Origin: a virus
DNA: 51,955 bases
Virus record (IMG/VR): IMGVR_UViG_3300008516_000074
Location: 1-51,955 of that record
Direction: 5' to 3' (one strand)
Both the position numbers and the translations under genes were made by a program. Shown here piece by piece: positions 1-51,955 of the stretch (its first letter is position 1; each line of letters starts with the position of its first letter). Under the pieces are notes generated by a model. It did not search any database. It worked only from the letters and a program-made list of their open reading frames with translations, and had not been told where the DNA came from.

Positions 1-20
1 TTGGCGGTCGGGTCTGTTTT
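1..20 (+). repeat. DGR variable repeat (VR), 3' end
   Basis: Bases 1-16 align without gaps to template-repeat bases 182-197. All 12 non-adenine template positions are identical, and all four template adenines (187, 191, 195, 196) are replaced, by G, G, C and T. Substitution confined to template adenines is the hallmark of mutagenic retrohoming. Homology fades after base 16 with a C-to-T mismatch at 17. The 5' part of the VR lies outside the window. Confidence 0.85.
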
Positions 21-23
21 TAA
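1..23 (+). CDS. 3' end of DGR target gene, C-terminus in variable repeat (5'-truncated)
   Basis: Only the last seven codons lie in the window. In the frame of the template repeat they read G-G-R-V-C-F and then TAA at 21-23, matching the template's G-S-Q-V-S-L-F-TAA. The gene body is upstream of position 1, so the product cannot be identified. By analogy with known DGRs it should be a virion protein whose C-terminal fold (often C-type-lectin or Ig-like) displays the diversified residues. The following genes encode neck and tail parts, which fits a structural protein. Confidence 0.75.
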
Positions 24-39
24 TTTTGTCTTTTCTTAT

Positions 40-58
40 GGTGGAGGGTGGGGTTAGG
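40..58 (+). other. G-rich tract between VR and TR, possible G-quadruplex
   Basis: Five G runs sit at 40-41, 43-44, 46-48, 50-53 and 57-58, separated by one to three bases, in otherwise AT-rich DNA. The tract lies 17 bases past the target stop codon, where DGRs carry the initiation-of-mutagenic-homing element and associated structures. It could form a two-tetrad quadruplex. A weak CTTAT/ATAAG inverted repeat surrounds it. Function is inferred from position only. Confidence 0.35.
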
Positions 59-84
59 ATAAGGTTTACTATATGTAATGATAG

Positions 85-204
85 CGAGTTGCTAAATTGG
101 GCAGCAATGCGAATAATGGCAGCAAAGCCAGGTTCTTTTATTGGAATTTGAATAATTCTTCTTCTAATGATAATACGAATATTGGCAGTCAGGTAAGCTT
201 ATTT
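85..204 (+). repeat. DGR template repeat (TR)
   Basis: This non-coding template reads, in the frame of the target gene, as an Asn/Ser-rich stretch: an N-A-N-N-G-S segment, then F-Y-W-N-L-N-N-S-S-S-N and N-I-G-S-Q-V, ending in TAA at 205-207. AAT/AAC/AGC-rich TRs of this form (W-N-L-N-N...N-I-G) are typical of DGRs because adenine-targeted errors can turn Asn codons into almost any residue. Its 3' end aligns to the VR at 1-16 with differences only at template adenines. Three in-frame stops at 76-84 mark the 5' limit of the open frame. The exact 5' TR boundary cannot be set without the full VR. Confidence 0.85.
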
Positions 205-207
205 TAA

Positions 208-322
208 TATTTAATTGAATTAAAAAACATATAGAAACCTCACCACTTGGTGAAATAGAATTGGCCTCATAAGTGTTGGTAGGTTTTATAAATTCTCGAA
301 AACTCTGAGGTGAAATAAGCAG
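208..322 (+). ncRNA. TR-RT spacer, putative structured part of the DGR RNA
   Basis: In characterised DGRs the transcript running from the TR into the RT leader is a structured RNA needed to prime cDNA synthesis. Here a small hairpin is visible (TCACC 240-244 with GGTGA 249-253, loop ACTT). CCTCA at 238-242 and again at 265-269 can each pair with TGAGG at 306-310, which contains the RT gene's likely Shine-Dalgarno. The structure assignment is by eye only. Confidence 0.4.
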
Positions 323-1387
323 ATGAAAAGATATGGAAATTTATATCAAAAAATTTATAGTATAAAAAATATTCGATTAGCTCATCAGAAAGCAAAAAAA
401 GGTAAAAATCATTATAGTGAAGTCAAAATGGTGGAATCAAACCCTGAAAAATATTTTGGGTTAATTCATAAAATGTTGAAAGATAAAATTTTTTGTAACT
501 CAAAATATGAAGTATTTACGAAGCTTGATGGTGGAAAAGAGAGAGAAATATTTAAGCTTCCTTATTTTCCAGATCGAATTGTCCATCATTGTATAATGAA
601 TATTCTGGAACCGATATGGACTAAAACTTTAATTTCAGATACCTATTCTTCGCTTAAAGGTAGAGGTATTCATAAAGGGGTTAGAAGATTAAAGAAGGCT
701 TTGAAGAATAGAGAAAATACAAAATATTGCTTAAAAATGGATGTTAGAAAATTTTATCCCTCGATAAACCATAATATTTTAAAATTTATTATAAGGAAGA
801 AAATTAAAGATCCTGATTTGTTATGGTTGTTAGATAAAATTATTGATTCTGCTGATGGTGTTCCAATTGGAAATTATCTTAGTCAATATTTTGGAAATTT
901 ATATTTATCTGGATTTGATCATTGGGCAAAAGAAGTAAAAGGATGTAAATATTATTTCAGATATTGTGATGATATTGTAATTTTGCACAGAGATAAAAAT
1001 TTTTTGGGGAATTTGAAAGAGGAAATAGATAAGTATTTAAAAATAAATTTAGACTTAGTTTTAAATACAAATTGGCAGATATTTTCTGTAGGAGTTAGAG
1101 GAATAGATTTTCTTGGTTATAGGTTTTTTGGAAAGTGTACTTTGCTTAGAAAAAATATAACAAAGAAGTTTAAACATAAAGTAATTCAAGTTAAAAGGAA
1201 CTATTATAAAATGCCAATGTCACAAATAATTAATGGAATTATGAGTTATTATGGTTGGTTGAAATATTGTAATGGATTAAATTTATGGAAAAAATATATT
1301 GATAGAGAAATAAAGTTTATAATATGTAAAGTTTGTAAGCAAAATAATATAAAGAATCCATTGAGGAGTATAAAAAGAAAGTTATAA
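323..1387 (+). CDS. Diversity-generating retroelement reverse transcriptase
   Basis: The product copies the template-repeat RNA into an adenine-mutated cDNA that replaces the variable repeat of the target gene. The 354-residue protein has the DGR-RT layout: N-terminal G-N-L-Y, K-L-P-Y-F-P-D-R-I near residue 80, D-T-Y-S-S-L-K-G-R-G-I-H, catalytic Asp140 in K-M-D-V-R-K-F-Y-P-S-I, the group-specific P-I-G-N-Y-L-S-Q at 181-188, and the metal-binding Y-C-D-D at 214-217. Further on are N-W-Q-I-F and G-I-D-F-L-G-Y-R. There is no maturase or endonuclease domain, which separates it from group II intron RTs. GAGG at 307-310 precedes the ATG by 12 bases. The Y-C-D-D form is a small variation on the commoner YMDD/YVDD box. 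No avd-like accessory gene is visible; it may lie upstream. Confidence 0.95.
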   Translation: MKRYGNLYQKIYSIKNIRLAHQKAKKGKNHYSEVKMVESNPEKYFGLIHKMLKDKIFCNSKYEVFTKLDGGKEREIFKLPYFPDRIVHHCIMNILEPIWTKTLISDTYSSLKGRGIHKGVRRLKKALKNRENTKYCLKMDVRKFYPSINHNILKFIIRKKIKDPDLLWLLDKIIDSADGVPIGNYLSQYFGNLYLSGFDHWAKEVKGCKYYFRYCDDIVILHRDKNFLGNLKEEIDKYLKINLDLVLNTNWQIFSVGVRGIDFLGYRFFGKCTLLRKNITKKFKHKVIQVKRNYYKMPMSQIINGIMSYYGWLKYCNGLNLWKKYIDREIKFIICKVCKQNNIKNPLRSIKRKL

Positions 1388-1460
1388 TGTTTTAATAAAT
1401 AGAAAAATTTTGTAGCGGAAATTAGAGTATTTTATCTATAAAAAATTAGGGAGAAATTAT

Positions 1461-1961
1461 ATGTGGATTGTATCTTTTTTTGCAGATGGCGGAGACCCAG
1501 CGATTGGATTATCTCCAATAGTAAATATAAGAGATATAAATAGTGGTGATCTAGTCATAACTGGCGGAGTTATGATTGAAAAAGGTGATGGTTTTTATGC
1601 TTATGATTTTATAGGATATGATGATGAAAAAGACTATACTGTAAGATCTGATAGTGTTACATTGTCTGGCATTGATCGTTATTCATATGGCTCTACAGGG
1701 GAATATAATGAATCATTAAATGAGATAGAGTTAACAGTTAATGATATAAAATCTACAGTTGATAATATTGATCTCAGGACTACTTTAATTAGACAAATTC
1801 AGACTAATAGACTTGAACTGGCTGATGGCGATACAGGTAACTGGATTTTGTACAACGATGCTGATGACGCTGCTTTACTTACTTTTAATGTTACAGATAA
1901 GAATGGTGATTTAATAATTCAACCAGTCAACATACCTTCAAAAAGAAGTAAAGGGGTTTAA
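1461..1961 (+). CDS. Putative virion structural protein (neck/head-tail region)
   Basis: A 166-residue protein with a beta-rich N-terminal half (motifs such as G-D-P-A-I-G-L-S-P and G-D-G-F-Y-A-Y-D-F) and a helical middle (about residues 85-118). It has the look of small structural proteins often found near phage neck or fibre genes, but I cannot assign a family. GGGAGA lies 8 bases before the ATG. It follows the RT by 73 bases and precedes the next small gene by 11 bases, so it is probably in the late operon. No membrane segment or signal peptide is seen. Confidence 0.6.
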   Translation: MWIVSFFADGGDPAIGLSPIVNIRDINSGDLVITGGVMIEKGDGFYAYDFIGYDDEKDYTVRSDSVTLSGIDRYSYGSTGEYNESLNEIELTVNDIKSTVDNIDLRTTLIRQIQTNRLELADGDTGNWILYNDADDAALLTFNVTDKNGDLIIQPVNIPSKRSKGV

Positions 1962-1972
1962 AAGGAGAAATT

Positions 1973-2197
1973 ATGTCGATAACTACTTGGGGTTGGGGAT
2001 CTGGCGCAATAACTACTAGTGGTTGGGGATCTTCTATAATGGAGATTCTTTTACCAATACTTGTATCTGAGTATTTATGTGGAGATGCTTATACTTGTGT
2101 AGTTACTAGGGATTATTTAGAAGTAAAAACACGCGAAAAAGGTGATGTAGTATTACGTTTAAAACCTGATTCTATTCCAACTAGAACTGTGTGTTAA
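1973..2197 (+). CDS. Small protein with Trp/Gly repeat N-terminus
   Basis: A 74-residue protein of unknown function. The N terminus contains two imperfect copies of T-x-G-W-G-S, followed by a short hydrophobic stretch (M-E-I-L-L-P-I-L-V) and a beta-rich tail. An AAGGAG site lies just before the ATG, which supports translation. Its tight spacing with the genes on both sides suggests a minor virion component. The family is not recognised. Confidence 0.55.
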   Translation: MSITTWGWGSGAITTSGWGSSIMEILLPILVSEYLCGDAYTCVVTRDYLEVKTREKGDVVLRLKPDSIPTRTVC

Positions 2198-2230
2198 TAA
2201 TTTTAAATTAGAATTATGTGGAGCAACTAT

Positions 2231-2755
2231 ATGAAAATAGGACGCAAAACTAAAGAACGTTTTAAAAAATCTATTAATAATTTAGTAAGTGGGTTAAGCA
2301 GAGAAGTGGTAGTTTATTCTAAAGATTTACGATCTGAATGCCCAAACTGTTATTATGATAAAGTAAATGATATAAGTAGTGGAGTAGCAAAATCAAGTCC
2401 TGAAGATGATTATTATTTTGTTACTGGAAGGTGCCCAGTTTGTTATGGTAAAGGAGTAATAACTACTTCAAGGAAAAGAACTATTAAAGGACTTGTTATA
2501 TGGAATCCTCAAGGAGATAGATTAAATGCTCTTGCTTTTACAGAAGCAGGCACAGGTGGAGCTACAAGGGTGGAAATAAAGATGGAGATTGGTTATTTAG
2601 ATTTAATTAAAAATTGTAAGCATGTTGTGATAGATGGTATAATATGCAAACTAGCTAATCCTCCTATAATCAGGGGATTAGGCAATAAATCTTTATTAAT
2701 CTGCGAATTTTTTACTGATGCTAAATCAAAGGTGGGTAGCGGGGAGTATTTATAA
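2231..2755 (+). CDS. Zinc-ribbon-like neck/head-completion protein
   Basis: A protein of about 174 residues with two cysteine pairs, C-P-N-C and C-P-V-C-Y-G-K-G. They resemble the CxxC/CxxCxGxG knuckles of zinc ribbons in some phage neck and adaptor proteins. The C-terminal half is beta-rich. The first in-frame ATG is at 2216, but the ATG at 2231 is preferred because GGAG (2219-2222) sits 8 bases before it, while 2216 has no ribosome binding site. Its place between the DGR and the tail tube gene fits a head-tail joining role. The exact role is inferred from position. Confidence 0.6.
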   Translation: MKIGRKTKERFKKSINNLVSGLSREVVVYSKDLRSECPNCYYDKVNDISSGVAKSSPEDDYYFVTGRCPVCYGKGVITTSRKRTIKGLVIWNPQGDRLNALAFTEAGTGGATRVEIKMEIGYLDLIKNCKHVVIDGIICKLANPPIIRGLGNKSLLICEFFTDAKSKVGSGEYL

Positions 2756-2780
2756 TTATCTAACCATTATATATAGAAGG
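2756..2780 (+). promoter_or_regulatory. Shared leader motif, copy A
   Basis: TTATCTAACC followed by an AT-rich run and GAAGG, immediately after a stop codon and upstream of the gene at 2788. A near-identical block occurs at 48505-48530 (one indel and about two substitutions), and a weaker relative at 45324-45348. It could be a phage-specific promoter or leader element. The GAAGG end may act as the Shine-Dalgarno. Confidence 0.3.
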
Positions 2781-2787
2781 ACTAATT

Positions 2788-3354
2788 ATGAAAAGTAGGA
2801 AAGAGGTTTTGAAGAAAAAACTTATTGAGGTAATTAAATCAGATATTAAAAATGATATAGTAGCTGAATTAATGAAGAAATATGATGAAGAAATAATACC
2901 ATTTGAAGATACAGATGAACCAGAAATAGTAAGCCCCTCTTTTTGCAGATCAGAATTTAAAGAATTCTTAGAAAAAAGTATAGAAGAAAGTATTAGAACA
3001 GAAGGGGATAATATTTCGTTTGGCATTGCCGATGAATCAAAAATGGGACTTGGAGAAGAGCTAAACGATCAAACTACAGACTGCCTTAAAATTATTTCAA
3101 CAATCTTGAGTGGCATTAGTGGCAACTATGTTTTAGTGACCAGTGAAATGACAGGTAGACTAGAAGGTAGAACAGGACAAGCGGAATTATGGACAAGGGA
3201 AGGATATGATAGAGTAGCTTTTATGAGAGGATGGGACCCAAACAAAAAAACTTGGGGATTTTCTAATTTTGAAGGCATTCCAGATTTCTTTGATGTGGAT
3301 ATAGATCAATATATAGATAAATATATGGATAAATTGATAAAAGGATTGAAATAA
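2788..3354 (+). CDS. Putative neck/tail-completion protein
   Basis: A 188-residue protein of unknown family. The N terminus is charged and helical, and the acidic central part continues into a C-terminal region with G-R-T-G-Q-A-E-L-W-T-R-E-G-Y-D-R-V and a final helix (Y-I-D-K-Y-M-D-K-L). The GAAGG of the preceding leader motif acts as ribosome binding site. Size and position between neck-like genes are compatible with a gp10-like or completion protein, but no diagnostic motif is seen. Confidence 0.5.
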   Translation: MKSRKEVLKKKLIEVIKSDIKNDIVAELMKKYDEEIIPFEDTDEPEIVSPSFCRSEFKEFLEKSIEESIRTEGDNISFGIADESKMGLGEELNDQTTDCLKIISTILSGISGNYVLVTSEMTGRLEGRTGQAELWTREGYDRVAFMRGWDPNKKTWGFSNFEGIPDFFDVDIDQYIDKYMDKLIKGLK

Positions 3355-3357
3355 TTT

Positions 3358-4419
3358 ATGAAAAGGCTTACGTATGATTTTGTAAAAGAAAGTTTTGAGA
3401 AGGAAGGCTATGAATTATTAAGTGAGGAATATGTAGATAGTAAAACTAAGTTGGATTATAGATGCCCTAAAGGACATGAACGAAATACTACTTGGGCAAT
3501 GTGGCAACAAAACAGAAGGTGCTCCATTTGTTCAAGGGAAAAAGGAATTGCTAAGAGACGAGTATCTTTGAAATTTATTAAAAGTCAGTTTGAAAAAGAA
3601 GGATATGAGTTATTAAGTAAGAAATATACTAATGCCCATACCAAATTGAGATATAGATGCCCTAAAGGGCATGAACATGATGTTGTATGGGGGCATTGGC
3701 AGCAAAAACGAAGATGCCCTTATTGTGCTAGAAAAAAGAAATTAACTATAGAATTCATTAGATTTGAATTTGCTAAAGAAGGGTATAAGTTATTAACAAA
3801 GATATATAAAAATGCATTTCAAAAACTATATTATATTTGCTCGAATGGACATAATCATTACATTGTTTGGGGAAGTTGGCAGCAAGGTAATAGATGCCCT
3901 TATTGTGTAAATTTAGGCAAACCAACTATAGAATTTATAAAATCTGAGTTTAAAAAAGAAAAATATATTTTATTAACTACAGAGTATAAAAACTGTTTGC
4001 AAAAATTGGAATATATTTGTCCTAGAGGGCACAAACACAGTATTAATTGGAGTGGTTGGCAACAAGGACATAGGTGTTCGTATTGTGTAAACATCATATC
4101 TAAAGGTGAAGTAGAAGTGAGAAATTTTATTAAATCTTTGGACATAGAAGTTTCGGCGAATAATAGAAGTCAAATATTTAATCCAGAAACTGGGTATGGT
4201 TTAGAACTAGATATTTTCATGCCAGAATTTGGCAAAGCCATAGAATATAACGGTGAATATTGGCATCGAGATAAAAGCAGAGATTTGTTTAAGCAACAAC
4301 TTTGTGAATCAAGAGGAATAAACTTACTAACTATTTGGGATAAAGAATGGAAAACACAAAAAAATGTTTGTGAAGAAAAAATAATGAAATTTGTCTTCAA
4401 TAATGAAAGAGGTGTTTAA
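3358..4419 (+). CDS. Vsr-like (EDxHD) homing endonuclease with four zinc-finger repeats
   Basis: A free-standing 353-residue homing endonuclease gene. Residues 1 to about 245 are four copies of a roughly 60-residue unit with the pattern F-x-KEGY-x-LL, then C-P-x-G-H, W-x-x-W-Q-Q and R-C-x-x-C, probably zinc-binding DNA-recognition fingers. The last 100 residues form a very-short-patch-repair-like nuclease: K-G-E-V-E-V-R-N-F, E-L-D-I-F-M-P, A-I-E-Y-N-G-E-Y-W-H and L-L-T-I-W-D-K-E-W. This is the architecture of the phage endonuclease I-Bth0305I family. The gene is packed with 3 bases on either side between structural genes and has only a weak ribosome binding site. A close paralogue lies at 45988-46860. 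Confidence 0.85.
   Translation: MKRLTYDFVKESFEKEGYELLSEEYVDSKTKLDYRCPKGHERNTTWAMWQQNRRCSICSREKGIAKRRVSLKFIKSQFEKEGYELLSKKYTNAHTKLRYRCPKGHEHDVVWGHWQQKRRCPYCARKKKLTIEFIRFEFAKEGYKLLTKIYKNAFQKLYYICSNGHNHYIVWGSWQQGNRCPYCVNLGKPTIEFIKSEFKKEKYILLTTEYKNCLQKLEYICPRGHKHSINWSGWQQGHRCSYCVNIISKGEVEVRNFIKSLDIEVSANNRSQIFNPETGYGLELDIFMPEFGKAIEYNGEYWHRDKSRDLFKQQLCESRGINLLTIWDKEWKTQKNVCEEKIMKFVFNNERGV
4233..4267 (+). repeat. 35-bp exact repeat shared with second Vsr-like endonuclease
   Basis: Identical to 46689-46723. It encodes the A-I-E-Y-N-G-E-Y-W-H nuclease motif. Identity at this length, including silent positions, indicates duplication or recent exchange between the two endonuclease genes. Confidence 0.8.
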
Positions 4420-4422
4420 ATA

Positions 4423-5232
4423 ATGAAAGCCCTTCGCAAAGAAGATTTATCCATTCATCATTATATAAAAAACAATGCTCTTCAAGATTTTTTAGAAAGT
4501 GAGGTTAATATACCCCTTGGCTATTTAGACGATCAATCAGTTCCTGGATCTTCGTATGTTTATGGATTGGAAACCGATATGATACCTTCACCAATTTCGA
4601 AAGGGAGGGGGTTAGTTTATCTCGATAACCCAAACGATAAAACTGAACAAACAAATTGTGTTACAGTTTATGATAAAAACTATACAGTTATAAGTGGTAG
4701 TAATTATGACATAGATTACGTGGATGGGCGTATTATCACTGCTAGTCCATCGATAGTACCAGCAACTATTAATTATAAATGGTATTATGTCTCAACTATA
4801 GATTCGTGGAAAGATGTGCAAGAGGTTTCAGATTTACCGATTGTTGTAATAGGTGTTTCAAAGTTCCATAAAGAAGGTTTTCAGTTGGGCGGAGGGCGTT
4901 ATGTTCCTCGTCAGATAGATATAAATATTTTTGCATCTAATTCTGCTGAAAGGGATGATATCACAGAAACTTTATATGACGCTTTGTATCAAAAATCTTG
5001 TGCTTATCAATCTTTTCCAAAAGGAACCATGGTTGACTGGGATGGAAGATTTAATAATAATTTTGAATATACCACAATAAGCGGTTCAAGTAGTTTAAAA
5101 TTTTCAAATGTAATAGCAACAACTATAAGAGTATCGACTACAACTCCAAGTACTGATGTTACAGTATTATCTGATATAAATAGATATCGAAGTAGGATTT
5201 CGTTTAGTGTTTTTCATTGGGAGGAAGCTTAA
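4423..5232 (+). CDS. Putative tail terminator/head-tail joining protein
   Basis: A 269-residue virion protein. The central part has V-V-V-I-G-V, F-Q-L-G-G-G and R-Q-I-D-I-N-I-F-A-S-N-S-A-E-R-D-D, followed by a helix and a beta-rich C terminus with S-S-L-K-F-S-N-V. This alternation (beta strand, long insert, E-R-D-D-I-x-x-x-L helix) resembles tail-terminator or neck proteins of long-tailed phages. It is the last neck-like gene before the tail tube gene, as expected for a terminator. The family assignment is by pattern and position, not by a diagnostic motif. Confidence 0.55.
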   Translation: MKALRKEDLSIHHYIKNNALQDFLESEVNIPLGYLDDQSVPGSSYVYGLETDMIPSPISKGRGLVYLDNPNDKTEQTNCVTVYDKNYTVISGSNYDIDYVDGRIITASPSIVPATINYKWYYVSTIDSWKDVQEVSDLPIVVIGVSKFHKEGFQLGGGRYVPRQIDINIFASNSAERDDITETLYDALYQKSCAYQSFPKGTMVDWDGRFNNNFEYTTISGSSSLKFSNVIATTIRVSTTTPSTDVTVLSDINRYRSRISFSVFHWEEA

Positions 5233-5270
5233 TAATATTTAAGGAATTTTTGAAAGGAGAATTAAAAATT

Positions 5271-5957
5271 ATGGAAAAGGTGATTTTTGTTGGTGTTAAA
5301 AAGGACTATGATAAAATTCAATCAGCAATAAAAAATGCTGAAACTAATGATATTATAGCAATAGATCCTGGTATTTATAAAGAAAACATTATTGTAGATA
5401 AATTAGTACATTTAAGAGATAATACAGATAGTCCAGAAAAAGGCGAAGTAATAATACATGGTGGTAATGATGTACCAGTTGTATTTGATTATTTACCTGT
5501 TCAAAAAGAATCAATATATTTAGAGGGACTGCAATTTGTGAGAAATGAATCAAATTGTCAAAAACTATGTTTGATTGCTAATTCTAATTTTAATTTAAGT
5601 GTTGCTTTAAATAGATGTAGAATATTAGCTGACAGTGTTCAATATTCTATAGCTATTTCAAGAAATGCACAAATTAATAGTTTTGTTATAGACCATTGTT
5701 TTTTGCAGCGTGGGGAAGCTCATTTATCACGATTTAATTATAAAAATACTAATTATTTATCAATAATTAAAACTGAAGTAAATGCTTCATTAGCATTGAA
5801 GCTTTGTAAAGATAGACCAAATAAAATTGACGTTGTTGGAATACCTACAAATGGTTATGGGCCAGCATATGGTTCGTATTATAATGAAGTGCCTGAATAT
5901 GGTTTAAAAATATTTTTCTTATGGCGACAAATAAAAAGAAAAATTGGTTTGAAATAG
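5271..5957 (+). CDS. Pectin-lyase-like right-handed beta-helix protein
   Basis: About 228 residues. Near the N terminus, D-K-I-Q-S-A-I-K-N-A followed by I-A-I-D-P-G-I-Y-K-E-N-I is the classic opening of pectinesterase/polygalacturonase-type beta-helices, and the rest is short hydrophobic strands, as in beta-solenoids. The frame is open from an ATG at 5217, but the ATG at 5271 is chosen because AAGGAG lies about 10 bases before it; 5217 would overlap the previous gene. Such folds usually serve in tailspikes or surface proteins, so a copy between neck and tail tube genes is unusual. TAG stop. The last 30 residues lack helix character, so the C terminus may be eroded. Confidence 0.65.
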   Translation: MEKVIFVGVKKDYDKIQSAIKNAETNDIIAIDPGIYKENIIVDKLVHLRDNTDSPEKGEVIIHGGNDVPVVFDYLPVQKESIYLEGLQFVRNESNCQKLCLIANSNFNLSVALNRCRILADSVQYSIAISRNAQINSFVIDHCFLQRGEAHLSRFNYKNTNYLSIIKTEVNASLALKLCKDRPNKIDVVGIPTNGYGPAYGSYYNEVPEYGLKIFFLWRQIKRKIGLK

Positions 5958-6010
5958 CATATAAATTATGCAAACAAGAATTTTTAAGTGGAAAAGGAAA
6001 TGGAAACTAG
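5921..6010 (+). CDS. Small ORF (29 aa), possibly a gene remnant
   Basis: Starts with M-A-T-N-K-K-K-N-W-F-E-I-A-Y inside the 3' end of the beta-helix gene and stops at 6010. A second short frame starting at 6000 (M-E-T-S-L-S-N-Y-A-S) continues almost directly in another phase, toward the tail tube gene. Together they look like one small protein split by a frameshift, or simply chance open frames. No ribosome binding site is evident. Confidence 0.2.
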   Translation: MATNKKKNWFEIAYKLCKQEFLSGKGNGN

Positions 6011-6097
6011 TTTATCGAATTATGCCTCAATTCGATTGCTAAAAAATAGAATTAAACCAATCTCTGAAGTAAAATTTAGAAGGAGGAAATTTTTGTT

Positions 6098-7687
6098 ATG
6101 GCTAGAAATAGAATAATCTATGGAAGTCAGAGCGTATGGTGTAATGGTCGAGTGCTTTATAGAGTACAGACTCTAGGTTCTACTACTACATTTACTAGCG
6201 AAGACATATTTCAGTTAGGCCAGATGGACATAATCGACGTGGTAGATGATGTTCCTGCAGTAGCTGTAACTCTTAATACCAATGATTTTGGAGATCCAAA
6301 AACCATGGCTATATTAGCTCAAGTTGCTGAAGCTAAGTTGGATATGAATGCAACTGCTGATAATACTAATGCTAATCTAGTTGTTGTTTCTGGCACCCAG
6401 TTAGTTGAAACATCTACTTATTTACATGGTGCGTCTCTTGCTGACTTTGCTGTTGTTTGTGGTAGTTTGCCTGGTGTTTCTATTTGGGCCCCAGTTCAAT
6501 CAGAGTGTGATCTTGGAACATTGTCAGATAATATTGACCAAACTCTTTTTATGGATGGAGTTTTTGTTAATAGTTTGGAATTTGGTTATACTACTGGCGC
6601 CAATGCAACAGAGAATTATGGAGCTGAAACAGACAATAAAACATGGTTACTTAATGATGGTAGATTTGTAAATTGGGAAGAGTTTAGTGGCACTGAAGTT
6701 AATGCCGCTGTTTCTGGTACAGTTACTTTGGAAGAAACTGCTGTTGTTATGACAGATGGTGTCCCTGGATTTTTAAGAACTGATACTAATGGAGCTAGAG
6801 CTGTTACTTTTTATGATTCTAGTGAAGATACAATGGTTAATTATGAAGTAGAAGCCGGTACTGTTGCTGTAGCTAGTAACTTTGTATTTAAAGAAGCTAC
6901 TGACACACTTTATGCTCCTACTGATTTAATGCCTATGGAAGCTGGTGATAAGGTTTTTGTTCTTTATGCATCAGACGCTTATGCTGATACTGCTGGTAAT
7001 AGTTATTTTGATGCTCTTAGCGACGCTTCACGTCCAGAGGGCATTGGCGCAGTAAGACAGGGTCAGGTTGAAATATACATTGTTTCAAATACTGATGAGT
7101 CTTATACTAATGCATGGCGTTTAACTGGTTGCACTATTACTTCAGATTTAACTCGTGAGCCGTTAGCAGAACTTGGTCATTTGGCTCCATATGATAGACC
7201 ATTGACTGTGCCTATTCCTATTACTGTTACTATTGATACTACTGCTGGTGATTTAGAACATTGGGCAAGATTTTCTGATAGATATGATGATTTTTCAACT
7301 ATGACAGATATAGATCTTGCAGATTTAATGGTTGAAGAAGATCTTAAATTAGTTGTGAAAGTATTTTATCAGACTGATGAAGAAGCTGGTGGTACTGGTA
7401 GTAGTAGAAAGATATTAGATGGCTCTGAGCTCGATAATGAATGGTATTTTAATGATGGTACATATGCACAGTATACTCCTACTGCTGGAAATCCAGTTCA
7501 AGAGTATGCACTTAAAACCATTGTTGTTGAACATCTTAAAATGACAGATGAGGCATACACCATTGATATGGGAACAAATGCTACACAGACATTTGGATTC
7601 CGTTCAACCAATGATTTGTATGTTGTGAAAGGTGATTTGTCTATTGGACATATTACTGGTGATTTTAAGGTTAGAAGGAATGCTTAA
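6098..7687 (+). CDS. Major tail tube protein
   Basis: A 529-residue acidic, beta-rich protein and the probable subunit of the tail tube. Its place fits: a very strong ribosome binding site (GAAGGAGGA), a strong hairpin just after the gene, then the chaperone frameshift pair and the tape measure. The N terminus (I-I-Y-G-S-Q-S-V, then a V-D-D-V-P-A-V-A-V-T-L-N-T-N-D-F block) and the C-terminal segment (I-D-M-G-T-N-A-T-Q-T-F-G-F-R-S-T-N) look like the two halves of a tail-tube beta-barrel. The middle (about residues 190-330) looks like an inserted domain. It is longer than typical tube proteins (150-300 residues). Many Ala/Thr/Val codons end in T, consistent with high expression. Confidence 0.75.
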   Translation: MARNRIIYGSQSVWCNGRVLYRVQTLGSTTTFTSEDIFQLGQMDIIDVVDDVPAVAVTLNTNDFGDPKTMAILAQVAEAKLDMNATADNTNANLVVVSGTQLVETSTYLHGASLADFAVVCGSLPGVSIWAPVQSECDLGTLSDNIDQTLFMDGVFVNSLEFGYTTGANATENYGAETDNKTWLLNDGRFVNWEEFSGTEVNAAVSGTVTLEETAVVMTDGVPGFLRTDTNGARAVTFYDSSEDTMVNYEVEAGTVAVASNFVFKEATDTLYAPTDLMPMEAGDKVFVLYASDAYADTAGNSYFDALSDASRPEGIGAVRQGQVEIYIVSNTDESYTNAWRLTGCTITSDLTREPLAELGHLAPYDRPLTVPIPITVTIDTTAGDLEHWARFSDRYDDFSTMTDIDLADLMVEEDLKLVVKVFYQTDEEAGGTGSSRKILDGSELDNEWYFNDGTYAQYTPTAGNPVQEYALKTIVVEHLKMTDEAYTIDMGTNATQTFGFRSTNDLYVVKGDLSIGHITGDFKVRRNA

Positions 7688-7705
7688 TTAATTTGTAATT
7701 AAAGG

Positions 7706-7735
7706 TATAGGTAGGGGTTTGCGCCTCTACCTATA
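7706..7735 (+). terminator. Strong hairpin after the major tail protein gene
   Basis: Bases 7706-7717 pair with 7724-7735 over 12 base pairs (one G-T), loop TTTGCG, followed by an AT-rich tract with few consecutive T residues. It could be a partial terminator or an mRNA 3'-end stabiliser that lets the tail tube gene be expressed above the downstream genes. Confidence 0.65.
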
Positions 7736-7763
7736 TAATTAAATGGAAAGGGAGGAAATAATT

Positions 7764-8042
7764 ATGAGTATAGAAAAGGTTGATAAACATCAGGAGAAAA
7801 TTATTAAAAGCATATCAAATGAGATAACTGATTTATTTGAGAAAATTTTGGATTATGCAGAAGTTGCTGTTCCAAACGGCGATCAGTATAAAAAGTTAAG
7901 ATCGAAAATTTTAAGAATTGGTAATAATTGTATAAGAAATATTTCAAAGGAAATAGTTGGTCATTATAGTGTTACTTATAATGCACCAGGAGAAACTATT
8001 ATTGAGATTACTAGGCCTAAGATTAAGGTAAAGGAGGATTAA
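7764..8042 (+). CDS. Small helical tail-module protein
   Basis: A 92-residue protein of unknown family: a helical N terminus (I-I-K-S-I-S-N-E-I-T-D-L-F-E-K-I-L-D-Y-A-E), a central basic helix, and a beta-rich end (Y-N-A-P-G-E-T-I-I-E-I-T). The ATG at 7764 is preferred over 7743 because GGGAGG lies about 8 bases before it. It sits between the tail tube gene and the chaperone, 3 bases before the next gene, so a role in tail assembly is likely but unproven. Confidence 0.55.
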   Translation: MSIEKVDKHQEKIIKSISNEITDLFEKILDYAEVAVPNGDQYKKLRSKILRIGNNCIRNISKEIVGHYSVTYNAPGETIIEITRPKIKVKED

Positions 8043-8045
8043 AAA

Positions 8046-8792
8046 ATGACAGAGAAGGAAAATGTAATTACAAAAGAGGTTAATAGGAGAAAGTTTGAAA
8101 GCCCAGATGGAAAAGAAAGTTATTATATAGCTATGCCTACAGCAGAAGATATAAGAGGAGCAGATTGGAATTATAGTAAAATTTATACTAAATGTTTAGT
8201 AGAAGGAATTACAACTGCTGCAGAAATGATGGATATATTGATGCGTAGAGGAATTATAGGCCCTGAATTTGAACAGAGACAGAGAGAATTAAACAATGAG
8301 TTAGCTAAAAAGGTTATTAAATTAGAAGGCCCTAAAGGCCTTGATGAGAAACAATTGTTAGCTATGGAAGTAGCTAATTTGAGAGAAGAGTTGTTTAATT
8401 GGAATCAAAGATTAAATGGCCCAATGTCAAATACATGTGAACAGATAGCTGATGATGCTAGGTTAGAATATCTTACTTCTAGAATTACAGAACGTGAAGA
8501 CGGAACTAAAGTTTGGGAGACTTATGAAGATTTTTTAAGCGAGAAAAATCAGGCTCTTGCTATAAGGTCTAGATTTGAAATAATGCTTTATTTACAAGGT
8601 TTAGAGTCAGATTTTCTTGATCAAACTCCAGAAGCTGTGGCTTTAAGAGAAATAGAAGTAGAAATACAGGAAAAAGCTGCGAATGCTATGGCAGAATTAG
8701 AAAAAGAAAATGAATCTAAATCTGAATTGAAAATTAATAATGAAAAACCAGCAAAAAAAATTGCTAGAAAAAAGAAACCTTCGGTGAAATAG
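8046..8792 (+). CDS. Tail assembly chaperone, upstream (G-like) frame
   Basis: A 248-residue charged, mostly helical protein directly upstream of the tape measure gene, the conserved location of lambda G-type chaperones that coat the tape measure during tube assembly. It has a strong ribosome binding site (AAGGAGG). The Lys-rich C terminus is encoded by a run of A codons holding two slippery heptamers, and the frame ends with TAG at 8790-8792, overlapping the -1 frame used by the next gene. The arrangement is that of the G/GT frameshift pair. No enzymatic motif is seen. Confidence 0.75.
   Translation: MTEKENVITKEVNRRKFESPDGKESYYIAMPTAEDIRGADWNYSKIYTKCLVEGITTAAEMMDILMRRGIIGPEFEQRQRELNNELAKKVIKLEGPKGLDEKQLLAMEVANLREELFNWNQRLNGPMSNTCEQIADDARLEYLTSRITEREDGTKVWETYEDFLSEKNQALAIRSRFEIMLYLQGLESDFLDQTPEAVALREIEVEIQEKAANAMAELEKENESKSELKINNEKPAKKIARKKKPSVK
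8768..8774 (+). promoter_or_regulatory. Programmed -1 ribosomal frameshift site, A AAA AAG
   Basis: In the upstream frame the codons are AGA-AAA-AAG, giving a correctly phased A-AAA-AAG, the same heptamer as in E. coli dnaX. A -1 shift here moves directly into the open frame continuing to 9805, with no stop between, giving a fusion of about 586 residues. A second phased heptamer, A-AAA-AAA at 8753-8759, would run into TAG at 8765-8767, so only the site at 8768 is productive. Confidence 0.8.
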
Positions 8793-9805
8793 TGGATTTA
8801 ACTAGTGAAGAAATAGAACATTACTTAGATCAAATAGCGTCTGCTTCGAAGGTTGTTAGTGTAGACGATAAAGTTTTATTATTTAAATATCCTAGTCTTG
8901 ATAATAAAATGGAATCTAGACGAATATATGAATTGGAGTACAAAAACTCTTTGGACGAAGGTTTGTTATCGACTAGTAGTATGAAAGATTTGATAAAAGA
9001 AAGACATTTAATTACAGATGAAGAAAGGCGTGAACTATCATCTTTAAAATCTAAATTAGATGCACAAAAAGTGTTATTATCTAAAACTACTAGGGTTAGA
9101 GCCAGACAGGATAGAGTTAAGGACGTTATTCATGATATTGAAAAGAAAATAAGAGATATAGAATATAAAGAGAGATCTAAATTTTCTATGACTGCTGAAA
9201 CTAAAGCAGAGGAAGCTAAAATATTATATCTTTGTTGGAGTAATTGTTATAATTTTTTAACTAAAAATTTGTATTGGAATTTATATGATGAGTTTCTAAA
9301 TGAAATAGATTATTTATTTAGACAAAAAGTTACTTCTGAGTTTATTTTGTTTTATGGAGGAATTTCTACAAAGTATATTAGGGCAATAGCGAGAAGTAAT
9401 TTATGGAGAATAAAATATGTTACTAGTATGAAGACGTCTGAGCCTCTTTTTGGGAGGCCGACGTCTACATATTCAAGCGATATGTTAAATTTAGCGTATT
9501 GGTCTCATTATTACCAAAATATTTACGAAATGATGACTGAAGATCAACCTTCTGAAAATATTATCGAAGATGATGAGTCATTAGACGCTTATATGAAAGA
9601 CTACTATGATGAACGCACAAGAGATGTTGCGGCAAGGAAGAGTAAAAATAAGCATTTAGGTAAATTATCGGCATTTGATAAAGAAGAAGTTATAGTTACT
9701 AAAATAGCTAATGAGTTATATGATGATATAGAATTTGATACCCCTAAAGAATCAGTTATTATTAAAGACAAGCCGATGATTAGAAAGAAAACCCACCGAC
9801 ATTAA
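8792..9805 (+). CDS. Tail assembly chaperone, downstream (T-like) frame
   Basis: An open frame of 337 codons in the -1 phase relative to the upstream chaperone. It could start with GTG at 8792, but no ribosome binding site precedes this. The frame continues upstream to the slippery site at 8768-8774, so it is most likely translated only as the C-terminal part of a G-T fusion. The protein is highly charged. It has a probable coiled coil around residues 70-125 and an aromatic-rich middle (L-Y-W-N-L-Y-D-E-F, Y-W-S-H-Y-Y-Q-N-I-Y). In lambda the T part binds tail tube subunits while G binds the tape measure. Confidence 0.7.
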   Translation: MDLTSEEIEHYLDQIASASKVVSVDDKVLLFKYPSLDNKMESRRIYELEYKNSLDEGLLSTSSMKDLIKERHLITDEERRELSSLKSKLDAQKVLLSKTTRVRARQDRVKDVIHDIEKKIRDIEYKERSKFSMTAETKAEEAKILYLCWSNCYNFLTKNLYWNLYDEFLNEIDYLFRQKVTSEFILFYGGISTKYIRAIARSNLWRIKYVTSMKTSEPLFGRPTSTYSSDMLNLAYWSHYYQNIYEMMTEDQPSENIIEDDESLDAYMKDYYDERTRDVAARKSKNKHLGKLSAFDKEEVIVTKIANELYDDIEFDTPKESVIIKDKPMIRKKTHRH

Positions 9806-9850
9806 TTTCAAAATGGCTAGGACAGGTCCTGATTAATTGTACTTTTGGTT

Positions 9851-9856
9851 TATAAT
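9851..9856 (+). promoter_or_regulatory. Weak candidate -10 box before the tape measure gene
   Basis: A perfect TATAAT lies in the 78-base gap ahead of the tape measure start, but no convincing -35 hexamer is found 16-18 bases upstream and there is no extended -10. A short AGGAC/GTCCT inverted repeat lies just before it. It may be chance in AT-rich DNA. Confidence 0.2.
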
Positions 9857-9883
9857 ATGAAAAAGTAATAGGAGGACTGTTCT

Positions 9884-12800
9884 TTGCCACCTGTCAGAGA
9901 ATACACCATTAAAATAAAAGAAGAACTTTCTGCTATGAAGAAAGCTGTATCTGAGCGTCAGCCTCAATATAGACAACTTTCTTCTGATAGGGTATCTAGG
10001 CTTTTAGAACAAGCTATTAATGCTTTATCTAAAAATCAAAAAGAATTTAAAGCGTCTATAGACAAATTAACAAAAGAGCTTAGCATTAAAGTAGAACATA
10101 TTAGTGGTAAGAAAACGCCAGATCCATCCATTGAGTTATTAGGAAAAGAGATAAAAAGTTTATCTAAGAGCTTAAAAGAACTACCGCTTACTAAAAAGGT
10201 AGCAATGATTGATCTAGAAACTAGTCCTATACGTAAAGGCGGAAAGTTAGGCGGTAAAGTAGATTTTATAACACAAGCTGGTGTTTTAGTAGCAAGTCTT
10301 GAAGATATGCTAACAAAGACTGCTAAAGAGTTAGAAAAACAGACTAAAAGTATATATATTAAACCACCAAAAAAATTAGCTTTTACTGAAGCTGAATATA
10401 AAAAAGTAATGAAGCCTCTTACTGAAAAGGGTATTAATATTGTTCCATGGGAACAGTTAGAAAAAAGTGGGCTTGAAGCTAAAAAAGCACTTGATAAAAT
10501 AGCGAAAACTATACAAGACGCTGATATTATAATTGGTCACAATATAGAACAGTTTGACGTAAAAGTTTTAAATGATGCTTTTAAAGATGCTGGGACTAAA
10601 ATAGACCTAGCTGCACAAGAATATTATGATACTGTCATAGCTTCTAGGAAAAAGTTTCCAAAAAGAGGCGGACATGAATTAGCTGGATATGAAAAAGACA
10701 TGGTTTTGGCTGGCAAAGAATATGCTGGCGCAGCTCACGATGCTGCACATGATGTTTTAGTTACTACAGACGTATTAAAAGCATTAGCTGGAAAATCTAA
10801 AGAATTAGAAGCAGCAGAAGGCGATTTAAGTAATATTTTATTAAAGTTAGCTGATAGAGTAGAAGCTATTTTTACTGTAGCTAATAAACTTGAATCATCT
10901 TTTGAACATGTTAATAAAGAAGTATTATCAACTGGAAAAAGTTTTAGATCTTTACATGATACTATCCCTATAGCAGATGAAAGCCTTACTAATTTGATAG
11001 AAGAAACTGATAAAACAGCCAAGGCTTTAAATAATTATTCTAAAAAAGCATTTATAGATATTAAGAAAGTTTCAGAAATAAAATCTGGTATAGAAACCAC
11101 TACTTTTAAACCCTCAGTGATCCATCCTACCACTACTCCATATAGATATAAAGGCGTGCCGCCTGGAGCTGATGTTCCTTATGGCACTGGTTTGATCGAT
11201 AAAAGAGTAAGTGCTTTAGCTGTCTCTTTAAAGAAATTACAAGATGATATGGTAAAAGCATTGCAACGAGGTTTACGTAAAGGAGTAGAAATATTAAAAA
11301 CAGAAGAAGAAGAGTTTTTCCAACTTGGTAGGGGCGGTAGAGAATGGGAACTTCAAGTAATAGATGTAAATGATCTTAGAAGAACACTAAGAGAATCTTT
11401 TGGAAAAAGAGTCCCATCAGAAGTTAATACTAGGGAATTAGTAAATACCTATAAAAAGCTTTATAAAGAAAGAGAAGCTGGATATCCACGATCTGTAGAA
11501 GAAACCGCAGCTGAAATATATTCGTGGTTTAGAAAATATGGTAAAGAAGAAGTAGGAGCGAAAGCTATAGGAGAAGTAGATCCGTATATTAAAAAGATGT
11601 ACGAGGAATTTAAAACTAAAGGCGTAGGAATAGTATCCCAACTTGAGTCAGATCCTAATTTAGAAAGACTGTATGAAGCTACTGCTTTACAATCCAAAGC
11701 AATCGAGCATTTAACTAAAAGATTTTTAAAAGTATTAACTCTTCCAGCAGCACAAATTACTAAAGAAGGCACAGTAGGTTTTGAAACAAAATATGGTGCA
11801 GAACGTGCTTTTGCTCAATTTGCTACTTTAGAAACAGGGTTAGAAGCGCTTGCTAAAGAATTTAAAGATCTTGGCGGCAGTGTAGGAGAACATGCTACCT
11901 ATTTACATAGGATATCTAAACTTCCTTTAAGGCCTAAAAAGAGAGCAGATTTGGAAGAGTCTGAAAAATTAGCTGGCAGCTTAATAGAGAGTGTAAAAGG
12001 TGTAGGTGGAAAAGAATTAATTACTGAAGGTTATAGAGAAGCTATTAAACTTAGAAAGATTGAAAGAAAAGAGGACATAAAGGGTTTTGATGAACTTAGG
12101 ATGACTTTTAGTAAGCTTGAAGAAGAGGCTAAAAGACTTAATGTTACAAGTTTAGATGTGGCAAATGCTCTTAATAAAGTAGATTTTGAAAATTTTTATG
12201 ATGTATTGAATAGATTGTATACAGGCGGAAAAGAGCCTTTTTTAACAGCGAAAGCTGGTCGTATGACAGAATGGAATAGAAATTTGCGTCAGGTTTCTGA
12301 AATGCAAAATGAACTTAAAGGTCTTATGCCTTTAAAAGGGCCAGGAATGGTAAAACGTGGTGCATACGAAGAGCAGGTAGTTAAAGTACTTAGTAAACAA
12401 GGTTTTGGAGAAATGACCCCTGCTAAGCAAAAAGAGCGTATAAAAGAAGTAAATTTATTGTGGGCTGAAATGGTAAGGAATGTCGAAAAGTTGGGAAAGG
12501 AAATGCCAGAGGTTACTTCTATAGATTTAAGTGATGCTGCTGCTTCGCAATTTACAGAATTTAATGCAAATTCTGCTAGTACTTTAAGAGCTTTAGGTAA
12601 AGTAATGACAAGTGGTAGTATGGCTGGTGTGAGAGGACAAGTGCCTTTTAAAGAATTTACTTCTACTAATAGAGCAATGTCACAGACAGCCAATGTTTTA
12701 AAAACTTTGACAGCAGAAGCACCTACAATAGTAAGTCCTCGCGAAATGGAAATGATTAAATCTGGTAAGTGGGGCGCTGGAAAGTATGGTATAAATGTTT

Positions 12801-15800
12801 TAACTGAATTAAGAAATACAGCATCAACTTTTGAAGATCAGATAGTAATATCTGGTAAATTAGCTAAAGCTTTTACTGAAATAGTTAAACCTCTAGTTAA
12901 AGCAGCTGCTACGTTTGGTGAAATAGGTGAAATAGAGCCTGGTTATAAAAAAATAAGCGGTAAAGCTAAGCAGCATTTTAGAACTACATTAGAGGAACCA
13001 GAATATAATAAATTGATTGAGGGCGTATCAAGTAGAATTCAAGAAGTTTTAGGTGTACCTACACATTATCGTGGTAGAGCAGATATAGCTAAAATAGGCG
13101 AAGAAGTACAAAATGTAATGAGAGAACATAGGGGAGAGTCTATAGAAGTTCAGACAGCTAAACTGACAGAGACTTTCCTTAATTATTTTGGTAGGAAATT
13201 AGTTACTAGATTTGGTACTAAAGGTGTGGCTGTAACTCCTACTAAACCTCCTACAGAGATAAAAGAATATAAAGATATAGCAAGAGCTATGGCTGCTGGT
13301 TTAAAAGCTGAGGTTGTGCCTGGAGAAGGCATTGGATTTGCAAAAATTCCAAAAAATATGGGCCAATTATTAGCTGAAATGTTTAGTGAATCAAAAGTAG
13401 ATAAATTATTTGATAAAGGTGTTCTTGATTCGTTAACAAAACGTTTAGAGGAATCAGGTAATAAGTTTATATTAGATTTATTTACAGATGCAAGTAAAGG
13501 GTTAGTAACTAGTAAAGAAGCTAAGAAGCAACAAGATTTGTTTGAAGAAACATCATCAGCGTTTAAAAAGGCTTTTGGAGAAGAATTGCCAAAAGATTCT
13601 GTGGAAGCTGTAAAGTTTATAAGAAATAAATATAAAAAGGAAATAGGTGGAGGAGAGGTTTTTGAATTAAAACCAATTGAAGCTAGAATTAGTGCTCGTG
13701 GAATTGCTAAAAGAGGTTTAATGCCAGAAGTTCTTGAAGTACTGGTTAATAATTTAGTAGGTTCTACTGAAGGTGTAACAGAAATACTTAGTCAAGCTGG
13801 CAAAGAAACTCTAACAGCTAGTGATGAAATGAGAGAAGCAATGAATAAATATCTTGCTGTTTTGGGGTATGAGCCGCTTAAGAATTTAGAAGCTATGCAA
13901 GAAAGATTAAAAATGGAAGGTGCTGTTCCAGAACAAATAAAAACATTAAAAGAATGGGAAAAGCAATGGCATGTTTATACAGAAGGCCTTAATGAATTTG
14001 GTGAAAAAGTACATGATATACTTGTAGGCCCAAAATATTTAGGAATCACTGAAGAACCGCATATTTATAAGGGATGGACAGAAAAAGAAATTGGAAAAGG
14101 TGTAAAAGGAGAAAGACTTAATTTTCAGGCTTTTGCTGCCTATGCTGGTATTTTTGGAGCTGGATCTTCAATGCTAAAAGAATTAGCTGATGCTACCGGT
14201 TTAACAGCTGAAGAAGGATGGGAACTTATAAGAGCATTACAAATGATAGACCCAGCTTTAAAGAATTTTAAAGAATCTATGTTAGGTACTTTAAAAGAAG
14301 TAAAATTATCAGACATTAAATCATTTGAAGCAGGCACTGCAACTTTAGAAGAGTTGAAAGGTACTATGTTTGATATATCTAAGTATCCTAGCCCTTTTAA
14401 AATTAAAACGCCTACTACTGAAAAGGGAGCTGGGAAGTTTTATGAAGAGACGTATGTTCCTGGCCCTGCATTAAGAGCTACTTATCCAGAAGAATTAATG
14501 GGGGGAAAAGTAGCACCTACCAATATATCTAGATATCTTAGTAATTTTGTAAATGCTGCACAAACTGTTGAGGATATATCTAAAGTTGCAACTAGGGGAG
14601 AAATGACGCTAGATGACAGAACTATGGATAAGTTTGCTCGAACAGTACGTGAAGAGTTGACTAAAAAATTAACTGAAACATATAGAGAAGTAGCATCAAT
14701 TGAGTCTAAACAAAATGTTACACCAGCTAATATAAAATTGATGGAAAGTATTATTAATAAATTGAAACCTGTTTTAGAAAAACAAAGAGCTCCTGCTCCT
14801 TATGCTAGACCTGCTCTTAAACAGGGTATAGAGTTTCCTACTATGCTTGAAGCTATGGAATCTTATGAAAAAGAATTAGCTGGAGCTCCTAGAAAATATT
14901 CAAGGGTGTTAAGTAGAATTATGGATATGATAATTGGACCACAGCCAGAAGCATTGCGGGAAGAAGAGGAAAAAATAGAACGCGCTTTAAAACAATATAA
15001 AGAAAGAAGGGCTACAAAAGAAAAACAAGGCAAAACTGTAGGTGAAGAAGAGGTACCTCTTGAATATATGAAGGCTTATAAAATATATGGCCAAGGCGGC
15101 AAAGTACCTTTTGAAGATGTAATGGGAAGTTTTAAAAAGCAGTTAGAGGCAAGAAAAGAGGCTCCAACTGTTTTTGATGTTGAAATACAATCAGGTAATT
15201 TAAAAGAATTTGCTGATAAAGTAGGTATAAATTTAGAAATAACTGTTAAAGAAGCTCTTGAGCGAGCTATGGAATCTTTAAGTAGAGCAAAGGTTGCTTA
15301 TTTTGAACAATTAGCAAAAACAGTTCTTGGACCAAAACATGCTATAGAACAGACATTTTTTCAAAGAACAATACCGGCTATAACTGGTAAGGCTATTTCA
15401 GCTATAACTGATAAAACTGAAGAGTTACATGATTTATTAGCATTATTTGAAGGTAAAAAATTTGATATAAGATTGGACATGCCGAATATTGGAAAGTTAA
15501 AAAGTGATTTAGGAAGGATAATAAAAGATCATGAAAGATATATTGCTAAGTCAAGACAATTAGGTTTACCGGTTTTAAAAGAAAAGGAGATAGGGATATC
15601 CCCTTTGATGGCTAAAGCTCTTAAAGTTGAGACGGCGCAAGGTCTAAAAACTAATTTAGCCGCTCTTATTGAAAAACGAGATAAAATGTCAGAAAAAGAA
15701 CTTAATGAGTTAAAAGTGTCTAGGGATGTTTTTGTTGAATCTGTTAGATATCCATTTTACGGCACTGTTAGTGCACAACCACATAAAGCTAAGTTAATGA

Positions 15801-18800
15801 AAGGCCCAGAATCTAAGTATTCTATTGCTGTTCCTGGCGCTCCTGAATTAGATTTGCCAAAATTACGTGGGATAATAGGTAAATTGGAAGAATATGTCTA
15901 TGGTAAGTTTAAGGGGGAAAAGGTTGAAAAGCCTGGTTTGTTACAAAAGAGGGAAAAAGCATGGTCAGAGGGCACAGAAGAAAGTACTAAAAAAGCTAGT
16001 AGTTTGACTAAAGAAATAGAAAGTTTGATATCTATAATAAAAAAAGCCACTCCTACTTTTATTAATATGGAACAAAAACTTGATTATGATGGTGATGCTT
16101 TGTTTGTTCATACTGGCAAGCTTGAAGAGTCTAGGAAAGAAATAGCGAAGCATTTTAATGCTCTTGGAGAAGATATTACTTCTGTTAGATCATTATTTTC
16201 TACTTTATTTACTGCTGTAAAAGAGACTGATGTTAGATCGCTCTCAGAGATGGCTAATATATTTGCTAAAAAACATCCAGAAGAAAAAGGATATGCGTGG
16301 CTAACTAAGCCATATATAAAAAAGGAAGTAAGTAATCTTGGTGTAAGCGAGATAATGGAAGCTTTATTTAGTTATACAAAAGAAGCTACTAGATTAAAAG
16401 GTGAGTTGAAAAAATTAGAACAGGTAGGAACACCAGCTAAAGAAATAGCGAAAATTAAGGAAGAAAAGACAAAGGAATGGGCTAGTAGTTTTAAAGAAAT
16501 GGAAATTTTGCCAACAGTATATAAAAAGTTAGGCGGAGCTACTGCTGAGAAAGCTGGAATGGAGCCAGGTAAATTTGAGGAAAGAGTTGGAGAATTAACA
16601 GAAGAATTGATTAGAAGAAAATTATGGGAACAAAAATATAGCGATGCTATAGTAGGACAGTTATATAAATTACATACTGGTCAAACAGTAGAATCTATTA
16701 GTAGATTGGCTAGAATGTCTGAATTAGAAACAGGTTTTGGAAAGGGGCTGGCTAAGACAGGTAGAAAAGAATTCAAGCCTTCAGAAGAATTTTTAGCAGA
16801 ATGGCCTAAAAAAAGTATAGCTTTGGGAGGAAGGCCGGTTCAAGAATTTGCTACAAGAATGAATGAAATAATGAGGTTTGTTATACAAAAAGGAATGGAT
16901 GAAAAACATGCTGGAGTAGAAGCTGTAGGCTCAGAAATTTTAAATAATGTAGCAAAAAAAGGTGGCGCTCGTACTATTATGAGAATTATGCGAGAAGAAG
17001 AGGATCAGTTTAGTGATTTAGATGATTTTAATAAACAAATAGCTAAAGAAGCAAAAATTAGATTAGGGGCTGTTTCTACACCAGAGCTTAAAGGAGAATT
17101 AAAAAGATTTCAGATTGGTAATATGAAATATGAGGATTTAAAGAAAGAGTTTGAATCGCTTGGAGGAGAAATATCTGTTGATGCACCAAGAGAGGTTTTA
17201 GTTGATGCTTTGGTTGAAGCTGCTAAAAAAGCAGATATTAGTAAAGATAGAGAACAAATTATAAATGAAATAATAAAATATATTGATTTGGAAGCTGTTT
17301 TTGGTGAATTATTTAAAATGATTAAAAGAACAGCTGTAAAAGGACTTATAAAAGAGTTGCAAACTGAAGTAGCAGAATTGCCTTTAGAAAAACGTGTAAA
17401 AAAAGAAGCTGAAGTAGCTAGGGCTGGTGGGTATGAAAGTTTTGCCAAGAAAGAAATTGAAAAGCAAGCAATTAGTGAAACTGGTGTTAGTATTTTAAGA
17501 TATGTTACTAGTAATTTACAGCCTTTATATAGAATGCGGACTAGAATGGAAACACCAGGCATGGTAGCTGGACGAACACGTGAACGTATAGAAGCTCCTC
17601 AAATGGTATTGCCATCAGCAGGCGGCGAAAGATTAAAAGAGACCTATGAAAATGTATTAAAAACTTCTAGGGTTCTAAGCAGATCTATGGCTGGAACTAT
17701 TGGTTCAGCTGGAGGTGGTGTTCATTCATTAATGGTTCTTAGTGCTTTAGAAAAAAGATATAGAGATTTAGAAAAAATAACTGAAGTAGCTAAAAGAGCG
17801 GAAATTCCTGAAGGATATGGAAAAGAATTAGCCACTAAAGAATTTCCATATTTACTTGGTTCAGCAGTGGAAGAAATTCCTAAATTAGCAAGTGATGTTT
17901 GGAATGAATCATGGAAAGAATCTGGTGATAGTATTATTAATAGTATAGACACATGGTCTAATAAATTAAAGAAAGTTAAAGATATAGCTAGTGGAAAAAT
18001 AGAAGAGTTATCTCAGATAATGAGTGTTCCTCCATTAGCTACAGAAGAAGAATATGAAGCATATTCAGAATTTTTAGCTAAATATCCAGCAGCTCTTAAA
18101 AAGATTTCTAATAAAATTGAAACTATGGTTAGACAGACCGCTAAAGTTCCTGAAGAAAAAATGGACGAAGTAGTAGATTCTTTTACAGATCAAGCTCAAG
18201 CTTTTCTTAGATTTCAAGTAGGAATGTCAGAACAGCTAAAGCGTGTATCTGAATCTATGCGCGCAGCTCCATTTCAAAAATTAAGTCTTGAAATGGCTTT
18301 TCCTAAATATGAGGCTGCTATTGGTAAAGGTCCAATTGATTTAGCTAATGAAATTAATAAAAGAGAAAAGGAAAGTTTTGAAGATCTTAGACGAAGCAAA
18401 CTTGAAGAACATAAAGATTACCAGGAAAGAATCGAGGAATTTTGGCAGAAACAATCGACTGCAAGGCCTTCTGATATTAAAGAGACTATAGAAGCGTATA
18501 AAAAGCCAAAAATATCTGCTGAAGATCTTAAAAAAGTTATTGGTGAAGCATTAGATGAAATTTCTAAAGTCGCTGAAGGTAGTTTTGAAGATGAAATTAT
18601 TAAAAAGAAAATTTTAGCATTACGAGCTCTTGAAGAAAAAGCGGCCGGTCGACCTAAAGCTAAGGAAGAAGTTCCTTTATATAAACTATATAGAGGCAGT
18701 GGTTTACATGGTGGTGGCGGATATAGGGGTGTGCCACAAGAAGAAGCTATATTAAAACAAATGCTTGGTAAAGAAGAAAAAGACATGCTTTTGGAAGCCA

Positions 18801-21800
18801 CTGGTTTTAGAGGCAGTGCTATACATAGGGCTAAACAAAAAGAGTTTATAGAAAAATACAGTGAATATGGCAATGTTCAGATTGAAGGTTTAGTAGAAGA
18901 TTTAAATAATATGATTACTGGACATTATGATGTATTATTTAAGACTGCTACTGGTGAAAAGAGAATAATTGATATTAAAACTATATATGATCCTAAAAAA
19001 TTTGCTGCTATAGAAACAATTGCAAAAGAAATGCAAGAAAAGAAAATTACTTTGGGCGAGTATTTAACTAGGATAGGTGTACAAGATGCAGAATTAGCTA
19101 GAAGACTTGAAAGTTATTTGAGCCAAGTTAATTTTTATTTAAGTTCAAATATGGATGCATTAGGTGGCTTATTAGTTGTTAGTATGGAAGATCCTACTAA
19201 AGAAGCTAAATTAGAATTAGGTAAATTTGATCCAGCTAGATTTAATAGAGATATAGAAGTAGTTAAAAAAGCAAGAGCTAAAGTTGAAGGAATAATAAAT
19301 AGCATTACAGATGATATTAAAAAAAGAGAATTTGTAGAAGCATTACCAAAGACAGCTGGTTTAGAAACTTTAAGACAAATTGCAAAATCACCAGAACAAT
19401 TAGCTAGAGGAGAAGAAGAACTTTTTGATAAATGGAGTAAAGAATATTTAACTGCTTATAAAGCTATGGGAGAAGGCCGTAAAGAAAAGATGTGGGCAGC
19501 TACAGGCGCTGGTGCTGCTGGTGCTGGTGGCGGTATTGGTGGGGTAGGTGGTGGGGCACCCCCAACAGGTGGAGATGGAGAAGATGAGTTTGAAAAGTTG
19601 AGAAAAAAGGTTGAAGGATTATTAAGTCGTGGCACTAAACTTAATATTGAAGAGGCTATGAAATTAGCTGATGCTGTGTATGAAGCTAATAGTGGCTATA
19701 TGGATAGTTTAATTAATGGAAGTGAAAAACTTGCTGATAAATATATAAAACTAAAAGGATTAATGGACGCTGCTTTTGAAGCAACTTATGGTGAAAGGGG
19801 TATAAAAGAAGTTGAAAAAATAAGAGGTGTGTTTAAAATGCCAGAAGCTGGCGGGCCAGTAAAAGGAGTTGGTGGAATTCCACCTGGAATAGAAATTCCA
19901 AAAGAAGAGCCTTTTGCCACTGCTGGATATTTAAAAGCGATGTTAAGAAAAGCAACACAGTTCCATGATTTATTTGGTGGAAAAGATATAGAAAAGTTTG
20001 GCGTGGAGATAGAATCTTTATTAAGTGAAACTCTTAAAGAAGGCCCAGGATTTGATGTGGCTAGTAAAATAAGTGATGCTATAAAGAAACTTTCGCCTGA
20101 AAAAAGAGGTTATATAGCTGAAATTTGGAGATATTATAAAAAGAATGTTAGTGAATATTTTATTGGGCAGTTAGATGAATTAGAGGAGTCTATAAAGTCA
20201 GCTAAATCAGATGAAGCTGAAAGGAAAGCATATGATCAGTATCAAAGAACTTTACAGGCATTTATAGGAAATATTAAAAGAACTCTTGGTAAAATGAGTG
20301 ATATTTATACTCGTGGTGGTTTTGGAAGTATGAAAGAATGGGTATCACCAGAATTAGCTAAAGGTGCTGGATTATATAGAAGACCAGAAGAATTAGCTGA
20401 AATAGCCAGACAAAGCTCAGCTATGTCTGGAGAGTTTAGACCAATTTTTGATGTTTTAATTGGTGATCTTGATCCAATGTTATTAGAAAATATGCTTACA
20501 CCTTTAGAAAAAATTAGAACTGCTTTTACTATGTTAGCTAAAGAAGATAAGGGTCTTAAAGCTATTTTAGAAGATGCTGATTTATTTAGGCGAATTGGTG
20601 ATCAAGCAGTTGAAGCTTGGGATTTTGATAGAATGATTAGAGGTGTGACACAACTAAGGGCTGGTTTAGAAGAATGGAATAGAATGCAAATATCTGGTTT
20701 TGGAGCTTTTGGTGGTGCAGAAGATTACACTGAAGCTCAACGTAAAAATATACAGGATACTATTAAATATTTGAGACAAATGGAGCAAATGATGGGTCCT
20801 GTAGGTGGACCGAAAGGATCGCCTTGGAAGTTGTCTGGAGTTCCCCAATTTTTAGAACCAAAAGAGCAAGAGTTGCTTCATAAACGTAATATAGCTTTAG
20901 TAAGAGAGCGTTTTAAATTAAGCGAAGAAGCAGGTGGTCCAGTTAAAGGCCAACGTTTTACGTATAGACAAAGAATAGTTGATCCAGCTAGTAAGCAGGT
21001 TTTAAAGGATGTGGCAGAAGAATTTAAGAAATTGGGCGACGCCTCTACTGATGCTGGAAATAAAATGGGTATATTTACACAACGTACTGAAGACATGATT
21101 GGTGCTTTTCAGGCAAGAAAAGGCATTGGACAAGTATTTAGACGTGTTATTTTTTGGGGTGGGGCTAGTACAATAGTTTGGGGACTTATACAGTCTTTGA
21201 AAAATATGGTAAGTACAATAAGTGATGTTGAATATGGCATAGCTGTGTTAAGACAAGTTATGAGTCCATTAGAAAGTGATTTTAATTATATTACACAAGC
21301 AGCTTTAGATTTTGCTAAACAATTTGGGCAGCCTATAAGAAGTGTTATAGATTCAATGAGGGTTTTTGCACAGCAAGGTTTGGCTCAAGAAGAAGTTGTA
21401 GAAAGAGCTAGAACATCTCAGTTAGCTGCAAATGTTACCACATTAAATGCTTCTGATGCTACTGAAGCTCTTACTGCGGCTATGAAGGTTTATAAAAAAG
21501 AAGGGGAGGGCACTCTTCGTTTTCTAGACTCATGGAGTCAAGTAGAAGCTAGGCATGCTATTACTTCAGCTGATCTTGCTAATTCAATGAAAAAAGCAGC
21601 GGCTGTTGCTAAAACATCTGGCGTCACATTCGATGAATTAAATGCTATTGTTACTGGTATTGGAGAAACTTCTCGACAAACTGGTAAAGAGATTGGTACT
21701 TCTTTAAGATTTATGTTTAGACGAATGCAGGCAGAAAAAGGACCTAAAGCATTAGGCGAAATAGGAGTACCAGTAATTGGAGAGGCAGGAGATCTTAGAA

Positions 21801-24800
21801 AAGGGTTTGATATTTTAGGCGATCTAGCTGGAAAATGGGATGAATTAACTAATTCTCAGAAATTATCTATTGCACAAGCTATAGGCGGTCGTCGTCATTA
21901 TAATAGTTTAATTATTCTGATGGATCATTGGGGAGATGTTTTAGATACATTAGAAGATAGTATTAATTCTAAAGGCGCTGCAGAAAGACGTAATGCTATT
22001 GTTATGGAAACATATGCAAAAAGATTACAACAAGTTAAAGCTGCAGCAGTAGAGTTACAAGTTCAATTTGGTAAATTAGCACTTCCTATTGCTAAAATAG
22101 TACTAACTGGTTTCAAAGCATTATTAGAAACTATAGCAAACATACCAAATTCTGTAAAGACTGTAGTTTTAGCTGTTGCTGGTTTATTTGCTTTATTTAG
22201 TAAGGGCCAAAGTTTTGTTACTCGTTTTACTGATAGTTTTAGATTATTACCTGAGATTATGAAAGATTTAGCAGGCGCTGCTAGCAAGGAATTAAAAATA
22301 GGATTATTTGAAGTTTTTGGTAAGCTTCCAGGCAAACTTGAAATAGATACTAGAGGGCTAAAAACTATAATGGAAGCTACTAGTATGGGTGATTTAGAAT
22401 CTATTTTAGGCAAAGTTGGATATAAGGCTGCTGAATTTGGTAAAAGTTGGAATTCTATGTTATCTGAGATATCAGTTGGTGGCGCTACAGCTTTTGAAGC
22501 GGTAAGTAAATTATTTGGAAAATTTGGTACTTTATTAGAAGTTGGTAGTACAGCTTTAGCAACAACTGGTAGTCCAATAACACAAGCTTTTGCAGGGGTT
22601 TTAAAAGTAGCAGAGAAAGGTGCTGAAGGAGCTGATAAAGTTTCTATGAAGGTAGCTAAAGCAATGGGTGTATCAGCTGAAAAGTTAGCAGAATGGACTC
22701 AAGGTAATACTAGTTTTGTTAAATCAGTTGCACCTATGGTAGCTTCTTTAGCGGCTTTAACCCCAGTAGCTATAAAAACATGGGGTAGTATGAAAAGGTT
22801 GTCTTCTTCTGCTGATGAATATGAGAAATCAATGGCTGGGGTTAGAAGAAAAACAAGTGGCGAATTACAAGCTTTGAGAGATTTATCAAGTGGATATGAA
22901 AGACTTGGTAATACAATTAAAGATATTGGTGAATCTAGGAAACCTGAAGCTAAACAGAGGGCTATAGAAAGAGAAGAATATGAAAGCCCAGTTTTTAGAA
23001 CAGCTAAGTTATATAAAGATACACAAAAATTTGGTAATGAATTAGCTAAAAGTAATTTTTCTTTAGTAGAAAGTTTTGATGAGTTTGGTAATGCAGTTTT
23101 AAAAACTAATCGTAGTTTAAAAGAACATGTTGATTTGTTATCCGCTGCTAAGAGAGAAGAAATTGGTAAAATTGAAACTGATATATTAAGTAAATATGTT
23201 GAAGATTTGACTGGAGGCAAAGGTTTTGCAGAGACTTTTAAATATGAACTAAAAAGATTTGTTAAAGAAATACCAGCTGTAGGCGGATTAATTGCTAAAC
23301 ATATAGCTATTTCTCCTTCTAAAGAATTAGATGTTCTTAGAGATAAAATGAATAAGGTATTATCTTTAAAAGAAAAATATCCAATGACTACTGCTGTTGA
23401 GCCTTTATTTAAAAAATATTATGAACAATTAGAAGACGCTAGAACTAGATTTGCAAGTACTTATAAAAGTTTTAGAAGAGTATTAGCTGATATACCTACA
23501 AAAGGATTGAAGCCTTTGGAGATAAAAGATTTGTTAGATACAAAAGAGCTGAGAAAAGGCTTTGAGTTGATGGTAAGAGTAGAACCAAAATTGCAACTAA
23601 AGGAAATGAGAGGCAAAGTTGATTGGAAAGATATTTTAGGCACAGAGATTTTAAAACGTATATATCCAGAAAAGCCGTTGGATTTTGCTGCGCCACTTAC
23701 TAAAGAATTGTTATTACAAAGTAAATTGTTTAAACGTACTGGTAAAGCCTTTGCTGGTGATATAGTATTATTTACAGAGGATATAAATAGAACCGCAGAA
23801 TTTTTTGGAAGAAATGTAGGAAAAGGTTTTGATGTGGCTGGTAGACAAGGTGTATTAAAATTTAAGGAAGGCGTTGGTTATTTTGTAGAATATGTAACTA
23901 AGGAAATGAGACAGGTAAAAGAAGTACCTTTTTCAGATGTAGAAAAATTTGTTGATGCTATATTTCCAACTGTTACTATTCAAGAACGATTACAAGATAA
24001 TATAGCTGTTTTGGAAGAATTTGTGGCTGGGGCTGCTGCTGGTATGACAGGTATTACAGAAAAAGAATTTAGAAAAAGTTTTAGTCTTGGTGAAAGATTT
24101 TTTTCTCAAGTTCCAACTACTACATTATTACAAACTACAAAAGGATGGGCTCCAGGCGCAGGATATGGAGAAATGCCATATAAGGGCGCGGGAGTACCAA
24201 GAACTTATGAAACACCGTTTGCTGATTTAACTAAAAGATGGGATGAATGGATGCAGACTTTCTGGTTTGAACCTATGGAGCAGCTTAAGGTGCTTGCAGA
24301 GCCAGCTGAAAAAAGAGCTATAGCTGGTGAAGGTCCTGGTTATGGAATGGCGGAGGATATTCAAAGGCTGTTGGATGTATTAAAAAACAATCAAATAGTT
24401 ATACAGTATAGAGCTTTACATGAAGATTTGATGAAAACTTTAAATGAAGGAGCGAGAACACTTAAAGAAACTATTGCTGTAGAAAGAATAAGGAATGAAT
24501 ATTTAGTTCAAACAAGCGGTATACTAAAAGATATGCCAGAAGATTTAAGTGACATAAATTTAGGAGTTAAGAAATTTTCTGAATTGACAGCACAGCAGAG
24601 GGTGTTACTTGGAGAAAGAGCTAAGCCACCAGCAGAAAGAGGATTTACTGTAGCTAGAGATGCGTATAGAGAAGCAAAAATGAGAAGAGAAGCTTTAGTT
24701 ACACAAATAGAAGCCACTGAAAAAGCACGTGTACAATTAAAAGAAATTAGAGCCACAGCCGTTGGTTTGGGGGCAGCTTTATCGCCAGAAGAAACAAAAA

Positions 24801-27800
24801 GAATGGCTGAATCTATAGCTATAGCTGGAGATAAGCCTTTAGGACTTATTTTAGATCAAGAGAAACAGATAGTCTCTAATACTGGTAGAATGGCAGAAAC
24901 AATGGATGATTTATTGGCTTATATGGGAGATCCAGAAGCAGCTATTAGGAAAAGTTTTAGGCAATTTGAACATATTGAAAAGCAGACAAAAATTGTTAAA
25001 GCTGATATAAATAGGGGAAGTATTAAAGGTATAGGAGATAGATTTGATTATTTGGTTAAATTAAGAGGTGTATATGAAAAGGTTGGAAGAGAAGATCTTA
25101 TTAAGGCTATAGATACTTCATTAAGTGATTTGTCAAGCACTTTGGTAGAAAAAATTGGCATGAAAAAGGCTATTAAAGTGATGGAAAAATCATGGTTAGA
25201 TATTCCTAACGCAGTTGGAGATGCTATTAATGCTGCTACTGGGCAAGCTGCAACACCATTAATTGGTGTTGAAAGGTTGATGAATAGACTTCCAGGAGAA
25301 TTTACAAAAAAGGAATTTATAGAAAAAGCTATTGGTGATTTAGGATTAAGAGAATTTACGGAAGTATTAAATAAATATGTTGGAAAGACAGATAAGAGTA
25401 GTGAATATCTTAAAACATCTGCTGAAATAGTGAGAAAATTTGGGCGTTTCGTACCAACAATAGGAAGTTTGGTAAAACATGTGCCTATACCATCAACTGA
25501 AAGGGAGCGTGTACTTGGATCTAAAGAATTTAAAGGTTTAGAGAAAGAAATGTCATCACAGACAGTTGTCAGTGTTACTACTTCAAAAAATATACAAAAA
25601 ATGTTTGCTGCTTATGCTGGTTTTCAAGATATTTTTAGAAGAGCTGCTAATAGAGAGGCTAGATATTTTGAAGTTCAAATTGACGAATTAAAAAATCAAA
25701 GAAAAGATATAGTTGATCAACTTAAAGTTGGTACTATTTCAAAAGAAGAGGCTGAAAAATCTACGGTAGGCATAGATAAAAAAATAGCTGAAATATCAAC
25801 AAAAAGAGAAGAAGCCATAGGAACAGCTGAAAGAAGAGCTACTCAAGAAGCGGTAGGTTTGATAGCAACTGGCGGTGTTACATTTGCTAGAGCTGTTGGT
25901 TTAAGTGAAACAGCTTTAAAAGGGTTGGGAGAAACTGCTGCTGGAGCTTTGGTTGCGTGGCATGCATGGAGCGCTTTAACTGGAGAGCCTATACCAGAAT
26001 ATATTAAAGATCTTGGAAATAAAGCCAAAGACGCAGCTAAAAAGGTTGGAAAAGCAGCTCCTGGTTGGGCAGCTAGAACATGGCTGGAAGTAGAAAAATT
26101 GTTCGGATTTGGCCTTGGTGGGGCTATAAAAACAGCTGAAGAGGAAGCTGGAAAGAAAAAGCCTATATTTACTGAAGCAGAAAGAGAAAAGATAAAAAAG
26201 GCTAAAGATTTACAAGTTAATCAAGAACAATTGAAAAAAGCAGATGAGTTATTGAAGGGTGTTAAAAAGGATGATACAAAACAGCTAGACACTAATAAAC
26301 AAATATTGAGTGAGAATCGTCAGCAAACTGATATTTTATTAGGTATTCATGATGCTCTTAAAATGCTTCACGAAGCTCGTAAAGAAGAGTCTAAAAAGAT
26401 AGAGGATCAAACTAAAGCAACAGAAGGTATTAAGGGTATAGAAGGAGAACAAAAAGGCCAAAAGGCAGAAACTAAAAAACAAACAGATTATAGCAAAAGG
26501 GATTCAGATAATGTTAAAGCGCAAGTAACGTATTCTAAGCAATTGAGAGACAAAATAGATGCTATAAAAGTAGAGAGACTAAAAGAGGGGGACATAGGAA
26601 CTAAAATACGAGACATTCTTACTGTAGCTTTATTGACAGCTACGACTGGATATGTTGCTGATGCACAGGCTTTTGGTGCAGAATTAGGTGAATACGAATC
26701 TAAAGCTAAAAAAATGTCTGAGTTAGTAGTAGAATTAATAGAAAAATTCCCTTCTGAAGTAGGAAAAGCTATAGAGGTGCTTAAAGAAGAACGTGCCAAA
26801 AGAGAGAAAAAAATAGCTAAGCCTGGTGGTATAACTAAGACTGAAGAAAGATCTATAGCAGCTGATCAAGAGGCAGCTTATGAAGAAGTAGGTAATATGT
26901 TATTAGAATTATCTATGAAATTAAAAGATCAAGCTAGTGATGCTGGGCAGATAATGTCAGAAGCTGCTGATAAAATGCGTCTTAGAGAGATAGCCGAAGA
27001 AATAAAAATGGGAATAGAAGAGTTAGATAATGCTATAAAGGTGTCTAGAGTTGTGCAAGTATTTGAAAATAAATTTATTAATCCACTTATAGGGGCGTTA
27101 AAAGGAATTAATGTGCCACAAATTGATTTTGGTAGAAAAATTACTGATCTTAGTTCATATGAAAGTTTAATGGTTGGAAGTAAAAAGTTTCGCAAGATAG
27201 GAGAAGGCGTAGAAAAAGATATGACGGAACGTACTGCTTTAGTATCTAGAGCTACTTCTATGATGGAAGAAATAGAAAAATCTAGGTATAAAGAGCTAAA
27301 CAATGTTGAAAAAGAGTATTTTGATTTACTTGGCAACCAATTAGATAAAATAAAAGTTAGGATAAATGATCTAAATGGATCTATTGCTGAAGGTACAAAA
27401 AAGCTTAGTGAAGCTACTGTAGCTGAAGAGTTTAGATTGGAAAAATTAACAGAAGCCGCCACTGTGTTAAAAGAAACAGCTATTGCTGAAGCTCGTGCTA
27501 AAATACCTACAGGAGTAGGAATACAAACTGGAGCATCTCCTTTTACTGGTGGTATAGATTTTGGTGTAAAGACAATGAGAGAATTGGCTCCTATACAAAG
27601 AGCTTTTATGGAAAATGAGCCAGCTTTTAAGAATTATAGCAAGAGTGTTGCCGAAGCTGGATCTGCAACTAGAAGGTATGAAAATTTAATAAGCAGAAGA
27701 GCTGATGTAGAGCATAGAATGAGCAGAGAGAAAAAGGAGTTAGGATTTCTTGGATTTGGTGGTGCTTCAAAAGAAACTAAAAAGGAATTAGAATTAATAA

Positions 27801-30800
27801 ATAAAGAATTAGAAGGTGGATTTTTTAGATTTATTGGAGTTGGAGAAGGAGCTGAATCAGCCGCTATAAAAGCTGCGGAAGCATTATCTAAATTAACTAA
27901 TTCTTTATATGGGCTTAGCGAAGCAGCTATTTTTCAAAATCAAATAGAAACTGCCGGAATAAATGTATTACAAGAACATGCTAGGTTGATTACAAAAACA
28001 CAGTTAGATAGACCAGTAGTTGGTGCAGGAATTAGGGGTGGTTTTCCTGAAATAGAAACTGGACGAGCTCCTTATCAGCTTGCTCCAACAGAACGATTGT
28101 TTACAGGAGCTGGCACAGAAAGCAAAAAAATAATAATGCTTTATCAGTTATTACAATCTCAACGCCAAAGTGAGATAGGTTTACTTCAAGATGGTAGAAC
28201 TGCTTTAATAAAATATAATGAACAATTAAAAACAGCAAAAGAAAAAGGCCAGGACACAAAAGGCATTGAAGAAGCTATAGATAGGCAGATAGATAAAAAT
28301 AGAGTTCTTGAACAAAGTATAGGAAATTTTACTAATAAATTAGGCGACTTAAAAATTGTAGCAGAAGCAGTTTCTTTTCAAGGATTAATAGGTGATTTAG
28401 AAAATTTGAAAAAGTCTTTTTTAATTGGAGAAGCCACTCAATATGAAAAAACTCCATGGGATATAATGAGGGGAGGCAGACATCCAAAGGCTCCTGTTGT
28501 ACCAACTTTTGAAATGGTTCAGGCAGGTATACCAGAAGAAAAATTGTGGAATACGACTAAATATGAAGCTGCTAGAGCAAGGCTTAGAACTTCTGGAAAA
28601 CCAATATCAGCTAGAGATTTAGAGCAAATAAGATTTGAGGAGTGGAGAGACACAATGCTGTATAAACAGCAAAAAGAAGATGATGAATTGATGAGACAGC
28701 GAAGACATGGAGAAGAAATATTGTCTAGGTTATCTTCAGCTAGATACGATGCGGAAGCAAAAGGCCAAACAGGTTTAGTTGGTAATATAGATACATTGTA
28801 TGATAAGATGAAAACAATGATAGAAGCTGCCCCAGAAGTTACAAAAGAAGAGGGTGGATTATTACATTATAAAGGCTTTGATTTTATTGGCATTTTTGAA
28901 AAAATGAAATCATTAGCTCCTCAATTAGATGCTAGAAATTTTACTGACCCTATTAAATTTGAATTAGAAAAACAGACAGATCTTTTAAAAATAATATCTG
29001 GTGTAAAACCTGAAGAAGAAAAAGCACGTAAATCTATAACTGAATCTGGATTTCTTGAACGTATTCCTATGTATTATGAACGTCAACGTAAAGCTGCAAC
29101 TGAAAAAATATATGGCACTGGGGAATCCCTTAATAAATCTATTAAAGAAGCTTTATATGGTGAGTTTAATACATATTGGTCAAAGTTTTCTAAGGAAATT
29201 ATTGACAATGTCATTAAGTACTACTCACTTGAATTTTTAGTACATGGTGAAAAGAAACATATTGGAGGTCAAATATTTGGTCCAGGAGGACCTAGAGAGG
29301 ATAGAATTCCTATATTAGCAAGTGCAAATGAATACGTTGTAAAAGCATCATCAGCCAAAAAGTTAGGATATGGCGCCCTTGATTATATGAATGAAACTGG
29401 CCAAGTTCCAGGATTTGCTGTTGGTGGAGTATTAAGAAGAAATAGAAATACTAGTGATTGTGTAATAGGCGGTCCTGGTTATGGTAGTGGGATGGGTTCT
29501 AGATTTAATGATGGCGGATTAATACAAGCATTTCAAGGCGGCAAAAAAATAGAAAAAAATGTTGATGATATGACAGGCCCAGAAAAAATAGAATGGCTAA
29601 AAAATAGATATTCAAATGTAGGAGAATTAGAACCAGAAAAGGTAGCAAAAAAATCTATATTTGAAAAAATAAAAGATATTGTTGGTATTGGTAAGTCTAA
29701 ACCACTTCCTGTTAAAGATGAAGCTATGCTGAAAACTAAGTATGCAAGTTATAGAATAAAAAAATTGACTGAAAATAGCAATGTTTTATCTACATTATCG
29801 TATGAGGACTGGCTTAAGCAGCGTGAAAAGGAAGGTTTTAAATATGGAGGATTAATACAGCCATTTGAAAAATTTGCTACTGGAGGTATTTTTGGTTGGG
29901 GCGCAGAGAAATTAGGTGTTGGAGCTGATTGGGTGTCTGAAAAACGACAGTCACTTGCTAATGATATTTGGAGCGATCCTGATCAGGGCGTGTTTAAGAC
30001 ATTTAATAAATGGGTGTCTAATACTTCTAAAATGGCAGTTCTTGGAGCGGCAGAAATTGCTACAAAATTAGCTAAAGCCCCTTTAGAGGGGATGTCAATA
30101 ATAGAAAGTATGTCAAAAGGATATACAAAGTCTACTATTGGTGGAACTCTTGGAAAAGACTTAAAAAAAATAGCGGCAATTGGCGGTCGTGGATTACAAT
30201 CGGTTGCTGAATTAAATCCAATGCTGTTTGCGTCAAAGCATATAATTGGTGGCGGAGATTTAGGTTCTTTAACAGATGCTTATTTAGATAATGCATCATG
30301 GGTAGGTGATATAGGCGGTTCTATAGGAAAATCTGCTATGGAGGATTTGGAAAAAGGAGGGACAGGTATTACATCTGGATTATTAGAAGCTTTGATAGGA
30401 ATAAAAACTGTTGGAATGATGGGTAAATTTTCTAAAACTAAACATATGAATACTCCTATAGATGAATTATTAAAAGTAAAACGACCTCCTAGAAAAACAA
30501 CAAGTAGTTGGGCAAGGGGGTTTGAGCAATACGAACAAAAGAAACAAATTAGTCCAGAGGTTAGTGAAGCAATTAATCAATATATTGAAAGGCAAAAAAC
30601 AGGAAAATATATAAAAGAGCTATATGTTAATAAACCTAGGCCAAAGTTATCAGAAATTGAATTGGAAAAAATAAGAGAAACTATAATTCCAGGTAGAAAA
30701 GTAGGTGTTAGTGGAGAAAGAATTATGGAAAGGCCGCTAACAACTTGGAGTGAATTAAATCCAGGATTAGCAAAAGGGCCGATTTTTAAAGATCTACTAA

Positions 30801-32164
30801 AAAGCGAAGCTGGTTTTATTGAAATAGCAAAACCAAAACAAGCTAAGGTATTTGAAAAACATAAAAGCTTGTTGGATTTATTTAGAACCAAAAGATTTGC
30901 TGGCAATGAATTAGATTTTCAGAATTATATGGGTGAATTATTTGAGCAATACCCAACTATTACTTCAAAAATTAGGTCTGTTAAAGCCACTGGATTACTT
31001 GGTAAGAAAAGAGGATTTAAACAACATGCTAATATAGAAGTAGGCGGTGTTTCAGGATCAAGAGCTGGAGATTATACATTTAAAATAGACACATCAACTA
31101 AGTCTTATAAAGATATACGTGATTCTTTTGCTCATGAGTTTGGTCATGGTATACATTATTATATAAGAGAGGCTTCTGATTTTTTTAAATACCGTGATAT
31201 TGAAATGCCGCATAGTTTAAAGCGTATGAATGAGTTTATTAGTAAAGTAAGTGGTAAGAAAAGGGAATTTGAATTAGTAGATGAGGAAATAGCTAATTTA
31301 TTTATGGGGCAGGGCAAAAGGCGTAGATTACAAGAATATAAAAACATTTTTACTCCAGAAGCATTGTCGGAAGATTGGGCAAAATATATACCAGATGAGG
31401 CTACTAAGAAGATGTATAAGAGAACTATGTTGCCTTATGAAAGTAGAAAGTCAGAAAAATTAGTAGAAGAATTAGCGACTGGTATAGGGAAAATTCCTCA
31501 ATATGAGCATGGCGGTTATGTGCCAGAAGACACATTAGCTTATTTGCATGGCGGTGAGACAGTAATACCAACTAAATATAAAGAAGGTGGTATAGTTGCT
31601 GGAGCAATTTCAGTTGGAGAAGATTCTTCATTAAAATACGTAAGTAATAGTGGCGAAAAAATTGGCGAGGAAATAAAAAGGGCTATAAAAGACGCATTTA
31701 ATGATATAGAGGTTAAGGTAGAAGATAAAGAATTAAAAGTTGAGGATAAAGTTTTTAAAGTTGAAGATAAAGTTTTAACGGTAGATGTTTCTAATTTAAC
31801 TGGCAAGTCTGTAGGTGCTGATAATAGTTTATCAAGACTAGATGAATTTATAGAAAAGGTGGATAAAAAATTTAGTTCTATAGAATTAGCTTTAAATGAT
31901 AATATTGGAAAGGTTACAGAAATAAAAGAAATTGAAATACCTACGTTACAAACTGCGCTAATTGTAGACTCTAGTAAAGATGATTCATATTTAAGAGAAA
32001 AGTTACATGAATTATTAAATGATTTGGAAAATTTTCAATTAACACCTATGGATACAAGAATAAGAACTGTAGAAAGATTAATAAATTCTATGGAATATGA
32101 TATTAAAAATAATTTCGATCTTATAGCTTCATTAGGCATTAGAAGCAGTTTGACTATTATATAA
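9884..32164 (+). CDS. Giant tape measure protein fused to RNA polymerase, nuclease and protease domains
   Basis: One uninterrupted frame of 7,426 codons with a TTG start, supported by AGGAGG 8 bases upstream. The protein should fill the tail lumen, set tail length, and be ejected with the DNA. Order of parts: DEDDh exonuclease (105-295); RNA polymerase beta-like barrel (960-1170); beta-prime-like barrel with DYDGD (1950-2090); PD-(D/E)XK nuclease (2975-3090); Gly-rich linker (3207-3235); TP901-type tape measure core (3745-4116); long helical region with hydrophobic segments (about 4090-4106 and 5320-5365); GPGGP-type loops (6457-6512 and 7210-7229); and HEFGH metalloprotease (7084-7088). Long-tailed phage tape measures are usually 600-3,000 residues, so this is exceptional. 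Fully extended at about 0.15 nm per residue it would span roughly 1.1 micrometres; the part after the linker alone would span about 0.63. Tape measure identity is secure; the enzyme domains are assigned by motif. Confidence 0.95.
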   Translation: MPPVREYTIKIKEELSAMKKAVSERQPQYRQLSSDRVSRLLEQAINALSKNQKEFKASIDKLTKELSIKVEHISGKKTPDPSIELLGKEIKSLSKSLKELPLTKKVAMIDLETSPIRKGGKLGGKVDFITQAGVLVASLEDMLTKTAKELEKQTKSIYIKPPKKLAFTEAEYKKVMKPLTEKGINIVPWEQLEKSGLEAKKALDKIAKTIQDADIIIGHNIEQFDVKVLNDAFKDAGTKIDLAAQEYYDTVIASRKKFPKRGGHELAGYEKDMVLAGKEYAGAAHDAAHDVLVTTDVLKALAGKSKELEAAEGDLSNILLKLADRVEAIFTVANKLESSFEHVNKEVLSTGKSFRSLHDTIPIADESLTNLIEETDKTAKALNNYSKKAFIDIKKVSEIKSGIETTTFKPSVIHPTTTPYRYKGVPPGADVPYGTGLIDKRVSALAVSLKKLQDDMVKALQRGLRKGVEILKTEEEEFFQLGRGGREWELQVIDVNDLRRTLRESFGKRVPSEVNTRELVNTYKKLYKEREAGYPRSVEETAAEIYSWFRKYGKEEVGAKAIGEVDPYIKKMYEEFKTKGVGIVSQLESDPNLERLYEATALQSKAIEHLTKRFLKVLTLPAAQITKEGTVGFETKYGAERAFAQFATLETGLEALAKEFKDLGGSVGEHATYLHRISKLPLRPKKRADLEESEKLAGSLIESVKGVGGKELITEGYREAIKLRKIERKEDIKGFDELRMTFSKLEEEAKRLNVTSLDVANALNKVDFENFYDVLNRLYTGGKEPFLTAKAGRMTEWNRNLRQVSEMQNELKGLMPLKGPGMVKRGAYEEQVVKVLSKQGFGEMTPAKQKERIKEVNLLWAEMVRNVEKLGKEMPEVTSIDLSDAAASQFTEFNANSASTLRALGKVMTSGSMAGVRGQVPFKEFTSTNRAMSQTANVLKTLTAEAPTIVSPREMEMIKSGKWGAGKYGINVLTELRNTASTFEDQIVISGKLAKAFTEIVKPLVKAAATFGEIGEIEPGYKKISGKAKQHFRTTLEEPEYNKLIEGVSSRIQEVLGVPTHYRGRADIAKIGEEVQNVMREHRGESIEVQTAKLTETFLNYFGRKLVTRFGTKGVAVTPTKPPTEIKEYKDIARAMAAGLKAEVVPGEGIGFAKIPKNMGQLLAEMFSESKVDKLFDKGVLDSLTKRLEESGNKFILDLFTDASKGLVTSKEAKKQQDLFEETSSAFKKAFGEELPKDSVEAVKFIRNKYKKEIGGGEVFELKPIEARISARGIAKRGLMPEVLEVLVNNLVGSTEGVTEILSQAGKETLTASDEMREAMNKYLAVLGYEPLKNLEAMQERLKMEGAVPEQIKTLKEWEKQWHVYTEGLNEFGEKVHDILVGPKYLGITEEPHIYKGWTEKEIGKGVKGERLNFQAFAAYAGIFGAGSSMLKELADATGLTAEEGWELIRALQMIDPALKNFKESMLGTLKEVKLSDIKSFEAGTATLEELKGTMFDISKYPSPFKIKTPTTEKGAGKFYEETYVPGPALRATYPEELMGGKVAPTNISRYLSNFVNAAQTVEDISKVATRGEMTLDDRTMDKFARTVREELTKKLTETYREVASIESKQNVTPANIKLMESIINKLKPVLEKQRAPAPYARPALKQGIEFPTMLEAMESYEKELAGAPRKYSRVLSRIMDMIIGPQPEALREEEEKIERALKQYKERRATKEKQGKTVGEEEVPLEYMKAYKIYGQGGKVPFEDVMGSFKKQLEARKEAPTVFDVEIQSGNLKEFADKVGINLEITVKEALERAMESLSRAKVAYFEQLAKTVLGPKHAIEQTFFQRTIPAITGKAISAITDKTEELHDLLALFEGKKFDIRLDMPNIGKLKSDLGRIIKDHERYIAKSRQLGLPVLKEKEIGISPLMAKALKVETAQGLKTNLAALIEKRDKMSEKELNELKVSRDVFVESVRYPFYGTVSAQPHKAKLMKGPESKYSIAVPGAPELDLPKLRGIIGKLEEYVYGKFKGEKVEKPGLLQKREKAWSEGTEESTKKASSLTKEIESLISIIKKATPTFINMEQKLDYDGDALFVHTGKLEESRKEIAKHFNALGEDITSVRSLFSTLFTAVKETDVRSLSEMANIFAKKHPEEKGYAWLTKPYIKKEVSNLGVSEIMEALFSYTKEATRLKGELKKLEQVGTPAKEIAKIKEEKTKEWASSFKEMEILPTVYKKLGGATAEKAGMEPGKFEERVGELTEELIRRKLWEQKYSDAIVGQLYKLHTGQTVESISRLARMSELETGFGKGLAKTGRKEFKPSEEFLAEWPKKSIALGGRPVQEFATRMNEIMRFVIQKGMDEKHAGVEAVGSEILNNVAKKGGARTIMRIMREEEDQFSDLDDFNKQIAKEAKIRLGAVSTPELKGELKRFQIGNMKYEDLKKEFESLGGEISVDAPREVLVDALVEAAKKADISKDREQIINEIIKYIDLEAVFGELFKMIKRTAVKGLIKELQTEVAELPLEKRVKKEAEVARAGGYESFAKKEIEKQAISETGVSILRYVTSNLQPLYRMRTRMETPGMVAGRTRERIEAPQMVLPSAGGERLKETYENVLKTSRVLSRSMAGTIGSAGGGVHSLMVLSALEKRYRDLEKITEVAKRAEIPEGYGKELATKEFPYLLGSAVEEIPKLASDVWNESWKESGDSIINSIDTWSNKLKKVKDIASGKIEELSQIMSVPPLATEEEYEAYSEFLAKYPAALKKISNKIETMVRQTAKVPEEKMDEVVDSFTDQAQAFLRFQVGMSEQLKRVSESMRAAPFQKLSLEMAFPKYEAAIGKGPIDLANEINKREKESFEDLRRSKLEEHKDYQERIEEFWQKQSTARPSDIKETIEAYKKPKISAEDLKKVIGEALDEISKVAEGSFEDEIIKKKILALRALEEKAAGRPKAKEEVPLYKLYRGSGLHGGGGYRGVPQEEAILKQMLGKEEKDMLLEATGFRGSAIHRAKQKEFIEKYSEYGNVQIEGLVEDLNNMITGHYDVLFKTATGEKRIIDIKTIYDPKKFAAIETIAKEMQEKKITLGEYLTRIGVQDAELARRLESYLSQVNFYLSSNMDALGGLLVVSMEDPTKEAKLELGKFDPARFNRDIEVVKKARAKVEGIINSITDDIKKREFVEALPKTAGLETLRQIAKSPEQLARGEEELFDKWSKEYLTAYKAMGEGRKEKMWAATGAGAAGAGGGIGGVGGGAPPTGGDGEDEFEKLRKKVEGLLSRGTKLNIEEAMKLADAVYEANSGYMDSLINGSEKLADKYIKLKGLMDAAFEATYGERGIKEVEKIRGVFKMPEAGGPVKGVGGIPPGIEIPKEEPFATAGYLKAMLRKATQFHDLFGGKDIEKFGVEIESLLSETLKEGPGFDVASKISDAIKKLSPEKRGYIAEIWRYYKKNVSEYFIGQLDELEESIKSAKSDEAERKAYDQYQRTLQAFIGNIKRTLGKMSDIYTRGGFGSMKEWVSPELAKGAGLYRRPEELAEIARQSSAMSGEFRPIFDVLIGDLDPMLLENMLTPLEKIRTAFTMLAKEDKGLKAILEDADLFRRIGDQAVEAWDFDRMIRGVTQLRAGLEEWNRMQISGFGAFGGAEDYTEAQRKNIQDTIKYLRQMEQMMGPVGGPKGSPWKLSGVPQFLEPKEQELLHKRNIALVRERFKLSEEAGGPVKGQRFTYRQRIVDPASKQVLKDVAEEFKKLGDASTDAGNKMGIFTQRTEDMIGAFQARKGIGQVFRRVIFWGGASTIVWGLIQSLKNMVSTISDVEYGIAVLRQVMSPLESDFNYITQAALDFAKQFGQPIRSVIDSMRVFAQQGLAQEEVVERARTSQLAANVTTLNASDATEALTAAMKVYKKEGEGTLRFLDSWSQVEARHAITSADLANSMKKAAAVAKTSGVTFDELNAIVTGIGETSRQTGKEIGTSLRFMFRRMQAEKGPKALGEIGVPVIGEAGDLRKGFDILGDLAGKWDELTNSQKLSIAQAIGGRRHYNSLIILMDHWGDVLDTLEDSINSKGAAERRNAIVMETYAKRLQQVKAAAVELQVQFGKLALPIAKIVLTGFKALLETIANIPNSVKTVVLAVAGLFALFSKGQSFVTRFTDSFRLLPEIMKDLAGAASKELKIGLFEVFGKLPGKLEIDTRGLKTIMEATSMGDLESILGKVGYKAAEFGKSWNSMLSEISVGGATAFEAVSKLFGKFGTLLEVGSTALATTGSPITQAFAGVLKVAEKGAEGADKVSMKVAKAMGVSAEKLAEWTQGNTSFVKSVAPMVASLAALTPVAIKTWGSMKRLSSSADEYEKSMAGVRRKTSGELQALRDLSSGYERLGNTIKDIGESRKPEAKQRAIEREEYESPVFRTAKLYKDTQKFGNELAKSNFSLVESFDEFGNAVLKTNRSLKEHVDLLSAAKREEIGKIETDILSKYVEDLTGGKGFAETFKYELKRFVKEIPAVGGLIAKHIAISPSKELDVLRDKMNKVLSLKEKYPMTTAVEPLFKKYYEQLEDARTRFASTYKSFRRVLADIPTKGLKPLEIKDLLDTKELRKGFELMVRVEPKLQLKEMRGKVDWKDILGTEILKRIYPEKPLDFAAPLTKELLLQSKLFKRTGKAFAGDIVLFTEDINRTAEFFGRNVGKGFDVAGRQGVLKFKEGVGYFVEYVTKEMRQVKEVPFSDVEKFVDAIFPTVTIQERLQDNIAVLEEFVAGAAAGMTGITEKEFRKSFSLGERFFSQVPTTTLLQTTKGWAPGAGYGEMPYKGAGVPRTYETPFADLTKRWDEWMQTFWFEPMEQLKVLAEPAEKRAIAGEGPGYGMAEDIQRLLDVLKNNQIVIQYRALHEDLMKTLNEGARTLKETIAVERIRNEYLVQTSGILKDMPEDLSDINLGVKKFSELTAQQRVLLGERAKPPAERGFTVARDAYREAKMRREALVTQIEATEKARVQLKEIRATAVGLGAALSPEETKRMAESIAIAGDKPLGLILDQEKQIVSNTGRMAETMDDLLAYMGDPEAAIRKSFRQFEHIEKQTKIVKADINRGSIKGIGDRFDYLVKLRGVYEKVGREDLIKAIDTSLSDLSSTLVEKIGMKKAIKVMEKSWLDIPNAVGDAINAATGQAATPLIGVERLMNRLPGEFTKKEFIEKAIGDLGLREFTEVLNKYVGKTDKSSEYLKTSAEIVRKFGRFVPTIGSLVKHVPIPSTERERVLGSKEFKGLEKEMSSQTVVSVTTSKNIQKMFAAYAGFQDIFRRAANREARYFEVQIDELKNQRKDIVDQLKVGTISKEEAEKSTVGIDKKIAEISTKREEAIGTAERRATQEAVGLIATGGVTFARAVGLSETALKGLGETAAGALVAWHAWSALTGEPIPEYIKDLGNKAKDAAKKVGKAAPGWAARTWLEVEKLFGFGLGGAIKTAEEEAGKKKPIFTEAEREKIKKAKDLQVNQEQLKKADELLKGVKKDDTKQLDTNKQILSENRQQTDILLGIHDALKMLHEARKEESKKIEDQTKATEGIKGIEGEQKGQKAETKKQTDYSKRDSDNVKAQVTYSKQLRDKIDAIKVERLKEGDIGTKIRDILTVALLTATTGYVADAQAFGAELGEYESKAKKMSELVVELIEKFPSEVGKAIEVLKEERAKREKKIAKPGGITKTEERSIAADQEAAYEEVGNMLLELSMKLKDQASDAGQIMSEAADKMRLREIAEEIKMGIEELDNAIKVSRVVQVFENKFINPLIGALKGINVPQIDFGRKITDLSSYESLMVGSKKFRKIGEGVEKDMTERTALVSRATSMMEEIEKSRYKELNNVEKEYFDLLGNQLDKIKVRINDLNGSIAEGTKKLSEATVAEEFRLEKLTEAATVLKETAIAEARAKIPTGVGIQTGASPFTGGIDFGVKTMRELAPIQRAFMENEPAFKNYSKSVAEAGSATRRYENLISRRADVEHRMSREKKELGFLGFGGASKETKKELELINKELEGGFFRFIGVGEGAESAAIKAAEALSKLTNSLYGLSEAAIFQNQIETAGINVLQEHARLITKTQLDRPVVGAGIRGGFPEIETGRAPYQLAPTERLFTGAGTESKKIIMLYQLLQSQRQSEIGLLQDGRTALIKYNEQLKTAKEKGQDTKGIEEAIDRQIDKNRVLEQSIGNFTNKLGDLKIVAEAVSFQGLIGDLENLKKSFLIGEATQYEKTPWDIMRGGRHPKAPVVPTFEMVQAGIPEEKLWNTTKYEAARARLRTSGKPISARDLEQIRFEEWRDTMLYKQQKEDDELMRQRRHGEEILSRLSSARYDAEAKGQTGLVGNIDTLYDKMKTMIEAAPEVTKEEGGLLHYKGFDFIGIFEKMKSLAPQLDARNFTDPIKFELEKQTDLLKIISGVKPEEEKARKSITESGFLERIPMYYERQRKAATEKIYGTGESLNKSIKEALYGEFNTYWSKFSKEIIDNVIKYYSLEFLVHGEKKHIGGQIFGPGGPREDRIPILASANEYVVKASSAKKLGYGALDYMNETGQVPGFAVGGVLRRNRNTSDCVIGGPGYGSGMGSRFNDGGLIQAFQGGKKIEKNVDDMTGPEKIEWLKNRYSNVGELEPEKVAKKSIFEKIKDIVGIGKSKPLPVKDEAMLKTKYASYRIKKLTENSNVLSTLSYEDWLKQREKEGFKYGGLIQPFEKFATGGIFGWGAEKLGVGADWVSEKRQSLANDIWSDPDQGVFKTFNKWVSNTSKMAVLGAAEIATKLAKAPLEGMSIIESMSKGYTKSTIGGTLGKDLKKIAAIGGRGLQSVAELNPMLFASKHIIGGGDLGSLTDAYLDNASWVGDIGGSIGKSAMEDLEKGGTGITSGLLEALIGIKTVGMMGKFSKTKHMNTPIDELLKVKRPPRKTTSSWARGFEQYEQKKQISPEVSEAINQYIERQKTGKYIKELYVNKPRPKLSEIELEKIRETIIPGRKVGVSGERIMERPLTTWSELNPGLAKGPIFKDLLKSEAGFIEIAKPKQAKVFEKHKSLLDLFRTKRFAGNELDFQNYMGELFEQYPTITSKIRSVKATGLLGKKRGFKQHANIEVGGVSGSRAGDYTFKIDTSTKSYKDIRDSFAHEFGHGIHYYIREASDFFKYRDIEMPHSLKRMNEFISKVSGKKREFELVDEEIANLFMGQGKRRRLQEYKNIFTPEALSEDWAKYIPDEATKKMYKRTMLPYESRKSEKLVEELATGIGKIPQYEHGGYVPEDTLAYLHGGETVIPTKYKEGGIVAGAISVGEDSSLKYVSNSGEKIGEEIKRAIKDAFNDIEVKVEDKELKVEDKVFKVEDKVLTVDVSNLTGKSVGADNSLSRLDEFIEKVDKKFSSIELALNDNIGKVTEIKEIEIPTLQTALIVDSSKDDSYLREKLHELLNDLENFQLTPMDTRIRTVERLINSMEYDIKNNFDLIASLGIRSSLTII
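10196..10768 (+). other. DEDDh 3'-5' exonuclease domain within the tape measure
   Basis: Residues about 105-295 hold all three DnaQ-type motifs in order. ExoI is M-I-D-L-E-T (Asp110, Glu112), ExoII is I-G-H-N-I-E-Q-F-D (His219, Asp225), and ExoIII is H-D-A-A-H-D (His285, Asp290), matching H-x-A-x-x-D. Before ExoIII, Y-D-T-V-I-A-S-R-K sits where this family has its D-T-L-x-L-A strand. All metal ligands are present, so the domain should be active on DNA or RNA 3' ends. Confidence 0.85.
12761..13393 (+). other. RNA polymerase beta-subunit-like double-psi barrel within the tape measure
   Basis: Residues 969-990 read G-I-N-V-L...T-F-E-D-Q-I-V-I-S-G-K-L-A-K, matching the bacterial beta segment G-x-N-x-x-V-A...N-F-E-D-A-I-x-I-S-E-R-L-V-K at nearly the same spacing. 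Residues 1103-1115, G-R-K-L-V-T-R-F-G-T-K-G-V, match beta's G-D-K-x-x-x-R-H-G-N-K-G-V, including the two active-site lysines eight apart (Lys1105, Lys1113). Residues about 1151-1168 (K-I-P-K-N-M-G-Q-L-L-A-E-M) follow as beta's V-P-S-R-M-N-I-G-Q-I-L-E segment does. Confidence 0.8.
15731..16153 (+). other. RNA polymerase beta-prime-like barrel with DYDGD catalytic motif
   Basis: Residues 1955-1965 (R-Y-P, then seven residues, then Q) parallel beta-prime N-R-A-P-T-L-H-R-x-x-I-Q. After an apparent 75-80 residue insertion, residues 2067-2075 read D-Y-D-G-D-A-L-F-V-H, matching N-A-D-F-D-G-D-Q-M-A-V-H with all three Mg-binding aspartates (2067, 2069, 2071) and the V-H two residues on. A helix with Glu/Arg follows, as in beta-prime. 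Bridge helix and trigger loop were not identified with confidence. Confidence 0.8.
18761..19273 (+). other. PD-(D/E)XK (RecB/Cas4-like) nuclease domain within the tape measure
   Basis: Residues about 2975-3090 contain, in order, G-S-A-I-H (His2981), I-E-G (Glu3001), G-H-Y-D-V-L (Asp3016), I-I-D-I-K-T (Asp3030, Lys3032) and Q-V-N-F-Y (Gln3081, Tyr3085). This is the full G-x-x-x-H...D...D-x-K...Q-x-x-x-Y signature of RecB-type nucleases. No Cas4-type Fe-S cysteines are visible. Confidence 0.85.
19502..19588 (+). other. Gly-rich interdomain linker in the tape measure
   Basis: Residues 3207-3235 are almost wholly Gly, Ala, Val and Pro and end in an acidic G-D-G-E-D-E. It is the clearest low-complexity break in the protein. 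It divides the nuclease/polymerase half from the canonical tape measure half, and so is a natural hinge or processing region. Confidence 0.75.
21116..22231 (+). other. TP901-type tape measure core domain
   Basis: Residues about 3745-4116 have the conserved core of long-tailed phage tape measures: an F-x-x-A-x-x-F-G helix, T-A-A-M-K-V-Y, the segment G-V-T-F-D-E-L-N-A-I-V-T, then G-T-S-L-R-F-M-F-R-R-M, and Q-A-I-G-G-R-R. A hydrophobic segment (about 4090-4106) ends it. This establishes the gene's identity. Confidence 0.9.
29252..29419 (+). other. Tape measure C-terminal GPGGP loop motif
   Basis: Residues about 6457-6512 contain G-G-x-I-F-G-P-G-G-P-x-x-D-x-I-P-I followed by A-N-E-Y-V-V-K-A and G-x-x-x-L-D-Y-M-N. 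This signature is common near the C termini of siphovirus tape measure proteins. A second, variant copy (G-G-Y-V-P...H-G-G-E-T-V-I-P) lies at 7210-7229, so the usual C-terminal motif is split by about 700 residues that include the protease. Confidence 0.8.
31061..31483 (+). other. HEFGH zinc metalloprotease-like domain within the tape measure
   Basis: Residues 7084-7092 are H-E-F-G-H-G-I-H-Y, preceded by S-F-A, a typical helix for a HEXXH zinc protease. A third ligand could be one of the glutamates in the next 100 residues (for example in E-E-I-A-N-L-F or S-E-D-W-A-K-Y). It could process the giant protein or act on the host envelope. Substrate unknown. Confidence 0.65.
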
Positions 32165-32175
32165 GGAGTAAATAA

Positions 32176-34236
32176 ATGGCTGAGGAAGACACTTATTTTT
32201 ATGAATGGGAAGAGTTAGGAGAACACTGGATTACTAGCGAAGCTTCTTTTGATACTGATTACCCATCTAAACGACAAGAGACAGGTACTTCATTAGCTGC
32301 TTTTATAATAGAAGATGATTTTGGTTTAGAGTTAGATCCAGGCTCTAAAAATTTGGGCAGTTATTTACAAGGATATGATGTAAGAGATAGAGATGCTTAT
32401 CAAATGGTTCAATTATCTTTAGCTGCGGAATTAGTTAATAATAAAGTTATCGAATGTTATGCTACGGAAGATGGTATAATTAAATTTTTTGAAATAGGTG
32501 TTAATAATAGCAATATTAAAAGCGATGTGTTATATGAAATTAATAGTGGTGAATTAAGGGCAAAATGTGATAAAGTTTTGGTTACAGGATACGATCCTCC
32601 TCCTAAAAGATATACAAAAAGCGAGCCTTATAATTTATTTAAATTTGCTGCAAAAAATACAGATGATAAAACTCTTGATCCAAATGCTAGTTTATACCCT
32701 AGATACTATATATTTGGTGAGACATTGGGTCCAGAAAGATGTGAATATTTTAGAGAAGGTGTTATTGAGTATGGTAAGTTAGATTTTGATATGAAAGCTG
32801 TTATTTGTGAAGGTGATAATTATAAAATTGAACAAATTCCAAATTATATTTATAAAATTACAGTACCTTTTTATCAAGCCGGAAGTACAGATGTAAATTT
32901 TCGTAATACAACTTCTAGATACATAGAATTAAATGATTTTGGTACATTACAAAGAAGAAATTGGGGGCTTAAAGAAAAATATATGCCTTCCATGTGTATG
33001 CCGGAACAAGGCATAGATCCAAAGGCAGGGGTTTATTTACCTGAAAGTGATAATGATAAATTTTTAAGGGTCACAGCTGTCTATATATGGGGATATTTAT
33101 TAAAAAATATATATGGTGGTGAAAAAGATGATTATAGTAGTTCAGGTGCTACTTTTACAGCTGACTTAGACACCATGCTTAGTGAGCCTTTTAAGCTAAA
33201 TGAGGGTGAAGACTATCTTGTTAGAAAAGATCCCTCAGCAAAAGGGTATAAAATAATATTTTCTTCTAATGTAAGTGGAAATTATGAGGAATATTTTGGT
33301 GGTGTAGAATCGGTTTCGTTTAGGATAGGTTGGAATAATATTTTTAAAGATAAGAATGCTATCATACATTCTTCTCCTACACCGCCTTTTGGCGATATTA
33401 GTGGATATTTAAGAGATGGTCAAGAGCCAGAAGTAAGTAGTAGTAAGACTTATAATGTGGTATTATTTCCGTTAAATGAGGGCCAATCAGCATATGCTTT
33501 GCCACTTGTTGGGGATCATAATACACCTAAAATAATAGTGGTTTATGAATGGGATAATCCAAGCATTCAAATTACAGATTTAAGAAACGAAGTAACATTA
33601 GAAAACTTAAAGCAAGTAAAAGTTGAGTTCTATCCAATAATTATTAAAGATGAACAAGCTCCTGAAGTATTAGTTAATAAAGGAGGGGTTGAAGTTTTAG
33701 ATCCAAAGGAAGTAATGCCAGATGCACTAGTAGATAGCGTTGAAAATCTTACTGAAAAGCCATATGTTAGGGCAAAGCAATTAGAACAAGGCGATATAAG
33801 TGTGGTAATGCCTTTCGCAGATGAAGAAGGTTGTAAAACTATAGCTAAATTTATCTATAATCATCAAAATGAGGTTGCTAATGATGTTACTTATACATGC
33901 GGCCCTGATGCGGAGCCAGTTATTGGAGAAGTGATAGATGGAAATGTTATAAATTCTATAGATTATTCATATCAAGACAGTAGTCAATATTTGATTTCTG
34001 TTAAAGCTGGTGCTATATGGCAAGGGATGAACTCTTGGAATCAATCGTTGTATAACATGCAAACAGAAAGTATTCAAGAAGAGGGCATTGTAGTTAGTGT
34101 TGATAAAGATAATATTAAATGTAATGTTAATCTTAAACATTTAGGTGTTATGGAATGTGTTAATATTTCTAAAGGAATAATAGAAGTAGGAGATAAGGTA
34201 CAGGTTACTGTACAAAACAATCCTGTAAGTTTGTAA
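32176..34236 (+). CDS. Putative tail tip/baseplate hub protein
   Basis: The first gene after the tape measure, 11 bases downstream, 686 residues. It should belong to the tail-tip complex on which the tail is assembled, given its place where distal-tail and hub genes normally follow. Visible features are L-R-A-K-C-D-K-V-L-V-T-G-Y-D-P-P-P-K-R, of a kind seen in tail-tip proteins, and a C-terminal domain of about 90 residues ending in short beta strands (I-V-V-S-V-D-K-D-N-I and G-D-K-V-Q-V-T-V), which looks like a small OB-type barrel. The ribosome binding site AAGGAG lies about 8 bases upstream. No lytic-enzyme motif is seen. Confidence 0.55.
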   Translation: MAEEDTYFYEWEELGEHWITSEASFDTDYPSKRQETGTSLAAFIIEDDFGLELDPGSKNLGSYLQGYDVRDRDAYQMVQLSLAAELVNNKVIECYATEDGIIKFFEIGVNNSNIKSDVLYEINSGELRAKCDKVLVTGYDPPPKRYTKSEPYNLFKFAAKNTDDKTLDPNASLYPRYYIFGETLGPERCEYFREGVIEYGKLDFDMKAVICEGDNYKIEQIPNYIYKITVPFYQAGSTDVNFRNTTSRYIELNDFGTLQRRNWGLKEKYMPSMCMPEQGIDPKAGVYLPESDNDKFLRVTAVYIWGYLLKNIYGGEKDDYSSSGATFTADLDTMLSEPFKLNEGEDYLVRKDPSAKGYKIIFSSNVSGNYEEYFGGVESVSFRIGWNNIFKDKNAIIHSSPTPPFGDISGYLRDGQEPEVSSSKTYNVVLFPLNEGQSAYALPLVGDHNTPKIIVVYEWDNPSIQITDLRNEVTLENLKQVKVEFYPIIIKDEQAPEVLVNKGGVEVLDPKEVMPDALVDSVENLTEKPYVRAKQLEQGDISVVMPFADEEGCKTIAKFIYNHQNEVANDVTYTCGPDAEPVIGEVIDGNVINSIDYSYQDSSQYLISVKAGAIWQGMNSWNQSLYNMQTESIQEEGIVVSVDKDNIKCNVNLKHLGVMECVNISKGIIEVGDKVQVTVQNNPVSL

Positions 34237-34248
34237 TATGGAGGATAT

Positions 34249-34872
34249 ATGTCTGTAACATTAAATAATCAACCAGTAAGAGCAGAAGTTTCAATTGGAA
34301 GTTTAGGCACTATTAAAACACCAGACGTAGTTTCTTTTAGTGTTAGAAGATCTAGAAATCAAATGTGCGCAACTTTTCAAGCTAGTATAAAGGTTGATGC
34401 TGATGAATTGTCTTCAACTAAAGAAATTTTAAGTACAGAAATAGTTATAAAAGCTGGTCTTAAAAGCCATCTTAAAACTATATTTACTGGTAAAATTTAT
34501 AGTTGTGTAATCAATCCTATCAGAACTGATGCTTCTAAAGTTATGTTAAATTTAGCTGGTAAAGATGTTTTATCTAGGTTGGAAGGTCAAAAAATTAATA
34601 GACGTATTACGACATATAGAGATGGAAGTAATCCGCCAGAAAGGATTGGATATATTACAAATATTTTACGAAAAAATGTGCCTATTAGACAAAAATTTAA
34701 AACAAAGCTTTATAGTAAAGATCCTAAAGTTATATATGGAATACCAGCAGAGAGAATAGTAGAAACTCTTAAGGCATATATTCCAGAATTAAATAGAAAT
34801 ATACCAAAAGACACTGCTAGTTCTATTACGTATACTGTAGAAGAAAGAGCCGGTACTCCTGTAGGAGGTTAA
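34249..34872 (+). CDS. Putative tail hub-associated protein
   Basis: A 207-residue protein with a beta-rich N-terminal domain (V-R-R-S-R-N-Q-M, I-V-I-K-A-G, F-T-G-K-I). The organisation recalls hub proteins of the gp27/D type, where I-F-x-G-x-I follows a paired sheet. The C-terminal part, R-I-G-Y-I-T-N-I-L-R, is a predicted helix. It is tightly coupled to both neighbours, with a gap of 2 bases to the next gene. Function inferred from position and fold impression only. Confidence 0.45.
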   Translation: MSVTLNNQPVRAEVSIGSLGTIKTPDVVSFSVRRSRNQMCATFQASIKVDADELSSTKEILSTEIVIKAGLKSHLKTIFTGKIYSCVINPIRTDASKVMLNLAGKDVLSRLEGQKINRRITTYRDGSNPPERIGYITNILRKNVPIRQKFKTKLYSKDPKVIYGIPAERIVETLKAYIPELNRNIPKDTASSITYTVEERAGTPVGG

Positions 34873-34874
34873 TA

Positions 34875-35252
34875 ATGGAATTTTATAGCGGGAATGTTAC
34901 TAATGCTGTATGTAGTGTTAATGATAAATTAAAATTATGCAGACCCATAGGTTATAAGCCTGTTACATGGGAAGAAGGCGCAAATGAGGGCATTTATTTA
35001 AATGGTTTTAGGGTTGTATATCCAGAACTTGGTAAATTTGAGGGTACTCCAGAAGGGGACACTAATTGTGTCTACTATAGACATGAAAAAAGTGGTCGTC
35101 AAGTAATAGAGTTTATGTCAGCGGATTTGGGTAAACATTATTTTTATCTTATATTAGAAGGTATAGTAGTTCATGATCATGCTAGTATACCTCAAGGAGG
35201 ACCAGCTTATGCTACATATTATTCTGAACCTGAAGAAGTGGAGGAATCTTAA
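34875..35252 (+). CDS. Conserved-looking small tail-tip protein
   Basis: A 125-residue protein of unknown family, mainly beta, ending in an acidic tail (E-P-E-E-V-E-E-S). It is packed between tail-tip genes with gaps of 2 bases on both sides and an AGGAGG site ahead of the start, indicating co-translation with its neighbours as part of the distal tail. It has two cysteines near the N terminus and an aromatic-rich centre. No membrane segment. Confidence 0.5.
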   Translation: MEFYSGNVTNAVCSVNDKLKLCRPIGYKPVTWEEGANEGIYLNGFRVVYPELGKFEGTPEGDTNCVYYRHEKSGRQVIEFMSADLGKHYFYLILEGIVVHDHASIPQGGPAYATYYSEPEEVEES

Positions 35253-35254
35253 TA

Positions 35255-35857
35255 ATGGCTGATTGTTTTTGTGACATAGCAGCAACATTTCCTGTTCTAG
35301 CAGGATTAGGTATAATTTCAGCTTCTTTAAGATCTAATACTGAAATTATGCTGACAGAAGAAGGCATTGCTTTATATGGGGCAACTTTAGGAGATTTATC
35401 CATGACTGCTTACGCTGTAGAACCGGGTCTTGCATTAAAATGTCCTGGCCGAGCAGGAGTAAGTTTTGAATGGGATCAAAGAATGAGTTGTGATACTGGT
35501 AGAATTGAGGTGTATTTTATTCCTAGAGGAAAAAATAGAGCTAATATTGAAGGTGATGTTAGTGGTAACATAAGTTTATCTAATAAAATTAATTCATACG
35601 AAACTTTTAGTGCTTCTGCAGGAAGCGGTCCAACTACACCATACTTTAGAACAATTCATGAAGATGGGTGGGGTTTTAGTTATAGTGGAGGCCCATTATC
35701 TGTTAGTGATCAAAACGGTTTAGGTGAAATTAGTGTTGGTTTTTTTGGTTTTTTGCCTGGTGGGTCAAAATTATATTTAACTAGTTTTAGTTGGGAATGT
35801 ACACCACCAGCTGTTCCTGTAGTTTCTTATTCATTTATATTTGTTTATAATCCATAA
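35255..35857 (+). CDS. Putative tail-tip structural protein
   Basis: A 200-residue, beta-rich, Gly/Ser-rich protein. A Cys pair is near the start (C-F-C), and the second half has the repeated short strands typical of fibre or baseplate subunits. Start supported by GGAGG. No family recognised. Located in a run of small tail genes with minimal spacing (2 bases before, 14 after), so very likely co-transcribed. Confidence 0.5.
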   Translation: MADCFCDIAATFPVLAGLGIISASLRSNTEIMLTEEGIALYGATLGDLSMTAYAVEPGLALKCPGRAGVSFEWDQRMSCDTGRIEVYFIPRGKNRANIEGDVSGNISLSNKINSYETFSASAGSGPTTPYFRTIHEDGWGFSYSGGPLSVSDQNGLGEISVGFFGFLPGGSKLYLTSFSWECTPPAVPVVSYSFIFVYNP

Positions 35858-35871
35858 AATCGGGGGTCATC

Positions 35872-36168
35872 ATGTTAAATAAAGCATATGAAACAGAATC
35901 TTTTACACTTAGGTCTGCTGGACCTGTGCCAGTAAGTCATGGCACGTTTATAGTACAAACTTTTGGTGTAGATAAAGTAAAAATAAAAACATATGAAGCT
36001 ACAACACGTTTGTTGAAATCAGAGGACATGGCTGGACAACCTGGCGGCGAATACACGTCAGCAAGTTACCAAAGATTGCCTTATTTAACTACTTGGGGCG
36101 AGCAAGTATTTGGAGGCACAGAAATAGAAAAACCTGTTTTTGAAGATAATCATGAATTAGAATATTAA
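35872..36168 (+). CDS. Small tail-module protein
   Basis: A 98-residue protein of unknown function with predicted beta strands in the N-terminal half and a Gly/aromatic C-terminal half (L-P-Y-L-T-T-W-G-E-Q-V-F-G-G). GGGGG lies 7 bases before the ATG. Neighbours are small tail genes. Confidence 0.5.
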   Translation: MLNKAYETESFTLRSAGPVPVSHGTFIVQTFGVDKVKIKTYEATTRLLKSEDMAGQPGGEYTSASYQRLPYLTTWGEQVFGGTEIEKPVFEDNHELEY

Positions 36169-36180
36169 TGGGGGTATATT

Positions 36181-36417
36181 ATGGCAACAGAGTTTATGGA
36201 ATGTGCGTCTTTGTCTATTCAATATGATGCTACTGGAAAAGCTAGTATTTCTTTTACTATTATTAGAGATGATAATAGCGAAGTAACTGGATATAAAAAT
36301 CTTAGTTTTGGCGGCGTTAATTTTGATGGTGTTATAATGAGAAAGGAACAACAGTATCTTAGAGGAAGTGGCAAATGGTATCAATGGCAAATGCAATGGC
36401 AAGGTGTTGGTAATTAA
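36181..36417 (+). CDS. Small tail-module protein
   Basis: A 78-residue protein of unknown family. The C terminus has a Trp/Gln-rich segment (W-Y-Q-W-Q-M-Q-W) that should be a beta strand. A G-rich site (GGGGG) precedes the ATG by 9 bases. An HNH endonuclease gene directly follows, separating this gene from the structural gene at 37118, as expected of an endonuclease inserted between two adjacent tail genes. Confidence 0.5.
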   Translation: MATEFMECASLSIQYDATGKASISFTIIRDDNSEVTGYKNLSFGGVNFDGVIMRKEQQYLRGSGKWYQWQMQWQGVGN

Positions 36418-36447
36418 AAAGAAGAAGTAATAATTATGGAGAATATT

Positions 36448-37137
36448 ATGGAAATGAAAATTTGTACTAAATGTGGTGAGCCGAAAAATATAAAAGAATT
36501 TTCTAAATATTTTGATAATAGAGATGGTAAATATTATTATAAGAGTAAATGTAAAATTTGTTTGAAAGAATATCAGAAGCAATGGTATGAGGATAATAAA
36601 GAGTGGTGTAAAGAATACCGTAGAGACAATAAAGAAAGAACAGCAGAATATGATAGGCTGTATTATGAAAAGCATAAAAAGCGATATCATAAATATAATA
36701 AATGGTGGTACGAAAATCATAAAGAGCGTTATTGTAAACGTTATCAAGACAATAAAGAATACATGAGTGAGCAGCATAGACGATATAAAGAAAATAATAA
36801 ATTTAAAATAAATGCTTTAACTGCTAAGTACAGAGCTACTAAGAAAAACCAAATACCTTTAGACGCTGATTTAGAAAAAATTACTTATATTTATCAAGTT
36901 TGTGAAGCAATGAATTGGATAAGTGAAGAAAAATACGAAGTAGATCATATTAAACCTATTTCGAAAGGTGGCTTACACCACCAAGATAATTTGCAAATTT
37001 TACTTGCAGTGTTGAATTACGAGAAAAACGCTAAATGGCCTTTAACTAAAAAGGAAAAAATAAGATATAAAGGGTTAACTTTGGAAGATTGCAGAAATAA
37101 TTGGGAGGTTATTAAAAATGTCTATAATAATCGGTAG
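36448..37137 (+). CDS. HNH homing endonuclease
   Basis: About 229 residues. An N-terminal zinc knuckle pair (C-T-K-C and C-K-I-C) leads into a highly charged Tyr/Lys-rich helical repeat region. This ends in a C-terminal HNH nuclease with Y-E-V-D-H-I-K-P-I-S-K-G-G, then H-x-x-D-N-L-Q and a final N-Y-E-K-N. It is a free-standing mobile endonuclease that would cut phage DNA lacking the insertion. An ATG at 36436 is also in frame; 36448 has GGAG 6 bases upstream. Its last 20 bases overlap the start of the next structural gene and carry that gene's ribosome binding site. TAG stop. Confidence 0.9.
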   Translation: MEMKICTKCGEPKNIKEFSKYFDNRDGKYYYKSKCKICLKEYQKQWYEDNKEWCKEYRRDNKERTAEYDRLYYEKHKKRYHKYNKWWYENHKERYCKRYQDNKEYMSEQHRRYKENNKFKINALTAKYRATKKNQIPLDADLEKITYIYQVCEAMNWISEEKYEVDHIKPISKGGLHHQDNLQILLAVLNYEKNAKWPLTKKEKIRYKGLTLEDCRNNWEVIKNVYNNR

Positions 37138-37795
37138 TCTAACAACTGTAAATATTGATGGTACTGATGGCTTTCAATCTATACAGTGGGCTATGCAGGT
37201 ATCGCCTAATAGATTATGGCAACTTGGTAGTTGGGATCCATATAGAACTCAAGTAACTAAAACCATAACAGTAAATGTTACAACTTATGCTGGAACTGTT
37301 AACACAATGGCATTATCACCAAGTACATCTTGTATTAATAGTACTGCTGTAAAAGATATTTCTATTTCTGTTGCCGCATGTGGCCCAACTTCTGCTATTA
37401 ATTTTAGTGAGACTGGTATGTTTTTAATGACTTATGGATATTCAAAAGGAGATCCAATGGCATTTGGAACTGAAACTTGGTCTTTTCAAAAGTGGGTAGA
37501 CGCAGATGCTAGTGGTGATGAATTTTTGAATGTGTTAGCTCCAACAGCTGTTATACAAGGAAAAGCTGAAGGCAGTAAAACTGGTAATGTTACAAATTTT
37601 GGCATAGTATTTGAAGCTGATGGCCAAGTTACTGGACAACAAGGAAGTGTGTCGGCTGGTTTTCCAGGGCTAGGTAATGCTGACGAAACTACATATGGGC
37701 TGATTATTCAAGTTGGTGGTGGAAGTTTGGAAGAGTCTGGTAAAACTGGTGAGGCTAATGCCACGATACCGCATAGTCCGTTATATCTTGGGTAA
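37118..37795 (+). CDS. Virion structural protein (tube-like/baseplate)
   Basis: A 225-residue, beta-rich protein with few charged residues, starting M-S-I-I-I-G-S-L-T-T-V-N-I-D-G-T-D-G-F-Q. Gly/Ser/Thr-rich segments continue throughout, including a C-terminal G-L-I-I-Q-V-G-G-G-S. This composition recalls tail tube or baseplate ring subunits. The ribosome binding site (GGGAGG) lies within the 3' end of the HNH gene. Function not established. Confidence 0.55.
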   Translation: MSIIIGSLTTVNIDGTDGFQSIQWAMQVSPNRLWQLGSWDPYRTQVTKTITVNVTTYAGTVNTMALSPSTSCINSTAVKDISISVAACGPTSAINFSETGMFLMTYGYSKGDPMAFGTETWSFQKWVDADASGDEFLNVLAPTAVIQGKAEGSKTGNVTNFGIVFEADGQVTGQQGSVSAGFPGLGNADETTYGLIIQVGGGSLEESGKTGEANATIPHSPLYLG

Positions 37796-37806
37796 AGGAG
37801 TTTATT

Positions 37807-38238
37807 ATGAAAGAATTTATGATTTCTGAACGTTTTAGGTTAGAACTTCATTGGAAAAAAGTTAGTTATGAAAAAGAAGACATAGCTAATATTAAAGGAT
37901 GTTATTTAAGTGGACCAGTATTAAAAGAAGTGAAACAATTAAATGAAGAAGATTTTATAAAATTAGATTTTTCTAATCAATATATTATTTTTATTAAAAA
38001 TTATTACATAGCGAAATTATCTTGGTCTGGAGTGAAACATACAGCAGAAAAAATATTTCTTTATAACACTAAACTTGAAAATATTAATATAAATATTGTG
38101 CCTAAATTAAGAAATAATGATTATATTGTTATAGATACAAAAAATCATGAGGACGAAAAGCATCAATATCATATAACGTATATTTCATACTTATTAAAAG
38201 CAGACGGATCCTTGTATAATTTTGGCGGGAGTAAATAA
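37807..38238 (+). CDS. Small tail-module protein
   Basis: A 143-residue protein of unknown family rich in Ile, Asn, Lys and Tyr, with alternating beta strands and no enzymatic motif. Preceded by AAAGGAG and separated from the next gene by 2 bases, so likely part of the baseplate/fibre operon. Confidence 0.45.
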   Translation: MKEFMISERFRLELHWKKVSYEKEDIANIKGCYLSGPVLKEVKQLNEEDFIKLDFSNQYIIFIKNYYIAKLSWSGVKHTAEKIFLYNTKLENININIVPKLRNNDYIVIDTKNHEDEKHQYHITYISYLLKADGSLYNFGGSK

Positions 38239-38240
38239 TA

Positions 38241-38657
38241 ATGCCTAGAAATCCTAAAGATAGATGTGATTTGAGTTGGGAGCAAAGATTTGGAACTACT
38301 GCTATAGGCAATTTACCACAATATAAAACTAATACTTGTATTGAGTATACTATAGATATAGCTACTGTTCAAATAGAAGCCCCATGGGTTAGTTTAGATG
38401 ATTTCCATTATCATCATATTAAATGCCCATACTCAATTGAATCATCAAATCATGTAATTAGGCTAATATCTGGTAGTGATTGGCAATATGTAGATGTAGA
38501 AAATGAAGCTACAAGCCATACAGCTACAAGTGGAATTATGATTAAATATTCAAGAGGGTCAAAGTATGGATGGATGTGCGTTGATCCTGAATGTCCTTAT
38601 TATAATGGGACTGTTAGTGGTACTACTACAAGTGGTACTTGGTATTTTTATTGTTAA
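38241..38657 (+). CDS. Small Cys/His-containing tail-module protein
   Basis: A 138-residue protein of unknown family. It contains a H-Y-H-H-I-K-C-P-Y segment and a C-terminal C-V-D-P-E-C-P-Y-Y-N, which could bind a metal ion together. It ends in a Thr/Ser/Gly-rich beta stretch and a final Cys. Coupled to its upstream neighbour by a 2-base gap, with weak ribosome binding (GGCGGG). Confidence 0.45.
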   Translation: MPRNPKDRCDLSWEQRFGTTAIGNLPQYKTNTCIEYTIDIATVQIEAPWVSLDDFHYHHIKCPYSIESSNHVIRLISGSDWQYVDVENEATSHTATSGIMIKYSRGSKYGWMCVDPECPYYNGTVSGTTTSGTWYFYC

Positions 38658-38680
38658 AATATAAAAGGAGGGATTAAATT

Positions 38681-39658
38681 ATGGCAATAAGTGTTACGGT
38701 TTATGATTTGGAAAATTATCCAGATAATCCAAAAACTATAACCCTTGATGAAAAGTCTATAGTGCCTGCTGGACAGGAAGGCGATGAGAAATGGGTATTG
38801 TCTTTTGTTACCACAGCTTATAGTGATAATACAGCTCGTACAGCAATTCAAGATATTTATGTGCAAGAAATAAAAGGCGGGTGGTTAAAAAGTTCTGGAT
38901 TTCTTGGTACTGGTGGTAAATTTACCATAGGGGCTAGTAGTAAACAGCTTAAAATTAAAATAGATAATATTACTGGAGCTGTAGCTACCCCTGGCTATTA
39001 CACTATAACTTTAACAGAAGGCACTAATTTACCTGGTGATGTTATAGCTTCAGATATGGAAACACAGATAAGAGTGCTTCCTGATGATGTTTCTTGGGTA
39101 GTTGCTGATGATGCTTATAAATTAGCTTATATGAACGCTTCAGTGGAGTATATAGACGGTAGATTTTGGATTATTTCAGGTTCTGTATCTCCTTATTATA
39201 CTGGCGCTTCTAGGTCTTCTGTAAAGGTTGCTAAAGTTACCGCTGATACTTGTTATGAATCATTAGGGTTTGATTTATCAATAGATAGTGAAACTATAGC
39301 TAGTACTTCTATAAAAGAAGCTTTAATTACTTCTAGTTATACTACTGATAATACCCCATTGGCTATAGATTCTGGTACTGGTGTTGTAGCTGGTGACTGT
39401 TTAATGATTACTGATGGTACTAATACAGATTATTTTACTGCTATTAGTGGTACAACTGATACAAGTATTGTAGTTCCTACTATGGCAACACATAATTATG
39501 TTGGCATTACTCATGATTATGCTCAAGATGTGTCAAAAGTTCAGATATTAAGAGAACAAGATCCAGAGCAAGCGCCTGTTGCTTATTATGATATAGTTGA
39601 TAGTATTGTTCGTTGGGGTATAAAATCAATTGTAAACCAAATAGATTTTAGTTCATAA
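38681..39658 (+). CDS. Tail fibre/baseplate protein with flagellin-hook-like segment
   Basis: A 325-residue beta-rich protein. Around residues 90-130, G-K-F-T-I-G-A-S-S-K-Q-L-K-I-K-I-D is followed by G-Y-Y-T-I-T-L-T-E-G-T-N-L-P-G-D-V-I-A. This resembles the hook repeat of flagellins and of fibre-like phage proteins, where a short I-x-V-D-G strand precedes T-L-x-x-G-x-Y and a helix. A similar segment occurs in the protein at 46876. Strong ribosome binding site (AAAGGAGGG). Likely a peripheral adsorption-apparatus protein. Confidence 0.55.
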   Translation: MAISVTVYDLENYPDNPKTITLDEKSIVPAGQEGDEKWVLSFVTTAYSDNTARTAIQDIYVQEIKGGWLKSSGFLGTGGKFTIGASSKQLKIKIDNITGAVATPGYYTITLTEGTNLPGDVIASDMETQIRVLPDDVSWVVADDAYKLAYMNASVEYIDGRFWIISGSVSPYYTGASRSSVKVAKVTADTCYESLGFDLSIDSETIASTSIKEALITSSYTTDNTPLAIDSGTGVVAGDCLMITDGTNTDYFTAISGTTDTSIVVPTMATHNYVGITHDYAQDVSKVQILREQDPEQAPVAYYDIVDSIVRWGIKSIVNQIDFSS

Positions 39659-39668
39659 AGGATAATAT

Positions 39669-40178
39669 ATGGCAGAACTGTATGTGACAAATAGTCTTGG
39701 TAATTTAACTGTAAAATTTAATATTTCTTTGCGCTATTTTGTTGTAAAAGGTGAAGAAGGCGAACATCTGTGGACAATAGAAATAGGTACTACACATGAA
39801 GATATAAGTGGAGATAGTATTTCTGCGAAAAAAATTCATAATGTTGTGGCTAAAAATTTGGATGAGGTAATAGAAAGTGCTTTAGCTGATCTATGTTCAC
39901 AAATAGATTGGAGCCCACTAGTTGAGGACAAACGAGCCCCTTTTATAGACAATTTTTCGCCGAGTGGAGGTGATATACCTATAACTGCAAATATAGAAAT
40001 AGTAATTAAGGATAAATTGCCATCAGCTGGTATAGATATATCTAATATGAAAGTGATTTTAAATAATAGTATGCAAGATTTCGACATAACTAGTGAAGTT
40101 GAAGTTGTGGATGCTTATTATAATGAGTATAAATTAAGGTGGTCGCCACCATTAAGAGTATATAATACATATGATTAA
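39669..40178 (+). CDS. Tail protein with C-terminal Ig-like domain
   Basis: A 169-residue protein. After a beta-rich N terminus, residues about 108-169 carry A-P-F-I-D-N-F-S-P-S-G-G-D, then I-T-A-N-I-E-I-V-I-K-D and G-I-D-I-S-N-M-K-V. This is a bacterial Ig-like pattern that recurs near the end of the 873-residue protein at 42705 (A-P-Y-I-I-N-E-N-P...G-V-N-I-D-T-L). Ends 14 bases before the first of three paralogous fibre-like genes. Confidence 0.55.
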   Translation: MAELYVTNSLGNLTVKFNISLRYFVVKGEEGEHLWTIEIGTTHEDISGDSISAKKIHNVVAKNLDEVIESALADLCSQIDWSPLVEDKRAPFIDNFSPSGGDIPITANIEIVIKDKLPSAGIDISNMKVILNNSMQDFDITSEVEVVDAYYNEYKLRWSPPLRVYNTYD

Positions 40179-40192
40179 GAAGGAGCGGTATT

Positions 40193-41470
40193 ATGGGATA
40201 TGAAAATATAAAATTAATTAAGGATCAGCAAGATAATTTTACTGTGGATCAGGGGTATTTCTATACTTTTGATCATGATCAAGACAGTTTGCTTCAAAAA
40301 ACTGATGATGGGAATACATCGTTTACTTATCCATTTGATACATTACTAGGTAATACAGCTACTGATATAGTTAAAAGTGCTGAGTTTGACGGTGTATATT
40401 TTTGGAGCCTTCAAAATAAATCTGATAGAGTATCAATTAAACGCTGGAAGATAGATAATTATATATGTAAACTTAAACAAACTTTCGATTATTTAGACAG
40501 CGATCCTAATCATAATTATGATTCATACGCTTTTTCTGTTGAACATTATCATACAACATTAAATGGGGCTACAGTAAGTGGTAGTAGCACTATATATTTA
40601 AATGAATATTCTGATCATAATTCTATGAGTTTTACAACTACTAGTGGAGCTGGTGTTATTTTACATATAGGCCCAAATTCTAATGGTGAAGAAGAAGATG
40701 TAGAAGTTGCTACTACTGTATCTGGTGGTGTAACTATTAATGGTACTACTCAATATGATTATGATGGTGGAGCCGCAGTAAATTATTACACTCATATTTG
40801 GATGTTTAATAATTATGATGGTTTAGACAGTACTGGAGCATTATATAAATTTGATGCTTATACTGGTGATTATTTAACTAGGTATGGAAGTGGTGCTTAT
40901 AATAGTGTTTCAGCTGCAACTTTTTATAATGTTGATTCATTCGCTGCGTATGGAAATGTTGATACATTAGCTTATGTTAAAGGAACTAATACTTTATTTA
41001 TTAATACTGGACAGGCCGGTGCTACATTGCCTTATTATGGTTCTATGGTTATGGATAATGTTAAGAAGGACGAAGCTACAGTTAGACCAGTATACGATAT
41101 AGTAATGGATGACCAGAACGTTTATAGATTGCAAGACGGTGCTACTTATTATGGAGTTGATAATGAGTGGACTTATTATAGTTATCAATTATCTTCCCTT
41201 GATTCTTTTGTAACTTCTATTTCATTAGCTGCTTATCCAGCTATAATTGCTGCTAATCAAGTAAGTACGTCTGATATAGTTGCTATTGTTAAGGATCAAT
41301 TCTTGCAGCCGATAGTTGCAAGACTAGTAACGTTTACTGATGATAATACTCTTGGTATTATAATAGGCTCACCAGATAATACTGATGCTGATGGTAAAGC
41401 TCAGGTTGTTTATAAATCTGGTAATGATGCTACAGAAGTAAAAATTACTGCGGTAGTCGAGCAGACATAA
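40193..41470 (+). CDS. Fibre-like protein, paralogue 1 of 3, with Ig-like C-terminus
   Basis: 425 residues. Shared with the next gene are Y-E-N-I, V-D-Q-G-Y-F-Y, R-W-K-I-x-N-x-I-C, V-E-H-Y-H-T-T and Y-R-L-Q-D-x-A-T-Y-Y-G, all at matching positions. The repeated short strands with aromatic turns suggest a propeller- or sandwich-like receptor-binding body. The last 85 residues (I-V-A-I-V-K-D-Q-F...T-F-T-D-D-N) look like an invasin-type (Big_1) Ig domain. AAGGAG precedes the ATG. Probably part of the host-recognition apparatus. Confidence 0.6.
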   Translation: MGYENIKLIKDQQDNFTVDQGYFYTFDHDQDSLLQKTDDGNTSFTYPFDTLLGNTATDIVKSAEFDGVYFWSLQNKSDRVSIKRWKIDNYICKLKQTFDYLDSDPNHNYDSYAFSVEHYHTTLNGATVSGSSTIYLNEYSDHNSMSFTTTSGAGVILHIGPNSNGEEEDVEVATTVSGGVTINGTTQYDYDGGAAVNYYTHIWMFNNYDGLDSTGALYKFDAYTGDYLTRYGSGAYNSVSAATFYNVDSFAAYGNVDTLAYVKGTNTLFINTGQAGATLPYYGSMVMDNVKKDEATVRPVYDIVMDDQNVYRLQDGATYYGVDNEWTYYSYQLSSLDSFVTSISLAAYPAIIAANQVSTSDIVAIVKDQFLQPIVARLVTFTDDNTLGIIIGSPDNTDADGKAQVVYKSGNDATEVKITAVVEQT

Positions 41471-41480
41471 GGAGTAATCA

Positions 41481-42692
41481 ATGTCTTACGAAAATATTCG
41501 ATTCAGAAAACCTAATATGGTTGTTGATCAAGGATATTTTTATATGCTTGACGAGGATTGGGATGCTTTGGTGGAAAAATTAGATGATGGTACAGTGTCT
41601 TTTACATACCCATTAGACACTACTATTTCTAATCCGATTAAAGATCTTGAACAAGATGGCATAAATTTCTGGTCTCTCGAAAATCCTGGTGGTGGGACTG
41701 TTAATATTAAAAGATGGAAAATAGAAAATAGTATATGTAATTTAAAAGATACTTTTAATCTTTCGCCTGGATATAGCTCAGAAGCTTTTACTGTAGAACA
41801 TTACCACACTACTGTATCGACAACTATTTCTGGCGGTGATAGTAATATTCAAGTAAGTAGGTATTATGATACAGTTATAAGTGGTGGGGTTACTTTAACA
41901 TTAGGACCAAATAATTCGGATCAATACGAAGATGTTGTTGTAAATTCAGTAAGTGGTACTAATATTACTTTAACTTCTGGTACACAATATTCATATGAAA
42001 TAGGTGATGGAGTAAATTTTTATTTATATTTGTGGGTTTTTAACAGTGATGGGGCAGGCTCTTTGTGTCAAATTGACGCGTGGACTGGAAATTTGTTAAA
42101 TCAATATAATGATAGTGAATATGATGATATAACTGCTTGTACTTTTGCTAGAATTAATAATGTGTTTAGTTCTAATGTTGATGCTTTAATTTATGTAAAA
42201 ACAACTAATCTTAAATTTGTAAACATAAATACTTTAGCTAATTATGGTATTATGACCATGGATAATTTGAGAAAAAATGGGTCCACTATTATTCCAATAT
42301 ATGATTTAGCTATTTCTGGTAATACTATTTATAGATTACAGGATGAGGCTACTTATTATGGAACTGATAATGATTGGGGCTCACTTTATAATTATCAAGT
42401 ATCTACAGTAAGGCCTTTTATTGATTCCATAACTGTGTCAGCTTTTCCATTAATTTTACCAGCTAATGCAAAAAATGTTACTCAAATTACAGCATTAGTA
42501 AATGATCAATATGGAAATGGTGCGGAATATAAACCAGTGTTTTTTACTGATAATGATAGTGTTGGATATATTTTAACTAACCCAGCTTATACAGATTATT
42601 TTTTCGGCACAGGAGAGGCTAAAACTGCTTATAGGGCAGGCGTAGATATTCATACAGTAAATATAGAAGGAACTGTTACCCAATATGATTAA
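41481..42692 (+). CDS. Fibre-like protein, paralogue 2 of 3, with Ig-like C-terminus
   Basis: 403 residues, the closest relative of paralogue 1, with the same order of motifs: Y-E-N-I, V-D-Q-G-Y-F-Y, Y-R-L-Q-D-E-A-T-Y-Y-G and the C-terminal A-L-V-N-D-Q-Y-G-N-G-A of a Big_1-type Ig domain. Tandem position (10 bases after paralogue 1) indicates local duplication. Ribosome binding site AAGGAG. No catalytic residues are apparent. Confidence 0.6.
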   Translation: MSYENIRFRKPNMVVDQGYFYMLDEDWDALVEKLDDGTVSFTYPLDTTISNPIKDLEQDGINFWSLENPGGGTVNIKRWKIENSICNLKDTFNLSPGYSSEAFTVEHYHTTVSTTISGGDSNIQVSRYYDTVISGGVTLTLGPNNSDQYEDVVVNSVSGTNITLTSGTQYSYEIGDGVNFYLYLWVFNSDGAGSLCQIDAWTGNLLNQYNDSEYDDITACTFARINNVFSSNVDALIYVKTTNLKFVNINTLANYGIMTMDNLRKNGSTIIPIYDLAISGNTIYRLQDEATYYGTDNDWGSLYNYQVSTVRPFIDSITVSAFPLILPANAKNVTQITALVNDQYGNGAEYKPVFFTDNDSVGYILTNPAYTDYFFGTGEAKTAYRAGVDIHTVNIEGTVTQYD

Positions 42693-42704
42693 GGGGATTA
42701 TTAA

Positions 42705-45326
42705 ATGGCTTATGAGAACGTAGAATTTGTGAAAAACAATTTTTGTATAGCGCCGAGAACCGGAGAATTTTGTAGCATTGATCACGATAATGATTGGATG
42801 CAAACAAAAAATAGTAGTGGCGATTTCATAGCAGGGGGCACATATAATTTAGATACTGTTGTTGATGAAATTAAATCTATTGAGTATACTGGCCCAAGAA
42901 ATTTAACATTGGCTATAGCTCAACTAGGCAATGAACTTCCATTTTTTACGTTAGAACATAATAGTTCAACACAATGTACTATAAGGCGATGGAAATTAAG
43001 TACTAGTAATACTAAATTGGAATTAGATAAAACAATAGTAAAATCTAATGCTGGATCTTATTATTTTGATTGTTATGATATGGCTGTTGAACATTATTGT
43101 ACTGAGTTTGATGGCGCAACCACAACTGGAACTGGATTTATAACAGTAGATAATGTGGGAGAAATGGAAATAGGAGACATGCTGTTATTAGGACCAAGCA
43201 GCGACATGGATAATCAATTTGCTTTTGAGTGGGTAGAAATAACTTCTATAAACGGATCAGATGTTTATATTACAGCTTCTGGAATAACTCCTACACAATA
43301 TGAGTATGACGATGAAGATCCTATTACTTATTATAAAAATATTTTTCTTTTCAGTGATGTGGGACAAAATAATGATTTAACTAAAGGATCTTTATATAAA
43401 ATAGATCCAAACGATGGTTCGATTTTAGATGTTCAGGGTAGTGGATTGTATTCTGGTGTAAGAGCTTCTGCATGGAGCTCAGATTATCAATCTATAGGAA
43501 TGGTAAAAGGGCCAAATCTATTATACATTGATCCAAATAATAATTATGAAATACAAAAATCTCATGCGCTTACAAATATAGAAAATGATTTAGTTACTAT
43601 TATTCCTATTTACGATTTAATATTTGATTCAGACATTATTTATAGACTTCAGAATAAAATAACTTTAAAAGATGATGATGGTGATAAAGTTACTACAACT
43701 TGGACTACATATAACTATCATCAGGATACTACAGCACCATATACTAGTAGTATATCATTATCAGTAGATCCAGATTGTGTAGTATTAAACGATGATGATG
43801 TAGAAATAATTGCTGTAGTTAGAGACCAGTATGGTGTAGGACTAGTTAGTAAAGATGTCTATTTTGAAAAAACTGGAGGAGACCTTAATGGGTATTTTAC
43901 TCCTCAAGTTCCAGCTAAAGTAACTACTAACGCAAATGGTGTAGCAACAATTGCTTATGATACTGGTGATTATGATTTAGGTGGCACCAATGCTGAAGTT
44001 AATATAAAAGCTAAAACAGATGGATCTTCTACTTTAACTGGTAGTCAATATGTTTGGGATAATGTGTCGTTATTTTTATATAGTAATTTTACTACAGAAT
44101 TAATAAATATTACACAAAAACCCACTTTAAGTGGTACATGGCCTACTGAAGGTTCTGATTTATATGCTCAAATGTATATGACTCAAGTAAGTGGCATGAG
44201 AAATGAATTTAATGTCAAACAACTTAGTAAATTTCAGTTTCCAGGCGGTCCTTGGGAAGGAATAAGTGCCCCACTAAGTGATACTACTACTATAAGGCAG
44301 TTATTAGCTCAAGAGGACGAATTAAAATTAGATCAGATTGATAATGAATTTGATAATGAGGTATCAATTTTTCAAGATAAAGAAAGGTCTAATGATTTAC
44401 AATTAAGCCAAACTTATGTTAGTAGACACGTATTAGATGCAGAAAAAGATGATGTAGATATAGATCAATTTAAGTTTATAGAAGATGCTATTCCAGCGTT
44501 TTGGTCGGAAAAAAATCCTACAAATACAAATATATGGATAAGATTAAGACCTTTTGCTTATGATTTAAATGGAAGTACTTTAATTTTTAGAGTTAAAGAA
44601 ATTTCGTACGCTGGAGATACTGGATATATAGATGTAAGCAGTTCATGTGTTGTTACCCCTTTTGATGCTGGTGGAGGATTACAAGGATTAGATATTTTAT
44701 ATAATCCACCAAACGATTTTCATCATAATGCAGTTGTGTATGTTAGTATAGAAGTTTACGATGCTGCACCTGTTCCAAATATTATATTAACTGATTATTG
44801 GTTTAGAATAATACCTGATTATAAAGCACCTTATATAATCAATGAAAATCCTGCGCGGGAAGAAGAAGATGTTGGAATTAATACTAACATATCATTTGAC
44901 ATAATAGATGCTGGAGTAGGAGTAAATATAGATACATTAGAATTACATGTAAATGCTAGAAGAATTCAAACACATACTGTTTCTGTTATATCAGGTGGTT
45001 ATCATGTTATTTATAATCCTAGCAAAGATTTTAATTATGGCGAAACCGTAGAAATTACTATTAAAATTAAAGATGCTTCTGATTATGAAAATATGTTATA
45101 CGATATGTGGAGATTTTATATTGCTGGAAGCACTGGCCCTTGGATTGATAGGGGTAGTTTTGATCCAAGAAATTGTGCGAGGGGGGTATATAGAAAACGG
45201 ACAGGAATATCTTTTAATGTTTATGGTATTAATGATACTGGAATAGATGAAGAGAGTATATTAGTTACTATAGGCGGTAAGGAAAGGAATGTCGTAATTA
45301 CGCCAATAATTTATAGGCGAGAATAA
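42705..45326 (+). CDS. Fibre-like protein, paralogue 3 of 3, long multi-Ig version
   Basis: 873 residues. The first 350 or so are a divergent copy of paralogues 1 and 2 (Y-E-N-V, I-Y-R-L-Q-N-K). A Big_1-type Ig domain follows (V-V-R-D-Q-Y-G-V-G-L-V-S-K-D-V), then a helical, Asp/Glu-rich segment (about 530-590). The C-terminal part has Ig-like units starting A-P-Y-I-I-N-E-N-P and G-P-W-I-D-R-G-S-F-D-P-R. The extra 450 residues make this the largest of the set and the likely outermost or structural member. The C terminus ends abruptly after a single strand-rich Ig unit. Confidence 0.6.
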   Translation: MAYENVEFVKNNFCIAPRTGEFCSIDHDNDWMQTKNSSGDFIAGGTYNLDTVVDEIKSIEYTGPRNLTLAIAQLGNELPFFTLEHNSSTQCTIRRWKLSTSNTKLELDKTIVKSNAGSYYFDCYDMAVEHYCTEFDGATTTGTGFITVDNVGEMEIGDMLLLGPSSDMDNQFAFEWVEITSINGSDVYITASGITPTQYEYDDEDPITYYKNIFLFSDVGQNNDLTKGSLYKIDPNDGSILDVQGSGLYSGVRASAWSSDYQSIGMVKGPNLLYIDPNNNYEIQKSHALTNIENDLVTIIPIYDLIFDSDIIYRLQNKITLKDDDGDKVTTTWTTYNYHQDTTAPYTSSISLSVDPDCVVLNDDDVEIIAVVRDQYGVGLVSKDVYFEKTGGDLNGYFTPQVPAKVTTNANGVATIAYDTGDYDLGGTNAEVNIKAKTDGSSTLTGSQYVWDNVSLFLYSNFTTELINITQKPTLSGTWPTEGSDLYAQMYMTQVSGMRNEFNVKQLSKFQFPGGPWEGISAPLSDTTTIRQLLAQEDELKLDQIDNEFDNEVSIFQDKERSNDLQLSQTYVSRHVLDAEKDDVDIDQFKFIEDAIPAFWSEKNPTNTNIWIRLRPFAYDLNGSTLIFRVKEISYAGDTGYIDVSSSCVVTPFDAGGGLQGLDILYNPPNDFHHNAVVYVSIEVYDAAPVPNIILTDYWFRIIPDYKAPYIINENPAREEEDVGINTNISFDIIDAGVGVNIDTLELHVNARRIQTHTVSVISGGYHVIYNPSKDFNYGETVEITIKIKDASDYENMLYDMWRFYIAGSTGPWIDRGSFDPRNCARGVYRKRTGISFNVYGINDTGIDEESILVTIGGKERNVVITPIIYRRE

Positions 45327-45348
45327 TCTAACTAATATATTATAGAGG
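45324..45348 (+). promoter_or_regulatory. Shared leader motif, copy C (weak)
   Basis: AATCTAAC, an AT run and GAGG upstream of the gene at 45362. It resembles the blocks at 2756-2780 and 48505-48530 only in the ATCTAAC core, the AT run and the purine end. Confidence 0.15.
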
Positions 45349-45361
45349 TATGTGCATATAA

Positions 45362-45979
45362 ATGGTTATATTGATAAATAATTTTTCTATGTCTATGACG
45401 GAGTGGTTGCCAGTTGTAGATTTAGCTTCATTTAGTGTAGATGTTGTAGATCATGAATATGGCATTAGTACATCCGGTACATATTTTTTACATGATGGAG
45501 AAGTTGTATTAACTAGTTATTCGGGAATAGCCAATGGTTATAGATGCTATTATTATCCTACAGATGTGTCTTCGAGCGGAACTATAACAATAACTATTCA
45601 TGCTGAAAATGATATAGCCGAAACAAAAGAAGAAAATTATTATTTATTATATGGATATCATTGTGAATTTAATGAATTAATTGATTGGGGACCAAAAAGA
45701 GAGGTAGTCGTATGGGCACAAGTAAAGAATAAAGCTTTTTGCCCAAATGTAGAAACTTGTGCTTTTTTCTTTGAAACTGCTGATTTACATTCTAGGGATT
45801 TAAATGCTATTATAAACCCAGTTGGGTATGTAAATTTAGGAGCATCTATTTTTCCTCAAAATACTTTCTTTTTTTATTCTAGGAAATATAAAATTAGGAT
45901 TGAAGGCATTAAGGATTTTGCTGGGAATGAAATGCCAATATATGAATTTGAATTTACTATAGAGAATCCAAATAATTAG
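45362..45979 (+). CDS. Fibre-associated beta-rich protein
   Basis: 205 residues, beta-rich with aromatic clusters (E-N-Y-Y-L-L-Y-G-Y-H-C). The alternation of T-I-T-I-T-I-H-A-E-N-D-I-A and Y-E-F-E-F-T-I-E-N matches Ig-like domain edges, and the N terminus lacks a leader. It may once have continued the preceding 873-residue protein, whose last Ig unit ends abruptly; this is a guess from composition. The start is uncertain, since GAGG lies 14 bases upstream. TAG stop. Confidence 0.5.
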   Translation: MVILINNFSMSMTEWLPVVDLASFSVDVVDHEYGISTSGTYFLHDGEVVLTSYSGIANGYRCYYYPTDVSSSGTITITIHAENDIAETKEENYYLLYGYHCEFNELIDWGPKREVVVWAQVKNKAFCPNVETCAFFFETADLHSRDLNAIINPVGYVNLGASIFPQNTFFFYSRKYKIRIEGIKDFAGNEMPIYEFEFTIENPNN

Positions 45980-45987
45980 GAGCTATT

Positions 45988-46860
45988 ATGGCCAGAAAAA
46001 AATTAACAATAAAATATATAAGAGAACAATTCATAGAAGAGGGGTATGAGTTATTAACCGAAATTTATGAAAATGCGAAACAAAAATTAGATTATATTTG
46101 TCCTGAAGGCCATAACCATTGTATTACATGGAGTGATTGGAAAAGCGGAAGACGGTGTTTTTGTTGTTCTAATAGAAATAAAGGCAACTACAAAAGAATG
46201 AATATTCATTTTATTAGATCGGAATTTGCAAAAGAAAGATATCAGCTTTTGACTGCTAAATATAAAAATCAATATCAAAAACTAAAATATATCTGTTTTA
46301 ATGGGCATAAACATAGCATTAGTTGGAATAATTGGCAACAAGGCGCTAGATGCCCTTATTGTTCTGGTAAGGCTAAACCTACTATAGAATTTATAAGATC
46401 TGAGTTTAAAAAAGAAGGCTGGAGATTTGAATCTATTGAATACATAAATAATAATAGAAAACTAGATTATATTTGTACAAATGGACATAAGCATTCTATA
46501 AATTGGGGTAATTGGCAGCAAGGTAAAAGATGCCCATATTGTATAGGAATTATATCTAAGGGCGAAATCGAAATAAGAAATTTTGTTAAATCTTTAGGCA
46601 TTGAAGTTTCATCAAATGACAGAAATCAAATATTTAATCCAAAAACTGGATATGCATTTGAATTAGATATTTTCATGCCAAATCTTAACAAAGCCATAGA
46701 ATATAACGGTGAATATTGGCATCAAGATAAAAGTAAGGATTTACTTAAGCAAAAATTATGCGAGGAAAAAGAAATAAATTTATTGACGATTTGGGATAAA
46801 GAATGGAAAACAGAGAAAACTATTTGTAAAGATAGAATAAAAGAATTCATATTTAATTAA
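45988..46860 (+). CDS. Vsr-like homing endonuclease with three zinc-finger repeats
   Basis: 290 residues, a paralogue of the gene at 3358. Three finger units (C-P-x-G-H...W-Q-Q...R-C-P-Y-C), where the other copy has four, are followed by a Vsr-like nuclease with K-G-E-I-E-I-R-N-F, E-L-D-I-F-M-P, A-I-E-Y-N-G-E-Y-W-H and L-L-T-I-W-D-K-E-W. In the first unit the usual W-Q-Q is W-K-S and R-C-P-Y-C is R-C-F-C-C. Inserted between two fibre-type genes with 8 and 15 base gaps and AGGAG upstream. Function as for the first copy. Confidence 0.85.
   Translation: MARKKLTIKYIREQFIEEGYELLTEIYENAKQKLDYICPEGHNHCITWSDWKSGRRCFCCSNRNKGNYKRMNIHFIRSEFAKERYQLLTAKYKNQYQKLKYICFNGHKHSISWNNWQQGARCPYCSGKAKPTIEFIRSEFKKEGWRFESIEYINNNRKLDYICTNGHKHSINWGNWQQGKRCPYCIGIISKGEIEIRNFVKSLGIEVSSNDRNQIFNPKTGYAFELDIFMPNLNKAIEYNGEYWHQDKSKDLLKQKLCEEKEINLLTIWDKEWKTEKTICKDRIKEFIFN
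46689..46723 (+). repeat. 35-bp exact repeat shared with first Vsr-like endonuclease
   Basis: Identical to 4233-4267, in the coding region of the A-I-E-Y-N-G-E-Y-W-H motif. A one-base difference follows and then further identity. Confidence 0.8.
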
Positions 46861-46875
46861 AGGAGGTTTTTAATT

Positions 46876-48456
46876 ATGTCTGCGATAACTCGTTGGGTAA
46901 AATATAAAATATCTAATGTTGGGAGTGCAGGAACTGGCGATGGTGAGGGGTGTAAGGGTACTAGAGGATATTCTATAGGCACAGCTAGCGTAGGAGATTC
47001 TTTTACTATTGGTCCAACAACTAATAGATTACACTTAGCTATAGATGGAGAAGCTGCTACATATATTACTTTATATTCTGGAAGTGATTTAGATCCTAGG
47101 TTTGTAGCTAGAGATATTACAGAAAAGCTGCATCTTCTTAGTGGCCAAGAAGAGGAATATTGGAGCCATGCTGTTTGTAAATGGGAAAATATACCAGATA
47201 AAGGTAATAAGTTTAAAATTTATTCTGGTAGTTTAGGCAGTGGGTCTAGTGTAACTGTTACTAGTGGTACAAACAGTGCGCACACAGTGCTTGGATTTGC
47301 TACAACAGATCCTCAAGGTGGTTCAGCTACTAGTAATACTTTTAACGGCACAGCTTCTGTTTCTGGTACATATTATGGATTTTTTGATGAAATATATAAA
47401 GTAGTTATTGCTTGTGATAATGACGGCTATGTGAGAGGCATAGACACACCTAGTCATACTGGAGGTACTTATGCTGGTACTCTGGCTACTGGTGGAATGT
47501 ATAATGGTATTCAAGATACTGTTTATACTATTACTATAAATACAACCAATGGTTTTACTATGGGAGCTGGTACTGGAAGTGTGCCTACTATGAGTTGGAC
47601 GGATAGTGGAAATGATACTGAGTCTAGTGTTGATACTGAATTGTTATACCCTGATTATTGGTATAAAGTTGGTACTAGAGGATTGATGGTTAAATTTACT
47701 GATGCTGTATTTAGTAGTGATACTTGGACTATTGCTTGTTATCAACCAGACTATGCTCAAGGAACAAATGCGCATGCTGCATTAGGTGTTGCTCAATATA
47801 CATACAGCTCAGATAGAGGAGATATGGGTAGCTCACCAATTACTACTGTTTCTGGTGTTTTTACTAGATTAGGTTCCAGAGGATTAAATATTAAGTTTAC
47901 TGGAACTAATGATTTATATGCTGGCGACGAATTTTATGTAATTTGTGCTGCTCCTTTACCTTGTGATAAAGGAGAAGAAAGCTCTCATTATAATATTACA
48001 AGCTTGAATTATGGAAATGTTACAGTAAGTACTGAATCAGATGTTAAATCTGTTATGTTTGAAATAGAAAGCGGCGCAATACAAATGAGTACAGTAAAAT
48101 TTGGGTTACAGAATCATGGTACTTTTAGTCATCATAATGATGGAAATTCAGATACTTATTTTAGATTTGGAACTGTTGGTCCAGACAATACAGCCGGCTC
48201 AGCTCCTGTAAATGGTATAGAATGGTATCCAAATGTAGCTGCTGCTGATATTGATGGCGATGTAGCTCCTACTTATTTACATGCTACTGAAGATAATTTA
48301 GCAGTTGTTGCGACAGCAGATTTAAGTGAAGAAATAGGAAATTACCCTATTTGTGGTTTAACTAGTGATCCTATGTGGTTAAATATTCGTTTAGGGGCAA
48401 GTGAGACTGGCGCAAATAGTCAAATTAATTATAGACTCTATTTTGATTATTCGTAA
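46876..48456 (+). CDS. Tail fibre/baseplate protein, large, Gly/Ser/Thr-rich
   Basis: 526 residues, low in charge, rich in Gly, Ser, Thr and Asp, and built of short beta strands. Near the N terminus, G-D-S-F-T-I-G-P-T-T-N-R-L-H-L-A-I-D-G is followed by T-Y-I-T-L-Y-S-G-S and a helix, a flagellin-hook-like pattern also seen in the gene at 38681. Three Ser/Thr/Gly-rich strand clusters follow. The C terminus (W-L-N-I-R-L-G-A...I-N-Y-R-L-Y-F-D-Y) resembles ends of fibre subunits. Strong ribosome binding site (AAAGGAGG). Confidence 0.6.
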   Translation: MSAITRWVKYKISNVGSAGTGDGEGCKGTRGYSIGTASVGDSFTIGPTTNRLHLAIDGEAATYITLYSGSDLDPRFVARDITEKLHLLSGQEEEYWSHAVCKWENIPDKGNKFKIYSGSLGSGSSVTVTSGTNSAHTVLGFATTDPQGGSATSNTFNGTASVSGTYYGFFDEIYKVVIACDNDGYVRGIDTPSHTGGTYAGTLATGGMYNGIQDTVYTITINTTNGFTMGAGTGSVPTMSWTDSGNDTESSVDTELLYPDYWYKVGTRGLMVKFTDAVFSSDTWTIACYQPDYAQGTNAHAALGVAQYTYSSDRGDMGSSPITTVSGVFTRLGSRGLNIKFTGTNDLYAGDEFYVICAAPLPCDKGEESSHYNITSLNYGNVTVSTESDVKSVMFEIESGAIQMSTVKFGLQNHGTFSHHNDGNSDTYFRFGTVGPDNTAGSAPVNGIEWYPNVAAADIDGDVAPTYLHATEDNLAVVATADLSEEIGNYPICGLTSDPMWLNIRLGASETGANSQINYRLYFDYS

Positions 48457-48504
48457 TGATTTCAATAAGTTATATAAAATAAAGCGGTAATTCATAATTT
48501 TGTT

Positions 48505-48530
48505 TTATCTAACCTTTTATATGTAGAAGG
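48505..48530 (+). promoter_or_regulatory. Shared leader motif, copy B
   Basis: TTATCTAACC, an AT run and AGAAGG, nearly identical to 2756-2780. It lies in a 108-base gap between a structural gene and an endonuclease gene. The rest of the gap is AT-rich and shows no other signal. Confidence 0.3.
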
Positions 48531-48564
48531 TGGTAAGTATTTCTTTTATATAAGGAGGTTAATT

Positions 48565-49422
48565 ATGGTGAATATTAAGTGGTCTAAGAAATATGATAAG
48601 TGTATAGATTGCGGAACTAGTAAAAGGCCGCATCATGCTAATGGAAGATGTGGCAGATGTCATGTGAATAATATAAACAGACAAAAAGGAAAGCAAAAAA
48701 GAAATTTTGGTGGTTGGTCTTGGTATTATGATAGGTGCCAAAAATGTGGGACTACTAAAAGACAACATGTAAAGAATGGTTTATGTATAGATTGTTATGA
48801 AGAATCTAAAAGAGATTTGTCTAATGGTTGTAAAATTTGCCCAGTTTGTGGTGTAAAAGTGTTAAAATTGAATCAGCATATAGTAATGAGATCTAGAAAA
48901 TGTGAACAGCATAAAAAATATCAATATGACAGATTAAAAATTTATTTTGATAGCAATTTGAATTTACATGATATAGGTGAAAAATTGGAAATGGATAGAC
49001 ATGCAGTAACTAAGCAATTTATAAAATATTTTGGCAAAGAAGTAACAAAAGAAAGAAACGAATTAATAAGATGTTATAATATATCAGATAAAGCAATTAT
49101 AAATTTTAATTATAAAAATATGTTTGGAACAGTAGTTGAATACGATTCACCTAATCAAGGACGAATAAGACTAAGATCTAAATTAGAATTTAGATATGCT
49201 AAATATTTAGATGATAATAATATAGACTGGTTTTATGAGTATATGGCATTTCCATATAAAGGTAAGGATGGGCGAAGGCGTACTTATACGCCGGATTTTT
49301 ATTTACCCAGCGAAGATAAATTTATTGAAGTTAAAGGGAAAAATCTTTTAGACGAAAATGATATATATAAGATAAGTAAAGTTCGTCAAGCTGGTGTTTC
49401 TATAGAAATTGAAGTTTTATAA
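48565..49422 (+). CDS. Homing endonuclease with zinc fingers, HTH and PD-(D/E)XK nuclease
   Basis: 285 residues. Two C-x-x-C...C-x-x-C fingers (residues about 13-34 and 53-73) and a C-P-V-C...H...C finger (about 92-113) are followed by a helix-turn-helix-like segment (L-H-D-I-G-E-K-L-E-M-D-R-H-A-V). The C-terminal nuclease has K-L-E-F-R-Y-A-K-Y-L, T-P-D-F-Y-L and F-I-E-V-K-G-K, a full PD-(D/E)XK core. This fold is known in homing endonucleases such as I-Ssp6803I. It differs from the Vsr-like and HNH types elsewhere in the window. Strong ribosome binding site (AAGGAGG). Confidence 0.85.
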   Translation: MVNIKWSKKYDKCIDCGTSKRPHHANGRCGRCHVNNINRQKGKQKRNFGGWSWYYDRCQKCGTTKRQHVKNGLCIDCYEESKRDLSNGCKICPVCGVKVLKLNQHIVMRSRKCEQHKKYQYDRLKIYFDSNLNLHDIGEKLEMDRHAVTKQFIKYFGKEVTKERNELIRCYNISDKAIINFNYKNMFGTVVEYDSPNQGRIRLRSKLEFRYAKYLDDNNIDWFYEYMAFPYKGKDGRRRTYTPDFYLPSEDKFIEVKGKNLLDENDIYKISKVRQAGVSIEIEVL

Positions 49423-49464
49423 ATAATAGATTTAACGAATTAGGAGAAGGAGGGTACCCCAAAT

Positions 49465-49779
49465 ATGAAAAAAACATTTAGAGGCTGGGAAGTTGAGCTA
49501 GCCAATGGAACTATTATACGAGAAGGTGAGATAGAATGGGGAAAAGTGCCTAAAAAAGCCATCATTCGTCTCACTCTTTTTTTTGATCAAAGACGATGGG
49601 ATTTAACTGGTAAAGAAGCGTATTTTGTTAGAACTAGAGCTTCTGTTGTTCCTGGCATTAAAGAAAGTTTTAGAATTGAAAGAAGAACCATTGGTTGGTA
49701 TGATGGCGCTAAAAAAATTTGTTATAATGTAGATGAGAATACTGGTAAATTCAGTATGGAGGTAATAGATAATTCATAA
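49465..49779 (+). CDS. Conserved-looking small tail-module protein
   Basis: 104 residues, beta-rich, starting F-R-G-W-E-V-E-L-A-N-G-T-I-I-R-E-G and with a W-G-K-V-P segment and an R-R-W-D-L-T-G-K-E-A loop. Proteins of this type are often seen as small late genes of long-tailed phages, but I cannot name a function. The stop codon overlaps the start of the next gene by one base (TAATG), so the two are translationally coupled. GGAGGG precedes the start. Confidence 0.5.
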   Translation: MKKTFRGWEVELANGTIIREGEIEWGKVPKKAIIRLTLFFDQRRWDLTGKEAYFVRTRASVVPGIKESFRIERRTIGWYDGAKKICYNVDENTGKFSMEVIDNS

Positions 49780-51955
49780 TGGCTGATAAACCTAAACCAA
49801 ATATTTGTCAATATTGGATAGAAGATGAATCTGTACAATGCGCTAATTGGGATGATGCTGGTCAGATATGTATTTTTGAGCCTGCACCAGATGAATCAGG
49901 CGCTACGCATGCTCCTAATTGTAATGGAATAGGAACATCTACAGTTTGTAACCATTATGATGGTACAGGCATTAAAGCTAGATGTATTTTACCTGACACT
50001 AGTAGACAGGTTGCTAATAGAACAACTGGAAATAAGTGGTCTAGAGATGAAATAAATGGTTATAATAACGGTGACTGTAATGGAGAAGGTACAGACACAA
50101 CATGTTCTGGTTATTCGCCTTATCATATGGCTTTTAGTAAGTTAACACCAACGTCAGAAGCAGGAATTGATGAGGACGGAATAACTACTATTGGTGAATT
50201 TGATTATAGACTTCCGCTGAATTTTGAAATATATAATAAAAGAGCGCAACTAGGTAGATGTTATTGGTGGGGAGCTGATACTAGTGATTTTACTATAGAC
50301 GCTGAAACTGGTAAAATAAATCCGCCTGAATTTAAATGTACAAATCCAGATGAAATAACTGATCAATTTAACGAGTTTAAATGGGACAATAATCTTGGTA
50401 TGACCAGAGCTTCTTGTAATGGATGTAAACCAGAGTGCTCTAGATATACTAGTAGTATTTGTTGGGAATATTGCATAGATGAAAAAACTCGCCAAGGAGA
50501 TAAAGTATTAGCTGAGCAGATTTTAGAATTAAGATATTATATTAAAAAAGATGGGTGGACAGCATATGAATATGAAAGATCTTTTAAAGACCCTGATATT
50601 TTTGCTGGGACTAAATTATGGCGTGATTCTATAAGACAAAGTACAGACGGAAAGTATTTAATTGATACTAATCGTACTTATATATCTGATTTTGAAGTGT
50701 TTGATGTTGATTATAACCAATCTTTTTTGACTGCTGGAACTCCTAATGAGACACATAAAGAAAATTATCCAACTTTAGTTGAACAATTAAAAACTATTAG
50801 ATTAGCTCCTATCATTAGAAATAGATTTGATGATATTGGTCTTTATATAACTAGTACTGGTGAGATAAAGAGTAAATATATTTTTGAAGTTAGTAAATTG
50901 TTACATAAAGATATTCTTATTGTTGGAGATGTATTTTATTATGGAAGTAAGGCGTATGCTGTAAATTTAAGTGACCCAGAATTAGGTTTTTTACCAAGTA
51001 AATTAAAAGAATATAACAGCATGGCTGAAATAGAGGCTTTATATAATGGAGCTAACAATATTGCTGGTTATGAGAAATTTTATAATGATTTAGAATGTAA
51101 ATTAGAAAATTTAATAAAATATTGGCCTGAGAAAATTGCTGAATCTGAAGTTAATGGTAATAATTCATTTTATATTAATGCAGAAACTTTTTTTGGAAAT
51201 AATGATATAGTTGTATTTGATAAAGGCAGTGGTGTTTGGGAATATGATAAAATTTCTGTAAGAAAAATATTATGTAACGGTATTATTGGACAAACAAGTT
51301 TTTTTGTTGATAATAGTGGTAATACAGTAGATTATTTAGCATCATACGAAGACAGCTTTGCTGGGTTTGCTAATAGAACTGGTGAAATAACTTTTAGTTT
51401 TTTTCCTTTTACATCTTCTGATGGAAGTGCTGAAATAGATTATGTTTATGATGATGGCATAAGAAAAAGACTTGATGTTAATCCAGCATATCCAGCTGAA
51501 TATGATACTTATGAAATGTGCTATAAGTTGTTTAAAGTAAAAGTTTTTGATAGACTATTTTTAGATCAAAATAGTTTTAGACTTTTTGGTAATGCTGGAT
51601 GGGCCTTAGTTACTATTTCTGATGATAAAAAATTGAGCAATGTTATTAAACCATGGATAGTAGATGGTAAAATAACATTAACTGTTAAAGACTCATTAGA
51701 TGTGTCCAATGATATTGAAATGGGGATGGTAGATAGAGAGGAAAATATCGATAAATTAGAAGTTAATCAAATAATAGTAAAACCTAAAGACATAAAACAA
51801 TTTAGGCAGCCATGTAGTGCTGTGTTGAGCATTGGCCCTATTTATAATTATGAAAAGCGAAGCTTTAATGAAGTACCAAGCGGAGAATATGAAGAAGTAA
51901 GGGAGCCTATTATTGCAGAAGATGATATTATTGATTATAGGTCTAATCTTAAATT
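49779..51955 (+). CDS. Large Cys-rich virion protein (3'-truncated by window)
   Basis: The frame is open from the ATG at 49779 to the window end (725 codons, no stop), overlapping the upstream stop by one base. The first 240 residues are unusually Cys-rich (about 15 Cys), including C-N-G-C-K-P-E-C and C-W-E-Y-C, suggesting disulphides or bound metal. That part contains G-Y-S-P-Y-H-M-A-F-S-K-L and W-W-G-A-D-T-S-D-F-T-I-D. The remainder is mixed alpha/beta with a Y-E-K-F-Y-N-D-L helix. A large late-operon protein after the fibre genes is probably another tail or surface component. No catalytic signature is recognised. Confidence 0.6.
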   Translation, partial: MADKPKPNICQYWIEDESVQCANWDDAGQICIFEPAPDESGATHAPNCNGIGTSTVCNHYDGTGIKARCILPDTSRQVANRTTGNKWSRDEINGYNNGDCNGEGTDTTCSGYSPYHMAFSKLTPTSEAGIDEDGITTIGEFDYRLPLNFEIYNKRAQLGRCYWWGADTSDFTIDAETGKINPPEFKCTNPDEITDQFNEFKWDNNLGMTRASCNGCKPECSRYTSSICWEYCIDEKTRQGDKVLAEQILELRYYIKKDGWTAYEYERSFKDPDIFAGTKLWRDSIRQSTDGKYLIDTNRTYISDFEVFDVDYNQSFLTAGTPNETHKENYPTLVEQLKTIRLAPIIRNRFDDIGLYITSTGEIKSKYIFEVSKLLHKDILIVGDVFYYGSKAYAVNLSDPELGFLPSKLKEYNSMAEIEALYNGANNIAGYEKFYNDLECKLENLIKYWPEKIAESEVNGNNSFYINAETFFGNNDIVVFDKGSGVWEYDKISVRKILCNGIIGQTSFFVDNSGNTVDYLASYEDSFAGFANRTGEITFSFFPFTSSDGSAEIDYVYDDGIRKRLDVNPAYPAEYDTYEMCYKLFKVKVFDRLFLDQNSFRLFGNAGWALVTISDDKKLSNVIKPWIVDGKITLTVKDSLDVSNDIEMGMVDREENIDKLEVNQIIVKPKDIKQFRQPCSAVLSIGPIYNYEKRSFNEVPSGEYEEVREPIIAEDDIIDYRSNLK

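Follow-up and report, generated by a model that had tools for sequence, protein, structure and literature searches.

The window (the whole stretch analysed, 51,955 nucleotides of viral DNA from one IMG/VR record) carries a giant open reading frame (ORF) of 7,426 aa, open throughout, in which a tape measure protein is joined to fused enzymes, and the first-pass annotation had placed a single-chain, two-barrel RNA polymerase (RNAP) inside this protein. The features at the locus, with residues numbered along the giant protein, are as follows.

9870..9875, + strand: Shine-Dalgarno AGGAGG, read from the sequence, eight bases 5' of the giant ORF, which starts with TTG
9884..32164, + strand: giant ORF, tape measure protein with fused enzymes
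10205..10783, + strand: DEDDh (DnaQ-like) 3'-5' exonuclease, residues about 108-300 (DLET / GHNxxxFD / HDxxxD)
11561..12703, + strand: N-terminal stretch of the RNAP region, conserved (residues 560-940); family conservation begins at about 560, and the match to the free-standing RNAP of contig G007 starts here
12788..13393, + strand: beta-like barrel (DPBB-B) segment, residues 969-1170
12830..12853, + strand: FEDQIVIS motif, residues 983-990
13190..13228, + strand: GRKLVTRFGTKGV motif, which contains the catalytic lysines K1105 and K1113
13394..15715, + strand: inter-barrel connector, residues 1171-1944, mostly helical and conserved in the family
15716..16213, + strand: beta-prime-like barrel (DPBB-A) segment, residues 1945-2110
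16082..16111, + strand: DYDGDALFVH metal-binding active-site motif, residues 2067-2076
16631..17188, + strand: conserved region 3' of DPBB-A, residues 2250-2435, the expected place of the bridge helix and trigger loop
18692..19258, + strand: PD-(D/E)XK nuclease of Cas4/RecB type, residues about 2937-3125
21182..22192, + strand: tape-measure core, residues 3767-4103

Tape measure proteins fix the length of the tail and occupy its tube; as a class they are ejected into the cell envelope before the DNA, and some of those of siphophages are cleaved by proteases. In searches with the window protein the core matched TIGR01760 (NCBIfam, E 2.3e-35) and PhageMin_Tail (PF10145 in Pfam, E 2.9e-25), both over the cut-off, as well as PHROG 4211 (PHROGs, E 9.6e-76). 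Because PhageMin_Tail and TIGR01760 are present in the same ORF, its label as a tape measure is correct, and since that one ORF also holds the RNAP motifs, these do sit inside a tape measure protein as had been proposed. Every motif position was confirmed in a single frame and in the order first described: GIN at 969, FEDQIVIS at 983-990, GRKLVTRFGTKGV at 1103-1115 (K1105, K1113) and NMGQ at 1158-1161, followed on the beta-prime side by RYP at 1955 with Q1965 and by DYDGDALFVH at 2067-2076. Among 2000 composition-preserving shuffles, FED-x4-S appeared in 152 and G-x-K-x3-R-x-G-x-KG in 4, D[FYL]DGD-x4-H in none, and the four motifs together in order in none.

Relatives of the giant ORF are encoded on about 45 IMG/VR contigs, the homologous ORFs being 7,007-8,654 aa long. 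In the viral scan, patterns taken from the whole region matched nothing and those taken from the barrel segment recovered the family; no relatives of the RNAP region were found in cellular genomes, nor by tblastn in 50,697 phage records. An alignment of 28 members, about 30-54% identical, shows the catalytic residues of FED, GRK-x3-R-x-G-x-KG, R-x-P and LD-x-DGD...H to be invariant or almost so, including all three D of DYDGD (2067-2071) and its G and H; the E and D of FEDQIVIS and the R, K, R, G, K and G of the lysine motif, K1105 and K1113 among them, are invariant both there and in an alignment of 36 members. The MGQ segment, cited originally as a further signature, is present in the window but only partially conserved in the family, where MGQ, VGE, VGQ, AGE and MGA occur. 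The dN/dS of 0.025 in one close pair (L080/L083) indicates strong purifying selection on the RNAP region, and the tape-measure core has about equally low a value. RNAP and tape-measure core share one ORF in 37 loci, over which their divergences are correlated (Mantel r 0.90, 0/2000 permutations). In contig G005 the giant protein consists of two ORFs with a one-base overlap, the break falling directly after the tape-measure core, and the RNAP remains joined to that core despite the split; a single chain is therefore not strictly required. An inter-barrel intron considered for L056 was rejected: the interruptions there are two in-frame TAG codons within continuous homologous sequence, and Rfam gave no match.

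The identity of the barrels was examined with profiles of RpoB and RpoC built from gammaproteobacterial sequences only. The two best matches of the family profile to RpoB were the FED and K...KG segments in the correct order, with GRKLVTRFGTKGV aligned to E. coli beta GDKMAGRHGNKGV, and this best local match is in register. The RpoC profile matched the DxDGD segment (E 7.4e-5, probability 62%), and reversed-sequence and cross-subunit controls scored below the RpoB and RpoC matches. With hhalign, single RpoB and RpoC sequences gave matches that were too weak, yet at the right sites, and against single sequences of gp96, gp64, gp66 and YonO the signal was too weak. In 8 of 11 family contigs the DxDGD site gave a match to PF00623 (RNA_pol_Rpb1_2), in each case below the curated cut-off, as was the best match in a giant ORF (E 1.6e-5). 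The window protein itself gave no RNAP match in Pfam, NCBIfam, PHROGs or a phmmer search of the PDB; a profile of the RNAP region returned only coiled-coil noise from the PDB, and residues 2250-2435 had no profile similarity to the bridge/trigger region of RpoC.

Two of the largest contigs, G007 (with the RNAP at L109:1055-4534) and G014, encode a free-standing single-chain RNAP of 1,088-1,180 aa. The family profile matched that of G007 with an E of 3e-6 over 247 columns, and the G007 protein in turn matched RpoB (E 2.8e-5), beta subunits in the PDB (E 7e-4), PF00562 and PF00623. These free enzymes are homologous to the fused one over the stretch that leads up to barrel B and over barrel B itself ('P-x-LRS...LI-x-SG...G-x-N...FEDQ'), but they are without a tape measure and are found in phages that carry the fused enzyme too. 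No free second RNAP was seen in the other contigs, the window included, all of which are possibly incomplete; the window record is a fragment, so that neither the early genes nor a possible second RNAP can be seen in it. A search for a T7-like second RNAP gave no match, its controls giving no signal either. AlphaFold models of residues 925-2115 and 560-1400 reached pLDDT 69.9 / pTM 0.42 and 74.7 / 0.64, respectively, with barrel B at a pLDDT of about 40-60; both are of low confidence in or around the barrels and do not show whether these face each other. In Foldseek, the unaided model of 925-2115 retrieved mostly RNAP largest subunits as top matches, none of them significant (best E 0.13), the second model some RNAP beta chains (E >= 1.9), and the comparison with viral models mixed noise. 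The family-wide conservation of the catalytic residues, the purifying selection, the weak RNA_pol_Rpb1_2 matches in relatives, the separate in-register matches to RpoB and RpoC and the homology to a free-standing two-barrel RNAP all support the proposed two-barrel RNAP in the tape measure.

The same polypeptide holds two nuclease domains, both overlooked in the first-pass annotation. The exonuclease matched Pfam RNase_T (E 5e-9, over the cut-off) and the PHROG 192 exonuclease subunit (E 1.6e-14); its DEDDh pattern is present in the 7 closest members (the window, L002, L003, L004, L073, L074 and L077), 5 of which have the RNase_T match, and absent from all 9 distant members checked. The PD-(D/E)XK domain has the complete H / E / GxxD / (D/E)xK / QxxxY motif set, with H2981, E3001, D3016, D3030, K3032 and Q3081 invariant in 24 members (in the numbering of alignment A8, H92, E112, D127, D141, K143, Q192 and Y196 are invariant). 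Its profile matched the Cas4 structure 4ic1 (E 4e-4), and PDDEXK_1 was matched in 4 members (best E 5e-5). The Cas4/RecB-like nuclease occurs in most of the family and the DnaQ-like exonuclease in the window's clade; the literature searched describes no tape measure with either of them.

The first-pass annotation knew of no described system in which the ruler is the polymerase, but the Thermus phage P23-45 is a published case of a virion RNAP fused to a tape measure: its gp96 has measured activity, crystal structures and a full-sized, RNAP-containing form in virions (Chaban et al. 2024, PMC10770324). The relatives of gp96 are those of P74-26, G20c, TSP4 and stolb1-3, and the lineage has 10 records in the phage collection. 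Like gp96, the giant tape measure protein of the window family begins with a two-barrel RNAP region on a single chain, with a DxDGD site. The P23-45 genome also has a second, non-virion RNAP; among the family contigs, which may be incomplete, a separate RNAP is seen in G007 and G014. Between the family and gp96, however, tblastn and HMMER found no similarity, and hhalign, scoring a weak 26, aligned only the DxDGD site. An M23 peptidase is present in gp96 but was not found in the window protein, and the PhageMin_Tail/TIGR01760 core of the window family has no counterpart in gp96, which lacks a PhageMin_Tail core. The family also differs in retaining both beta lysines (K-x7-K-G), in the roughly 960 residues that separate its barrel motifs, in bearing one or two nuclease domains and in its length, 7,000-8,650 aa against 5,002 for gp96. 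With bacterial beta and beta-prime it shares the FED, K-x7-KG and NADFDGD...H segments in that subunit order, but on one chain with a long unrelated connector, with no bridge helix or trigger loop recognisable by profile and no Pfam RNAP match above the cut-off. The gp66 of crAss-like phage phi14:2 is also a single-chain two-barrel RNAP and is packaged in the virion, but it has no detectable sequence similarity, DFDID instead of DFDGD, and is not a tape measure; YonO of SPbeta, of the same single-chain superfamily, likewise has no detectable sequence similarity, has a DNDGD site and is free-standing.

Single-sequence database searches with the window protein yield no RNAP, as would be expected if the motifs merely resembled those of RNAP by chance in ordinary helical tape-measure sequence; the shuffles (0/2000), the invariance in the family and the in-register profile matches refute this at the sequence level, and we find it scarcely credible. 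The window being a single metagenomic contig, one might also suspect that assembly had wrongly joined an RNAP gene to a tape measure gene, but the same domain order recurs within one ORF on dozens of contigs assembled independently from many metagenomes, which refutes such a chimera and makes its probability negligible. It is very improbable that the barrels are only the relic of an RNAP, inactive or put to another use, that adds bulk to the ruler: a relic would fit the weak Foldseek scores and the lack of a recognisable bridge helix or trigger loop, but every catalytic residue, acidic or basic, is invariant in the 28-36 sequences compared (about 30% identity), and dN/dS is 0.025 in one close pair.

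A real RNAP, in frame with the tape measure, could instead be released by proteolysis or left unpackaged, and act as an ordinary enzyme of the late or assembly stage. Such release has some backing in the processing of certain siphophage tape measures by proteases and in the split of the G005 protein after its core; on the other hand, the RNAP of G005 is still attached to that core, the one-ORF fusion is kept across 37 loci with co-divergence of its parts, and gp96 is found full-sized with its RNAP in P23-45 virions (PMC10770324), so that we hold release or exclusion from the virion to be improbable. The reading that we favour, with a probability of about 0.86, is that the ORF encodes the tape measure of a long-tailed phage, that its N-terminal third is a single-chain two-barrel RNAP, with a DnaQ-like exonuclease on the N-terminal side and a Cas4/RecB-like nuclease on the C-terminal side, and that it is injected. 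The packaging, injection and activity of the fused RNAP are what we infer by analogy with gp96.

On this model of an injected polymerase-bearing ruler, the giant polypeptide would set the length of the tail and fill its tube and, on adsorption, would enter the cell envelope before the DNA. The polymerase part, by comparison with P23-45, would then lie at the mouth of the channel and transcribe the first-entering genes without the host RNAP; in some members the early genes probably include a separate RNAP that takes over, its gene being present and its timing presumed. The nucleases would probably process the DNA as it comes in, or protect it, or else attack that of the host where entry takes place, which is the weakest step of the scheme.

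The family is large and separate from P23-45, apparently undescribed, and carries more enzymes on its ruler. The chances seem to us even that these widespread, uncultivated long-tailed phages have a multi-enzyme injected ruler that arose independently of that of P23-45, with enzymes acting at the entry pore and a fused RNAP followed by a related free one. The family profile retrieves such proteins, and the fused RNAP, unlike that of P23-45, keeps clear bacterial-type beta motifs. The fusion of RNAP and tape measure is now seen in a second group, which is much larger, has no sequence relationship to the first and uses a different ruler scaffold; the association is therefore either recurrent or ancient, and probably functional, coupling transcription to the entry of the DNA.

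The giant ORF of the window is read without interruption for 7,426 codons from a TTG start, with an AGGAGG ribosome-binding site 8 bases upstream. The window covers an entire IMG/VR record (51,955 bases), which is probably a fragment, and its features are as follows.

323-1387 (+): reverse transcriptase gene (PHROG 1423, E 2.6e-115) that may belong to a diversity-generating retroelement or be of group II type
3358-4419 and 45988-46860 (+): two ORFs resembling homing endonucleases; both contain repeated zinc-ribbon-like units of a similar kind and the C-terminal segment NP-TGY-ELDIFMP--KAIEYNGEYWH
9884-32164 (+): giant ORF, tape measure protein with fused RNA polymerase (RNAP)
about 31133-31150: zincin-like HExxH motif (HEFGH, residue 7084) close to the C-terminus of the ruler, absent at the equivalent position from the relatives checked
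36436-37137 and 48565-49422: genes that look like HNH/nuclease homing genes

The first-pass annotation had placed a two-barrel RNAP inside a tape measure protein. The tape measure identity of the ORF was borne out (TIGR01760, E 2.3e-35; PhageMin_Tail, E 2.9e-25; PHROG 4211, E 9.6e-76), and every motif residue it named is found at its position. Neither the DxDGD-x4-H pattern nor the ordered set of four motifs arose in any of 2000 composition-preserving shuffles, and G-x-K-x3-R-x-G-x-KG arose in four. The FED, GRK-x3-R-x-G-x-KG, R-x-P and LD-x-DGD...H residues are invariant in 28 sequences (approximately 30-54% identity to the window), and the beta-like part shows the same invariance with 36. 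In profile-profile comparison with RpoB (24 segments, gammaproteobacterial only), the top two matches of the family were exactly TFEDQIVISGKLA/NFEDSILVSERVV and GRKLVTRFGTKGVA/GDKMAGRHGNKGVI, and RpoC was matched at KLDYDGDALFVHTG/NADFDGDQMAVHVP (E 7e-5), reversed and cross-subunit controls scoring lower. Of 11 family contigs, 8 gave a PF00623 (RNA_pol_Rpb1_2) match at the DxDGD site, although below the curated cut-off, and the best such match within a giant ORF had E 1.6e-5. Neither a bridge helix nor a trigger loop was recognised by profile in the RNAP region.

For the template-free AlphaFold model of residues 925-2115 (pLDDT 69.9, pTM 0.42), the highest-ranked PDB matches are mostly largest subunits of RNAP, among them archaeal 4ayb_A with a probability of 0.95, all E values being at least 0.13. 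For residues 560-1400 (pLDDT 74.7, pTM 0.64) the N-terminal half is good and the beta-like barrel poor, and a few RNAP beta chains are among the weak structural matches. The RNAP region is under strong purifying selection, with a dN/dS of 0.025 in the pair L080/L083 compared to 0.028 for the tape-measure core and a looser 0.109 for the N-terminal part; two further pairs gave 0.055 and 0.172.

The chain also carries nuclease domains. A DEDDh exonuclease occupies residues ~108-300 (E 5e-9 to RNase_T and 1.6e-14 to a PHROG exonuclease subunit). Its motif pattern is present in the window's seven closest members, with Pfam confirming the domain in five, and in none of nine distant members checked. 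Residues ~2937-3125 form a PD-(D/E)XK domain whose active-site positions do not vary among 24 members; its profile matches Cas4 (4ic1, E 4e-4), and PDDEXK_1 was detected in four family members.

IMG/VR scans using the barrel segments recovered relatives on about 45 contigs, while a scan of 84,980 cellular genomes with one alignment and tblastn against 50,697 phage records returned none. Giant ORFs span 7,007-8,654 aa where the frame was measured within the contig. The domain order is constant (beta-like barrel, beta-prime-like barrel, nuclease, tape-measure core), and 37 loci, counting the window and relatives of which some are near-identical, have the barrels and core in one ORF, 30 of them with the nuclease too. 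The RNAP region and the core have correlated pairwise distances (r 0.90, reached by none of 2000 permutations). Taken together, the constant order, the single ORF and this correlation show an old and stable fusion rather than an assembly artefact. Some relatives depart from a single frame or carry inteins.

Contig G005, 18921-18925 (L040): giant protein in two ORFs (4,530 and 4,028 aa, 1-base overlap), split directly after the tape-measure core
Contig 3300009702_000031, 6092-20305 (L056): giant ORF broken between the barrels by in-frame TAG only (11690, 12707)
Contig G001, L020:6244-8688, L021:7688-10888 and L021:12403-14106: intein domains, hosted by a glycosyltransferase-like gene, ribonucleotide reductase and RNase HII

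In L056 homology runs on across both TAGs, and a single long frame results when TAG is read as sense, so that TAG may be recoded in this phage.

The 238-kb contig G007 encodes both barrels in a separate 1,180-aa ORF (L109:1055-4534; PF00562, E 1.1e-4; PF00623, E 3e-4; PDB beta subunits, E 7e-4). The fused-family profile matches it over 247 columns (E 3e-6), and the two have a common stretch upstream of the FED motif. A homologue (44-46% identity) occurs in the 228-kb contig G014 (L251). Fused and free RNAPs thus coexist in two of the largest family contigs, as they do in the Thermus phage P23-45. These free-standing genes probably encode non-virion RNAPs, and just two matches to them, both weak, came from annotated phage records.

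The first-pass annotation knew of no ruler that is itself a polymerase; however, the principle is already known from P23-45 and related Thermus phages (10 records in the phage collection), of which the stolb phages already bear the annotation 'tape measure protein and virion RNAP'. What sets the present family apart is that it has no sequence homology to P23-45 gp96 beyond the DxDGD site, that the ruler core is PhageMin_Tail whereas gp96 has an M23 peptidase and no detected PhageMin_Tail, that the bacterial-type K-x7-KG motif of beta is retained, and that nuclease domains are in the chain. No other tape-measure RNAP was found in the open-access, non-preprint literature searched, and the supplementary survey of viral two-barrel RNAPs in the P23-45 paper might list relatives.

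In the family, a single chain encodes a ruler core, an RNAP and nuclease motifs, which are conserved and constrained. Tape measure proteins occupy the tail tube and leave it ahead of the DNA. Virions of P23-45 contain gp96, which extends RNA and binds the 9 kb of phage DNA that enter first (PMC10770324). In this family too, the RNAP end of the ruler would remain at the entry channel, where its nucleases might, as the least certain step, work on the DNA, and would transcribe the leading genes, which in G007 and G014 probably include the free RNAP gene.
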